NCBI GenBank assembly: GCA_963931925.1
Contig: OZ007567.1
Span: 80,423,186 to 80,487,185 of the forward strand
Source: Onchidella celtica
Lineage: Eukaryota; Mollusca; Gastropoda; Systellommatophora; Onchidiidae
Length of the DNA stretch: 64,000 nucleotides
Reading direction: 5' to 3'
Both the position numbers and the translations under genes were made by a program. The notes under the pieces are model-generated. The model was given only the letters and a program-made list of their open reading frames with translations, did not search any database and was not told the origin of the DNA. Each line of letters opens with the position of its first letter. Within the stretch, counting starts at the first letter, position 1. Below, in pieces: positions 1-64,000 of this stretch.

Positions 1-41
1 GATAACGACATGCACCTCTGGTCCCGAGCCATGTCGTTATC
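1..41. repeat. Perfect 12-bp inverted repeat at window edge
   Basis: GATAACGACATG (1-12) and CATGTCGTTATC (30-41) enclose a 17-nt GC-rich loop. The arm may continue beyond the window, so it could be a terminal fragment of a foldback repeat or an RNA hairpin. Confidence 0.6.
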
Positions 42-3000
42 GGGAGAGTGCACTGTACAATTAATCAGGTGGAAATAAAATAAAAATACACATGATAAAC
101 ATAGTGTGTACATAATTTTGTGTGCAAATAAACTCTGTCTCTGTGTGCCCCATTCTGCAGATCTCAAAAGGTGGTGTTTTGGGCTTGATTTTTTTTGTTT
201 TCTTTTGCAAGAACTGGAAAGTATTCTGTTGTTTTTTTTTGGTGAACTGTACCTTGTAAACGGTTTTTAATTTTTGTTATTGAAATGGTGACACAGTGAT
301 TCAAGTTGTATTGAACTGCAGCTTTCAGATTTCATTTTGAGAGCAGCACAGAAGTATCTGCAAAAAAAGTAATTTGAGAAAATGTTAGCAGGGAATTAGT
401 ATTCTTATTTTTGCATGTTATGTAATGGCTTGAAGTCACTTAGCAGTTTTGCATCTATATTTGTGGCTCTTGCATGGCATGTAAGATTAAACACAGTGGC
501 ATCTCAAAAATTGGTGGTAGCATGCCCAGAGAAGAGCCATGGCAGGAAACACTTTTTGGTCAAGTTTGGTTATTGCAAGTGTATATTACTATTGCGGAAA
601 CATTTTTAAAAGTTGGATCTATGAATGTGGTTGGGTGCAATTTTTTTCCTTTCCATATGATTTACCACTTTGGTCGTACTGATTTTTGCATTTGAGTGTA
701 AAAACTTTCCATACTGTTATTATTACAACACATTTCCAGAGATGGTGATGTTTAGAGAATTGATTAAAAAAAAAACATTTGATAAAGAGATTGTAAAATA
801 AATTACATGGAGCAGTAGATCTGCTTTGCAATGATACATTAATTGTTCTGATGGCATGATCTTGAATTTCAGCTTGTGCTGGATGAAAACTCTTTGATTT
901 TGTGTATTTTTTATGTTGATGAAGTACCAGTATCCTTTTTTTTTTCTTCTTTAATTTTGTTGCTATTAGGGGTAAAATTCATGATTATTGAGTATTATGC
1001 ATTTTTGGTAAAGGGACGTACACCGCAAATTCATACTCTGAAATGAGAGAACCAGAGGCAGATAGTTTATACGAAACTTGTTTGATATACATGTGTATTG
1101 TGTTCATGAAGAGATCAATGGCAGGCTGATACAGTGGAGTACCTCTGTTGATCCTAGTTTAAACTGAAGGAAATACATCACGCAGGCTGGCAATGGCATT
1201 ATTTCCTGTAAATGTTCTGTTTTTGATGTACCAGTATGCGATGTGTTCTGCTTTTTTTAAAAATCTCCACAAATCTTGTTATAAATTAATGAACTGACAA
1301 TGGAGAGAGATGTTCTGGGGTGTTTGTTTGTTTCTGTATTTTCATTACAACTGCATACATGTGCAGCAGAAGTATTTGGGGATTAAGAACATAGAACGGG
1401 AAAACAAATGTCAATGACATCCTTCATTGTTGTGATGTCAAGGTGATCAAGATGATGAGAGATTAGAAAATTTCACTTTGCGGATTAGGTAGGATTTGCA
1501 GTTTGTGCAGGTGAATGGTTATCTTTGTGCAAAGTACAAGCCAAATGGAAAAGATAAAATGTTGAAGTTTTTAGTTTTACAAAACATAAGTGGTGACATT
1601 TTTAATTCAGATTTTAAGGTATGTGGTAGTGGTATTGATACAACTTGCAAGTGTATTTATATTCACAATTCGTTTATTTACAAATTAGAATTCAATACTG
1701 GCAAGTGCCCAAATCTTGCAAATTGAGAAAAACAGAATGCAGAATTGATCATTCCTTATTCACATATTGTATTTTTATTTATTGCCAGGAATTTTCGTTT
1801 GAACGAAAATGGGGCTGGCATTCACTGCAAAAATCAAGGCTGGAAAGCATGAAATAAGTGCTAGGTCCAAAGAAAGTGAGGAAAATGTTAAATCGTTGGA
1901 ACCAATCATAGGCAGATCATATCTTGTATATAACATATTTAAACATGTAAATAAAGACTGTTATTATGTATTCATGTGTTGTTGCTATTTTTCTGCTTTT
2001 CTTCTTCCGCTACAGACATTCTTCGATATGGACGTCATTCAAATAAATAGCTTCATAAAGTCAGGCTTTGTAAGAAAAACATTTTTATCACACAGTTTAC
2101 AAATTATATCTGCCACTGTCTGAGAGCACATTCATGTACATTTTTACTCTTTCTCTGAGGCTAGAACATTCAAACATCTCAGATATTGCATCTATTTACA
2201 CAAGATATACACATTGTGATAGACAATACATACATGTATGATGTACAGACCTGAATTTCTTAATGATTATGAAACTTATCTGAAAGAAGAATGTACAATT
2301 TTTAAAAAAAAAAAAAAGGTATACTAACATAGCTGACAGGAAATACTTGTGACAACTGATACAACACAGGAAGACTGAATTAACGAAGGATTTACAAAAC
2401 ATTACAGAAAAATGAAATTAATGTTAATGCTTTCAACCTTACAAATTCTAAATATCGCAGTGACCCACGCTGATGTAAGAGATAGCTGAAAAAATGTTTA
2501 ACCTGGGATAACATTTACCATGTCGTATTATCCACTGAAATATATTTTGCTATCATCCATCATAATCTTTTTTTGCTCCAGCATGACATGTGCCATCATA
2601 AAATCTCACCACTGTGCTGCTGTAGCTCTGGGAACGGCTATCCAGCATTTATCACAAGAAATGTTCAGTAAAATCTGAATATGCTTTCATGGTAAATTTT
2701 CACATGAGGTAATAACAAGAGGAAGAACAGGAAAATAAATCCAAAACTGTAGGGTTGATTGCTGACTTTCAAATGTAATTTCAGGATTTTATATGGTTTT
2801 TCGAAGTTTATTTTTCAGTTTTCAAGGTTAAACTTCAGTAAAATTGCAGCAGGTGGTAACATAACCCTAGACTGAGAACTTGTCCATAATACAATGTACC
2901 CTTTGTCTTAGAAGTTCCAATCTGATGATGAAAGATTTCACTGGACAGCAGTTGGAAGTTCTCAAATTTCAACGAAACAAACATAATACATGTACATCTT

Positions 3001-3564
3001 GCTCCTGAGAAAGGGTTATGTACACAGAACATTGTTTTCTGATGATACAGCCAGTGCATCCAATGACTCCATACAGAGTGATAAATACAATCCCAGCACA
3101 AATTCTTACGGGGGCCCAAAGCCTTCAACTGAGGCCCCCAAGAAAGAAAAGATCTTGCAGTACTTTTATGGCATGAGGAGTTCAACATTCAAAATCTTCC
3201 ATACAACTGATAAACATGTCATCATCCATCTCATGGACTGGCATACCAATGATTATGACAGTTTTGAGTTATGACTACTTCATCATTGCCTGTGGAGAGA
3301 GGTTTTCTCTAAAAGCTACACCTTGATATTTTTACTAGTTTTGAAGTAATGAGTGAAAACTTTTTTTACCACAGCCAAGAATAACAAAGGCGACCTCTGA
3401 AACATTGTAATGCTCTACTGTCGAGTAAGAAAATTGACACACCAGTGCATGACATGGATGATAATTTTATGGAGCCTACATACAATTTGGTGGGTGTACA
3501 ATGTATATAACATGTATCAAAAATAGGCCTGCAAAATGGTAAATCACTAAATGCCATCAGAAAC
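42..3564. other. Left flank without a recognised gene
   Basis: AT-rich sequence with many short random frames. It may include the 3' UTR of a plus-strand neighbour to the left (AATAAA at about 64 and 1951) or distal BOD1L 3' UTR. A frame at 2990-3274 has mildly coding-like composition but no recognisable domain. Confidence 0.35.
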
Positions 3565-3862
3565 GGACATGGTGGTCTAGAGCCAGTAGAGGCATGGTGC
3601 TCACCTCTCGTGCCGAGGGTACTGGGTTCAAATCTCAGTCAGTGCAGGAATTTTGGGATTTTTTTTCATATTTTCTTGTCCCTGATCCTACGGTGGGTAG
3701 GATCGAGCACCTGGGGTCCTACTCTTCTCTGATAAGGACAAAAAACTCGGAGGGCCCATGTGCACGTTGCGCACATTAAAGATACCTTGGCTGTTGGAAA
3801 TAAAGAAGGGCAGGCCGAAAAGGCCGCTGCCCGGGCAAAATTAAATAAAAATTTATCTACTC
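3565..3862 (+). mobile_element. tRNA-derived SINE
   Basis: A tRNA-like head with B-box GGGTTCAAATCTC near 3621-3633 and an A-box-like GTGGTCTAGAG near 3572, then a body with GTGCACGTTGCGCACATTAA and an A-rich tail. The GCAC(A/G)TTAAAGAT word resembles a central domain shared by many invertebrate SINEs (from memory). A run of 17 C follows at 3872-3888. Confidence 0.65.
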
Positions 3863-3998
3863 TCTCCCAATCCCCCCCCCCCCCCCCCAACGCCATCCGG
3901 CACTACACTGTGGCGACGGCATGACTGCTCCAATTGTAACTGGGCTACAATGACACAAAGGCAAATTTCCCAAAATGGGATTAAAGGAGTATACTTAA

Positions 3999-6212
3999 CA
4001 GGGTTCCCGCGCACCCCTGGAATTCCAGGGGCCCCTGGAAAACCCCTGGAATTAAATATTTTTAGTAAAAGTCCTGGAAAACCCCTGGAAATTGAGGATT
4101 AGTCCTGGAAAATCCCTGAAATTCTGTTGGGGTTTAAATAGCGTTGAAAATTCCGTTAAAGTTGAGTTTCAGTGAAGAAATTTAAGACGCAAAACTTCCG
4201 ATCGCGCACTCGATAATTGGTACTAAAACTACTTTGATACACAATGACCCGTATCGTGTGATAGCTAAGCCCAGCGAAGCAGTAATGGGGGATAACCGCA
4301 GAACTACAGGTATGACCATTCGTGCGTGACTTGTCTTGAAACAAAGACTGGTGCGTTAGCCATGCAGTGTCTTTCCATGTGTGGATCTTGAATGCGTCCT
4401 AAAATTTATTGAGATACATGCAGTTGAATGCACAGGCCTACCTGATGACTACCGTAAATATTCGTGTGTAATGCGATAAATATTATACGGCACGGTACCA
4501 AAATAATCAAGCCAGATTGGTTTTGGGCGAGGCGAACTCGGTTTTGGGAGTTAGGTGGGGCATGATAGCACCAGTGTAAGATTTCACAAATTTTAATCTG
4601 CTACTAGTGCTAGCATTGCCGATCTCATCAGCTCAGGTGCGGTCATGGGTCGATCAAATGAAGATAGATATAGTGTTACGGCGAACGATGCGTTTTTTTA
4701 AAGTTATTATTTTGTTCTTTTTCATTCTTATTTCCAATTGGCCAACTTGTGCCACTGATTCTACCCGGGTCGGGCATCGTGTGTTAGTATGTATGTGTGT
4801 GTGCGCGCGAACGGTAGGGAGAAACAGCAAACGGGTTGCACGCGTGGGCAAATTATGCGCGCTGCCCTCATTAAAAAAAATAATAATAATGCAATACGCA
4901 TGGAATCGTTTTCTCGGAAAGCGGAGTAGCGGCGGTGGGCACCGGCAAAGATGTCAAACTGCTCATTCGGTCAGTGAACGTCGATTAACCCTTTCAATAC
5001 TGAAACAACATTGCTGCTAACTCTTTACTGCTGCATCAATTGCAGGTTTTGTTCCATCCATCACTTGCTTTTAAATATAGATCAGTAGCCTGATTAAGAT
5101 TCATATTTACCATTGAAAATCATTGAAATGCGTGAATCTTGATATCAACTGGTCTTGGGAAATCTAGCTTTCATGGCGTCAGTATTCAAAGGATTAAAAA
5201 TGTTGCGCCATGCTAAGCTGGGCTTGGCTGACGACACAAGTGTCGCTAATGCTAGTAGGAGGGCGAAAAATGGACGACTCAGGCGTCTGTGGGAAGCGCT
5301 AGCGACGGTGTGAAAAACTTTTGGTTTATGATAATATCGGCTTGTCGCAACTGGCGGTATTAATCAATCAGGATAAACCTAACTACGGATTTGGATCTAG
5401 TTGTTTTTGATTTTGAGGTGAGTTGTGAAACAAAGGGTGGTGCCTTGGTCATTCTGGCTCAGTGTTCTTCCACATGGGCATTTTTTTTTTTCGGTTGTTC
5501 TTCTATTTAAATTTATAGAGAGGGTCGAATACTTTGTATCTGATGAGTAGATCTAGATAGTTCTTGCTGTGGATCTGGCAGTTTTGAAAGCAGTAGATTA
5601 AATAGTAGTAACGTTAATTAACTTGATACAATCAACCTTTAAAAGAGTTCCTGTCAGGACTGAATTGCATACACTAGTATTATAATAGTAATATTATATT
5701 GATTAATTAGCATTGATGCAAGGAACTTTAAAGAAACATCTGTCTTTATAATGTTAATAGCCTTGGTGCAAGGAACTTTGAATCTTCCAGGAGGATTGAA
5801 CTGCATTTATAATATTAACAGACTTGAATAAGGCACCTTTACTGGAGCATCTGTCGGGGAAATGGACTTGAGATAACTGAACTCTTCAGTGTGGATTTAC
5901 TATGGTTGAACTCTAGATAGAGAAACAGTTTCTTTGAGTGCTGCATAATTTATTACTTGCAATGTTTGTCTGTCACAGGTCCTTAATTTTTGTTGTTGTT
6001 GAAAATCCTTAAAATAATGAATTTGTGTGAATCCTGTTTAAAACATTAGTCAAGCATCGATACAGTGGACAAAACTCTTTAACTAAAGTAAATAAATAAG
6101 TATATTTTCTCAGTATTCGTACATCTGAGTACCCCTGGAATTTAACATTTTACCCCTGGAAAACCCCGGAAAACCCCTGAAAAAAATTTCTTAAAGAGGT
6201 GCAGGAACCCTG
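3999..6212. mobile_element. hAT-like non-autonomous element, 2.2 kb
   Basis: Ends CAGGGTTCCCGCGCACC and (reverse complement) CAGGGTTCCTGCACCTC. The flanking 8-mers ATACTTAA and ATACTAAA agree at seven of eight, as expected of an aged hAT duplication. Subterminal CCCCTGGAAAA words repeat on both sides (about 4013-4110 and 6125-6180). No transposase was found. A smaller TTAA MITE is inserted at 4989-5193, and about four degenerate 70-bp repeats (GCAAGGAACTTT) lie at 5630-5860. It sits about 500 bp past the BOD1L stop, in its 3' UTR or flank. Confidence 0.7.
4989..5193. mobile_element. Short TTAA MITE nested in the hAT-like element
   Basis: Flanked by TTAA (4985-4988 and 5194-5197), with ends CCCTTTCAATACTGA and (reverse complement) TCCTTTGAATACTGA. 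205 bp, noncoding. Confidence 0.75.
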
Positions 6213-6728
6213 ATACTAAATACCAAAAAAAAAAAAAAAACAATTCTCACATGAAAAAAGAACATGGAAAGCAATCTCTATCTTTCTCCAAAGACCAATT
6301 AAATTATCTTAATTAACTTTGCAGAGACAGCCTTTCAAATACATGTAGAAAGTCAATCGTATTGAAATTACAGGACATCAATCTCCAGATTTTTTTACTG
6401 CAAATGGTCCAGCTATTGACAATTTAACTGTAGGGAAAACTGCAACTATAAGCTAGCTGCCATTTTCATGAGGATACACACGTGATTTTTTTTATATCCC
6501 ACATTTCTCTTTGGATAATTGCTAATACTATCCACAGCACTGTAACAATGCAAAATGACAGATCAGTACAAGTTAATCTACAGTAAAAGTACAAACTGAC
6601 AAGAACCTTTATAAAACTGTCTTCAGTATCAACTCTAATGATTAATTGCTTCACATAAAAAGAGTTTTATGTACTGTATTCACCATCAGTTGAATGTCCC
6701 AAAATTAAAGTTAGCACTGTCACTGCTA
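6213..6728 (-). other. Probable start of BOD1L 3' UTR
   Basis: 516 bp between the stop codon and the hAT-like element. No minus-strand AATAAA is evident, so the transcript end may lie inside or beyond the element. Confidence 0.4.
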
Positions 6729-9700
6729 TTATTTCTTCTGCTTCTTCATTGGTGGACTTTTCTCACTCTCTTTCTTACTTCTTGATTCACGAGCTGAAGG
6801 CAAAGAATTGGATCTACCCCTTGTCTGAGGTTTGGAAAGTTCTTGTTGCTGTTGCTGCTGCAGCCTTGTGCCTGGTCTCTGGGTACCTGGGCTACCACCA
6901 GCGCTGGATGATACAGATTTTTCTGCCTCTGGGGTGTTTTGTTTCCTCTTTCTACCTCTCCTGGAACTGTCCTCATTGGATGAAGTGGGAGAATTTGCAG
7001 ACCCTCTGCCTTCTGATGTTTCTGATGGGGAAACTGACCTCAGTCCAGACAATTCTAAATTTTCTGCTTCAGACTGAGAGACCTGTTCTGTGGTGAAATT
7101 ATGTTCAGACGGTGCACACGAGGAGCTCTCTAGTTCTACCATAGATTTCTGTGGAGCATCACCTGATGGTTCTGAGGGAGAAGCTACTAATGTCGCAGAA
7201 CTCCCAGGCTGAAATGTATCCTGTACACTTGACGCATGAACTGATCCCGAATCTGTTTCTGAAGATTGACTGTTTGGAGACGGCTCTTTATAATCTCTAT
7301 TTTGTGTGTCATCGCTGCTGGGAGCAACAGAAGTCAACTTACTTGAAGATATGCCAACAGGGACTTCAGGTGAGCCCCGCAATGTTCTTTCATCTTCTAT
7401 CTGTTTATATGATGCTGCTGTTGAAAATGACTCATCTGACGAAGAATGTTTATCTGCAGTACTAAAGGTACCAGACAGTCCAGAACTGTTCTTTTCCCCT
7501 CTATTCTCTTCTGAACAATTGTCACTTCTTGCCACTTCTGAAGGACAGCTATCACCGACAGTCTCAGTCAGCGTTTTCTGATGACCTTGGTCAGAACTGC
7601 TGCCTGGAAGGTTGAACAGTGGTGGCTCTCCCTCTGAAGCTTGCAGTTTTACTAAAGCTTGCTGTTGCGGTGACAATGTGGGTAAAGGCACTGGTTCCAT
7701 CGACAAGCTTGGGGCTTCCAAATGTTGAGCTCCTTCACTTTTAAGAGGTGATACCTTTTTAGGAGATATACCTTCTCTAGCAAGTTGGGGAGGTTCTGGG
7801 GTGGCAGGATTAAGTTCTTCAACAATGTTTTCATGGGGTGAATTTGACATGCCATTACTTTCCCTGACACTTGCTTCGGATGAAGACTTCACTGGTGACC
7901 ATGATGTTTCAGCAGGTAAAGAATGGCACAGGGAGGAAGACGTAACCTCTTCCTGGTCATGGAGAGTTGAAATTTCAGGCTTAACTGTCATTTCAATATC
8001 AGCAGGTTCTGAGGATGTGTTAGTTGTAGACAATACTGACAAGTCATCTGTATTTTGTGCATTTGATGAGTGCTGGGTGGCTGGGAAATCACCTGCTTGG
8101 TATGACAGAGCAGAAATGGGCCCCACATTCAAGTTGGATTCTTCTGATGGTTTAACAGATGGTGATGATATGTTAGCAGTATTGGTGCTGTTTAACCCCT
8201 CTTCTGATAATTTTACAGGTGATGATGGTATGACTGGTACTGATGTGCTGTTAAATTCTGTATTTTCTGGAGATTTCACAGGTGAAGATGGGATGATAGG
8301 TTCTGCTGACTTTACTGGAGAAGGGATAACAGGTACATCTGCGACTTTGGATTCTATATGTTCTTGTGATTTTACAGGTGATGATGGTATGATACGCACA
8401 GGTGTGCTATGTAATTCTGTATCTTCTGGAGATTTTACTGGTGAATATGAATTGTCAGGTTCTGTTGACTTTACTGGCGAAGATGGGATGACTGGCACAT
8501 GTGTGCAATTTGATTCACTATCTTTTGTTGACTTTACTGGTGAAGATGGGATGACAGGGACATGTGAGCTATTTGATTCACTATCTTTTGTTGACTTTAC
8601 TGGTGAAGATGGGATGACTGGCACATGTGTGCTATTTGATTCACTATCTTTTGGTGACTTTACTGGTGAAGATGGGATGACTGGCACATGTGTGCTATTT
8701 GATTCACTATCTTTTGGTGACTTTACTGGTGAAGATGGGATGACTGGCACATGTGTGCAATTTGATTCACTATCTTTTGGTGACTTTACTGGTGAAGATG
8801 GGATGACAGGGACATGTGTGCTATTTGATTCACTATCTTTTGGTGACTTTACTGGTGAAGATGGGATGACAGGTACAGGTGTGCTTTCTACTCCTTCGGG
8901 TGATCTTACAGAAGAAACATTAAAAACTTCTACAACTGGCACTGTTCTGTTAGAAGTTACTATTTTTTCAACATCAGGTCTGAAAGATTCAGAAGTGTCA
9001 ACAGTTTTTGAGGCAGCTGTCACCGAACCACTCACACTTGTGCCTACACTTGAATCTGATACATTCTCTGTAAATGCACTGTTGATACCTGTGCTACCAA
9101 GCTGCTCTGTTTGTTGAGATGTTAGTGAGGCTGTAGGGAAAACACTTTGTTGTGAAGTCCTGGTGTGGTCATTTTTCCTACTCTCTGCCAGCTCACCTTC
9201 TTCTCTCTGGGCCTCCCAGTTTGACTCAGGTGGGGGAGGAAGCACATCATTTTCATCTGGTGGAGGAGGTGGGGGATAACCTGCTGGCAATGGTGGTGAG
9301 TCCTGGGGCAATGGAGGTTGGAAGCCATCCGTGTCTTCTGGCAGTGGTGGCAGGTCAGAAGGCAGTGGAGGCTGGTGAGGTGAGAAACCCTGCATTAAGG
9401 CCGGATCAGGTTCATCACCAGGATAATCTGGAAGTTCTCCTGATGAAATTGAACTCCTTCCTGGAGACATTGGTGGTCTTTCAATTGACACTTCATCATC
9501 ATCTCTAGCATTGTCAGACAGCTCTGCTGAAACTTTTCGCCTTGTTGGAGAATAGATCAGTTCACTTGAAGAAATCGATACATTGCCGGGTGAGCCTCCT
9601 TGTCTTTTTCTCTTTGCTCTTGGTGAGCTGGAAGAATTGTGAGATGACGCAGAACTTCTACTGCGAGATCGCTTTTTTGCTTTTGCAGGTACCGTCTGTG

Positions 9701-10350
9701 GTTCTTCATCAGGGAAATATGGCAATTCATCAGAAGAGATAGACTCATGGCCAGAAGATAAATGCCTTTCTCGAGGCTGGTTGCTCAGGGGTATCGGCGG
9801 AACTTGTTCTAGTGGTTTATCTGGTGTATGATTTCTGTCTGCCCCTGATAATCTACTAGAAACAGAATGAGAGTGCAATGAAGCTGACTTTTCTCTTTCA
9901 GGGCTCTTTTTTCTCCTTTTCTTACTTCTTTTAGCTTTTCTCTTATGATGAGATGAGCGAGATGATGACGAGGATGATGATGAGCGAGATCTTGAACGTG
10001 ATTTTGATCTGGAATGCTTAGCTGCTGCGCGGGAATGTGATGACCTTGATGATGATGACGACGATGATGATGATGAAACAGGTGAGGGTGGTGATAAAGC
10101 TTTGAATAAAGATGATGAACCATGGTCTGAGGCTGGAGAACGGTGCTTTCGGCTGACACCTTCAATAGGATACGGAGGAGGAACATCATCTCTTTGCCGC
10201 ACTACTGAAGAACGGCTTTGTGAGCTAGCCTCTGACTCCCCACCATCATAGGTGACACCCATGGGAGATTTGACTCGTGCTGGTGCGATACCTTCATGGG
10301 GAACTGTGTATCTTGCCGAAGATGACGTGAACTGGCTGTGCACATTTGTG
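6729..10350 (-). CDS. BOD1L1: BOD1L exon 16, terminal exon with SR region and SPVK repeat array
   Basis: A 3.6-kb coding exon (residues 1303-2509), almost wholly low-complexity. In order it holds an SR/poly-Ser and basic region (SRSKSRSRSRSSSSSSSSR, KRSKKRRKKSPE) near 10080-9900, a Pro-rich block (PPPPPPDENDVLPPPP) near 9250, 21-residue repeats with VPVIPSSPVK near 8885-8465 and degenerate copies to about 8130, then Ser/Glu-rich sequence, a short Gln run and a basic tail ending SPPMKKQKK before the stop. The acceptor TTCTTTTCAG is at 10351-10360. The frame continues open to 10409 in the intron, but the ATG there is not needed because the phase matches exon 15. The 438-codon plus-strand frame across the repeats is an antisense shadow. 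Confidence 0.87.
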
Positions 10351-13300
10351 CTGAAAAGAAAATAAAGAGAAGTGTAAACTACCACTATCACACAAATTAC
10401 AGTCGACATTGCTTAAGATGATGTCCAGGGGACATAAAATTTAACATCATACTATCCGTTAAATCATCTTAAGCATTATTAAGTTATCTACCTTAGATAA
10501 AGTACATGTATGTTGATAAATGATGAAAGCAGTATTGTTATGTAAGTGACCTTTGGTTGTTTTTTTCTAAGGAGGGGGTATTTTTTGTGTGTAGGCCAAC
10601 GTGTAATAGGGTGTGTGAGGGGATATTGTTTTTAAAAAAAAATATTCACCCAAAGCGATGGTGTCTGAACATTTCTAAGGAAAATGTTCTGTTTCCATTA
10701 TAACCAAAGGGCAAAAATTAGCACACAATATTACCTGTCAGTCGACTTAACATTAGGTTGTTATATGTCTGTCAGTGTCAGCATGCAAGATACGCCAAGC
10801 AAACAAACATGGCTTGCATTTCCCTGTATTATTTATATAAATGTGAATATCATACAAGACCCTCCCGCTGGTCACACTCGCACCATGTAGCACTGAGCCT
10901 AAACTAAGGGTAGCCACACAAAGGCCACCGAATTCAGTCACCGAGCCCCTTGGCGCTTTAGGTGTGAAGAACTGCACTATATAAACGTGCCGAATCTAGG
11001 TGGGCTCTATGTGCAGTTGTTGAATTATATAGTGCAATTCTTCTCACCTAAAGCGCCTAGTGGCTCGGTGTCAAGACTAAATGTAGTAAAAGGGAAATAG
11101 CTTAATTAATATAGCCTAGAATGGGATATCAAGATTAAATACGTTGGCCTCAGAGTAAAAGCCAGTGCGCTTTTGTATTGACTATCGTAAACTTAATGAG
11201 GTTACGATATATGATGCTGAACCGATTCCCAACCAGGAGGATCTTTTTGCACAGTTAGCGAGGGCAACGATTTTTTCAAAAATTGACCTCTCCAAGGGCT
11301 ACTGGCAAATTCCCCTTGAGGAAAATAGCAAACAGTATACCGCTTTTCAGACCCCCTTGGGTCTGATGCAGTGGCGTTACATGCCCTTTGGGTTGGTTAC
11401 AGCCCCTGCTACTTTCGCGCGCATGATGACAATCTTGCTCCAACACATGCGTTCTGTTTTGTCGTACTTCGACGACATTTGTATTTATCAAGCCGACTGG
11501 TCGGGCCACCTAGTGGCCCTACGAGAAGTTTTTATCGCTCTTCGTCGAGCTGGCCTTACCGCTAAACCCAGTAAGGTATTTCTAGGATACAATCAAATCA
11601 ATTTTCTGGGCCATAAAATTGCCCATGGCGTTCAGACCCCGGACGACAATAAGATCACTACGATTTTAAAGCTTCAAGCCCCTCAGACAAAGAAACAAGT
11701 TCGTAGCCTATTGGGCTTCCTCAATTACTATAGAAAGTTCATTCCAAATTTTTCTTCGCTTACGGCTCCGTTGTCGGACCTAACGAGAAAGAATTTTCCT
11801 AACAAAGTAACATGGACAACCAAATGTGCGGATGCCCTTCGGACTGTTCAACGATTGTTTTCCACTTCCCCCATTCTCATACTGCCAGATATACACCAAA
11901 CATTTATTGTCCGCACTGATGCGTCGGACAAGGGAATAGGAGCTGTGTTGTTGCAGGAACGGGAGGATTCCTTGCGGCCATGCATGTACGCCAGCCGCAA
12001 GTTGCTCGATAGGGAATGCCGATACGCAATTATCGAGCGAGAGTGCCTCGCTATTATTTATGCTGTAAACGCATTCTCTCGTTATTTACTCATGTCCGAG
12101 TTTATAATTGAAACGGACCATCGTCCGTTGTTGTTCCTGAAATCAAACAGGGCTAAAAATGCTCGATTAACAAGATGGAGTCTTGCACTCCAGGAGTACC
12201 GGTTTGTTATCCGGGCTATCCCTGGCGGTGACAATTCGCAAGCTGATGTTTTGTCCCGTTTAATTTAATTTACCTATTAAAGAGTCTAACCCTACCCTGA
12301 AATCCTTGTTGGGGTGACCTTACTTGGAGAAACAAAAATCGTTACGGAAACAGCAACATGGAAAAACCAACGTTCTGGATGTGATGGACCTTCTGAGTAC
12401 CTCGCGACTCGTATGAATGCAAGTAGTGAAAGCCGAAAGGAAACTGCTAGCAGGATGAAGGAGGAACTGAACACCGCCAAAACCAAGACCAGGATTGGAT
12501 ATTGGAATGTTAGAACAATGTATGAATCGGGTAAGTTAGCACAAGTAACATCAGAGATGAGGCGCTACAACCTACACATCCTGGGTGTAAGTGAGAGCAG
12601 ATGGACTGGATCTGGAAGGATCAAAACATCCACTGGAGAAACCGTTCTCTACTCTGGAAGAGAGGATGACCAACATCATGAAGGAGTAGCCATCATCCTA
12701 AAGAAAGGACTGGACAAATGCTTGTTGGAGTGGAAACCAGTCAATAGCAGACTGATGAGGATGAGGATGAAAGGACGACACACAAACATCACTGTCATCC
12801 AATGTTATGCACCAACCAACGAAAACGACAACACAGACAAAGACGACTTTTATGAACAACTCCAGGGGGAAATGGACATGACGCCACGGCATGATCTCAT
12901 CATTGTCATGGGAGACCTCAATGCTAAGGTAGGTAAAGATGATATAAATTATGAAAGAGTAATGGGAAAACATGGAACTGGAACAAGGAATGACAATGGA
13001 GAAAGGCTTGTGGATTTTTGTGCCTTGAACAACTTAGTCATCGGAGGGACCCTTTTCACACACAGAGAAATTCACAAACTCACATGGAATTCTCCAAATG
13101 GAAGAGACAAGAACCAAATAGACCATTTGATGATCAACGGTATGTGGAGACGATCCCTTCTAGATGTGAAAGTGAAAAGAGGAGCTGACGTAGCCAGCGA
13201 CCACCATCTAGTGGCAGCACTTATCAAAATTAAACTGAACAAGACCGGAATCAAGACATCAAAGCAAAGACACCTTAATATTCAGAAACTGAGAGATGCA

Positions 13301-16300
13301 AGTGTTAGAAATGCCTTCAACATACAAGTCAAGAACCGATTCCAGGCTCTACGAGAGTCTGATAAGAACAACCCTAATGAAAGAGGAATCGATTCAGAGT
13401 GGAAAAGAGTAACTACAGTGTACACAGAGAGCAGTGTAGCCTGCCTTGGATTTAATGAGAAAGGGAAAAGCAAGGAGTGGATCCAACAAAGAACATGGGA
13501 TGTGATCGAGGAGAGGAAAGTCATGAAAAAGAAACTCCTACAAGTGAAATCGGAAAGGCTGAAAGAGAGGTACCAACATAGCTACACAGAGTTAAATAAG
13601 AAAGTGAAGAGACTAGTAAAGAAAGATAAACGAGAAGCCATGGAACAGCTAGCGGCAGATGCGGAGGAGGCAGCAGCAAGAGGAGAACAGGGTAAGCTCT
13701 ACAAGATCACTAAGCGCATTTGTGGCAAGTACGGTGGAAGACCAAGTGTTCCAATCAAAGACAAGAATGGGAAACTACTGACTACAGAACGAGAACAGGA
13801 TACACGCTGGACAGAGCACTTTCAGGAATTACTAAACCGGCCACCATCTGAAGATAGAATAATAATACAAGATGCTGCTGAAGACCTTGACATCAACATA
13901 GATCCACCAAAGAAGGAAGAGATAGTGGCAGCAATAAAGAGCCTAAAAAACAGCAAAGCCCCAGGAAAAGACAACTTGACTGCAGAACTGTTCAAAGCAG
14001 ATCCGGATCAGTCAGCCACCATCCTTCAGCCACTGTTCACAGCTATCTGGGAAGCAGAAGCAGTACCAAAGAGCTGGAATGAAGGCAGAATAGTGAAAAT
14101 ACCCAAGAAAGGAGCACTCAGCGATTGCAACAACTGGCGTGGTATCACTCTCCTTTCTATACCCAGCAAAATCCTTGCCAAGATCATTGTGCAACGTATG
14201 TCAGATGCTGTGGACAAGACGCTGAGAAAGGAACAGGCCGGATTCCGAAAGGGGAAAGGATGCATTGACCAGATCTTCACACTCCGAAACATCATAGAAC
14301 AGTGTTCAGAATGGCAAAGGCAGCTCTATGTGAACTTCGTTGACTTCGAAAAGGCCTTCGACAGCATCCACAGAGAGAGTATATGGCGCATTCTTCGGCA
14401 CTATGGGATTCCCAGCAAGCTTGTTGAACTCATCAAAAGCTTTTACAAGAACTTCAGTTGCAGTGTCGGAAACAGTGATGCATCCTTTGAAGTGAAAACT
14501 GGTGTACGGCAAGGATGTGTGATGTCAACAATTTTGTTTAACCTCGTAATCGACTGGATTATGCGGAAAACTACAGAGGATGCACCAAGAGGCATCAGAT
14601 GGACACTCTTCGATAACCTAGAGGATTTGGACTTTGCGGATGACCTTGCGCTATTGTCACATAGTCACCAACACATGCAAGATAAGACGCAGAGACTACA
14701 TAATTTTGGATGCAAAGTAGGCCTTCGGATTAGCCAGAAGAAGACAGAGATTATGACCCTAAATGTAGACACTCCAGCACCAGTGCAAGTAGATGACAAG
14801 AACCTCACCACGACGGACAAATTTAAATACCTTGGTAGCATTATCAGACCAGAGGGTGGCACAAAGGAGGACATCCAAAGTAGGCTGGGAAATGCAAGGG
14901 CTGTCTTTCAAAGTATGAGCAACATCTGGAAATCGACACAATACGGCATCAACACCAAGATCAGACTGTACCAAAGCTGTGTCCTATCCACACTCCTGTA
15001 TGGATCAGAGTGTTGGCGAATGACAGAAGGTGACCTCGCCAAGTTGTCTTCCTTCCACACCACATGTCTTCGTAGGATTCTCCGCATCTTTTGGCCAAAC
15101 AAGATTTCTAATCAGGAACTACTAAGGCGATGCAAGCAGGAAGAAATAGCCAACATCATCACGAAGAGACGATGGAGATGGCTTGGACACGTGCTGCGAA
15201 AGGAAGCAAATTCTATAACCAAAACAGCACTTCAGTGGACACCGGAGGGACGGCGCAAGCGAGGCAGACCCAAGGCAACCTGGCGGAGAACAATCGAGGC
15301 AGAGATGAAATCCTTCAATCACTCATGGGGAACTCTCGCAAAGATGGCCCAGGACAGACAGGGCTGGAGATCCTTTGTTGCTGCCCTAAGCACCAGTGGG
15401 TGCAACAGGAAATAGTAGTAGTATTAAAGAGTCTGTCTTGTATTGGGGTTGGATGGCGCTTCTCCGCCTCATTTCTGGACGGTGGATGGATTCACATTAT
15501 ATTGTTCACTAATTTATGAACAATTTTTACATTCTTTCTTGTGAATGTCCTCTTTCCACCAGCGTCATTCCGGACTGTGACCTGAGCTACTGACAAACCT
15601 GACGCCCTTGTCTGCGGGTCAATGAGATGGAGTCATGGCAAACCAAGCAACCAGAGCTACTGCTGCCATAGGATGCCACAATACTTTACTTAATAATATA
15701 TTATTTGTGAATGTGCATACATGTATCAATATATGTGTTGACATAATAATTATGAGTATGGTTCTTCAGTGAGGTGTGACTGTGTGAATATAGTTATACT
15801 TTAATTCAAGAGTATACAGTTAAGTAATCATTATTATTATAAATGTTTATGAGAAGTGTGATTGTATGAAGTGAGAATATACTTCATAGATGAGATTCTA
15901 CAGAACGTTGCATAAATCATTGTGTAATTTTTTATTTGTCCATCCACTATGCACGTTCTTAGTTAAATTTTTTATCCATCTTAGGGCTAACTTTTCTAAT
16001 TTAGTACTTAAGCCCCCATCACATATCAGTGTCGTTTCAATGACTGTGGAATTTCTTCGATCCTATCGTGTAAATTTTTCTTAAAATTTCCACTGGGGTG
16101 GGGGATGTCAAGACTAAATGTAGTAAAAGGGAAATAACCTAATTAATATAGCCTAGAATGGGATATCAAGATTAAATACGTTGGCCTCAGAGTAAAAGCC
16201 ACTTTTGTGAAAACCCAAAATATCTATTAGAGTGGCCTTAAAGAGTGGGATATGCAGATTAAATACGTTGGCCTCAGAGTAAAAACCACTTTTGTGAAAA

Positions 16301-19300
16301 ACCAGAATATCTATTAGAGTGGCCTTAAAGAATTGTCGTCTGCTATGTCAATTGTTAACTTTTAACAAATTAGCATATAGGAAGTTAACAACCACGTCTA
16401 GAAATCTTCGTGGATTGATAATAATAAGAAAACATATATATTAGGAGGTAGGAAAGAGTTAAATAAAAGCCAGTAGGGCTTAGACGAAAGATTAGCGCCC
16501 CAGTTTTACTTTCCTAAGGGGATTATATTTCCTCTTACTTCAATGCGTAGTAATCGTGCTGCTTGCAAACCGGGCGGGCAGCACTAGTTATTTATTCCAG
16601 GCAGAAAGTCCAATCTGCGAAGGTCTCAGTGCAGATCCCGCTTGAGTGGATCCAGTTATAATGAACAGCATGGCTGGATGAATATCTTGCCACTAATCCA
16701 TGGCTCATTGAATATGACACCGCTTTTATCTACTGTTTCTGGCCTTTAGCGCCAGAGCAATCGTAAGTAAGATCTGACCAAAGCTCGTGATGATTGTGAA
16801 TAGATCTAGTGAGGCGAAAAGCATGACAGTTATCTAGTAGGAGTCTTGAACACTTGATGGAATCCCAGGAGTGCTTGCCGGAGAATGCAAGATGAAACAT
16901 ATATGGATCTAGCTGTGATTCCTAGAACTGCAACTCGTATTAATGTGTGAATCATATAATTGTAATTGAATTGTCTGGGTGAGGCTGGGAGTTGCCAGCC
17001 CATCCTTGATCTACATTTAACTGTGCCGACGTCACTTCGACGGGCAAGACCTAGATGTCTAGACCTATAAATTTGAATCTAAATATCTGAGATGACCTTA
17101 TGTCTCCAGAGATTGTACTAGTATATTGATTGCCATACAATAAGCAGACCAGATTTTAGAGATATATAATTAGTATTTAGATAAGTAGCGGGAACAGAAG
17201 TTAGATCTAAATGATGCTATAGGAAACCTAGAGCTAGACTTGTAATGACGTATTTTTTTGATTATGAAATTGATGCTGCTGATAGTTATCATTACTACAT
17301 ATTAGATCTCTAGTCCAAATTGTTAGTAAACCAAACGTAAATAAAATGTGGCCCTGCAGGCCCTATTGTTGAATTTAATCCATTTTGTTTCTTAGTAATT
17401 GGCATGATATGGAAGTTAGGGTTAAACTTAATACCTCTCAATTAGAAATATGCAGTCGAACAAACACATACACAACATTATAACACCAGCAATGATAACA
17501 AGTAACTCCCATTCGTAACACTCGGTGACCGAATTCGGTGGCCTTTGTGTGGCTACCCTAACACAATAAACATCGCCCATCTGCGGTGACCGAGTGAGCA
17601 TGGTATTTGACACCTGCGTGGTCTTGCTGGCGCCGACTGTCTTTGCTCAGTGTCCCGTGAAAACGATTGAATCTCTATTGCGTAGTTTTTTTTTTTAAAA
17701 AAGTTCAAAAATTGTGGCCACGCGTGTTACGGTACATCCACGTGGGTAAATCTTTGCCTTTTCTCTCTATTGTAACCTCCGCTCTCAATGCCCGACCTGA
17801 GTAAAATCAGTGGCCCTATGAATTTTACGATATCTGATGCATCATTTACTATTATAATGCATTATCGATCCACCTGATGAATAACACATGGCAACATATT
17901 TGAGATCGCATGAGTGCGAGGGATCGGTGATGCCAGCAGAATAAAACTTTGTAAAATCCTACACTCATGCCAGTCATGGACAAAGCGACCACATCCAATC
18001 GTATGCATGGCGCCTCGGGCGCATGCTGGGTACGTGACATAACAGGTGTAAACAAGGCGAGGCAGACAAAGAGCAATGGCAGGTACGAGCTGTAGCGAAA
18101 CAACGATTACGAAAGATTACGGCGTGTATTTTGACCATGACACGGTTTAGGAAAATCATACGAAGCATTTTGTTTTCCTCTTTAGCACTTCAAAATGAGA
18201 TCATGCAAAGAGTAAAAACGGATAGAGAGATGTCATACTATGCGTTTTTTTTCCCACGGAAATGAGGCATTGGGGAAGGGATAAAAGAAAAACATCATAC
18301 AAAAAGAAGATCATTTTAAGTGACTTCATTTTAAGTGGAGTCGACTGTAATATCATGTCCCAAGAAGCATTTCACAAAATAATCTGACCAATGCTGATTT
18401 TGTTATACAAAATATTGACAAGGACCGGTAAAAATTCTTGTAAAGATAAAAATGCAGCTGGCACATTATTTCATGGAAATTATGAATGTTCAACTAATAA
18501 TGCAATTTGCTTTTCTCCTTGATTGTGAGAAAGGGTTTGCTTCTGTCTGCTTTAAAAGTGTTTTGCAGTTAAGTAGATTTGTCTGGCGATGGCTTGGCCT
18601 TCTCACAGTAACTACTTAAAATATTTACTTAAAAACCCCTAAGTCCAGTTAGTAAAGCATGCATTTCCTAAGCATTTTGTAGCATGTGAGACTGGTTTGA
18701 AAGATAGAAACTGGTACTTACTCTCCTTGTGACCAACTGGTATAAGGTGTTCTGTATGATGTCGGTGGTCCACTAGACACAGTCAGGCCTCTGGTGGGCC
18801 TCCTGTCCTGCTGCGGCTCTGTGTAATAAGAACGGCTCCCTCGAGCCCTTTTCTCTGCCTCTCCAAAATCAACAAACTGAATGGGGGTCCTTTTAGCTGA
18901 TCTCTCTCTTTCTACATTGGCCCGCTCTTCTGCCTCATCAGAATCACTTTTGATTTCTCCTTCATCTGAAGCTTCATCATCCTTTGAAGAAGCCTTGGTC
19001 ACCTCGACAACTGGAGCAACATTTCCTGTATTTGAACTTGATGCTAGTATCTTCTCATCCTTATCGGAAGTTTTATCTTCTCCTTCTTCTTTTTCACCAT
19101 CCGACAAATTATCACCTGTGGATAGGTCATCTAGAGGGGACTCTTCATCTGATACAGGCTCCAACTCCAGGTTGCCCATTATGTCTATGGGTTCTTTAGG
19201 ACTTGCTGCACCATCTCTCTCTGTAGCAACCTCTTCCGTCCCTTCTTTACTGATCTCTACCATACCATATGACTGTGACACCTGTCTGCTGACCTCACTG

Positions 19301-22300
19301 CTCTGGTGGGATGTTTGCTCATCATCGTCTGACAGGCCAGAAGACATAGCTTTTGGGGACCTGCTGAATTCAGTTTATAATTGTAATTTAAATATAAAAT
19401 GACTACCACACAAGGGCATGGTATTAGCAATTCTAAGTTTCTTTTCAAGGGCCTAAGATTTGGAATTCCGCGCCACAGTCTTTGTCAGAGACTGAGATTT
19501 CTTGATTTTTTTAACATCGGCTGCTCCAGTCCATTGAATCATGTTTTCTACACTCTGAATTATCCATGAATGTCTTCTTTTTTTTTTTAATTTCTTAGAT
19601 AAATTTATATGTGCCTATGTGTATGATTCAGTATAGGTAATAACTGTTCTAAAACACAGAGCATGGTCGTTAACCAGCAGGAGCACCAATATATCACCTA
19701 CACAATGTGAGTATACTCAACTGCTGTGATTACACATTGGGACAAAATCTGAACAAGTGTAACTCTTGACATCAACACTTTATTTAACCAGAGTTGATGT
19801 ATATCTACTAGCCAGGCAATGAACTGATTCAAACAATAATATAAGCTAAATGTAAGGAGTTATTGCAGGGGAGAAAGAGGGATGTCTCTAAAGTTTTTTA
19901 CATTTCATTTTTTTTTTCTCACTGCTACAGACCTGGCATCAGAGGTGAAGGCTGGAGGTGGTGTAGACTCCTGTCTCTGACTAGACCCAGGTTTGTAAAG
20001 ATCATCCTTGTCAAGAGCCTGGCCCCAACTTCGCATTTCGGGTTGAACTGGTGACACCCTGAAATCACATGATTCATTATTAACACACAAGTAACGCCAA
20101 ATAATGAGATTTACCAAATCCAACCTGAATATTCTGCATAGTCTTGTCTTTTTTACCCAATTTTACTTCTTCTAGTTCTTATAATTCCATTTTATACTTT
20201 ATAGGGCCATCACATCTGGACTCTCCAACAGCAGAAAATAACTAGGCGTTACAGGACCATACTTCAAGGGGTCTGTCAGACTCAGACTCTCCAACAGAGG
20301 AAAACAACTTAGCATTACTGATTCATACCTCGTGGGGTCTGTCAGGCCCAGACTCTCCAACAGAGGAAAACAACTTAGCATTACTGATTCATACCTCGTG
20401 GGGTCTGTCAGACCCAGACTATCCAACAGAGGAAAGCAACTTAGCATTACTGATTCATACCTTGTGGGGTCTGTCAGACCTAGGCTCTCCAACAGAGGAA
20501 AGCAACTAAGCATTACCACTTCATAGCTCATGGGGTCTATCAGACCCACATTTCTCAGAAAGATAAAAAAAAAAAAAAGAACTCACTGGCCTTTGTGAAC
20601 AAATAGTGTTACTGACAGTGACAGTAATGCCACGGGAGAATAGTCCACATTTGAGAAAAAATAAGAAAATGGAGTTTTCTGCAAAGCAATGGCAATAAAC
20701 AACATACACTGTGTCTGACAGACCCATGGGATTAGGCCAGGGTGGACAACAGAATGAAATAAGATGGAAGAAACTTGGCACAGAGGGCTTGCCTTGCCCA
20801 ACTTTATTCTTTCTTTCGCTGAGTTTTACTATTACTCATGCTAGGTAAATGTACCTGTTCCCCTCTCCATCGTTCAAACTGTCTCCATCGTCTAAGCTCA
20901 TATCAGATTTGGATCTCGTTGCTAATCTAGTGAAACAAGCATTGGATTCGGGTGCTGTCTTTTCTGCTGATACTTCCTGAGTCACACCCTCTGCTGAGTC
21001 CAATGTTTGCATGGAAGATGAAAGACTTTTGCTGCTTTCATCTCCTGTAATGGCAGAACATATAGAAAACTTGCATGTCAAAGTGAGCATTTTATTACAC
21101 TGATTTTGGTAAAAATAACAAAATCAACACACATAACATTAATTGAACATTAATAATTCCAGGGGTTAGAGGTAAAAAAGGTTTTTCATTGAAAGAGCAA
21201 ATACATAAAACATAATTTACAATGACATCATTGTGTGCAAACACTCTGTAAAGCCTTCTCAGAGTTAAGAGACACCAAGTTTTCCATAACCCTGTCTGTA
21301 TTGATTACCTATATTCATCTGCTTGCACCAATCTGGACCACCTCCAACAAACAAACAAAAAAATAATAACAATAAAATTTTTAAAAACCAGAGAATTTTT
21401 TCAGACTTGAGAAAAACATCAGGATAAACCCTGCACCCACCAGGTGGCTCCTCCCCTGTGACAAGGTCCTCATCTGATGACACTTCTTCCATTTCCACTG
21501 CTGTCTTGTTTTCTTCCTCTGATTTCTCTGACATAGATCTATCTGAGATGTCACTGTATGGTGATGGGCACTGCAACATGAGGTTATCTGTTCTGTTCTC
21601 CTCAGCCCCAATCTCCGTGGTGGTTTCTACCTCCTCTCCTACAGTTACCACAACACATTCCTGGGACATAATGAGAACCAGTAAAATTATGGAAATATAC
21701 TGTTTCTACTATGAATTGTTTCAAACCATTTCCACCATGAAAAAAAAACTGTCACTTCACCTGGTTTACTTTCATATCTGCCACTATGGCGCATTACTAA
21801 ACTCATGATGTACGTGGTATTTCAATAAAAAGTAAGAAAATCCTGAATGGAAACTACCAGTAGCATAATTTTTGCTTAACCCTCGCCGTACGTCGGGGGT
21901 CATTAGAGACCCCACGGACTCTAAAATGTGCTCTCATTAATTCAATTTTAGTTCCAGGAGCTCGATATTCCATGTATTCCTCAATGACGTCATCGCCCGT
22001 CGACTCGCATATTCAAAGTTAAAAAGCATTGGAATCTTTGCTCACCAATGCACGTGCATTTCTACTACCCTTTCCCGTACATTGCGGGGTCTGTCGCGAC
22101 CCCATGTTTTGTATAGCAAAATATTCTTCATTCCTTTCCGTACGTCGTGGGGTTTGACACGACCCCACATTTTATACAGCATTTTGTTTTCACCACTCGA
22201 TGCCAAGACGCAGTTCTATGCTGATCTGTATGCTGTTCGCTCAACGGGGCTGACCATACACGCAACCCCTCAGACAATGACAACTTTGCAGGTCTGATGG

Positions 22301-25300
22301 ACATGACATAACAGGTCAATGAAAGTGTCGAGGCCCAGAATGTCTGATATCATTGACTGAGTGATTGCTACAGAAAAAAAAAACTGTCAAAAGTGTGTTA
22401 ACTCTATGGAAAGAGAATTTCACAACTCCACAGCAAGTTCAAGGTGAGTAGGCCTACCACATAAAAGTAATAAAGCCCATTATTGTATAATCATCCATAT
22501 TTTATGGGGGTTTTTTTTTTTTCAAATGTACAATGTAGTTAGTTTTTATTGTATTGGGCCTATTGTAAAAGGCTTTTTTCGACATTTCAAGCGCTGTACA
22601 AATTTTTTTATTATTATATATTATATAGATGAGTGAGGTTCGAGAAAAAGGCATTGCGCTGTGACTGCTGTGCACAGAGTTTAGGAACCGGCCTTGTGAT
22701 AATAGAAGAACTGTAGCCTATACTGGTATATAGTTTTGTGGCGCCAGTGACCTAGTGGCTAGGCTGCCGGACATGAGATCGTGGGGTCCGGGGTTCAAAT
22801 CCTTACCGGGGCTGACGACGTCGTATTTTTGGGAAAGGCACTTGACACGATTTTTAACCCCCCACTCTGGTGTAAAAGTAGTACCGGAACTCTGGATAAA
22901 TGCGTGCTGCTTGGGAGCAGAGAAAAGCTCGAAACTGAGTGTAGCATACATCTTTAAAATGAACTCACTGCTTGATCCTGTCAAGGAGTGATGTGTGTAT
23001 TATTATTATTATGTGTGGATGTGTGCGCGCGCCTAAGTATAAATGGGGAGGGGATGTACGTGCCAAAAATGGCTGCTCCTTTGGACGTTGAGACGCATTT
23101 TAGAATGGTTTGGCTTGCCACGGGAGATAAATATTGTAAAGGGCTTTGAGCCTGCTAAATAAGCAGGGTAAGGGAGCTCTATACATACAATCATCTCTAT
23201 CCTTATATTGATATAATTAATACTTTTCTCTTTTACTACATTTTGTAGATTGGCCGTGAGAACATCTTTCGCCAGCTAATGGATCAAGACCTTGATGTGT
23301 CAACTGACAGTGAAGAAGAAAACGTTTTCATTACAGGAACCACAGAACTGTCAGAAAGTGATGCTGATGATGGGGAGGGGAAGGAGGAGGGGCAGGAGCA
23401 GGGAGAGCCTATGAAACAGGAGGAAGAAAACTCCCTCACTGAGCTGGAACCAGCAAAAGATGCTGGTACATCATCAGAGGACATCATAATAGAGGGGAAT
23501 TACAAAACAAAGTGGAGTAAAAACCCATCGGCAGTTACAAAAACCCCAGCCAAGAACATATTCAGACCTCCACTGAACAAGGCCATCATGTGTTTAATCC
23601 GTCTCTTCTTGACCAGAATGCTGATTTCCATCATAGTGAAATGCACAAACTTGGAAGGAAGCAGGAGCAAAGGTGCAACATGGGTGGAGACCGATGAGAT
23701 AGAAATTGAGGGGCTGATTGGATGTTTCATCAACCTCGGTGCCATGGGCCAAAACTTGATGCCAACAACACTGATATGGGACAAGGTATATGGCAACAAT
23801 TCTGTGCGATCCGTCGTGGGAAGGAATCGTTTTCTGCAGCTGTCAGAACATTTACGATTTTATAAAGAAACAAGATCGACTAGGCGGGCAAGAGACATTT
23901 TTGCTCCATTCCGTGAAGTGTGGGACATTTTTAATTCAAACTTGAAACGGTACTACTTGCCAGGACCATGCATCACCATAGATGAACAGCTTATGCCGTT
24001 GAGAGAGAGGGCGTTCTAAGTACATGCCTTCCAAACCAGGAAAGTATGGCATTAAGATTTTCTGGTCAGCTGATGCGGACACATTTTTATCCCTTAGAAG
24101 GCGAACCTTATCTTGGGAGGAGGGCAAGGAAATTGGGAAATATTTAGGCCGGAACGTTGCAACAAGACTGTGTACACCCTTCATTGGTTTAGGTAGAAAC
24201 ATGACATATGACAATTTTTTCACTGACATGGAACTAGTGGATTGTTTAGCAAAAAATGGAATGACATTAGTAGGCACTGTTAGGAGAAACAAAAGGTTTT
24301 TGCCTCCTGAAATCCCAAACTAGAACATCCCAAAATATGATTCGTTTTGGATTTCAGAAGAAAGCTTCTCTTGTTAGCTACAAGTCAGGCACCAAGAAGA
24401 ATGCAATACTTCTCAGCATCATGCATCACACATTATCGGTGGGTGAAAGCAGAAAGTTCCTGGAATTGTCTCCTGCTACAACTGAACCAAAGGCGGTGTT
24501 GATGTTATGGACATAATGGCTGCTGCCCTGTCTACTCGGAGATCTACAAAACCTTGGCCAATGCGACTTTTCTACAACATGCTAGACGTGGCCAACATTG
24601 CTGCACTTGTAATATTCAGGTGCGGGATGCCAGAGGACTCCACAGCCCACAAGGACTACTGTAGAGGGTTTCAAATATCAATTGCACAGGTTCCGGTTGA
24701 AGGTCAGGTTAGGCGTCGAAGCCTCCAAGCAAATCTTTCAAAGTCCTTTCTATTGAGGATCATGTTTTTGACTCTACCAACAATTTTCCTGCCTCACTTA
24801 TACTATATAAAGTGCTGAAGAGTGGAGTAAGGTATCAACTGAAGTCCTTATGTTTGTTGATTGGACACAAAATGTATTCACAGTGCACTGTGAAATCCTG
24901 AGGGGTCAGTTGGTTTGATGTTGAGTGTGCATAATGGTCTCAATATTGAGTTAAAAAATATTACCAAAAAAAAAAAAAAGATATCTCCATTATAATTTAG
25001 CACACACACACGCAGGCATGTGTGCGCGCACACACACACAACACAGCCCGTTTTTTTAAAAAAAGAAAAAAAATTATAAAAAGACAGATTGTCACTGCAA
25101 CTATGTACATGTATAACATATTCTTTACATATGCATGTGGTCCCAATGACAATAAACTGTCTTTTTAAAGTATTATTTTTCTACTCAGTTGCTATTATTA
25201 GTAGTACATTGTATTAGGAACACACCATGTGTGTCAGTAAAATGCTATTACATGTAGTGTTATATGGGGTAGTATCAGACCCCACGACGTACGGGGAAGG

Positions 25301-28300
25301 TGAGATGAAAGAACGCTATGTAAAATATGGGGTCGTGACAGACCCCTCAACGTACGGGAATGGTACCAGAAAGGTGACGTACAGCGAGGGTTAATATGGC
25401 TGCAATGAATCAGATCAACTTGCACTGGAACAATGATACCTAGAATACTAAAGCCAAAAAAATTAAACAAAAATAAAAATTGGCAAATGCACATCCCTGC
25501 AAACTGAACTGGCACTGGCTACAGAACTGGCTGCCACACAAAACTTGACAAACAGTCACAAAGTCCACATTTTATACACTTGGCTCACACATCATCAGCA
25601 GTCAGGGCTATACAAGTATAATTATCACAAATCAGCTCAATTTTTTGAGAGACAACACAAGACACTGTCTGCCAAAAATAAAAATAAAAAACATTTCTGC
25701 GCATGCTCCCAATGGTCCAATTACCGACTATTCGCAGTGGTCACTATTGAAAGATGACAACTGACCCATGTCACTAACACTTAGCGTTCCCTTTTTTTAT
25801 TTTTAACGGACAGAGGGTGCCAGTCGGGCTATTTTTCCAGGAGATCTTTAAAATTCAAGGATTTTCCAAGGAACTTTTTCTGTAGCCCTAAATTCAAGAG
25901 GTCTTCAAGGACTACTTGAATTTAAAGTAGTCAAAGGAATCCTCATAACAGCTGATCTTTCATGAATTTTAGGGAATTTAAAATACCAAAATGAGAAAAA
26001 AAGGTAAGTGGTGGTGTTCTAAGATCTTACCTCTACAACTTCCACAGCACCATCAAATGTCACAATTTCTTCCCCAACTACTACCGGATCTGTGTAGCTC
26101 TGACTGAGAGCCTTCTTTTCCGAGAAAATGGATGTAAATTCGTCAGATGCATACTTGCGATTGCGAGTTCTTTGGCGGCGCAGTGCTGCTTTTCTTTCCA
26201 AAACCTAACAAACAAACAAAAATTCATTGCCAACAGATGAACCTGTCTGCTTCATTTTTCAAGAGGAACAAAGTAAGCAACCGATCAATTGAAATTAAAA
26301 AAGAATACTGAAAATAAAAACGTGTTAATATGGAAATACTGGCTTAGCTTGAGGATAAGAATATTTCCAAACTCATTTATAGCAAAACATCAAATGATAT
26401 AGAAAATAAAAAACATACAAGGACAAAGAAAAGCATGACTAAATCATAATTTTTGTTTGCTTTTTAAAGACTTTTAACAAGGAAAGAAATGCATAACAAC
26501 AATATAAATAACAAACACTGACTTTCTGTTGGTGAAGCTGTTCCTTCATCTCTGCCTTGTTCTTGCGTCGGCGAGAGGTTGTTTGTTTGGTGGGGGAGTC
26601 TGGTTCTGCAGAGGCAGTACTTGCGTTCAGGTCTTCCACCAAAGAACCATCTGAATAAGCCACATTAAAGGTAGTTTGTTATTAATGAAATAAATATTAA
26701 ACAAATATCCTACTGTGATCTACAAATATGTCATCGCTGATTCCATAATCAATTATTCAGATATTTTGCAGCTTCCAAAATGAGCATAAATTATTCCACG
26801 AGTATTAATTTTCTAGATGGCTGAAATCTACAATTTAAAGATTTTAAACATCTTTACTTTACACGATCATAGAAATTATATGGGGCATTTCACATCAGAT
26901 TCTTAGTGGTGAATTTTTTTTTTGAGCAAGCTCTGCCAATCAAGCTACAGTAAAGCACCTACAAAACTGTGAAGGGTGCAAAATGGCCATTATCGTGCCA
27001 TTAGACCTAAACTCAAATCAGATGTTCTTTTTCTATTAAGTAAATTCTCAAAATATCATGGTACGGTCTGTACTTTAGGAGGCTCTCTAAAACAGCAAAC
27101 TGGATTCTGATTTGACACCAACATATAGGTTTTATTCACTACCTGCAGTGGACTGAGATTTGCTTTCTTCAAGGGACTCAGACTGTTTCTGCTCTTTCTG
27201 TCTCTTTTTCTCCTCCCTAAGTCGAGCTTTTTCTTCTTCCCTTTCCTTCCTTTTTGCTTCCATGTCAGCACGCCTTTGCTGTCGTTTCAAGTAACGCTCT
27301 TCTTTCTCCCTCGCCTGAAAAATTTTAGTTAAATTTTGTCACCATTTTAAAAATCCTACATAAAACCATTCACAAAAGCTGACTTTGAAGGAGGATGCAG
27401 GTATAATAGTCCATTACTGAATTAGAATTGTATCACACGTGAAAACTTGATAGTTTCACACAGATCATACCCATACACACATAGACACACACAAAAACGT
27501 ATGGCATTTTTCTCCTGGAAATGTTTTGTTCATTATGAAGCATCACGAAAGCCAGAAATACAGTGTACTGAGAAGAAAGACAGTCATTTTTAAAACAGCA
27601 TTTCATGACGTATCTTACAATTCTTGCTTTCCTCTCTTCCCTAGATTCCTCATCTTCACTGTCACTGTATTTGTAAGACAGTGAGAGAAGCTTCCGTGGT
27701 TTAGTGGTATCTGGCTTGCTGGGCTTGTAGCTGCTCACTGAAAAATAATATCAGTCAAATACTCATTCTGACATTCAAGCATTTCCTGAACGAAGCCTCC
27801 TGGTCAAGATATTTAGGTTACATGTTCAATGAACTCCTCAGACAACAGATTACATGTATAAGATTTAACTTACTTTTGTGCTTAATAGAGATATTTTGCT
27901 CAGATTTCACTAAAGCAAAGGGTAGCCACTTTATGATAATGCTAAACATTTTACTATAAGCACAGCACAATTGTCAACTGCTTCATTCATGTTATCTAAT
28001 ATAACTGTATCTAAACTTTTGTAATGAAAAGCACATTTCATCTGTGTTCATGCCTCAATAAGCCGTGCATCTGGACAGGAAACATAACTGCTTAGTTTAG
28101 CAATATGCTTAGGAATTCTGTAGCACCAGCTCTAAATAAACAAATGCATTACCATCCCACCAATATACTAAAGTTTTTCAATAATTCTTTAGAATATTGC
28201 ACACGGCGTACAAAAACCAGATACTTTAGTTGGCCGCCGGTAATAGGCTGGAGGCGCCCGCGGCCGTTTTGCCGTGACGGTGACCGGGGTTACTCGTCGG

Positions 28301-31300
28301 TCAGCGAGCGCCGTAGAATGGATGTTGCAAAACGCGCTTTTTAAATACTTTATCGGGGAGTTATTACGCTAACGTTTGATTCAGCGATAAATTGTTAGTG
28401 GGTAGCAGTAGGCAAATGCTGTTAGTGTAAGATATCGAAAGAAAAATACTTAAACATTGATTGGTTTAGTTGTAGTAGGTAGTTAAAGTTACCCTATTTC
28501 AATGCTGACACTGTTGTTAGATATGACATAATAAAGATCCATAATTCGGTAACCGCCGGTCGATTCCTGTTCAAATTTACAACATATGAAGTAGACACAT
28601 GTACAAGCTTTCTCACCAAGTGGCTTTTTTTTTTCTAGTTTACAAAGGTTATCATTGATGCTACATACTCTTATTTTTTTTGCGAGTTTGGCGATAGCCT
28701 GGTGGCTACTCGCACTGCCTTGCTCACCCAGCAACCGAACCCGAATGTTATCGTCTTAACTAGTATAGTATGTAGATCTAGTGGTGCTCTACAATGTGTT
28801 GTTCTGGGATTGTTTTGTTGGGCAACATCCTCCTGTATGTCGCATTGTAATTGTCTATCACTATCAGAGTTTGAAATCCAGAGAGTAATTCTGTGTGGAT
28901 GGGTTTAGAGTCTGAGATGGCTCTGTGAACTTGACTGAAAGAGTTGTTGAGATAGTCGAATGTCATTTGCAGTGTTGCATGCCTCCTCGATGATGAATGG
29001 GTTGTGTGTAAGTGCGTTTTTGCCTGAGTGACAATCTCTTCAGTGAGGCTGAGATTCTTATGGCAGGGGTTACCAATAAATGACCTGCTGCTATAATAAG
29101 CATGTGGTGAGATTCTGTGTTTTTGAGAACTTCATCGAAACAGGAAGCAAGAGGGCCAGAGTTTGAGGTGAGCCCAGAAAATGTGCTAAGAGATAATGCA
29201 TCTTCTGTCTGCTTCAATTCTTGTGTGTATTTTGTTTTGTCGGCATCCATGTCGCTGAAAATTATGCTAGTTACATTTATATAGGGTATGTCCTGGCTGG
29301 TTGTTTCAGTGTGAGGTATGTTTTGGTCAGTTATGTTTGTTTTAGAGAAACTTGTGCTTGGAGAGTCTACAGTGGTGTGTTTATTATTTTTTTTGCTGCT
29401 GAGGTGGGACGACTGGGATGCAAACTGCTTCAGTAGGACACAGCCGTCAGACATTCGCTGCCTCTGCTGTTTCGTTACAGTTGGGGTTGTATTCGCTCCA
29501 AATGTTTAAACTGTTTTCAATAGTAGGTCTGAGAATCAAGTGAAACAGTGCTTTGTTCACGTTTAGCGTCCTGAACTATCTTGTAACATTCTGGACAGAT
29601 ATATTTGGAATGTTTCTCGATATAGCCTTCCCTGATATCTAGACAGCAGACCAAAAAAAAAAAAAAAACGTCGCATGCAATTAATCAACACAAAAAAATG
29701 GTTTTTGGTCTGTTTTTTTTGGGTTTTTTTTATCTTCCAAACACACGTCACAAATGTCCAGAGCAGAAATATGCTTATTTCGTGCATGATTCACATTATT
29801 ATGTTCAAGCAGTTTATTACATCACAAGAAAGTCAGTAGTTAAGCCAACATAACAACAATAGGTGAGCACATCACATATAAATGGATATAGCGTTCCAAC
29901 TAAAGCTGCGGTGGTAATGGAATTAGCGCAAACAGATCAGAAATTATTTCTGATCACACAGATGAAAACGGCAAACTGTTTTCTTCGGCCGTTTTTGTGT
30001 AATTAACAATAGTTTACATGCGATTGGGCATTGAAATAGTACATTCGTAACATTGTATAGGTAATAAACATACGTGCGTAAAACAAAGACAAAAGCACGT
30101 AGAAAGCTGGGATTTGCGCAGGCTGTAAGGGAAAGATCGTTGCTGGAGTCTCCATAGCAAGACATCGGGATGGGTCCACGGGGACTGTCACAAATTTGAT
30201 ATCAAAAGAGTCGAATTTTAACATGAAAGCGCCTCCCGTTAATTGCTGCCCGCGGAGTGAATCTGACCGCATTGACCCCGGTGAGCATTCCAGCACACAA
30301 GATTTATGACCGCCAGCCGGCGACAACTAAGAGGCGCGATTTCGAGCATTTTTGTACGCCGCGTGCAAAGCTCAGCAACATTTGACCTTTTACACTATCT
30401 CCACTTACCTGATGTTATTGGTGGTATTAAAGGAACAACATCTGGCGCAAACTGACTTTCAATATCTTTAGTTTCTGTGACATCTACAGAAGCTACTCCA
30501 TTTGCAACAGTTTCCTTTTCATCAGTATCCGAGAGAGGCAGTTCCAATGTCTGAACATCTTTGGCCTTAGAAACCTCATTCTCATGTGGGACATCAGATT
30601 CAGAAGGATGCAATTCTAGCAACACAGTGATTGGAGGTACAGATTAATATGAATTTTTCACTAGTCATTTTCTTTTGATGTTTCCACTCTAAATTTTAAA
30701 ACTCACCTGAACAGCAAACCTGACACATGGTTAAAATAAACAACCAGTGCATTTTACATAAAATAAACATGGTACACACTTAATAAAGCTTTTTAGCCAC
30801 AATGTTCTGCATAACAAAGATTTCAAGTGGAATTACATTTTACATTGGTTGAACATTACATGTAAATGTTGCAGGCATGATGACAGTATAAACTTCAATG
30901 AACCCAGTGCATTTCTTTATTACAAAGCCTTGGATGGCAACAAAACTACTGCAACAGTCCACCCAAGACATCTGATTTTCCTACACACTGGACTCCAATG
31001 CAATAAACAGATATCTCTCCATATCTAATAATTCCACTCACTGCCCTATTTTTGATTAAAATCTTTTTTAGGGGCAGGTACAGAGATTAGAATAGTTCAG
31101 ATGTAAATGTCCATACAGAATCAGCATACTTGCTTGCACTACATATTGAAAGTCTTCAGGCAATGGAGATTTGGGAAATATTAACAAGCTCAATGTGCAA
31201 TTTTCATTCTGAGAAATCACAGGAAACCAATAATTCTTTGCATACCTTCTGCTGACTGTGACTCATCATTTGCATCTTTTCTTGAACCTCCATATTCTTC

Positions 31301-34300
31301 CGTTCCACTTTCATCTTCATCCTCACTCGCAGATAATTCTTCAAAGGATGAGATGTCACTTGTATGGACAGAGCTGACCGCAACATCTGACAGTTCACCT
31401 GGGTCTTTGTCGACATCCCATGCAAAGTTGTACCTTTTCAGATATAAGAATGAGAAATTGGTATCATAAAAGGCAATAATCTCCAATGGCAGCTTTGTCA
31501 GAGAAATATAAGTGCTATTTCACCATTATCATCTCAGCTCAAAAAGAATCGGCCACATACTTAAATTTCTCCATGATGTTTGGTCGGTGAGCCCAAAACT
31601 GATTTTCATTTATTTACGTCAACAAGTGAGATGATTACATTTTTTGAAAACTGTGCAGTTTTTCATTTGTGTTACTCTTTGCTATTTAAGTACAATGTAC
31701 ATTTCTTTTTCCGTCCATTTAGTATGTTTCCTGTCAAAGAACCAGGCTTAATGAATCCATATTACTTTATGCTGTTCCAAACCACAGGAAATGATGTTTG
31801 ACTTACAGCACAAATATTCCTGACTTTTACCTTTTAGACCTATAGGAATTGTATTGTCATTTATAAAAAAACTGCAGTCAGTATAGAATTCATTTAGCAA
31901 ATATCAGAAATTACATATCCAACAAGCTTGTAGGCCTTCAAAAAAACCGACAAGGACTTAGAAGTCTTGACTTTAAATTCACCTACCAGCCTCTTGAATT
32001 TATTTTGTCTCCAATGTTCAGTTTTTGTTCCAGATATGGATTCACAAAACATGGAATTTACATTATCACATCTATTATCTAATAGTTACTGCTGTACTGC
32101 TTTCATCTAATATCAGTATATAAGTAACTGACCTCCTATCTGGGTATCTTCTAAAATGACTAAAATAACATTTCACCCATCAAATCCAAAGCCTAGAGGA
32201 ATAAAAAAAAAAAGCTAATTTCACACTTTTTTTTTTCTCCAGAAGATTAATTTTGTCCAGAGAGCGCAGCCATTTTGTAATTTGCAATGCTCAAGATTGT
32301 GTAAGCATTGCAAAACTAGAATTATCTTTAGCTACATTGCACACTTTGGACTGATTTAATTTACTACTTCTCAAAACAAAGTTCATGACCATTTTTTTTT
32401 TTTTTCTTACATACAGTACTATTTGAAAATGATTTTGGGTTTTCTTTGTTACATTTTTTTTTATTCTTCAAGTAACGAATTTAAGCATTTGAAACAGTCA
32501 AATGACTATGATCCTCTACAAACCAGAGCTCTCAACAGAGAGAAAAGACTTGCAACTGAACATTCAGTATTTTTCTGTCCATACTTAAAAGCATGCCTGT
32601 GATCTACACTCTATCAATGATCTTGGAAACGGAACAATTTAAATTAAGTACTGCAGCATTCTGGAATTGTAAGCTATAGCAATACATTTTTTTCAATTAG
32701 AAAAACCACATCCAACTTGAAAATCCGATCCCAACACCAGATATTTCCCTTCATAATCAATCAAATCCAAAGACACAACAGAATAACATCTGAATAAAAA
32801 TGAAAAAACCTTTCTGACAAACCAAATAGGAACAGAAGAAACGGGGAGAAATTCAAACAATTTTCAAGAAACGCTAAAAAAATGTTTCAGGCACTGAAGA
32901 AGTAATAGTCCATTATTCATGGTCCTATTTATTGACAACAAGGGAAATCTGAACATTCCAAGGCAAAATATACAGAATTTAAAGAGGGAGAAAATTGGGA
33001 CAAGGTCTCCGCAAAGCTGCATCAAAGCATTCAGCATTGAAAGTTCAAATAATCATTTCAACAGGCTTCCATGAACTGTATTTTCTTTCTCACGAGACAT
33101 TCCAATATAAGTCCTGTTGACTGCAAAAGAAAAAGTTTCACACTATATAACGCAAAAAATTGTAGGTTTTTCTGCATTGAATAAATCTTTATTCAACGAA
33201 TAATTTTTATAAAAACTTTTTATTCCATGAAACTGTACTTTTAAACTCCTTATTTGGCGTGAAGTATAGTTCTGATGAAAGGTGATTGTTCTACAGGAAT
33301 AATGCTCGAGATCTACTCTGAGAAACTACAGAGAAGGCCAGTTATACACTATGAAAAGACAGTCAAGTGCCAAAGTAAAACACACTACAATACGCTTCCA
33401 CCAATTTAATAAGTTTAGCGTTCTCAAAAAGAAAAGGGTAAGAAGGATGGATCATCAACCTTTCCAGAATCCTAACATCTTTCCCCTTAAGTTCAAGTTA
33501 TTACAAGCAAAAAGATCTCATCATTTAGAATTTACTACATATAACAGAAAATAATACCCCCACAAATATTTGTTTTTAAAGCCGCACTAAAGAAAAAAAA
33601 AGGAAACACAGTAAGTTGCCACTGCCGGGCTTACCAGAAATTACAAACATACACAACAGCCTGGTAGCTAATGTTTTCTGTACAAGAAAAAGACATCACT
33701 TTTCTCACCTCTTTCCTGGTTGATTTGTTGGAGGTTGGTCGTCTCTTTCTTTATCAGAGTCCTCAGAGAGCACAATGCCTCTTTTGTTTCGGTCTTCTTC
33801 TTCCTCTATATCCATCAACAAATCTAAAGCTTCTTCATCATCAGACACATCCTCAGCAGCCTGGAAAACATCCATCAAATTGTGTCTGGGGGGCAGGGGA
33901 TCTTCCTTGTCTTCACTGTGGATGCCTAAAATTTTCTGTTTCTCTTCTTCCTTTTCTCTTTCTGCTTTCAGTCTCTCATATTCTTTCATTCTTTCTTTGC
34001 GTTTTGCAGCACGAATTTCATGCTTCGTCATGGGTTTCCCAGATTCTTCCATCATAGCCTCTGCTAAAACACGGGGTGAAAACATGGTGGCCAAATCAGC
34101 TGTGGGATTTCCCTGGGCATTGCTGACAGTTTTGGTGATAAAAGCAGCAGCTGTTTTAAAAACTGCAATTTTCTCAGGGGTCAAATCCTCCTTTGACACT
34201 TTGGACAATGTATGGGAAATTAAAGCAGGGATAGTGGGTGTGGTTGGCAATGGGCAAACAGTAGTGGTAGGAGTTATTAATGATGTTGGGGGAATTACTG

Positions 34301-37300
34301 GCACAGTACCAGGTGGAGGGGGCACAGAGCCTGGTGGAGGTGGTCGGATCAGAGAGGCCCCTGAGGTTGCTAACACTCCTGGAGGTGCCACTGGACTTGA
34401 CTGTACAGTCAACCCAGGAATGCCTGGTGAGGAACTGACACTGGAGGCGGAGCTGAGCATAGGGGTGCCTGCCAAACCAGGAGGAGGCTTGCTGAAATCA
34501 TGACCTGGAGTTGACTGAGTGGGTATTGGAGGAGTACTGAAAGTGGCATTCCCACTGCCAGCTGCAGGGGATACAGCTGTAGTAAAGGGTGTGATGCCAG
34601 CAACAGCAGGGGACAGTCCCCCACCACCAAATGCAGGAATCATTGGATGGCCTGGAATCATGGGCTGACCAGGTATGGCTGGGTGCATCGCCCCCGGGCC
34701 AACTCCCTCCATACCAGGCAATCTTGGGGGCCATCCTCCCATGAAAAAGGGCGGAATCATACCACCAAATCCCATAGGCGGATTGATAGGGATTCCAGTC
34801 ACAGGATTTGTTATCCCTGGTGCACCTGCTACTGTGTTGGTCATTCCAGATGCTGAAGCACCGAGAACATTAGTATCAGTTGATGTCCGAGACCATGGCA
34901 AATGATTTGGGGTGGGGACCATCCCTGAAGCAGCACCAAAGGCATCTTCTGCAACAAAAAAATGTCATACAAAATCCAGTCACTTTCTTATAATCGATAA
35001 ACAGCTGATCCTATAATCCATTCCTTTCTGACCATAGGCCTGATCTATAAAACTGTGATTAGATGAACAGCAGAGAGATTAAAGAAACACAACCTTCTAA
35101 CCCTCAAATGCTCTCAACAAAATTGGAGAGACGAACTTGTCCTTAGTAGACACCACCTGGGTCATACCCACCTCACATACCATTTTTTTACTAAGGGGGG
35201 AAGATCCCCACGAATGTGTGGCATGCAATTGCCAACGAACACTAAAACATATTTTAACCCTCACCCTGCGAGGGGCGGCAATTGTCGGTATTGACTCGCA
35301 AGCGCTCACGCCACACGGGCGGCAAAAGTCGGGAAGGTCAAGCTGACCGCGCCACGCGCAAGCTGTATTTTCACGCATCAGGTCACTGACTTTTTTGAGA
35401 CGTAACCACCGTGTTATTGTTCACTGTATCTCTTCTGAATCCAAGGCATTGTGACATGGACATGTTAACCAGTGAACCACTGGTCGGAATCACAAAGACT
35501 AAGCTTTCAAAGGCTCTCCCCACACTTTCAAAAGATGTAACATCGACATGCGAACTGTTGCTCAACAAATTTGCAATATTATCTCATTTTCTCACAAGCT
35601 GACCACTATCTGGAGTTGTCTGTATCTAAGAACCAATCAGAAACAAGCTCTGAAATAATCTTTGCCCCAAATGCCCACATTGGTTTAATAGTATATGTCA
35701 ATCAGGATGAAACCATTTGTGTAGGGCTTGGGAGGGCGTGGCTAGTTACCATGCTTCGTTCTCACGAAAATTACAGCTGTCAGTTTGGAATCATAAGTCA
35801 GATCATTGGTTAGAGACTGACAGACTAAGGTTTTGCTGGTTAATTCATTACCAAGCGTGATACGGCATAGCAGCGAATGTTTTCATAGCGATCAATAAAA
35901 ACCGAACCACGTGGACAGCATTTGTGGTCATCGCATAGCGGCACGGGTCAGTGACCCCAGATAAAATTCTCCATGAGTAAGGTCACTGATCGTGCAGCGG
36001 GCTTTACGGGTAGCGCGCGGGGTATGGGTTAACTGCAAGTGCAGACTTCAAGCATATCCAAAGAAGGCCCTATGCTTGCGGATCCATGAAAGAATTATTT
36101 TCTGATGTGGACCCACAACGCATTCTGTACTTCCTGAGAGAGGCTAAGATCTACAACTTAATTTAATAACTTTTATACTCATTTACAAAACTTTTTCCAG
36201 ATCTCCATAAAACAACTTTTTTAGAATTTTACCAATGTGTTAAAATTACATGAATGTATTTAATTCTATGTTAAATGTAACTGCTCTGAATACGAAACAT
36301 AAAGAAAGAAAGTGTACCAAAAATAGACCGTGAAGGGCGCAAAGTGGCTGCTATCGTGCCGACCCACAGAATAAATATAACACAGAATTACACATCGCCT
36401 CTTCGGTATGTTCCGCCAACGCTCAGTCCGCCATTTTAATTTGTCATATGCGACAGCTGTTTACATCATTCTGTGGTTTCCTCGGGACCCCATGGTCATA
36501 ACGCACATTTTTTATCTTTCGACATGGAGGAAAGTAGGTCTAATTCTACATGATAGCAAGCTAGTTAGATATCGCTATTCATTTAGCCATCCATATATCC
36601 ATCCATCCGCCGGTCCGTTTGGCCGTCCATCCACCCATCCATTCATTCATCCATCATTTACCAGTGTATCCATTCATTAATCAGACTCCTTATTCATCAG
36701 CCATCAATTTACTCCATCCATCCATCCACTCATCCATCCACCCACTCATCCATTTGCAGACTTGGGATCACACTGTAATCCTCACGAGAAATGCAACCCA
36801 AAATCAGGCAAGGCAGACCCTGCTCACTACCACACATACATGTTGCGACACGTGTGTTCATAACCGTGCCACAATTTTCGCAAGTTATAAAATACTCGTG
36901 ATCTAGATAGCCTATGGTGATGTGCCCACCTTTCGGAAAATTCGAACACTGGAAATTACTGACAAGCCTTAAATTATTTTTTATTTCAGTCTGAACACGG
37001 AGAAGGCACATGTTCAAATGAATCAATTGTTCTTTATTAGGCTAATAAGATTGCAATTTTAAAAGCATTAGAGGCCGAAATGAGGGTACATCACCATAGA
37101 CCTAGATTTTCCTAACTTAAGAAACTGATTACATTTAAAATAGATCTATGTCTAGATTTAGCATCTCTAGTAGACCTCTAGTCTTGATTTCCATTCAGCT
37201 GAAATCTTAAAAATGACACAATACACGATTAACAAGGGTACACGGTATGATGTTCATATTGATAGCCAACTTCGCACAATGCAACGCAACGCACAGAGGG

Positions 37301-40300
37301 CAGTGTCTACAGATACAAGGTATCATACGACAAAACAAAATGGCGGGTCGAGAACCAATTTTGTGACGTCACTCAATGGGGATTGTGCGTCTGCCTAATT
37401 ATAAATCTGTGTGCTGACCCGCCATAAAACCCATACTCATTCTGGCAATTTTTCTGGTATGAACCTAGTGCTGTTACCTTTTCTTTTGTTATTTTTAGAA
37501 TACTGCTAAGATGGCATTCAGCTAGAGTGAGTCTGTATGATTAAAAGTACAACCACTGCACCTCTTTCTGTATTTAAGATTTTTTTAATATTATTTTGTG
37601 AGCTTCGGTCAGATTAACAACAATGAAAAAAATTCTGCTCACACAATCAATTGTAACAACTCTGTCCCTCATTGTTTACTTTATTTATCCAATCCGCATC
37701 TATCAAGGTTCATACAAAGTCTTGAAAACTAATTTTAAGGACTTTTTAAGGACTTCCTCAGGACTCACAGTAAACAAATTAAGGACCTGCGTGCCTGTGG
37801 CCAAGAAATTTTACATGTATGCGGCACTCAAAAATCAAGTACCCATGCGCAAGAAATATCACTATACAAGTGGTGAAACGGGATGTTCCTGTATCCAGAG
37901 TTCAAACATAGTAAATTCGTTCTGAAAAGTTCAGTTACTTCAAAGTACCAATTATCCGGTGTGCCATTGGAAGATTTGAATCTCAAATGTTTAAATTGAA
38001 ACACAAATTTTAAGGACTTTTTAAGGACTTTGACATCATTTTCAGAATTTAAGGACTTTTTGAGTACTTATTTTTTCTTTCATGAAAATTGAGGACTTTA
38101 AGGACTTTTAAGGACCTGTGTGAACCCTGATCTATGAAAGGAACTATGCATCACAATTTCTACATCCTTGTCCAACATGGCCAGCCAAAATCCATTTTTT
38201 GTGCATGTTCAATGTGGAAATGGAATTGAAGTGAAAGTGAATGCACTGCCATAGAAATCCGATATAAAGAACGAGTTCACTCTGGGCAAGGGAACTGATG
38301 AAATATTAGACAAAACACAAAACATTCAGAGATGTACATGGAATATCTTACCAGCCTTGACATTCTGATTGATTAATGTCTGTAAGTGTTGCTGCTGAAG
38401 CTGCTGCTGCTGGAGCATCAACCGCTGTTGTTCTTGTTTATGTTTCTGTTGCTCTTCCTGTCGAGCTTTCAGGTCAATGCCAAGATGGCCACACACAGCT
38501 TCATCTACTTTTGGCTTGATTCCCTAGAATTACAAACAATTATGAAAAGAAAAACTGAAAGAAATTTTTATGACATACATCATGCAGCTAGAGTATTCTG
38601 ATTTTCTGTACATTACAGTAACACACAAATGGCACAGAATCACTGTCTATGGCTGTATTCTGTCAGGAGCAATTTCGGAATATACAGAAATTCCATAAAA
38701 TGATAACAGTGCACTCTGAACCTGCAATTACAGATTGTATGACAACAAATCTAAGATAAAAAATTCTTATCCAACCTTTCAACAACTGCTTGATTGGTCC
38801 TGTACCACAAAAATTACAGTAACTTAAAGTTAAAAACACCCCAAATCTAGCACCCCCTTGAAACTGATGTCACTGAAAAGAGTGCTCAGCTTCCACATTC
38901 TTTCGACAATTTATATGATTTTCCTTTGCAAACATTTTTCAGGGATTCTTTTCATGACCAGACTGACTGAAAAATGTATACGTTCAAAATAATGATGTCA
39001 TTAAAGTGTCCTTTCTCAGAGACAATTTCTCATTTTTGGGAACTCATCTAATCCATGATAATATCGACAGCTACTAATATTTCACATCAGCAATAACACA
39101 AAATCTGTCATGGCACAATTCACAAATTATGAAGAACAAACTCACCAAGAGAATTTTTGGATTTACCACTTGTTCAATGATTCTGTCGACACCAATACTC
39201 ATAACTCCAGAGCTGGAAGGGGATAAAAAATGTTAATCAGCTGTTGCCATGTTATATATATACAAATCTGTTGGAGAAAATGAGACTTTATCAATTGTAA
39301 CAATATTTCAAGCAAAGCACTATACCCATTTGCTTTCTCTCTTAACCTTCACAGTATTTGTTTTCTTTTGTCAATTCTGAAGTGCGAAGAGAAATTACTG
39401 TGCAGAAACCTCAGCAATAACCTTTTGGCCACGCATATTCGCAGATGGATGGATTTTTGGTTTTGTGTTTTTTATTTAGGAAGAGCTTCAGATCACAATT
39501 CTAGCTTGTTTTGTTAAATAGGCTCTTCACTCAGTAAGATGGCTCGATTCGGAGCAACGCATGGTGTTTCTTATCTTATGGTAATGTTGCACTAGGTTGT
39601 CTTTTTTTAGCGATACTGATCAGTTATCGTGTCCTCGGCAGCATTAGAGAGACCCTGTTTGGTAACGCTTTTACTCAGGTTCCACGGTGGCATGCTAATA
39701 AGTAAACTCACCTGCCAAGTTGGTAAGGGGGGTTCGAATCTCCGCAAGAGCTGACCCTTTTTTTGGTTACTTTTTTTTTCTGCTTTCCCCTGACTGATCA
39801 TCGTTGCTTTGTTCCAGGGTAAAATTGTGACTAGGATTTTTTTTTTAGATGAATTATTAGCCAATTAGAGAAAGTCAGACAGAGCAAATAAAAATGAACT
39901 GAACTTCCTCGCAAACAAAAAGTAATAAAACAAAATATGACATATCAAACAAAAGACCCCCAAAATATATTTTCACTAAATACAAAATAGATCCACGTTA
40001 CCATAGAGAGAGGTGAGCTGTTCAGTTCACACTGGCTACATGAAATCATTTACATGTTTAAAATTTGATTTACATTTTTATTTCCAATTAGCAACTGTCC
40101 CGTTCAATGAACAGGAATAAATAAAAAGTAATCTAGAGCACGTAGTAATGATCAGTTTCCCCATAACATCAATTTTGCAAAATCCTTAGGGAAAAAAAAT
40201 GATTCCTCACGGCTGCTATTTTCCACCAAAACCGAACTCTTAGCCGAGACCACGAGAAAGTAATAAATCAGGTGGGAGACAGGGTCACGGAGTTCAACTG

Positions 40301-43300
40301 ACCGGCAGCCGCTTAGATCGCGGCAGCACAGTTATTTACCATAATTATGCCCGAAAATATTTCACGCTCTCATTAATTACCGACCCCAGTACATGCGAAT
40401 CAGATCTTCAATCAACCCGTTTAACATACTACTATTACTACATTTCTGTGAAAGTTTGAAGGTTCTGTGATAAATAGGAGAGATTTTACAAGGGTGACAA
40501 AATGGGCCAAACTGGACTTTATTGTCGGACACACTGATTAACAATTTTGCTTAATTAACACACTTTCCTCAAATAAGAAACAGCTAATTTTTTCAGCAAT
40601 GTTCTGAATTTGGTTAATCTACATGCTGTGCAAATTTTAAGAAAAGGGCAAACATATCAACGACAAAATGTCCAGTTAAAATAACCCAGCTGTGTAAAAG
40701 ACACTGATGAGCATTAATTTGTGGTGACATTTCGCTCACATGATGGACAAGTTATGACCGTAACATATAGACAGTGGAACATTTACACATGACTGTGATA
40801 GCACTGTAAATGTGCCAATGATTTGTGCAGTATATGTCGCAACAGGTCATTAACCTGAAGATGAAATGATTGAAAGAAGAAGAAGAAAAAAAACCCACTC
40901 AGTGTGAATCACATAGAGTATTTGTAAATTAGTTTTGGAGATAAATATTATCAATGATTTGCAATGTACTCACTGAACTACCGTGTGCTCATAATTATAC
41001 ATCTAGTTGTTTTCACTTGAGAGACTTAAAGAAAAGGAAGAGTGTGACATCGTTACAAACCATCAAGACATTCGTCAGTGTGAGTGCCAGTACCAGGAGT
41101 GAGTAGAAGGCTGCAAATTGTTATGAAATTTGTTTACTCCCGGTTTCTCCAACTTTCCATGTTTTCTAAACCCCCCCCCCCCCCCAAACAATGAATAGGC
41201 CAAGTGATAACCAAAGGTTTAAATTTTATGGACCTGTCAGAAGTAACATTAACAGACATCTTTCATACACACCTCCGAAATTTATTTTTATGTGGCTCTG
41301 CAACTTCGTTATCAATATATTCTTTTGACTGCGTGTAGTTTGCAAGCGATTTATTCCATTTTTACTAGCATCATTCAGGAATTGTGTTAACATCACAAGT
41401 CATTTACTTAATCCTGTGTACACTCACGTGTGGTTGGTGGGCACTTCTAGCAGGGTCTCCTTCTCCCCTATCATTCTGTTATATTCTGTCTATCGTCTCG
41501 CTTCTTCCTAGCACAATGTGACTGTCACCATATGGACGACATGCTTTCTCCAAACTCAAACTTGTGTGCACCCAGTGACTCTCCTGAATTCCCCCCCCCC
41601 CCCTTCTTCTGAGTGATTCTGACTGACCCTCACACAAATTGTGCAACTCAATCCCCATTCAAATAGATTTTTGACTCAAGTAACATCAGACAATGACAGC
41701 TTCCATCGCCGATAGGGGGTGCCCATGAGGACATGAAACTGACCAGCGCAGCGTTATCTGAAACCTCTATGTTAATTAAACAGCTGTAGAGACATCCCGT
41801 GACTTGCCCGTCACCTGATTTTTGGCACACTGAGTAGTTCATTGTCTCCTCTGTGTTCGACAGTTGATTCAGAGTTGTTTTATGTGAGGAAGTATTTTAT
41901 TCAAATTTTTTTTAAAACACCGGTAATGGAGTCAAATTGTGGTGAAAATGAAGCATTTTCTAACGGACATAGCTATGCAACTAATCATACTAAAACAGTT
42001 AGATTTTCACATTTATGTAACTTGTCCTCTCCTCTCTTTTGAAACAGAGTGAAAAGTATTGAATTTTAATACTTCAAACCACTATAAATATTTCCATAGA
42101 CCATGTCATATAGCTTCGTTTTCGGCGCTACCGCTACATTCCGCGCGAAGCAATTGACCTCTTGACCCCGACCTAGTGGCAAGGGCTAGGCGGCCAACTA
42201 AAGTATCGCTTGTTAGCAGCCGTGTCCTAATATAATAATGAGCAGTACTAAATTTTAAAAAAAAAAAAAAGCTCAGATGTGGGACTAAACCCATAGTCTT
42301 CGACTGATAACGGCAGTCTATGCTAGGCATTGCGTCACCGCAGACCAAGATTAACTGCAGGAACTTTTCCATAGCAGGCATCACAAAACCAAGAAACCCC
42401 CATCTGCGAATAAGATCCCGATCTTATTTGCAGACGTCTGCGAATAAGCACTTTGTAACCTTTTAACCCTTAGACTGGTGCTCACAACTATAAGTCGTGA
42501 GGGCCAGCCGACCATTGCCTGGTGCTCGCAACTACAGTAGGTTTTTCCTGATCTGTTTTGGTATTTAGCCCAACCCTGTGAAACTGATACAAACTGTACT
42601 ATAACTGACTAAAATGATTGGAGCTCTTTTCTAAAAGGTAGAATAAGCAAAAGAATCCACCGCTCCGGGATCAGCAAGTACTGAAAGAATCCGCCAGTCT
42701 TAGAAGGGCATTTCTAGCCTTCACATAATAATATGAAATGTTTTACTAATTACCAAAACACCCAATCCTTTCAGACCTAAACTAACAACAGATATCACAT
42801 GGTTTCTTTTTTATTTGTAGGGGGAAAAATATTAGAATTCAATTTGTTGTCTCTACACATATTTTTCTTCAGTCTGACTATAAAACCATTTGTGCATGTT
42901 GATTATCATGACCACAAAAACTGCGATTCCCTGCTTAAATATAAAAGACCTTAAAGCAAGATTTGCTGTGTTCAGGCTTCTAATAATATTAAAAGTAATG
43001 GGATATACAGTTTGAAAGACTTACTTGTTCAGCTGACGTCTTAATGTTTCCCTCAGCTGATTTTTGTTCACATTTGAGTTCCATTTCTGACCATTCAGGA
43101 ATCTCTCAACAAACTTTTCAACCCGTTGGATTAAATTGTGGTAAGCAGGCTGTAAACAACATGTACAAAGAGATCAAACAATTAACCAAACAACATAAAA
43201 CATTGGGTGCGATTACATGCCTAAAACATGAAGTAACCACCGACACTTAACTCTTAGTATCCGGCTCGCCACTTCATGTGGCGCACCGAACAGAGCCAAA

Positions 43301-46300
43301 ATGCCGGTGTAACAGGCCAAAATATACCCCCCGCCCAGAATATACCCGGGGTTAAACTGGCCTAGCCCAGAATATACCCCGGGGTATATTCTGGGCTAGG
43401 CCAGTTTATACCCCGGGGTTACTTTGGGCTAGGCCAGACTATACCCCCCCAGTCCAGATTATACCCCCTGCTATTTCTTTAAAAACAAGTCAAGACCACA
43501 GTTTATTTCAGCCTGTTCTTCATCACTGTCATCAGATATCATATTAATACATACACGAACACATTCTTGACACCAACAAGTCATAATGCAATTTAGAGAA
43601 AATAATAATAACAGTTTATTTCAGCCTTAGTTTACTTTTGGTGTACATACATACATTCTCGACTCCTGTAAATCATGATACATTTTAGAAGGAACAAATA
43701 TGCATTAAAATGCATTGATATACAAAAGAGTTGAGTATCCATTCAAACTGACATGATTAGACTTCAGCATTAATTTCACTCGTGTGTGTTGATGATATTA
43801 TTATTATTATTATTATTATTTTGATAGTTGGTTAGCCATGAGTAAAACATGCATTGTATTTTTTGTTACAATGATGTAGAGAGAAACGGCCAGAAAAGAA
43901 CACACAGAAAAAAAAAAAAAAACATAATGATAATCCAACTGACAGATAGTGCAATTTCATCATCCAGCAGACATAAAACTAAATGTTTGCGACTGATAAA
44001 CTCCACCTGTCCAGATCCACTTGAAACGTTACAGAATGCTAACCAGTAATAATGATAACAATAAGAACACGAAATCATGTTATTTACTCTTGAAAATATA
44101 GAGAAATATCAATATCAGAATCATCATCATCATCTTGGAAATTGCAAAGATATGAGAGGGAGTGTAAAAATGGCAGCGTATGCCTACAAATCATTCTAGA
44201 ATTTATAAGCAGCAATGTATGTGTATCAACTATATATAAAAAATGTGTTAAATCTTTTCAAATATTCAAGTAAAACTGGACAGAAAGCTTTAGTGAAATA
44301 GCCTTGACAGTTGTGTAGGCCGACAGAGTAAGTCCACAGAGACAAAAGTAGTGCATTGTAAAAGGTAATTAGATCTACAGCATGTTGAGGCAAAATTCAA
44401 TGGATCATGTTACATTAATAGTATTTCTTGTTAGTGAGTATCATTCTTTGATAGGTTATTTGTAGAAAGATATACATTTCATGTACATTACGGTTTAAGA
44501 CACTGGATTAGTTTGCAAGGCTTTTGAAAGATTGAACCTATGTATTATAGTAAAAAAAAAAAATAAGGGTATGTCACTCGCGAGTGAAATAATAATAATA
44601 AAAAAAAAAGACCTTGTCCGTCTTTACCTGCCTAAGCTTAACAACTGTGTATTTGTACACAAAAAAATATTTAAAATGACTTCATTTTTATGAGTCCGTT
44701 AATTATTTCATCCATTGGGACTAAGTGTATGTCAGTGCCAAACAAACAGTACCGTGCAAATTTTACTCAATGGCAACCAACTACAAAAACACCTACAACA
44801 TGCCAACGAATGTGAGTGAAAGTAATCCAGTACCTTAAACGATGAGCTACATAAAATGTATACGTTTCTACAAATACGCTATCAAAGAATTTACTAAGAA
44901 GACATGTTCATGCAACATGATCCATTGAATTTTTGCCATAACATACTGTAATTGCTTTCTGCAATGCACTGTTGTCTCAGTGGATTTAATCTGTCATTTT
45001 ACATGACTATCAAGGCTACTTCGCTAAAGCTTTCAGTCCAGTTCTACTTGAATAGTTGAAAAGATTTAACATATTTTTCTTTACATGTACTTGGTATATA
45101 CACACATATATTACTGCTGCTTATAGATTCCAGAATGATGTGTAGGTCATTTTTATATTCCCTCTTATCTTTATATTATTCCAAGATGATGGTGATTCTG
45201 ATATTGATTATATTCTCTTTATTTTCAAGAGTAAATAAGATGATTTGGTGTTCTTATTGTTATTATTGTATATTACTGGTTAGCTTTCTGTAACGTTTCA
45301 AGTGGATCTGGACAGGTTAAATTCATCATGTGAAACAATTTTAGTATGCATTTAGTTTTGTGTGAAGTATTTAATGTCTGCTGGATGATGGAATTGCACC
45401 TTCTGCCAGTTCAGTTGTTAAAATGTTGTTGTTGTTTTTTTCTCTATGTATTCTTTCCTGGCCTTTCTCTCTGCATCAGTGTAACTTTGTATGTAGATCT
45501 AATTGTTCCGACATATCAAGCACATTTCTGATTTTCAAAAATTAAAATAAAATTCAGATAACTTTACACTTATGAGTCTTATAATTAGTTCATACCTTGC
45601 CACTAAGTATATGTTAGTGGGGCCAAACAAAAAAATCACAATACATGTTTAACTCATGGACAACTAATTATAAAAAAACCAAAACAATAATAATACCAAC
45701 GGACACAAGTAAAATTAGTGTTAAAGTTTAATCATATCAGTTTCAATGGATTTTCAATCCTTTTGTATATCAATGCTTTTTAAGCATGTTTATTTCCTTT
45801 TAAATGTATCATAATTTACAAGAGTCAAAAATGTATGCTTCAGTATGATATCTGATGACAGTGATAATGGATAATTCAAACTAAAGTTGAAATAAACTGC
45901 GGTCTTGACTTGTTTTTAAAAAAAAGTAGGGGGTATAATCTGGACTGGGGGGGTATAGTCTGGCCTAGCCCAGAGTAAACCCCGGGGTATAAACTGGCCT
46001 AGCCCAAAATATACCCCGGGGGATATTCTGGGCTAGGCCAGTTTAACCCCGGGTATAGTCTGGCGGGGGTATAATCTGGCCTGCTACACCGGTACGCCAC
46101 TTCATGTGGCTTTCGATACACGCATTATATTCCGGGGCTTTGTATAAACTATACACCGTGTATGGAAATCTTCTTCCGTGGAGGTAATTTACTAACGGAA
46201 GTGAACAGTTTTTGAACCGTGTGGCGAACGTTGGAGCGAGTTTGAAAGCGATTTTTACCTAATTAGAGATTTTTTGTGTGTGTAAAGTGTAAATAAGAGA

Positions 46301-47724
46301 TCTACTTCAGAGTGGCAGAAACTCATTCATATAGTGCAGAGCTGAAAGAAACTTTGGATATACACTGAAATATGGATATTCTTTCATTTGATATGTGTTT
46401 TCATGCAATTCAATAGGATTATTAGCAACCATGACACATGTAAGTGGAAAATATGTCATTATTTTTTTTGTTTTTTACCTTTTTCTTACCATTCCTATCC
46501 ACCTCCTGTTCTCACATTACTAAAATCATGGCTTTTCCTACCAGAATTGTATAGTACATTCATTTCTGAATAAAATGAGGGGTCACACACTCACACAGGC
46601 CTAAAAATAAGAAAGTTATATGCAATTTACCACAAGCACTATAAAATCACCAAATTTGGCTCCGTCAGAACGTGGAATGAGCCTGCGTACACTAAGAGTT
46701 AAAGCACTAAATGACAGTATCCTTTGTCCTTTGATTCTATATCTTGGACCATTTGGCATTGCAGTGATTAGGCCCTACTTACTAATACCAGTACTGTGCA
46801 ATTATTTAACACTATTTTTGTGAGTGCTTCATAAACAACTTCGACAGTTTTTTGCCGCTTTCTAACTTCCAAGGAAGTACATTCAAAGAATCAAAAGAAT
46901 GGCAAAAGATGGGATTGGGAGGAGTTACATATGACCCCCCTATGGCGAGTTAGACCTTTAGTTTAAGTGGATCTTTTTTTGGAAGGAGTTCCGTACTCGA
47001 GCGCCAGTATATAGCTACCCCGGCGGCTTTCCCTGATACTGCCCAGACGAACATCGGCCTACGGCCTCGATGATACAAACTGACTAGACCCTCACGTCGT
47101 TACATATCAATCACTGCTTTTTTTGCCAATGACAATTGGATAAACTAACAAAATTAATAAGTACCGAAAAAATATAGGCCTATAGGGTTTTTTATCAAAA
47201 AGTGGCGCTCGAGTAAGGTACTCCTCCCGTTTTTTTAATGCACAGAACATGAAAATTTTGAAATAGGCCTATAGGCTATGTGCCCGAATAAATTTCTGCA
47301 AGTTCTCATCTCATACTCCTCCCAAAAAGATCAATTGGCTAGGCTACAGGGAGACTGTAGAGATTGTTATTGTTGGTAACATACAAACTAAGGCTATCTA
47401 GTATAGATCTAGATCTAGGCCTGGAGCTGTCTAGACGGCAACTGTTTGGTTTGGATTTGCTCTCCAGACGTAATACTGCCAGCAATTTAACATTAAATTA
47501 ATGGCATATACTGACATTGATGCCAAATCTAGATTTAGCCCAAACCCAAAATAATTAAATCTACAGTCTAAACGGAGGGATCTTACCTTCGTGTCAACAT
47601 CAGCCAAGCATTCTTTTCTGAATTGATCAAACAAGCCTTGTGACTTGACTTTATTGATGACTTCTTTGATCGCCTGAGTGTCTTTGGGGTTGACCTCTGG
47701 TTGCTGTCGACTCTCTGATTCCAT
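6729..47724 (-). CDS. BOD1L1: BOD1L-type chromatin/kinetochore protein, 16-exon gene (gene-level entry)
   Basis: Joining 16 minus-strand exons gives 7530 nt, or 2509 residues plus stop; every junction keeps phase. Coding parts are 47587-47724, 43025-43149, 39146-39212, 38352-38523, 33709-34948, 31246-31433, 30409-30615, 27619-27737, 27143-27314, 26523-26650, 26031-26204, 21441-21660, 20855-21044, 19933-20058, 18722-19363 and 6729-10350. Residues 1-130 match the BOD1/Shg1 family (KSQGLFDQFRKECLADVDTK, then VDRIIEQVVNPKI). The remainder is long, charged and low-complexity, as in BOD1-like 1. In vertebrates BOD1L1 works with SETD1A at stressed replication forks, and short BOD1 inhibits PP2A-B56 at kinetochores; a nuclear role here is inferred from family. 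The length is somewhat below my recollection of about 3050 residues for human BOD1L1. The ATG at 47724 is the first in frame with the conserved domain. Repeats fill the introns but none interrupts an exon. UTR ends are unresolved. Confidence 0.88.
8465..8885 (-). repeat. Coding minisatellite, 63-bp (21-residue) SPVK repeats
   Basis: Six to seven nearly identical 63-bp units inside BOD1L exon 16, each encoding VPVIPSSPVKSPKDSESNxTH. More diverged units with the IPSSPVK core continue to about 8130. The unit length is a multiple of three, so copy-number change keeps the frame. Each unit contains S-P-V-K, which fits the CDK consensus S/T-P-x-K/R; phosphorylation is inferred. Confidence 0.9.
11165..12268 (+). 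CDS. Gypsy-type pol fragment: reverse transcriptase and RNase H
   Basis: A 367-codon open frame. Reverse transcriptase begins at CIDYRKLNE, followed by KIDLSKGYWQIPL, PFGLVTAPATF, the catalytic FDD (YFDDICIY), FLGHKI and LGFLNYYRKFIPNFS. RNase H has RTDASDKGIGAVL, ERECLAI and ETDHRPL, ending SQADVLSRLI and a stop. The nominal ATG is not a real start, because the 5' part of pol was deleted at about 11164. The frame has no internal stop, so the deletion or insertion is fairly recent. Integrase does not follow, unlike standard gypsy order. Confidence 0.85.
   Translation: MRFCIDYRKLNEVTIYDAEPIPNQEDLFAQLARATIFSKIDLSKGYWQIPLEENSKQYTAFQTPLGLMQWRYMPFGLVTAPATFARMMTILLQHMRSVLSYFDDICIYQADWSGHLVALREVFIALRRAGLTAKPSKVFLGYNQINFLGHKIAHGVQTPDDNKITTILKLQAPQTKKQVRSLLGFLNYYRKFIPNFSSLTAPLSDLTRKNFPNKVTWTTKCADALRTVQRLFSTSPILILPDIHQTFIVRTDASDKGIGAVLLQEREDSLRPCMYASRKLLDRECRYAIIERECLAIIYAVNAFSRYLLMSEFIIETDHRPLLFLKSNRAKNARLTRWSLALQEYRFVIRAIPGGDNSQADVLSRLI
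12288..15421 (+). mobile_element. RTE-type non-LTR retrotransposon, apparently full length (innermost layer)
   Basis: A 3134-bp insertion flanked by a perfect 13-bp duplication TATTAAAGAGTCT (12275-12287 and 15422-15434). It has one ORF, a very short 5' leader and practically no 3' UTR: the stop codon TAG merges into a TAGTAGTAG tail, a microsatellite-type end seen in RTE elements. It sits just downstream of the gypsy RNase H stop. No disabling mutation is visible. Confidence 0.85.
12314..15415 (+). CDS. LINE ORF2: APE endonuclease and reverse transcriptase, RTE type
   Basis: 1033 codons from the first ATG; true initiation may be slightly downstream. An AP-like endonuclease spans about residues 55-300, with WNVRTMYE, SESRWTGSG, QCYAPTNEND, MGDLNAK and SDHHLVAALI. 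A Lys/Glu-rich linker follows, then reverse transcriptase at about 535-790, with SKAPGKDNLTAELFK, NWRGITLLS, EQAGFRKGKGCIDQIF, VDFEKAFDS, GVRQGCVMS and the catalytic FADD in LDFADDLALLS. The C-terminal RRWRWLGHVLRK and GRRKRGRPKATW blocks are typical of this group. It acts by target-primed reverse transcription. The frame is intact, so the copy is young or active. Assignment to RTE rather than CR1 rests on the lack of ORF1 and the tail. Confidence 0.9.
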   Translation: MTLLGETKIVTETATWKNQRSGCDGPSEYLATRMNASSESRKETASRMKEELNTAKTKTRIGYWNVRTMYESGKLAQVTSEMRRYNLHILGVSESRWTGSGRIKTSTGETVLYSGREDDQHHEGVAIILKKGLDKCLLEWKPVNSRLMRMRMKGRHTNITVIQCYAPTNENDNTDKDDFYEQLQGEMDMTPRHDLIIVMGDLNAKVGKDDINYERVMGKHGTGTRNDNGERLVDFCALNNLVIGGTLFTHREIHKLTWNSPNGRDKNQIDHLMINGMWRRSLLDVKVKRGADVASDHHLVAALIKIKLNKTGIKTSKQRHLNIQKLRDASVRNAFNIQVKNRFQALRESDKNNPNERGIDSEWKRVTTVYTESSVACLGFNEKGKSKEWIQQRTWDVIEERKVMKKKLLQVKSERLKERYQHSYTELNKKVKRLVKKDKREAMEQLAADAEEAAARGEQGKLYKITKRICGKYGGRPSVPIKDKNGKLLTTEREQDTRWTEHFQELLNRPPSEDRIIIQDAAEDLDINIDPPKKEEIVAAIKSLKNSKAPGKDNLTAELFKADPDQSATILQPLFTAIWEAEAVPKSWNEGRIVKIPKKGALSDCNNWRGITLLSIPSKILAKIIVQRMSDAVDKTLRKEQAGFRKGKGCIDQIFTLRNIIEQCSEWQRQLYVNFVDFEKAFDSIHRESIWRILRHYGIPSKLVELIKSFYKNFSCSVGNSDASFEVKTGVRQGCVMSTILFNLVIDWIMRKTTEDAPRGIRWTLFDNLEDLDFADDLALLSHSHQHMQDKTQRLHNFGCKVGLRISQKKTEIMTLNVDTPAPVQVDDKNLTTTDKFKYLGSIIRPEGGTKEDIQSRLGNARAVFQSMSNIWKSTQYGINTKIRLYQSCVLSTLLYGSECWRMTEGDLAKLSSFHTTCLRRILRIFWPNKISNQELLRRCKQEEIANIITKRRWRWLGHVLRKEANSITKTALQWTPEGRRKRGRPKATWRRTIEAEMKSFNHSWGTLAKMAQDRQGWRSFVAALSTSGCNRK
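16106..17520 (+). repeat. 3' LTR of the gypsy element
   Basis: Starts TGTCAAGACTAAATG, identical to the surviving 5' LTR apart from a few substitutions, and ends CGTAACA before the CTCGG duplication. It contains AATAAA near 16463 as a possible R-region poly(A) signal and an internal 87-bp duplication. Confidence 0.85.
18348..18721. other. Remainder of BOD1L intron 15
   Basis: About 370 bp between the pogo-like element and the exon 15 donor. AT-rich, with no recognisable feature beyond the donor GTAAGT. Confidence 0.5.
18722..19363 (-). CDS. BOD1L1: BOD1L exon 15 (acidic, CK2-like sites)
   Basis: About 214 residues, dense in Ser/Asp/Glu (SDGEKEEGEDKTSDKDEK, DEASDEGEIKSDSDEAEE), then a more basic tail (GSRSYYTEPQQDRRPTRG). 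Many S-D/E sites would suit casein kinase 2. The acceptor is a tandem CAGCAG at 19361-19366, so the start is 19363 or 19360. The strong donor GTAAGT follows GGAGA. Confidence 0.83.
19933..20058 (-). CDS. BOD1L1: BOD1L exon 14
   Basis: Encodes VSPVQPEMRSWGQALDKDDL, then YKPGSSQRQESTPPPAFTSD. The acceptor is GATTTCAG and the donor GTCTGT, leaving AG. Intron 13 upstream carries the 66-bp minisatellite. The 569-bp intron 14 (19364-19932) holds nothing recognisable. Confidence 0.78.
20206..20560. repeat. 66-bp intronic minisatellite, about 5 copies
   Basis: GGGGTCT starts recur at 20268, 20334, 20400, 20466 and 20532, an exact 66-bp period with a few substitutions. It sits in BOD1L intron 13. Because 66 is divisible by three and no stop occurs, both strands read open (22-residue units), but the flanking exons join in phase without it, so it is treated as noncoding. 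A related CTGACAGACCCATGGG occurs at about 20717. Confidence 0.85.
20855..21044 (-). CDS. BOD1L1: BOD1L exon 13
   Basis: Encodes DESSKSLSSSMQTLDSAEGV and onward to SLDDGDSLNDGEGN, Ser/Asp-rich. The acceptor is ATTACAG; the donor GTACAT is a weak variant. Its AG joins G of exon 14 to make an Arg codon. Confidence 0.76.
21441..21660 (-). CDS. BOD1L1: BOD1L exon 12 (acidic)
   Basis: Encodes ECVVVTVGEEVETTTEIGAE and onward to VTGEEPP, very acidic and Ser-rich. The acceptor TGTCCCAG precedes GAA in phase 0. The donor GTGGGT leaves a G that completes a Gly codon with exon 13. The 396-bp intron after it holds nothing recognisable. Confidence 0.8.
22738..23200 (+). mobile_element. tRNA-derived SINE inside the piggyBac
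   Basis: The head resembles a tRNA promoter: A-box-like CCTAGTGGCTAGGC near 22751 and B-box GGGTTCAAATCC at 22791-22802. The body ends with AAAGGGCTTTGAGCCTGC near 23140, a tail type common in mollusc SINEs. A short SINE-like 3' end (AAGCGCTGTACAAA) also occurs at about 22590. No clear target duplication was found, so the ends are approximate. Confidence 0.6.
23279..24818 (+). pseudogene. piggyBac transposase, frameshifted
   Basis: The first open frame (23279-24019) has an acidic N-terminus and the start of the DDE_Tnp_1_7 domain, reaching CITIDEQLMP with the first catalytic Asp near 23981. A one-base shift with stop at about 24017 moves reading to a second frame (24024-24323) with MPSKPGKYGIKIFW and YDNFFTD (second Asp near 24210). 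Further stops follow; a third frame contains GGVDVMD (third Asp near 24501) and VANIAALVIF. Cys-rich C-terminal remnants are unclear. It is not functional as it stands. The family cuts and pastes at TTAA. Confidence 0.88.
25001..25042. repeat. (AC)n microsatellite inside piggyBac
   Basis: An interrupted CA/CACGCA run at the 3' side of the decayed transposase. Confidence 0.8.
25395..26030. other. Intron 11 remainder with hAT-like sequence patch
   Basis: Mostly unremarkable. Between about 25830 and 25980 are several TTCAAGGA and CCAAGGA-like words resembling subterminal repeats of the hAT-like element at 37704, but no paired ends are visible. Confidence 0.35.
26031..26204 (-). CDS. BOD1L1: BOD1L exon 11
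   Basis: Encodes VLERKAALRRQRTRNRKYAS and onward to FDGAVEVVE. The basic start continues the helix of exons 9-10. The acceptor is GTTTGTTAG and the donor GTAAGA in phase 0. The next intron holds the piggyBac copy. Confidence 0.82.
26523..26650 (-). CDS. BOD1L1: BOD1L exon 10
   Basis: Encodes GSLVEDLNASTASAEPDSPT, then a basic patch KQTTSRRRKNKAEMKEQ. The acceptor is TTATTCAG; the donor GTCAGT is a weaker variant but the phase agrees on both sides. The flanking introns (26205-26522 and 26651-27142) show no feature beyond AT-rich sequence. Confidence 0.8.
27143..27314 (-). CDS. BOD1L1: BOD1L exon 9 (charged coiled coil)
   Basis: Encodes an uninterrupted Lys/Arg/Glu helix (AREKEERYLKRQQRRADMEA and onward) that should form a single alpha-helix or coiled coil. 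A longer open frame over the same bases in another phase is a shadow. The acceptor is TTTTTTCAG and the donor GTAGTG. The 304-bp intron upstream holds nothing notable. Confidence 0.84.
27619..27737 (-). CDS. BOD1L1: BOD1L exon 8
   Basis: Encodes VSSYKPSKPDTTKPRKLLSL, then SYKYSDSEDEESREERKARI. The YKYSDSEDEE block resembles the conserved middle part of BOD1-like 1 proteins. The acceptor is TTTTTCAG and the donor GTAAGA in phase 0. Confidence 0.84.
27738..28196. other. Intron 7, exon-proximal part
   Basis: 459 bp between the exon 8 acceptor and the TIR element. AT-rich; nothing recognisable apart from the pyrimidine tract before the acceptor. Confidence 0.45.
28197..30368. mobile_element. Unclassified DNA-transposon-like element bounded by 20-bp inverted repeats
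   Basis: Left TTGCACACGGCGTACAAAAA and right (reverse complement) TTGCACGCGGCGTACAAAAA match at 19 of 20. A second similar block, TTAGTTG followed by CGCCGG, lies 15-30 bp further in on both sides. The interior is more GC-rich at both ends than the surrounding intron. No target duplication is visible, so the superfamily cannot be set. The interior holds decayed minus-strand frames. It fills most of BOD1L intron 7 and ends about 40 bp from the exon 7 donor. Confidence 0.55.
28963..29790 (-). pseudogene. Decayed ORF in the intron 7 element, unknown product
   Basis: A 163-codon minus-strand frame (29454-28963) rich in Ser/Thr, preceded in shifted frames by two Cys pairs (ICDVC near 29750 and KYICPECYK near 29600) that look like a broken zinc-binding domain. 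Homopolymer runs around 29660-29730 probably cause the frame breaks. I do not recognise the family; a transposon-encoded protein is the likeliest reading. Confidence 0.3.
30409..30615 (-). CDS. BOD1L1: BOD1L exon 7
   Basis: Encodes ELHPSESDVPHENEVSKAKD and onward to VPLIPPITS. The acceptor is GTTGCTAG and the donor GTAAGT in phase 1. Its 3' donor lies only about 40 bp from the end of the TIR element filling intron 7. The 630-bp intron upstream (30616-31245) shows nothing recognisable. Confidence 0.8.
31246..31433 (-). CDS. BOD1L1: BOD1L exon 6
   Basis: Encodes YNFAWDVDKDPGELSDVAVS and a Ser/Glu-rich acidic segment (SASEDEDESGTEEYGG). The acceptor AAAAG precedes G, which completes the split Arg codon from exon 5. 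The donor GTATGC leaves one G. The acceptor's pyrimidine tract is weak, but the phase match and conserved-looking WDVD block support it. Confidence 0.8.
31434..33708. other. BOD1L intron 5
   Basis: 2.3 kb of AT-rich sequence with several T/A homopolymers (for example 32390-32407). No gene, paired inverted repeat or SINE head was recognised. Confidence 0.4.
33709..34948 (-). CDS. BOD1L1: BOD1L exon 5 (Pro/Gly-rich linker and charged helix)
   Basis: About 413 residues. The first 230 are rich in Pro, Gly, Thr and Ser, with runs such as PPPPGSVPPPPGTVPVIPP, and look disordered. They are followed by a predicted helix (KHEIRAAKRKERMKEYERLK) and an acidic stretch (MDIEEEED). The acceptor TTGCAG lies at 34949-34954 and the donor GTGAGA directly after AAGAG. 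The plus strand of this exon is also open over 242 codons, a composition shadow. Confidence 0.85.
35258..36028. mobile_element. TTAA-flanked MITE, 771 bp, copy 1
   Basis: Flanked by TTAA (35254-35257, 36029-36032). Ends are CCCTCACCCTGCG on the left and CCCATACCCCGCG on the right (reverse complement). Palindromic GGTCACTGAC/GTCAGTGACC words occur near both ends. There is no coding capacity, so it is probably mobilised by a piggyBac relative. It sits in BOD1L intron 4; a copy of the same length lies at 50025. Confidence 0.85.
36033..37697. other. BOD1L intron 4, middle part with (ATCC)n
   Basis: Contains an imperfect ATCC/CATC microsatellite at about 36588-36757. Otherwise I see no gene. Confidence 0.5.
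36588..36757. repeat. Imperfect (ATCC)n microsatellite
   Basis: Repeated CATCCATC words with interruptions over about 170 bp. The Pro/His/Ser-rich open frames here are artefacts of the repeat. Confidence 0.85.
37704..38129. mobile_element. hAT-like MITE, 426 bp
   Basis: Ends CAAGGTTCATACAAAG and (reverse complement of right) CAGGGTTCACACAGG, with flanking ATCTAT on both sides (37698-37703, 38130-38135). The interior carries repeated TTAAGGACTTTT words. hAT elements normally give 8-bp duplications; only 6 bp match here. Confidence 0.6.
38352..38523 (-). CDS. BOD1L1: BOD1L exon 4 (Gln-rich coiled coil)
   Basis: Begins GIKPKVDEAVCGHLG, the tail of the BOD1 domain, then turns into a Gln/Lys-rich helix (QEEQQKHKQEQQ, then LQQQQLQQQ) likely to form a coiled coil. 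The acceptor is TTCTAG. The donor GTAAGA leaves one base, G, which completes GAA with exon 5. Confidence 0.85.
39146..39212 (-). CDS. BOD1L1: BOD1L exon 3 (end of BOD1 domain)
   Basis: A 67-bp microexon encoding SGVMSIGVDRIIEQVVNPKI plus two Leu. The acceptor is CCTTCCAG and the donor GTGAGT in phase 0. The VDRIIxQVVxPK motif is typical of BOD1 proteins, so the exon is firm despite its size. Confidence 0.87.
39683..39780 (+). mobile_element. SINE head fragment
   Basis: GTGGCATGCTAATAAG, then GGTTCGAATCTCC (B-box) near 39730, then a T-rich tail. It looks like a truncated tRNA-derived SINE rather than a tRNA gene, since no clover-leaf closes. Confidence 0.45.
42270..42360 (-). mobile_element. 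SINE head fragment, minus strand
   Basis: The minus strand reads GGTGACGCAATGCCTAG and then GGTTTAGTCCCAC, a B-box-like word. The end is marked by a 14-A run at 42257 on the plus strand. Truncated and poorly bounded. Confidence 0.4.
43025..43149 (-). CDS. BOD1L1: BOD1L exon 2 (core of BOD1/Shg1 domain)
   Basis: Encodes PAYHNLIQRVEKFVERFLNG, then QKWNSNVNKNQLRETLRRQL (residues 47-88). The exon lies between an ACAG acceptor and a GTAAGT donor, leaving AA of a split Asn codon. The QxWNxxxNKNQLR pattern is characteristic of BOD1. It is too short to stand out as an open frame and was found by splice-phase reading. Confidence 0.9.
43251..46698. mobile_element. TTAA element (piggyBac-like MITE) split by a foldback
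   Basis: Flanked by TTAA (43247-43250 and 46699-46702), with ends CTCTTAGTATCCGGC and (reverse complement) CTCTTAGTGTACGCA. Subterminal GCCACTTCATGTGGC occurs twice, once on each side of the inserted foldback (43268 and 46096), in the same orientation. Without the insert it is about 660 bp and noncoding. It lies in BOD1L intron 1. Confidence 0.75.
43308..46088. mobile_element. Giant foldback element with Ginger1-like ends
   Basis: A 2781-bp near-palindrome: the left arm from 43308 matches the reverse complement of the right arm from 46088 with moderate divergence almost to the centre near 44690. Ends read TGTAACAGGCC and TGTAGCAGGCC (reverse complement), flanked by CCGG on both sides (43304-43307, 46089-46092). 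TGT...ACA ends with CCGG duplications are described for Ginger1 transposons, whose transposase resembles gypsy integrase. Each terminus repeats GGCCAGA-TATACCCC words in both orientations, including a perfect 50-bp palindrome centred at about 43382. No transposase was seen, so it is non-autonomous. Confidence 0.75.
46917..47323. mobile_element. MITE-like nested inverted repeats
   Basis: The outer pair is GGGAGGAGTTACAT (46917) against ATACTCCTCCC (ends 47323). The inner pair begins GGAAGGAGTTCCGTACTCG (46981-47006) and is inverted at 47203-47228 with about four mismatches in 26. No target duplication was found. It occupies most of intron 1 between the TTAA element and exon 1. Confidence 0.5.
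47587..47724 (-). CDS. BOD1L1: BOD1L exon 1 (start codon, first half of BOD1/Shg1 domain)
   Basis: Encodes residues 1-46, from MESESRQQPE to the conserved block LADVDTK. The ATG at 47724-47722 is chosen because upstream in-frame codons lack another ATG, and it sits just before the conserved helix QAIKEVINKVKSQG. The donor GTAAGA follows AAG at 47587 in phase 0, and joining to exon 2 recreates DVDTKPAYHNL, the usual BOD1 block. Confidence 0.88.
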
Positions 47725-48898
47725 GATAAAAATGTACACTCCTGCCAAGACAAGGCTATCTCTCTCAAAAAAGTTTGTTCATAACATGTCCCGTAAATGA
47801 AGAGCCGCACAATGGAAATGGTTTCGCTTTGCTGCTACTGATGGAAGTCGCCATTTTGGTACCTCGTATTCGAGCCAATCCCATTTGATTTGAAGGGGTG
47901 TCCGGATCTGTAATTCCAGCAGTGCCCCCGAAAAGTGAACGTTTGTTGTGAAATCAAGAGCTTAAATAAGGGACAAGTGTACCCTCACTGTCCTGTGATG
48001 CCATGATAATTAGGCCTGTACATGTATCGCCTTCAGCTGGGGCACCCCTGTTTAATAAATTCCGAAAGAAGAGAGAATCCCCTTTATGGTTCTGTCAGCG
48101 ACCCTAAAATATAATTATGCTTACGGTTGCTATAAACTTTTATAAGTGTGTCAGACCCCAGCTAAACTTATCTTGATTGAGCCAGTAAAGCACAGGGATG
48201 TGACCCAACAGCTGACGTCCTCTAAAGAATCCAGTTTTATCATATTTGCAGAATGTTAATGTTGCATGGAGCCTAGGACAGTATTTTGATATGATCACTG
48301 CATATTCCACTAACTTCTACATGACTTTCATTCATTTTGTTATCTCCTTTGGGACAATAGCTCTAATAACAAGTGCATATGCATGCTATCAGTTTAAATG
48401 GCCAGACTTTCGCAATAAGATAAAAGGGCTTATAGGCTGGTTTCTCGATTGAGGAAGCATAGGCACTATCTTGTCAACAAAACCGCATGGGTCGCCCGTT
48501 GATTAGAGGGGAGTCAAAGTCGGTGGGAAGAAACGTCGTGTCATCGCTTCGTCGCTGTCCAGGTTCACAAAATTTTGAAGAGCACATAGATCTAGCTTGG
48601 TAATGATAACAGAAACGGAAATAATCTTGCCGTTTACTGTCAGATCTATCTCTACTAAAGTAATCGACGACTTTTTGTGATAACATAAAGTGGGGAAAAA
48701 TCGGAAAAAATCTTCCCCCAATCTAAATATTGGGTCATTCCAATCCAAGTCAGTGACTTCATTGGCTGACGCTGCGAGGGGTCACAATGGCGGATAGGTA
48801 CTAACTCGGCCACATGAAGTAGAGGTCTAATTAGTAAAGTGTGTTTCAGCATCTTTTATCATTGGGGAAATTAAAGTTCAGGATTTAATAGTAGAATC
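47725..48898. promoter_or_regulatory. Shared upstream region of head-to-head BOD1L and mitoferrin genes
   Basis: 1174 bp separate the two ATGs, facing apart, so 5' UTRs and promoters of both genes must lie here or in unseen upstream exons. I see no clear TATA box. The sequence is moderately GC-balanced with isolated CpGs, notably around 48480-48560 and 48765-48785. A bidirectional promoter is an inference from spacing only. Confidence 0.45.
48291..48452 (+). CDS. Small ORF with a hydrophobic segment, upstream of mitoferrin
   Basis: From an ATG at 48291 a 53-residue frame runs to a stop, with a hydrophobic stretch (FIHFVISFGTIALITSAYAC) followed by a basic end (KWPDFRNKIKG). The frame is open further upstream, and an acceptor-like TTTGCAG lies at 48245-48251. 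It could be a small membrane protein, an exon of an unseen transcript, an upstream ORF of mitoferrin, or chance. I do not recognise it. Confidence 0.2.
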   Translation: MITAYSTNFYMTFIHFVISFGTIALITSAYACYQFKWPDFRNKIKGLIGWFLD

Positions 48899-49024
48899 AT
48901 GGAGGAAGACGACAATCCGTATGAAACTCTTGGGATACAGACTTCTATGACTACCCACATGCTTGCCGGAGCGGCAGCAGGAGTCATGGAGCACTCGGTT
49001 ATGTACCCTGTTGATTGCGTAAAG
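48899..49024 (+). CDS. SLC25A37: Mitoferrin exon 1
   Basis: Encodes residues 1-42, from [20 protein letters not shown] through the first transmembrane helix to PVDCVK. The donor GTAAGG follows AAG in phase 0. It lies 1.17 kb from the BOD1L start codon on the other strand. Confidence 0.93.
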
Positions 49025-52000
49025 GTAAGGTGTTCCATCATCACGATTCAGTGATGCATGGAAAAGGGTGGACGCGTTATTACCTATGCATTTAGGATAT
49101 CAGCATATGCATGCATTGATTTTATTAACAATTTTAATGAAAAAGCAAATGTCCACCGCATTACTTGTAATAGCAAAGTTGTTAAATTTGTTGAGGAGGT
49201 ATTATGCCTGCTTCTAGATCAGCTAAAAAACGACGAAAGGAATGACACATATTATATTATATATAATAGAGTCTAGATCTAGGGCATCCTAGGCCTAGCA
49301 GATCGTTAAATCGTGACTGCACATAGTTGGTAGGTCCGGTTTGTAAAGGATTACTCGATCCAAGTTTCTTTGTCAGGCCATGAGTTTAACGAAGTTTAAT
49401 GAGACAGCCCCCTCTATGCGGAAAGTCCCTAAATTTAAGACCATCTTCAAACTACTGATTTTTTGGCATATTTTTGACACTCTCTCCTCCCCCATTAATT
49501 TTACACTTCAGTATAGCTACATATGTCCATGCTAAAGCCTTGATGGCTTGAATTGGCTTGATGTCTAAAACCTGTAAAAAATAAAAGTGAAGAGGCATTT
49601 TGCATGGATTCTTGATTGTTCTACTGTTAGAAACATGATTTTCATTTAGGCCTAATCCAACACTGAATTTAACTGAATTTGCTGAAAGAAAAGTAGCCCG
49701 CAGCCCCACCCCACCCCTTAATAGATCTATACCTACCAAATTTTAATTCATTGTAAGAATAAAATGTAACCATAGTTGAAGAACATACTTGTACTCCCCC
49801 ACATAAACTTAAAATGTATGCTGGAGTTGTTTATGGATGGATCTTAATCCCAAAATGGATTTATTACTAGCCTTCAGCTTACTCAAATCACTGTCTTGTT
49901 TCATAAAATAAATTTACTAGTCACCTAATTATAAGTCAGCCTCAGTCCGTAAACCATAATACAAATCCATGGCCTTCTGATTATATCCCCAAGTCACACT
50001 GAGTGTGGTACTGGTAAGACTTAACCCTCACCCTGCGAGGGGCGGCAATTGTCGGTATTTACCCGCAAGCGCTCACGCCGCACGGGCGGCAAAAGTCGGG
50101 AAGGTCAAGCTGACCGCACCACACGCAAGCTGTATTTTCACGCATCAGGTCACTGACCTTTTTGAGACGTAACCACCGTGTTATTGTTCATTAGTATCTC
50201 TTCTAAATCCAAGGCATTGTGACATGGACATGTTAACCAGTGAACCACTGGTCGGAATCACAAAGACTAAGCTTTCAAAGGCTCTCCCCGCACTTTCAAA
50301 AGATGTAACATCGACATGCGAACTGTTGCTCAACAAATTTGCAATATTATCTCATTTTTTCACAAGCTGACCACCATCTGGAGTTGTCTGTATCTAAGAA
50401 CCAATCAGAAACAAGCTCTGAAATAATCTTTGCCCCAAATGCCCACATTGGTTTAATAGTATGTGTCAATCAGGATGAAACCATTTGTGTAGGGCTTGGG
50501 AGGGCGTGGCTAGTTATCATGCTTTGTTCTCATGAAAACTACAGCTGTCAGTTTGGAATCATAAGTCAGATCATTGGTTAGAGACTGACAGACTAAGATT
50601 TTGCTGGTTAATTCATTATCAAGCCTGATAAGGCATAGCTCGAATGTTTTCATACCAATCAATAAAAAGTGAACCACGTGGACAGCGTTTGTGGTCATCG
50701 CATAGCGGCACGGGTCAGTGACCCCAGATAAGGTTCTCCGTGAGTAAGTTCACTGACGGGGCAGCGGGCTTTACGGGTAGCACGTGGGGTATGGGTTAAA
50801 GTTTTATAAAAGGCTCATCCAGTTGAGGACCTCCCATAGCGAGGGAGAATTGAATGCTGAACTGACTAAATGGACTTGGAGTTGGGCTTTGCCCCAAATG
50901 CCCACATTGGTTTAATAGTATGTGTCAATCAGGATGAAACCATTTGTGTAGGGCTTGGGAGGGCGTGGCTAGTTATCATGCTTTGTTCTCATGAAAACTA
51001 CAGCTGTCAGTTTGGAATCATAAGTCAGATCATTGGTTAGAGACTGACAGACTAAGATTTTGCTGGTTAATTCATTATCAAGCCTGATAAGGCATAGCTC
51101 GAATGTTTTCATACCAATCAATAAAAAGTGAACCACGTGGACAGCGTTTGTGGTCATCGCATAGCGGCACGGGTCAGTGACCCCAGATAAGGTTCTCCGT
51201 GAGTAAGTTCACTGACGGGGCAGCGGGCTTTACGGGTAGCACGTGGGGTATGGGTTAAAGTTTTATAAAAGGCTCATCCAGTTGAGGACCTCCCATAGCG
51301 AGGGAGAATTGAATGCTGAACTGACTAAATGGACTTGGAGTTGGGCTCGATCTGGAAAGCACAGTAATTCTAGAATAATATTCAAAGGGTAATCACTGAT
51401 TATTTGATTATGAGGAAGCCTCTCCCCTGGATGTGTGGAAATAATCTGAGAACTTTTCTATCATTCAGTGAATCGGCAAGGATTATTGAATCCAGTTCTC
51501 CAGAAAACACACAAACCGTTCGAAGTTAAATGGGGCCAAAGTGAGAAAGATATTAGGTGAACAAACTTGAAAGAAATTTATGAACCCTATCTCCAATCAT
51601 CAAAGCTTCTGTAACCCTTCATCCTGACTGTAAGTGTACCACTCAACTCAAGATAAACTGATATAATGGTAATCATCCTCCCTCCCCTATCATTCTGCAT
51701 CCTTTGAACAATTCTGAAACATTTTCAAGATAGAGAACACCATCTGTTACATGATTACTGATGGGACTGTATCATTCAGGGACAGGAATTCGCAGGAAAT
51801 TCCGGATTTCTAGATTTTTAAAAATCTTTTTTTCCTGAGTATACATTGTTTTGTTTGTTGTCAAATATTATGAATTGGCCATAGTGTATGTGTGTATTGA
51901 GTTTGGAAGTGATGCATTACTTCAAAAGTTCAGGACATTTTTTTGTCCCCATCCCTGATCATTATTTGTACACTGTGACAGTGATTGCATTGTGTTGCAG

Positions 52001-54163
52001 TGTTTCTAATTTAGAAGATCCAATGTAGAATTTTATGTTTATAGGGTACACAACAAAATGCAGAATAACTTTACAAGAAGGGCAGACTTCATTGGTAAAT
52101 TGGTATTTATATCATACTATTCTTTACATTTTAGAGTACAGACATCACAATTCATACTCAACTCAAAGTAGAAGGATAGCAAAACTATTTTTTATTGTAA
52201 ATGAAAGCTTTACACTTCCACATATTTTTGTTTGAACACAATATCTATCTACAGGATCTCTGTTTCCTGTGGGATTACAATATAGGATCTCTGTTTTCTG
52301 GGGGATTACACTCAAAGTGCTCAGCATCCAGTTAACTTGTGTTGTTTCTTACTTTCATATCCACAGACAAGAATGCAGTGTCTTGTGCCAGACCCAAAAG
52401 CAGATTACAGAAGTGTCGTAGATGCTCTGAATAAAATAGTTCGTCATGAGGGCATCAAAAACACTGTCAGAGGATTTAGTGCCATGGCCATAGGTGCAGG
52501 TCCAGCTCATGCTTTGTACTTTGCCTGCTATGAGAAGGTGAAGCATGTTCTAAGTGGAGGGAAACAAGGAAATCATATGGCGCATGGTGAGTTTGCTTCA
52601 GAGCTTTATATAAAATTTATCAATGTCAAAAAACAGGTTGAAAACATTTGTTTCAGATAGCAATTTAATAACATAGTTTATTATTTTGTTATTGCCTTAT
52701 GCATGAAGTAGTAGGAATGTACCTGTGGCTGTATTGATGTTTTTGATAGCTTTATTTTACTTCATACCAAGGCAGGGGTTTTGAGTCTTTTCTGATTTGT
52801 TGCTTTTCAATTTTATCATGCAATGTATAATTATATTGTAATTTAATCTGCTGTTGCAGGGGTTGCAGGATGTACAGCCACACTTCTTCATGATGCAATA
52901 ATGAATCCAGCTGATGGTAAGGCTTTCTTACATTTCGTCCATGCTGTTATTTGTCCAAAATCCCATCCCACTTTCTTCTGCTTCTGTTGTTATCAAATAT
53001 TCCTATGGTAGACTGGAGAGTGCGGTGTGGGATGTATATATTGGCTTCTTCAATACAAAGTTTGATAGGGAATAGTACATGGTGTATTATTTGATCCTTG
53101 TATTGAAGACCAAACTTTAATTCCCCAAGCAAAGCTACAGATTAGATATTGCAATGGATGATTGGTATGGGCTGTCACAGCATAGAAGAGTAATCTTCAG
53201 AATTGAAATGTCTGCCTGTCTCCTTGTTTATGGCAAAAACAAAAAAGAGAGAGAGAAAAAATTGTATGTTGCAAAACCTGCACAAGAAACAAAACAGTTC
53301 TAAACATTACAGTGAGTCAGAAATGAAACTTGCAATGTTATGTATATTATATAATATAACTTTTTTTATTTTGAATTTATTTAACCTTCAAAGCCATGCT
53401 GCTACCTCACAGATTTTATGTTTGTTTTTTTTTTAATATTTTGCATTTCATCTTGAATGGCTGAGAAAGTGTGAAACATTGAGCAGCTGTTGCAAGAAAG
53501 TGTTGCCAAAGTGTAGAAAACAAAAAGAGGGTTTTTACATTGTAAGTCTGTTTGATCCTACATACTCAAAGTTTTTTGTTAAATGAACATGTTTTTGTCT
53601 TCATTTCAGTGGTCAAGCAGCGCATGCAGATGTATGGAAGCCCGTATCAAACAACATATTTATGCTTTCGAGACATATTAAGGACAGAAGGAATGGGTGC
53701 ATTTTACCGAAGCTACACCACTCAGCTCACAATGAATATTCCTTTCCAGTCCATGCAGTTCATTATGTATGAAATTATGCAAGACTTGCTGAACAAGGAC
53801 CGTAATTATGATCCATTTTCACACATCATTGCTGGAGCAGTAGCTGGGGCTGTGGCTGCCAGTGTAACAATGCCATTGGATGTTTGCAAAACCCTTCTTA
53901 ACACCCAGGAACATTGTGCCAGGAGTCATTTGACTTACATTAGTGGCATGGCCTCTGCCTTTCGGACGGTTTATGAATTCTGTGGCATTTCTGGATTTTA
54001 CCGAGGACTGACTGCACGTGTTATTTATCAGATGCCATCAACAGCTATTTCATGGTCAGTGTATGAATTCTTCAAGTATGTGATTCACAGACAGAGAAAC
54101 CAATTGCAAGATGACGGATACATGAGTACTGCTGTACATATAGCCACAGCCACTGCCAGGTGA
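48899..54163 (+). CDS. SLC25A37: Mitoferrin, mitochondrial iron carrier (SLC25A37/28 type), 4-exon gene
   Basis: Exons 48899-49024, 52367-52586, 52860-52916 and 53610-54163 join in phase to 957 nt, 318 residues. The three carrier signatures PxDxxK are present: PVDCVK (37-42), PADVVK (132-137) and PLDVCK (223-228), with the [10 protein letters not shown] block at 85-94 and [11 protein letters not shown] in exons 3-4. These match mitoferrins rather than other SLC25 carriers. The protein imports ferrous iron across the inner mitochondrial membrane for heme and Fe-S synthesis (established for the family). The length is normal or slightly short at the N-terminus, and six transmembrane helices are expected. 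The ATG at 48899 is the first in the exon and is followed by conserved spacing to repeat 1. Invertebrates usually have one gene for the vertebrate pair, so the symbol is by orthology. The far downstream hairpins may control its mRNA. Confidence 0.95.
49025..50020. other. Mitoferrin intron 1, first part
   Basis: About 1 kb after the exon 1 donor. AT-rich with TCTAGATCTAG words near 49272; no gene or bounded repeat was recognised. Confidence 0.4.
50025..50795. mobile_element. TTAA-flanked MITE, 771 bp, copy 2
   Basis: The same element as at 35258, about 95% identical by eye, again with TTAA (50021-50024 and 50796-50799). It sits in mitoferrin intron 1. Its right half plus downstream flank is tandemly duplicated. 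Confidence 0.87.
50428..51347. repeat. Perfect 459-bp tandem duplication
   Basis: Bases 50428-50888 recur without a visible difference at 50887-51347 (offset 459). The unit holds the right half of the TTAA MITE plus about 90 bp of flank. The junction shows only 2 bp of microhomology. It is either very recent or an assembly artefact. Confidence 0.92.
51348..52366. other. Mitoferrin intron 1, last part
   Basis: No gene. Contains a short direct duplication AGGATCTCTGTTT(T/C)CTG at 52254-52312. The introns at 52587-52859 and 52917-53609 likewise show nothing but AT-rich sequence. Confidence 0.45.
52367..52586 (+). CDS. SLC25A37: Mitoferrin exon 2
   Basis: Starts [20 protein letters not shown] right after CCACAG and ends MAHG with donor GTGAGT. 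It carries the end of carrier repeat 1 and helix 2 ([20 protein letters not shown]). The phase-1 end joins exon 3 to give GGVAGC. Confidence 0.93.
52860..52916 (+). CDS. SLC25A37: Mitoferrin exon 3 (57-bp microexon)
   Basis: Encodes [19 protein letters not shown] between TGTTGCAG and donor GTAAGG. It holds the start of carrier repeat 2 including the Pro and Asp of the second PxDxxK. It was missed by open-frame searching and placed by phase and family motif. Confidence 0.93.
53610..54163 (+). CDS. SLC25A37: Mitoferrin exon 4 (last coding exon)
   Basis: Starts after CATTTCAG, completes PADVVK and contains carrier repeats 2-3: [33 protein letters not shown] and [20 protein letters not shown]. 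The stop TGA is at 54161-54163. The residues before the repeat-2 helix ([20 protein letters not shown]) are typical of mitoferrin. Confidence 0.94.
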
Positions 54164-54387
54164 ATTGTACTAAAAGCGTTAGAGTATGTAAGTCATTTGT
54201 TCTGGATCTATGTCAGTGAGAGCTTGAACATTTTCTGCTTTGTCATCTCCCTACTACAGCCTCATTTCTTGCCTCCCTATTATCCCATGTAACTGTATTG
54301 AACTAAAGTAATATCTAACCTATTTATTCCCTGCAATCTGAAAGTAGACCATGGTTCTTCCAAAACTGTACAGAAAACAGACCAAAG

Positions 54388-54562
54388 AATAAATATACAG
54401 GCAGCAAAACATTTCGGCACCAAACATATAAAGAAGTTTTTCAGAGATTAAAACTGTTCAGTGAAGTTTAAATACATGTCAGAATTTGCCATTCTTCGCC
54501 TGAATCGTCAAAAGACAAGTGACATATTATACTTTTTACACTCTTGTGCATGTTTTAATAAA
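54388..54562 (+). promoter_or_regulatory. Candidate proximal polyadenylation signals of mitoferrin
   Basis: AATAAA occurs at 54388-54393 and 54557-54562, 225-400 bp after the mitoferrin stop. Use of the second would give a short 3' UTR lacking all six downstream hairpins; another AATAAA lies at 59145-59150. Which is used cannot be read from sequence. Confidence 0.4.
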
Positions 54563-57500
54563 ATAGGGGGTTAAATTTTTTGTGAAATATTGTTGGGCGG
54601 TATTTGATTTCGAACCTACATTGGTGTGGACAGGTATTTATTTAATGACTCATGTCTCTGCACATCCATTTTTTTCTACATTGAAAATAATATGTACGTT
54701 AGATATAGAGTCTAGTTCACAAAATAATATGTACATTAGATATAGAGTCTAGTTCACAATCATCATGAGTGTTTTTTCTGATAACAATACTTTTTAACCA
54801 GATTTGTTTTAAAGTGTTATGGTGGTCACCTATCAGTATATATCTTCCAATAACAAACTGAAACAAACACATGTAGATTTATAGTGGTGCAGGGCAGTCA
54901 TTAGTATCAGAAAACGTAATGCTGAAATGTCGTTTTTGATCTGATATTCAAAATTCCAAGAAATCATTTTAAATGTTGGTGTTTTTTACACTTGATTTTG
55001 TGAATTGTGCCTTATACAGTTATAGCCATATTGGGTTTTTGCTTACATAGTGAAATATTTTTTTTTCATAAGTTTTAGGGATAGGGTTGAACTAGTTACT
55101 AGTCTGTCTTTGTTACAACATTGTTTTCATGTTCAACATGGTCACGGGGGAGGATTGGCCACAAATTTGTAACAAAAACGTTGAGCCATGTAAGTACTTA
55201 ATTGCTTCATGGCATTATATATATATCCCCTAAGCAATTTTTACTTTTTTTTTAATGCATTTTTTCATTTAAAGGAAAAAAAAAGACAAGGGATCTAAAT
55301 AGTAGGTGCTGTAACTAGTATGAAGACTGGTGTAACTAGTGTAAGACTGGTGGTCCAGATTTTCCTATAGATCTCACCTGAACTGCATGTAAATATGAGT
55401 TCATTATTACCATGATGAGGCTCAACAAAGACAACGATGAGCATGAGATTCTGATGTCACTGGTCTTAATACGTAATGAGTCTGTTTGCTATGGTAAGGG
55501 CAGCTGTGTAGTTTGGATTTCCTGGTCGATGTGGCAATTAGTGAATTACAACGCATACAATTTAGTCATGAGCAGCTGTGACTGCAGTTCAGGTTAATTT
55601 GCAGGAAAGCATTAGGTGCATAAATTTTCATCAGCTGTGAGTGTTACATTAGCATTTCTCCCTTCTAAAATGTTATTTAGCAGGTCATGAAAACTAAAAC
55701 TTGAAGCTCTTCCCTTCAGGGTATCTGTGCATTACAGCGGTTTTTAGAGGCTACTGATTGCATCTAGCCATTGACTTTCTCAGATATTAAAATGAAAAGT
55801 TACTGGGAATTTGAATTATAAATGCAAGCAATGTTTTTCTATAGTTACTAGTATCTCGCTCCATTGTCTCCTGAACACTCCATCAATGACAAAGGTATTT
55901 AATATAGTACTTAGCATTCCATCAATAGTTCATCAGTGATGGGTCATGAATGCCTCAGAGCAGAGGCCTCGATAGAATACATTCACTCAGATCTTTGGGC
56001 AGAGTGATCACTCGCTCAGTAGTCTTTCATGAAGTGGTCAGTAGAATATTTCCTCAATAAATAATCACAGTGAGATTTTTCATTGCCTTGTTAAATGAAG
56101 TACATTTTGTGGGTAGCCTTTCCTTAGTTTTCAACACACTGGAGCAATGCCATGTAATTATTATGGTACTTTAAGCAGTATTATAAAGATAAAGGATCGG
56201 ATGCCAATAGTTGAATGAGATGCATGTTCATTTGAAATGTTTCTCATTAAATTGTCCTGGCCTACTTGTCTTGTGCTTGTTTTACTTTTACTATGTGCAC
56301 CACCATGATTATAAGTAAACATATGGGGCTTTTAACAAGACCTATCACGACTTGCAGCAGTTCAGATTTGTAGTGTGAAATTTTGAAGATTGTGCGCCTT
56401 CCTTTCGACCTGCAAAAGGTTCTGTTTGAGATCTTGAGACTTGAACTGGTGGGGAAAGGTTGTTGTTTTTTTGAGATTGTTTGTGTCACCGACTGATTGC
56501 CTCTGATCCCTTTTTTTTTCTACAAACACATGGGCCCATGTCATCATCACTTCCTGCAAAGTCATTGACCAGTGTGCACCGCACCATTGCATACACTGCT
56601 TACTGTTCTATCTATCTGCGTACAACATTCCTGGCTAAATTTTGTGAATGACCCTATGCATCTGGTTATCTATGATTACTGTTATTTTTTTTATGGGGAA
56701 TCCTTTTGGTCTGAAGTTGTGTTGTTTTTTTTCTCTAGCCATACAAAGCACTGGACAGTTACTAGTTTTAAAAGTAAAATACATGGGTCTAACCATATTA
56801 AGACTTGCAAGAAAAAGCTCATGACTCACCAGTTTGCTTTTCCACATCGTACATAATGAATAATTTGATGTAAACAGATGAATGGGGGAGGGGAGGGAAG
56901 GGATAATTTGATTGGTATGTTGTGTTCATCTCATGCATCTTTTATGATCATGCCTTTGCTGATTGCAATTGACTCTAGAATATGATGCAAGTTCGGCATT
57001 CAGTTATGATAACAATCAGCAGACAGTATAATGTACAAAAACTGGCATTAAGCCATGCATATAACTCATAACTGATGTCAAATAATACCCTTCATCCTGT
57101 ATTTCATTCTGGATGTATACTGTCACCTGATTAGATCCAGTGGAAATGGAAAATTAATGTATCAGAATGTTATCTCCTATAGAAATACAGAATGGTCCTC
57201 GCCTGACTGTATTTTGCCAAAAACAGATGTTTACATGTTCATTCTTAGTAAGTGTTAGCTCAGGTTTAACAAATGATACAGCAGAATTGAACTTTGCATG
57301 CATAGCATCCCGTTTGTCAATTATATAGTTTACATTTAAATTGAGTGATAGCTCATTAGCTGTGGCCATGATGAATGATAACTATTGTAATGGGATTCAT
57401 ATTTGGGAGCCTCATCACAAGCTGTCTGTTCTATCAAACTCCTGTCAAAGAGAAGCCCACTAAAGTCTGTCATGCATTAAATGTAAGTGTAAGGTGAGGT

Positions 57501-57605
57501 AGAAAGTATTGAGTAGGTGGTGTGTCTACTTTTACCAAAACAAGCCATTGATTGATTGGTATTATATTAGTAATTATGGGTAGCAGCTGGACAAGGAGGT
57601 CATGA

Positions 57606-58225
57606 CAGACCTGCCGTTTATGCCGGTTCAATAGGTATTTTACCAATTTTTTGGGGGGGAAATGGCTGTTTTACCGATTTTCCAATTTTAATAGAAATTT
57701 ACCGATGTTTTTCCCTGATCCCTACAGTATTGAACATACTTCAAAATTAATGCTTCGCTTACTTGCTGAGAGTTTGTTCTCTTGGTTGAGTCTAGGCTAG
57801 CCTGCACAAATTTTGCGCTTTCAATCAGATTCTTTCAGATTTGCCGATCATCATCATTATCATCATCTTTTAGATCTACACGTGTGTTTTTTTTTCAACA
57901 TTGCCTGAGTGATATTATCGTGAAAATTAGTTTTAATTTATCTAGATTCTATTCAGCTTAGTTGTACTCATACCAAGACCTGATTCAGTGATTTTAGAGT
58001 TAGATCTAGATCTAGAGACTAGTCTAGGGATCGAGGATTCAAGACTTTAAAAAAGTGTGACACGATCCGTAGATCATCTAGAAATTTTTTGTTTGCCGTC
58101 TTTTTAGATCATTCGAACTTAGATCTAGGCCTACTTAACTTCCTTGGATCTAGATATGTTTCAATGATATGCTGATTTTTGGGTCTGATCATACTGATTT
58201 TCTGGTTTGGATTGTGGCAGGTCTG
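57606..58225. mobile_element. hAT-like element with CAGACCTGCC ends
   Basis: Ends CAGACCTGCC...GGCAGGTCTG are exact inverted 10-mers flanked by TCATGA on both sides (57600-57605, 58226-58231). 620 bp, noncoding, with AGATCTAGATCTAG-rich sequence inside. The similar CCAGACCTGCCAAGTG at about 61974 may be a fragment of a relative. Confidence 0.6.
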
Positions 58226-60278
58226 TCATGATCATAATAAATGACAGTGTATTTATTTTTCTATCTAAGAAGCAGTAGAGGAAAGGGTTATATGTGATAG
58301 AATTTCAACAAGAGAATCAAACAATAGTATGGCTTTCATCATAATCTTAATAAGAGTAAGACCAACAGAGCAGGGATGATATTATTCAAAAGCTGATTCA
58401 TGTATAATACTCATCAATTTTGTGAACGTGTGTCACAGTGGCTCGTGAATTTCCATTTAAATGATGATTTTAAATTCTTGCGAATCCGAATTACAAAAGC
58501 ATTTATTACAGTAAACATTTACATGTACTTAACATAGTCTCTTTCATGTTGGCTGTTTTATTGTTTTGTTTTGTTTTTTTATTATTCTTTGCTGTGTTTC
58601 TCCTGGACTGTCTTACCTGTCAGTTATTGTGTATTATTTTGACTTTGGTTCTATATGTTAATTGTTATGTCCATTTCTTGTCCTCAGCACTGCAGAAAGA
58701 TAGCAGAGAACCTGGCCCAACTGTTGATGAACAAGTGGTTCAGCATATGTGTGGACTGTGTGGAGCATGGAACCTTCAGATAATGTTTAATTGTTTCTGG
58801 GAAAACTGAAGTGATAGTGGGTGTATTCACCTACAGGCATATTCTGTGATGATTTTTAACATACATCAAATGTAGATTTCAAATACAAGACCGACATAAA
58901 GCTTCAAGAGTGCATTATAATATCTTTTCCCCTATTTTTGTAAAAAGATTTTGAAGAAACAAGCTTTAAGAAAAATTAAGGCACAGTACACTTAAATTAA
59001 GAAAGAAATTGGAGATTTCTCGGCCGGTTTCAGTGGTGCTTGTTTTGTGTGAATACCTTTAAGATATGCAGCATAATTTATGTTCGAGTTGAAGTGAGAA
59101 TTTTACATGTTAATCTACCAAGAAAATATATAGTGGGTTAAATGACAATAAAAGTTGTGAAATAATTTTCTTTTTATTTCAAATACGGGGGTAGTTTTTT
59201 TGTGAAGAATCCTAGGATTTGGGGCTAATGTATGTAACATGAATTGGATGGGGATTACATGCATGTTGTTTTGAAGTATGTGAAAATCTAAGACTTGCAA
59301 GCTGTTTTAGCAATGAATTTATTGTTGATGAAACTCACAAACATTGTATGTCTCCAAAATCAAATTTTACATTGGGGTTGAGAAAGGAAAAACCATTGTG
59401 TTTTACTGCTTGTTTTACAATCACCAAATAGGGATCAAAGTTACTGCAACGCATCGCAGAACCCGAGCTGCATGGCATGTGGATGGAAAGAAAAGCTTAA
59501 TTTTGGTACCAAAAGAAAAGAGAAAAATGAGAACCAGAAAATTTTTGACACACAGTTTGTGATTGTCACTGACGATATTACACCAGTCATACTGAGTTCT
59601 TTCAACAAGAAAGAGAGAAATTAATTATTCAGAAAATGCAAATGATATTATTTAGAAGTTGCAGCATGTTCCATTTAGGGCCAGCTTGGCTAGAATGAAT
59701 ACAGATTAAGCCACTCAGTGGCTTTCCTTGAAGAAATATCTTCTTTATGGACAGCCAGCACTTTGTAAGACCTTTTCATTATGATAATGCTTGAGAGTTT
59801 AGCTGGTGAAAGACATCTGAGAGTAAAGTAAGGAATCAGCACACAGAGTTAATCTGTGTATATTTTGAGTTGAATGCATGGATACTGCGCCTATACTAAG
59901 CTTTATATTCTGTTTGATTGGGTGAATTGTTCAGTTTTCACGTTCTCCCCAAAAGAAGCCTAGTGGCTTTGGGTATATGTGTGGTAAGCTTAAACTAAAG
60001 AGCAATGGATTTGTATCTTGTGATAAGTGTTGCTTATCACACTGTATTTTTAATGAAGAGACTGTGAAGAGGCTGGGCATAAACAGCTGTGTCAAGTAGA
60101 ATAGTGTGGCCTAAGCTATATTGAGGCTATGTTTAGACACATAACAACCACTGATTACAGTGATTACAATGTGACATCATTAAATTTTCTTAAGGATTTC
60201 TGTGTTATTGAAAAGACAGCACAGACTTATTATCTTTTTAAGTTGTTTTTTTTTTTTTTTTCAAATATTTTGTGAATT

Positions 60279-60315
60279 ACTTGTCAAATGGAGAACATTT
60301 ACAAGTTTGTGTACA
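60279..60315 (+). promoter_or_regulatory. IRE-like hairpin, copy 1 of 6
   Basis: Lower stem ACTTGT/ACAAGT (6 bp), bulged C on the 5' side, upper stem AAATG/CATTT (5 bp), loop GAGAA. After ACAAG come 4 nt and then TGTACA. The upper stem differs from copies 2-4 by a paired G-to-A and C-to-T change, so pairing is kept. TGTACATA here also fits the Pumilio consensus TGTANATA. Confidence 0.7.
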
Positions 60316-60684
60316 TAACACCCCACAGTTCCAATATTGCTTGGAACTAGGTTGAAATTTCTCCTGTTCACCCAAGGGTTCTCAGATTTGACATCATTTT
60401 TGGATCCAGAAATTTAAAATTTGGAAATGTCAATTGCATTAAGTCTTAAATTTATATGGTGTAATGATTTACAAGAAAGAGATGTCTTTGTGCGTCAAGA
60501 GCTAACATCATATTGAACATTGTTTTTGCTTCTGGGGAACCAACCCAAGACAATGACATGTTATCTTGTGAGATAACAAAATGCAAAACAAAGCTAAAGA
60601 ATTAAGATCTCAAATTGTATTAAAGTCAGATAAATTGTCATTGGTTTTTTTTTTTTTATTGTTGTCCTAGATTTTTGTTCTAAC

Positions 60685-60720
60685 CTTGTCAGATGTAGAA
60701 CATCTACAAGCACATGTAAA
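60685..60720 (+). promoter_or_regulatory. IRE-like hairpin, copy 2 of 6
   Basis: Lower stem CTTGT/ACAAG, bulged C, upper stem AGATG/CATCT, loop TAGAA, all pairs Watson-Crick. Then 4 nt and TGTAAA, the only copy in which the downstream hexamer is not TGTACA. Confidence 0.7.
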
Positions 60721-60935
60721 GTCTCTCCTATTCTCTTATGGCACATTGTGTCAAGAGCATTTAAAATGTTTGCTTTTTGGGCTTGGACAGCCACTTAATG
60801 AATGATTACACCACAAAATATTTATATACATAGACTAGAGATTAAGGTTTTGGTATTGAGAAATGTGTTATGTTTTCTTAGGAAATTCAAAGTTGACTTT
60901 TGGAGTTGTTAACGTGACTGAATTTTGCCTGTCAC

Positions 60936-60971
60936 CTTGTCAGATGGAGAACATCTACAAGCAGTTGTACA
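60936..60971 (+). promoter_or_regulatory. IRE-like hairpin, copy 3 of 6
   Basis: Lower stem CTTGT/ACAAG, bulged C, upper stem AGATG/CATCT, loop GAGAA, 4-nt gap, TGTACA. It is 251 bp after copy 2. The hairpin is identical to copy 2 except for the first loop base, while flanking sequence is different. Confidence 0.72.
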
Positions 60972-62443
60972 TTTGTTTGAATTATTTATGTGGAACATTA
61001 AACAGATAGGTTTCTTCTTTTTGTAATTTTTTTTTTTTTTTAACATTTAGTATTTTTTACTGACGCTGAATTTGGACTATATCACTGAGCAGTGGTGGTG
61101 ATTGCATTTTACAATGGAAAAGCAGGTGTTGTGGAGAAAGCACATTCTGATTACATGCATAGCATGAGGTGCTTCATCTGTCACTGCGAAATTGCCTATG
61201 CTGAAATAGCTAACGGTCATGGTAGCAGAAAATTGAAATTTTATAGCTTACCTGTAGAAAATCCATGGAGTTGAAATGACATTGGGCTGTATTTCCTCTA
61301 TTGTATCCTACTGAAAACTTTTAATAGATGAATATAGTCAAAATTGCACCTGTACGACTTATGCTGCCATGAGTAAGTGAAATTGAAGATGGGAATTCTA
61401 GAATGCTAGAATCCTGGAAATTTCTAGAAGTCTTTGGTATTCTATTTGCACATTGTTGATGAGATATACCGACAGAATCACTGTGTTAATTGAAATAGTA
61501 CTGGTCTGTTTTGCAGAGATACAGTTGTCTCTGGGTAGGAACACTGCTGTCAAGAAACAAGAAAAAGAGCAGGTAGCCAGTGCGCAACTTTATGTTTCAG
61601 CCAAAGTAAATCATTGTGTCAGCCTTGGAGGACTGTCTGTAATAATCCATGTTTTGTACAGAAAATCCATCTGAAAGATTCCCCACAATGTTGTTAAAAG
61701 CAGGAATTCTTTTTTTTTTTAAGAACATCAAACAAGAGTGTAACCCCAATTTATAAGAAACAATATCCAGTTGATAGATAGTAAATCAGCTTCCTCTTTC
61801 AATCCATGTTTGTGATTTTGTTTCGAAATAGCAAGATTCTGGTTTACACAGCGGTGTAGCTGCCATGAGGTGAAATTGGGCTTTTCAAGCTTTCACTGGA
61901 GAATTGGAACGAGGGGGTGAGAGGCAGTTTCGTCTCTTGTGCACAGGGTTGAGAACAACTTGGTACTTAAGCCAGACCTGCCAAGTGTCCCTTTTTTACA
62001 GGACTGTCTTATATGTAGGGAGATGTGAAATAATTTTCTTTATAAAAAAGTAAAATTCTTTCCAGGTGTGAGAATCCTTAGAGGATAATGGCTAATCCAG
62101 TTAAGTGTGAGACGATGTTAACACTATGCACAGTAAATACACAAAGTACATTATGTGACCTGTGAAGTCTTACAGTGTTTTGTATTGCGTTAGAACTCTT
62201 TTCTATGGAAAACACCCCCTAACTTCTGATAGTTTAGGTTTGCCTTTATTGGGCATGGGGATATGTTCCTCTAGAGGATTTCCTTATTGCAGTGGTCATT
62301 TGGTTGGCAGGTCTACTTCAGCCTTTGAATTTAGATGGAAGAAACAGATTTCACGGCTGATTCATGCTCTTAGATGAACTTGGCTTCCAGCAGCATGTTC
62401 GTATGTGGAGACAACCGTGTTATAATTTGATGACATAAATTTC

Positions 62444-62479
62444 CTTGCCAGATGAAGAACATCTGCAAGCTCATGTACA
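62444..62479 (+). promoter_or_regulatory. IRE-like hairpin, copy 4 of 6
   Basis: Lower stem CTTGC/GCAAG, bulged C, upper stem AGATG/CATCT, loop AAGAA, 4-nt gap, TGTACA. The fifth lower pair has changed from T-A to C-G on both sides relative to copies 2-3, a compensatory change. Confidence 0.72.
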
Positions 62480-63204
62480 GATTTGACAGTGCCCACTGTA
62501 ACCAGATAACATAATAATTGTTGTTAAATTCAACAGCTGTGAACTTTACCTATTGATGTTGTGAAAGACAGAAAAACCATGAAATGGCCAAAGGTCACCT
62601 CAGTATTGCTTTAGTGTATCTCCACTCTATACCAAAAATTGAGATAAGGCCGTTACGTGACTTAACAAAATGTGTTAAAAATGTATTCCTAAAAAAATTG
62701 TGAAGGTATCTCACTTCTGGGAGCAGACTTTGGAGTGTGAAAGAATTGATCTTACACTTTCTAAAGTTTAACCAAATTTGCAAATGGTTGTCTCAAAATA
62801 CACTAATGTGGAGATAGAGTGAAGCAGTACCGGGGCATCAAAAAGTTTCTAATTTTGTTTATGGTGTTAAAAAATAAAATCAGTCAGGTCAGGAAGTAGT
62901 TAAAAAATGTCTTGATTTAATAAATCTTGTATGTTTAAACTACTTACTAGTGATGTAACTGAATATAACAGTGTATTTTAGGACTTGGTTGTGAGTGTGG
63001 GCAGAAGCACACCTGTCACGATATGAAATTTTAAACCTGTTATTCAGATCATTGGTTGATGTCACAAATTGCTTACCTGTCACTTTAACTTAACATTTAA
63101 AATATCAGTCTGAGTGCCGCATGATGCTCTTTATGAGAATTCTTTGAAAAGCAAAGTTTCAGTGGCTGGTCAAACGATTTAAACTACTAAATCAGTTTGT
63201 CATT

Positions 63205-63241
63205 ACATGTGAGGTTCAGAAAACCTACAAGTCCATGTACA
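63205..63241 (+). promoter_or_regulatory. IRE-like hairpin, copy 5 of 6 (diverged)
   Basis: Lower stem ACATGT/ACAAGT with one A-A mismatch, bulged G in place of C, upper stem AGGTT/AACCT (three positions changed on each side, all paired), loop CAGAA, 4-nt gap, TGTACA. The wholesale but compensated upper-stem change is the strongest sign of structural selection. Confidence 0.65.
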
Positions 63242-63344
63242 AAAGAATGGATTTACTCTTTTCTCGTATTTAGTAGTTTCTACATGTATCTTGTTTCACC
63301 AGCCTGTTATGGTGTGGCGTTCTTCCTTCTGTCGCATTTGGGAA

Positions 63345-63381
63345 ACTTGTCAAACAGAGAAAGTTTACAAGTCTGTGTACA
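63345..63381 (+). promoter_or_regulatory. IRE-like hairpin, copy 6 of 6
   Basis: Lower stem ACTTGT/ACAAGT, bulged C, upper stem AAAC/GTTT plus an A-A mismatch next to the loop, loop GAGAA, 4-nt gap, TGTACA. It lies 104 bp after copy 5. The upper stem again differs from the other copies while four of five pairs are kept. Confidence 0.65.
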
Positions 63382-64000
63382 ATAGTGCAAATTACCCTTC
63401 CTATATTTATTTTTGTTTAATCTCTAAAAGTATCTTCCTGTCACTGAGACTATGATAAACAGATTTTAATATTTATAATAGGTAATGGCCTAAACAATCC
63501 TGAAGCATGCATTTTTTAAAGTAATAGTACTAATAGGACTCTAAAGGCAACACATTAGTTGAAGAATATTTGAAATTTGTGAAAGGTTTTACATAAATCA
63601 TTGGAAAGGTATTATATGGCAACTTTGAAATATCCTAAGGCCAGAAATAGATCAGTGCCTAACAAGAACTGAATTTTTTTTATTTTTTTTTACTTGGAGA
63701 GAAACAATGAACTATCTCAAAATTTCAGCCAGTAGAAACATACAGTAGGTTAAAGATGATGGTTGGATGGATATGTCAGTTGATAGATATATGGTGAATT
63801 ATTTTACCTAAGGTGTGAATGAAATAATTGACTTTGGAAAATGATTTAAGCATCTTTAATTTCATGTCCAACTAGGGTTCAAATTATGTAGCACAGTTGC
63901 AAGAGAACATGATATGGTATTTGTTAAGTATCGGTTCAAGTGTTTAAAACTTATGCAAACTGTAGACCTGAGGTTTAAATTGCGTGCCATGCAAATGAAG
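63382..64000. other. Window end, no gene seen
   Basis: AT-rich sequence following the sixth hairpin. I see no coding region or repeat boundary. The hairpin series could continue beyond the window. Confidence 0.4.

Follow-up and report, generated by a model that had tools for sequence, protein, structure and literature searches.

The window analysed here, a 64,000-nucleotide stretch of Onchidella celtica contig OZ007567.1, contained a mitochondrial carrier gene (Pfam PF00153) with four coding exons, which we take from its signature sequence to be mitoferrin, the protein that imports iron into mitochondria. Of 25 candidates scored across the genome, three matched and this gene alone did so closely, the remaining two showing 31% and 26% identity. 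As shown in Table 1, six copies of a hairpin element lay on the plus strand, the sense strand of mitoferrin, between 60279 and 63381, 6.1–9.2 kb 3′ of the mitoferrin stop codon. A sequence-only reading of the window had placed these copies at 60279, 60685, 60936, 62444, 63205 and 63345, on the sense strand of a gene for an iron importer, and both placements were borne out. Between 52 and 68.5 kb, G+T skew was positive in 31 of 33 half-kb segments; between 68.5 and 100 kb, it was negative in 55 of 63. These signs match mitoferrin on the plus strand and, on the minus strand, a gene judged by eye to be TIA1-like. Since the skew followed the mitoferrin sense to about 68.5 kb and then flipped, the array probably lies within the transcribed domain of mitoferrin.

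Table 1. Mitoferrin coding exons, putative 3′ region and array elements in the window
Feature	Position	Strand	Details
Mitoferrin coding exon 1	48899..49024	+	translation, donor GTAAGG
Mitoferrin coding exon 2	52367..52586	+	PF00153
Mitoferrin coding exon 3	52860..52916	+	boundaries predicted from frame and splice consensus
Mitoferrin coding exon 4	53610..54163	+	stop TGA 54161–54163
Putative distal mitoferrin 3′ region	54164..64000	+	G+T skew domain reaching about 68.5 kb, beyond the window
Element 1	60279..60315	+	hairpin 60280–60305, bulge C 60285; loop GAGAA 60291–60295; extra outer A-T pair 60279/60306; spacer 60306–60309; UGUACA 60310–60315
Element 2	60684..60720	+	hairpin 60685–60710, loop UAGAA, tail UGUAAA 60715–60720
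Element 3	60935..60971	+	hairpin 60936–60961, loop GAGAA, tail UGUACA 60966–60971
Element 4	62443..62479	+	hairpin 62444–62469, loop AAGAA, compensated lower pair C-G, tail UGUACA 62474–62479
Element 5	63205..63241	+	hairpin 63206–63231, bulge G, loop CAGAA, tail UGUACA 63236–63241; A-A mismatch in lower stem; alone, predicted competing structure involving the tail
Element 6	63345..63381	+	hairpin 63346–63371, loop GAGAA, A-A mismatch by the loop, tail UGUACA 63376–63381

The element was 37 nt long, with lower and upper stems of 5 bp each, separated by a bulged C and capped by an NAGAA loop (n = 6). As had been claimed, the bulge was C in five copies and G in one (copy 5), every loop ended in AGAA, and the upper-stem sequences and the T-A to C-G change in the lower stem of copy 4 were as described. 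The first loop base varied (G, U, G, A, C and G in copies 1 to 6) and the fifth was A in all six. Five pairs formed the upper helix in five copies, and four pairs plus a mismatch in copy 6. The lower stem, previously given as 5–6 bp, had a sixth outer A-T pair in copies 1, 5 and 6 but C and C at these positions in copies 2, 3 and 4, and the A-A mismatch of copy 5 was absent from the earlier description. Also overlooked was a short sequence that all six copies carry precisely 4 nt past the stem, TGTACA in five of them and TGTAAA in copy 2; in RNA this tail begins with UGUA throughout (UGUACA in five, UGUAAA in one). The spacer was of constant length (4 nt) in every copy and its identity (0.28) was at chance level, as was that of the flanks (0.29 and 0.32), which had rightly been called unrelated. 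Such conservation of stem, loop and tail amid chance-level identity of flanks and spacer fits old copies that may have been held by selection.

With a descriptor derived from the six copies themselves, six hairpins with 9 or 10 of 10 pairs were detected on the plus strand of 54164–64000, each of them followed by TGTA at +4; 1000 dinucleotide shuffles averaged 0.13 such hairpins (maximum 2) and never gave one with a TGTA tail. The hairpin shape alone was not unique: five others with 9 of 10 pairs and AGAA occurred in 144 kb (both strands), and TGTA was absent from the 43 bases shown for each. Leave-one-out scoring gave the copies 27.0–46.6 bits, and no other position in the 144 kb (both strands) exceeded 13.2 bits. 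The claim of covariation held: 58 of the 60 cells were paired, 5 of the 10 pairs were changed on both sides, and no shuffle out of 500 equalled the array in either respect. Further pair types were not raised in number (372 of 500 shuffles were equally high). All 58 paired cells were Watson-Crick, with no G-U. Slid registers paired 25–38% of cells (35% for the hexaloop register, slide +1), and RNAalifold predicted the identical ten pairs. The alignment has only six rows, so that about five double changes carry the covariation; among 620 non-structural column pairs, 3 likewise paired in all six rows with double changes. The array is not a product of chance; it is a real, covarying, locus-specific set of hairpins.

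The predicted stability of single hairpins was not unusual relative to shuffles (z −0.33 to −2.25). In context (150- or 300-nt flanks), the sense hairpins were predicted to fold with mean pair probabilities of 0.60–0.99, and the antisense hairpins to fold about equally. Element 5 alone favoured another fold, and its pair probability was 0.42 with 50-nt flanks. UGUACA was frequently predicted to be partly paired (unpaired probability 0.20–0.69 with 150-nt flanks).

A pattern made from the copies was run against the 1.14-Gb genome with up to 3 mismatches. All six matches were the array itself and the reversed control gave two, these counts being lower bounds; the genome-wide dispersed repeat that the sequence-only reading had raised was rejected, pattern matches being confined to the array. 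A looser pattern (up to 2 mismatches) hit 64 places, 58 of them beyond the array (reversed control, 53), and these 58 represented 54 distinct strings, none with 4 or more of the 5 upper-stem pairs. A gapped pattern hit 19 places (reversed control, 5), consisting of 4 array copies and 15 others. Among the latter was a candidate seventh, inverted copy on the minus strand at about 69.55 kb (L002:5554–5593), which scored 19.4 bits with an E of 0.014 across the 144 kb and shared the lower stem, spacer and TGTACA with the array elements; it did not adopt the element fold and may represent chance or decay. In the 130 kb surrounding three ferritin matches and two MAT genes, the element model scored no more than 13.7 bits. 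Rfam 15 gave no match above the gathering cut-off in the window and, at E up to 10, six weak matches in 60200–63450, none overlapping an element. Exact-pattern scans of viral and prokaryote collections gave no match in either, as expected because the element is animal. A coding repeat was rejected on an in-frame stop in copy 2 (single frame, read by eye).

The iron-responsive element (IRE)-like geometry noted earlier was retained in part. A bulged C at position 8 and a five-base-pair upper helix were each present in five of the six copies, and the transferrin receptor IRE cluster (IRP1/IRP2) likewise comprises several 3′ hairpins of an iron-transport gene with a C bulge five pairs below the loop; the likeness ended there. 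In PMC8466369, a C14-G18 pair, an AGU triplet and nucleotide 19 are given as IRE features, with exceptions allowed, and three of the five features given were missing from all six copies. There was no C-G pair at loop positions 14–18 (only copy 2 could pair otherwise, U-A), positions 15–17 were AGA in every copy, and the five-base NAGAA loop had no U or C bulge at 19 as in a six-base loop. The IRE label was rejected on these absences. In a ferritin control, Rfam gave no IRE at 13 loci, and three weak non-IRE matches at 6 of the 9 ferritin loci. A descriptor scan of this control yielded nine hairpins with a C bulge, a CAGNG loop and 4 or 5 upper pairs. The three CAGTG hairpins (L031 minus 2111, L033 plus 2215 and L033 minus 6876) had 4, 5 and 4 upper pairs and 4, 1 and 2 of 5 lower pairs, and none preceded a ferritin start on its own strand; the sole scanned hairpin before a ferritin start had the loop CAGGGT, five upper and three lower pairs.

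That the array nevertheless consists of non-canonical IREs read by IRP1, which would stabilise mitoferrin mRNA when iron is scarce, in the manner of the transferrin-receptor cluster, is very unlikely. The iron gene, the C bulge and upper helix, and the A and G after the first loop base, as in CAGUGN, are consistent with it. So are some accounts of unusual IREs: the SIREs 3.0 loop is CAGWGH, therefore permitting A at position 17, a working Pfn2 IRE is reported to have A14 and U18 (PMC12230718), and G8 IREs are mentioned for some organisms (PMC8466369). The same genome contains a ferritin-like exon whose 5′ hairpin is IRE-shaped and carries the loop CAGGGU, and therefore a local IRP might accept other loops. 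Against IRP1 stand the absence of a six-base loop, C14-G18 and U17 from all six elements, the G bulge of element 5, the lack of Rfam matches at the elements, a fixed UGUACA tail that is not among the IRE features listed in PMC8466369, and the missing nucleotide 19, whose removal is reported there to lower IRP binding 100–1000 fold. The architecture resembles by analogy the six-hairpin MAT2A array of vertebrates (3′UTR hp1–hp6; METTL16), also six dispersed hairpins in the distal 3′ region of one metabolic gene, and m6A writing sites of this type were considered. ACAGAGAA is contained in element 6, UACAGARAA nonamers occur at 54369 and 61657 in the putative mitoferrin 3′ region, and CFIm25, a UGUA-binding protein, participates in MAT2A control (PMC8139829). 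However, the nonamer was found in none of the six elements (element 6 has AACAGAGAA) and on this ground METTL16 hairpin identity was rejected; its occurrences in the window (5 on the plus and 4 on the minus strand) were about chance expectation. The array has an NAGAA pentaloop where MAT2A has UACAGARAA, another gene and pathway, and a fixed UGUACA tail, a feature that the text available does not describe for MAT2A; the element model reached at most 11.9 bits 3′ of the two MAT genes (40 kb), and the MAT2A hairpins are reported as vertebrate-only (PMC9778287). An m6A-writing role is highly improbable. Mutating 10 of 11 UGUA sites downstream of MAT2A hp1 left splicing unchanged (PMC8139829), and therefore UGUA near hairpins need not matter.

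An origin of the hairpins in some other transcript (long non-coding, antisense or from an unannotated gene), in which they would act, for instance as a NORAD-like protein-sequestering array, is unlikely. The distance from the mitoferrin stop codon, with AATAAA at 54388, 54557, 56056, 58236 and 59147 in between, the predicted stability of the antisense hairpins, and the strand symmetry of the stems and of the palindrome TGTACA, where no G-U pair marks the strand, are consistent with such a transcript, and NORAD itself couples UGUA-type sites with short hairpins in diverged repeats (PMC4947167). Unlike NORAD, the array is a compact 37-nt module behind a protein gene and has the full UGUACAUA in element 1 only, the one element of six in which the scanned Pumilio response element UGUAHAUA was found. 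Also against another transcript, the skew keeps the mitoferrin sense through the array, and none of 13 stop-to-stop plus-strand frames of at least 75 aa in 54164–68600 was recognised by eye. A DNA-level or historical feature, either old local duplications without an RNA role or sites of a DNA-binding protein, is distinctly doubtful. The exclusively Watson-Crick pairing (P = 0.002 for no G-U in 58 cells if the G-U rate is 10% and cells are independent) and the palindromic TGTACA would suit it; however, the stems keep pairing through double changes despite the chance-level identity of flanks and spacer, and such pairing-preserving changes are not what drift or a simple protein-binding DNA site would predict.

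We consider it rather likely that the array acts as cis-regulatory RNA, its six elements being bipartite, protein-read modules in an extended 3′ untranslated stretch (or a detained distal portion) of the mitoferrin transcript. In each module, the AGAA loop, the bulged C and the conserved lower stem would serve for recognition of the hairpin, and the second part would be the UGUACA motif exactly four nucleotides past the stem. Several modules may be occupied by an RNA-binding protein, acting by itself or together with a CFIm25-like or Pumilio-like partner that binds UGUA; the protein may thereby set the stability, translation or 3′-end choice of mitoferrin mRNA, which would in turn control the capacity for mitochondrial iron import. 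Transcription within mitoferrin mRNA, protein binding, cooperativity, the effect and any iron link are what we infer here. Tentatively, the array might also be a single-target RNA sensor circuit, in which a putative protein reads the six hairpin-plus-UGUACA modules and tunes mitoferrin mRNA to the demand for iron or an iron cofactor independently of IRP, as METTL16 acts for MAT2A and SAM.

A two-part module arrayed at one gene only would, if true, point to a new RNA-binding specificity and to a post-transcriptional layer of mitochondrial iron control beyond the IRE code. Among the literature matches listed, no title dealt with structured 3′ elements of mitoferrin mRNA, in a search whose phrasing "3 UTR" may miss other spellings. 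Rnt1 is a yeast RNase III that recognises AGNN-tetraloop hairpins. AGAA at the loop recalls these hairpins, whereas the array has a pentaloop with a free first base; we know of no Rnt1-type loop specificity in animals. The CFIm25 site UGUA was present in all six elements. Because UGUA is common locally, with 106 occurrences in 14.3 kb and 96 on the opposite strand, this match is weak by itself; unlike CFIm25 sites, the UGUA of the array has a position fixed to the hairpin and is extended to UGUACA in five of six elements.

Downstream of the mitoferrin stop, an array of six 37-base elements was delimited on the + strand. Their in-register consensus, with the changes, was (A/C)CTTGTC-ARATG-NAGAA-CATYT-ACAAG-NNNN-TGTACA, and 18 of 45 alignment columns were invariant. 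The lower and upper stems of each hairpin both had 5 bp; a single base bulged out between them on the 5′ side, and the loop was five bases long. As described in the sequence-only reading, the bulge was C in five elements and G in copy 5, the loop ended in AGAA in all six, and the 20-base flanks were unrelated (identities 0.29 and 0.32, chance level). The hairpin outline of that reading also stood, but it had overlooked a fixed tail: TGTA lay exactly 4 bases past the stem in 6/6 elements (TGTACA in five, TGTAAA in copy 2), across a spacer whose identity (0.28) was itself at chance level.

Features of the array, the mitoferrin gene and related loci (window scale unless prefixed L)
Feature	Position	Strand	Remark
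Array, six elements	60279-63381	+	
Mitoferrin coding exons (4)	48899-49024, 52367-52586, 52860-52916, 53610-54163	+	boundaries deduced from reading frame and splice-site consensus
Donor-like CAG/GTGAAT	54157-54163		contains mitoferrin stop TGA
Acceptor-like tttcttgtcctcag	58674-58687		ends at 58687
AATAAA	68383		near skew flip
BOD1-resembling frame	47431-47778	-	by eye; directly upstream of mitoferrin
Two identical 79-aa frames	50510-50749, 50969-51208	-	spacing 459 bases
Inverted partial likeness	L002:5554-5593 (~69.55 kb)	-	same lower stem, four-base spacer, TGTACA
IRE-shaped hairpin, loop CAGGGU not CAGUGN	L031:7119-7152 (scan position L031:7134)	+	upstream of ferritin-like exon
Ferritin-like exon	start L031:7251		donor after QSM
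Retrotransposon gag-pol-like frames	L032:4541-8214	-	by eye; between two ferritin-like exons

On the given structure, 58 of 60 cells were paired and both sides had changed in 5 of 10 pairs (6 cells), values that none of 500 shuffles reached; the count of further pair types was not raised (372/500 shuffles equal or higher). Pairing dropped to 25-38% when the 3′ partners were slid by 1 to 3 columns, and RNAalifold predicted the same ten pairs. Seven of 630 column pairs, four structural and three non-structural, were paired in all six rows with a double change; by our count about five double changes were independent. No cell held a G-U pair, an uncommon outcome for an RNA helix under drift, so that the strand was undecided by pairing evidence alone; antisense hairpins folded about as well as sense ones. 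Folded with 150 or 300 nt of flanking sequence, the sense hairpins had mean pair probabilities between 0.60 and 0.99; for element 5 the value was 0.42 with 50-nt flanks, and alone it took another structure. Individual stabilities were not unusual (z -0.33 to -2.25), and UGUACA was frequently predicted to be partly paired (unpaired probability 0.20-0.69, 150-nt flanks).

Leave-one-out weight-matrix scores of the six copies were 27.0 to 46.6 bits, and the best non-element position in 144 kb, both strands, scored 13.2 bits. A hairpin descriptor requiring at least 9 of 10 pairs gave 6 occurrences in 54164-64000 versus a shuffle mean of 0.13 and maximum of 2 (1000 shuffles), and with the TGTA tail 6 versus 0 in all 1000, figures that are an effect size and not an independent test, the descriptor being derived from the copies themselves. 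Five further hairpins with 9/10 pairs were seen in 144 kb on both strands, with TGTA in none of their printed bases. The pattern is strong and specific, and on the sequence evidence the six elements probably form a functional RNA array that acts on mitoferrin transcripts by means of a hairpin-plus-UGUACA module; the modules would be read by a putative protein, with an effect on those transcripts.

A genome-wide dispersed repeat, which would have counted against the sequence-only reading, was rejected for this sequence. A 34-place pattern from the copies (up to 3 mismatches) had at least six matches in the 1.14-Gb genome, all in the array, and at least two for the reversed control; elements with other stem sequences may exist elsewhere in the genome. 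With the upper stem free (up to 2 mismatches), at least 64 places matched versus at least 53 for the reversed control; six were the array, and the other 58 or more comprised 54 distinct strings, none with more than three of five upper-stem pairs. All these counts are lower bounds. The viral and prokaryote collections contained no match to the element pattern. In L002, a stretch past the window end, one inverted sequence resembled the basal part of the elements; its apical part differed and did not match. Control by a noncanonical iron-responsive element (IRE)-like cluster, inferred in the sequence-only reading, was examined on five published features (PMC8466369). Its IRE-like geometry held for the bulged C and the five-pair upper helix (5/6 each), but all six copies lacked the C14-G18 pair, an AGU triplet and nucleotide 19. 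Because these three were missing throughout, and loss of nucleotide 19 is reported in the same paper to weaken IRP binding by a factor of 100 to 1000, the IRE assignment was rejected. IRP is very unlikely to be the reader. On the other side, SIREs 3.0 uses a loop definition, CAGWGH, under which position 17 may be A, citing as functional an IRE in Pfn2 that has A14 and U18 (PMC12230718), organisms with G at position 8 are mentioned in PMC8466369, and the leader of a ferritin-like exon of the same genome (L031) carries an IRE-shaped hairpin with loop CAGGGU; thus a local IRP might accept other loops. The L031 hairpin took the IRE shape in the centroid, not the minimum-energy fold (z -0.71); if the deviating base is correct, this hairpin would make an atypical IRE for ferritin. 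No canonical IRE was found before a ferritin start in 90 kb around three ferritin matches. At L032, gag-pol-like frames were noticed between two ferritin-like exons.

By analogy, the nearest architecture is the vertebrate MAT2A array, likewise of six hairpins and read by METTL16 (PMC9778287, PMC8139829); the METTL16 nonamer occurred in 0/6 elements, so membership was rejected and the comparison is one of likeness. PMC8139829 reports that the UGUA-binding CFIm25 joins MAT2A control via an intronic UGUA and a UGUU before hp1, and that it made no difference when 10 of the 11 UGUA sites downstream were mutated. NORAD likewise has diverged repeats joining UGUA-type sites to hairpins (PMC4947167). 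A full Pumilio site was present in 1/6 elements.

The carrier gene gave Pfam PF00153 matches and contained a 13-residue string (not shown) and HDAIMNPA, which we take to be mitoferrin signatures. Among 25 candidates scored there was no second close mitoferrin match in the genome, the other two reported being 31% and 26% identical. Across 50-100 kb (window plus L002-L005), G+T skew divided the sequence into strand domains: 31 of 33 half-kb windows between 52 and 68.5 kb had an excess on the + strand, and 55 of 63 between 68.5 and 100 kb had the reverse, with the flip at ~68.5 kb. This skew is probably an indirect mark of long-term mitoferrin transcription to ~68.5 kb, with convergent neighbour transcription beyond. 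A TIA1-like gene (named by eye) lay on the minus strand ~23 kb past the array. AATAAA occurred near the flip and five times between the mitoferrin stop and the array. Donor-like and acceptor-like sequences were noted at and beyond the stop, and a terminal intron in the mitoferrin 3′ region is possible. A BOD1-resembling frame adjoined the gene on the opposite strand, and the identical pair of 79-aa frames is a recent local duplication or repeat.
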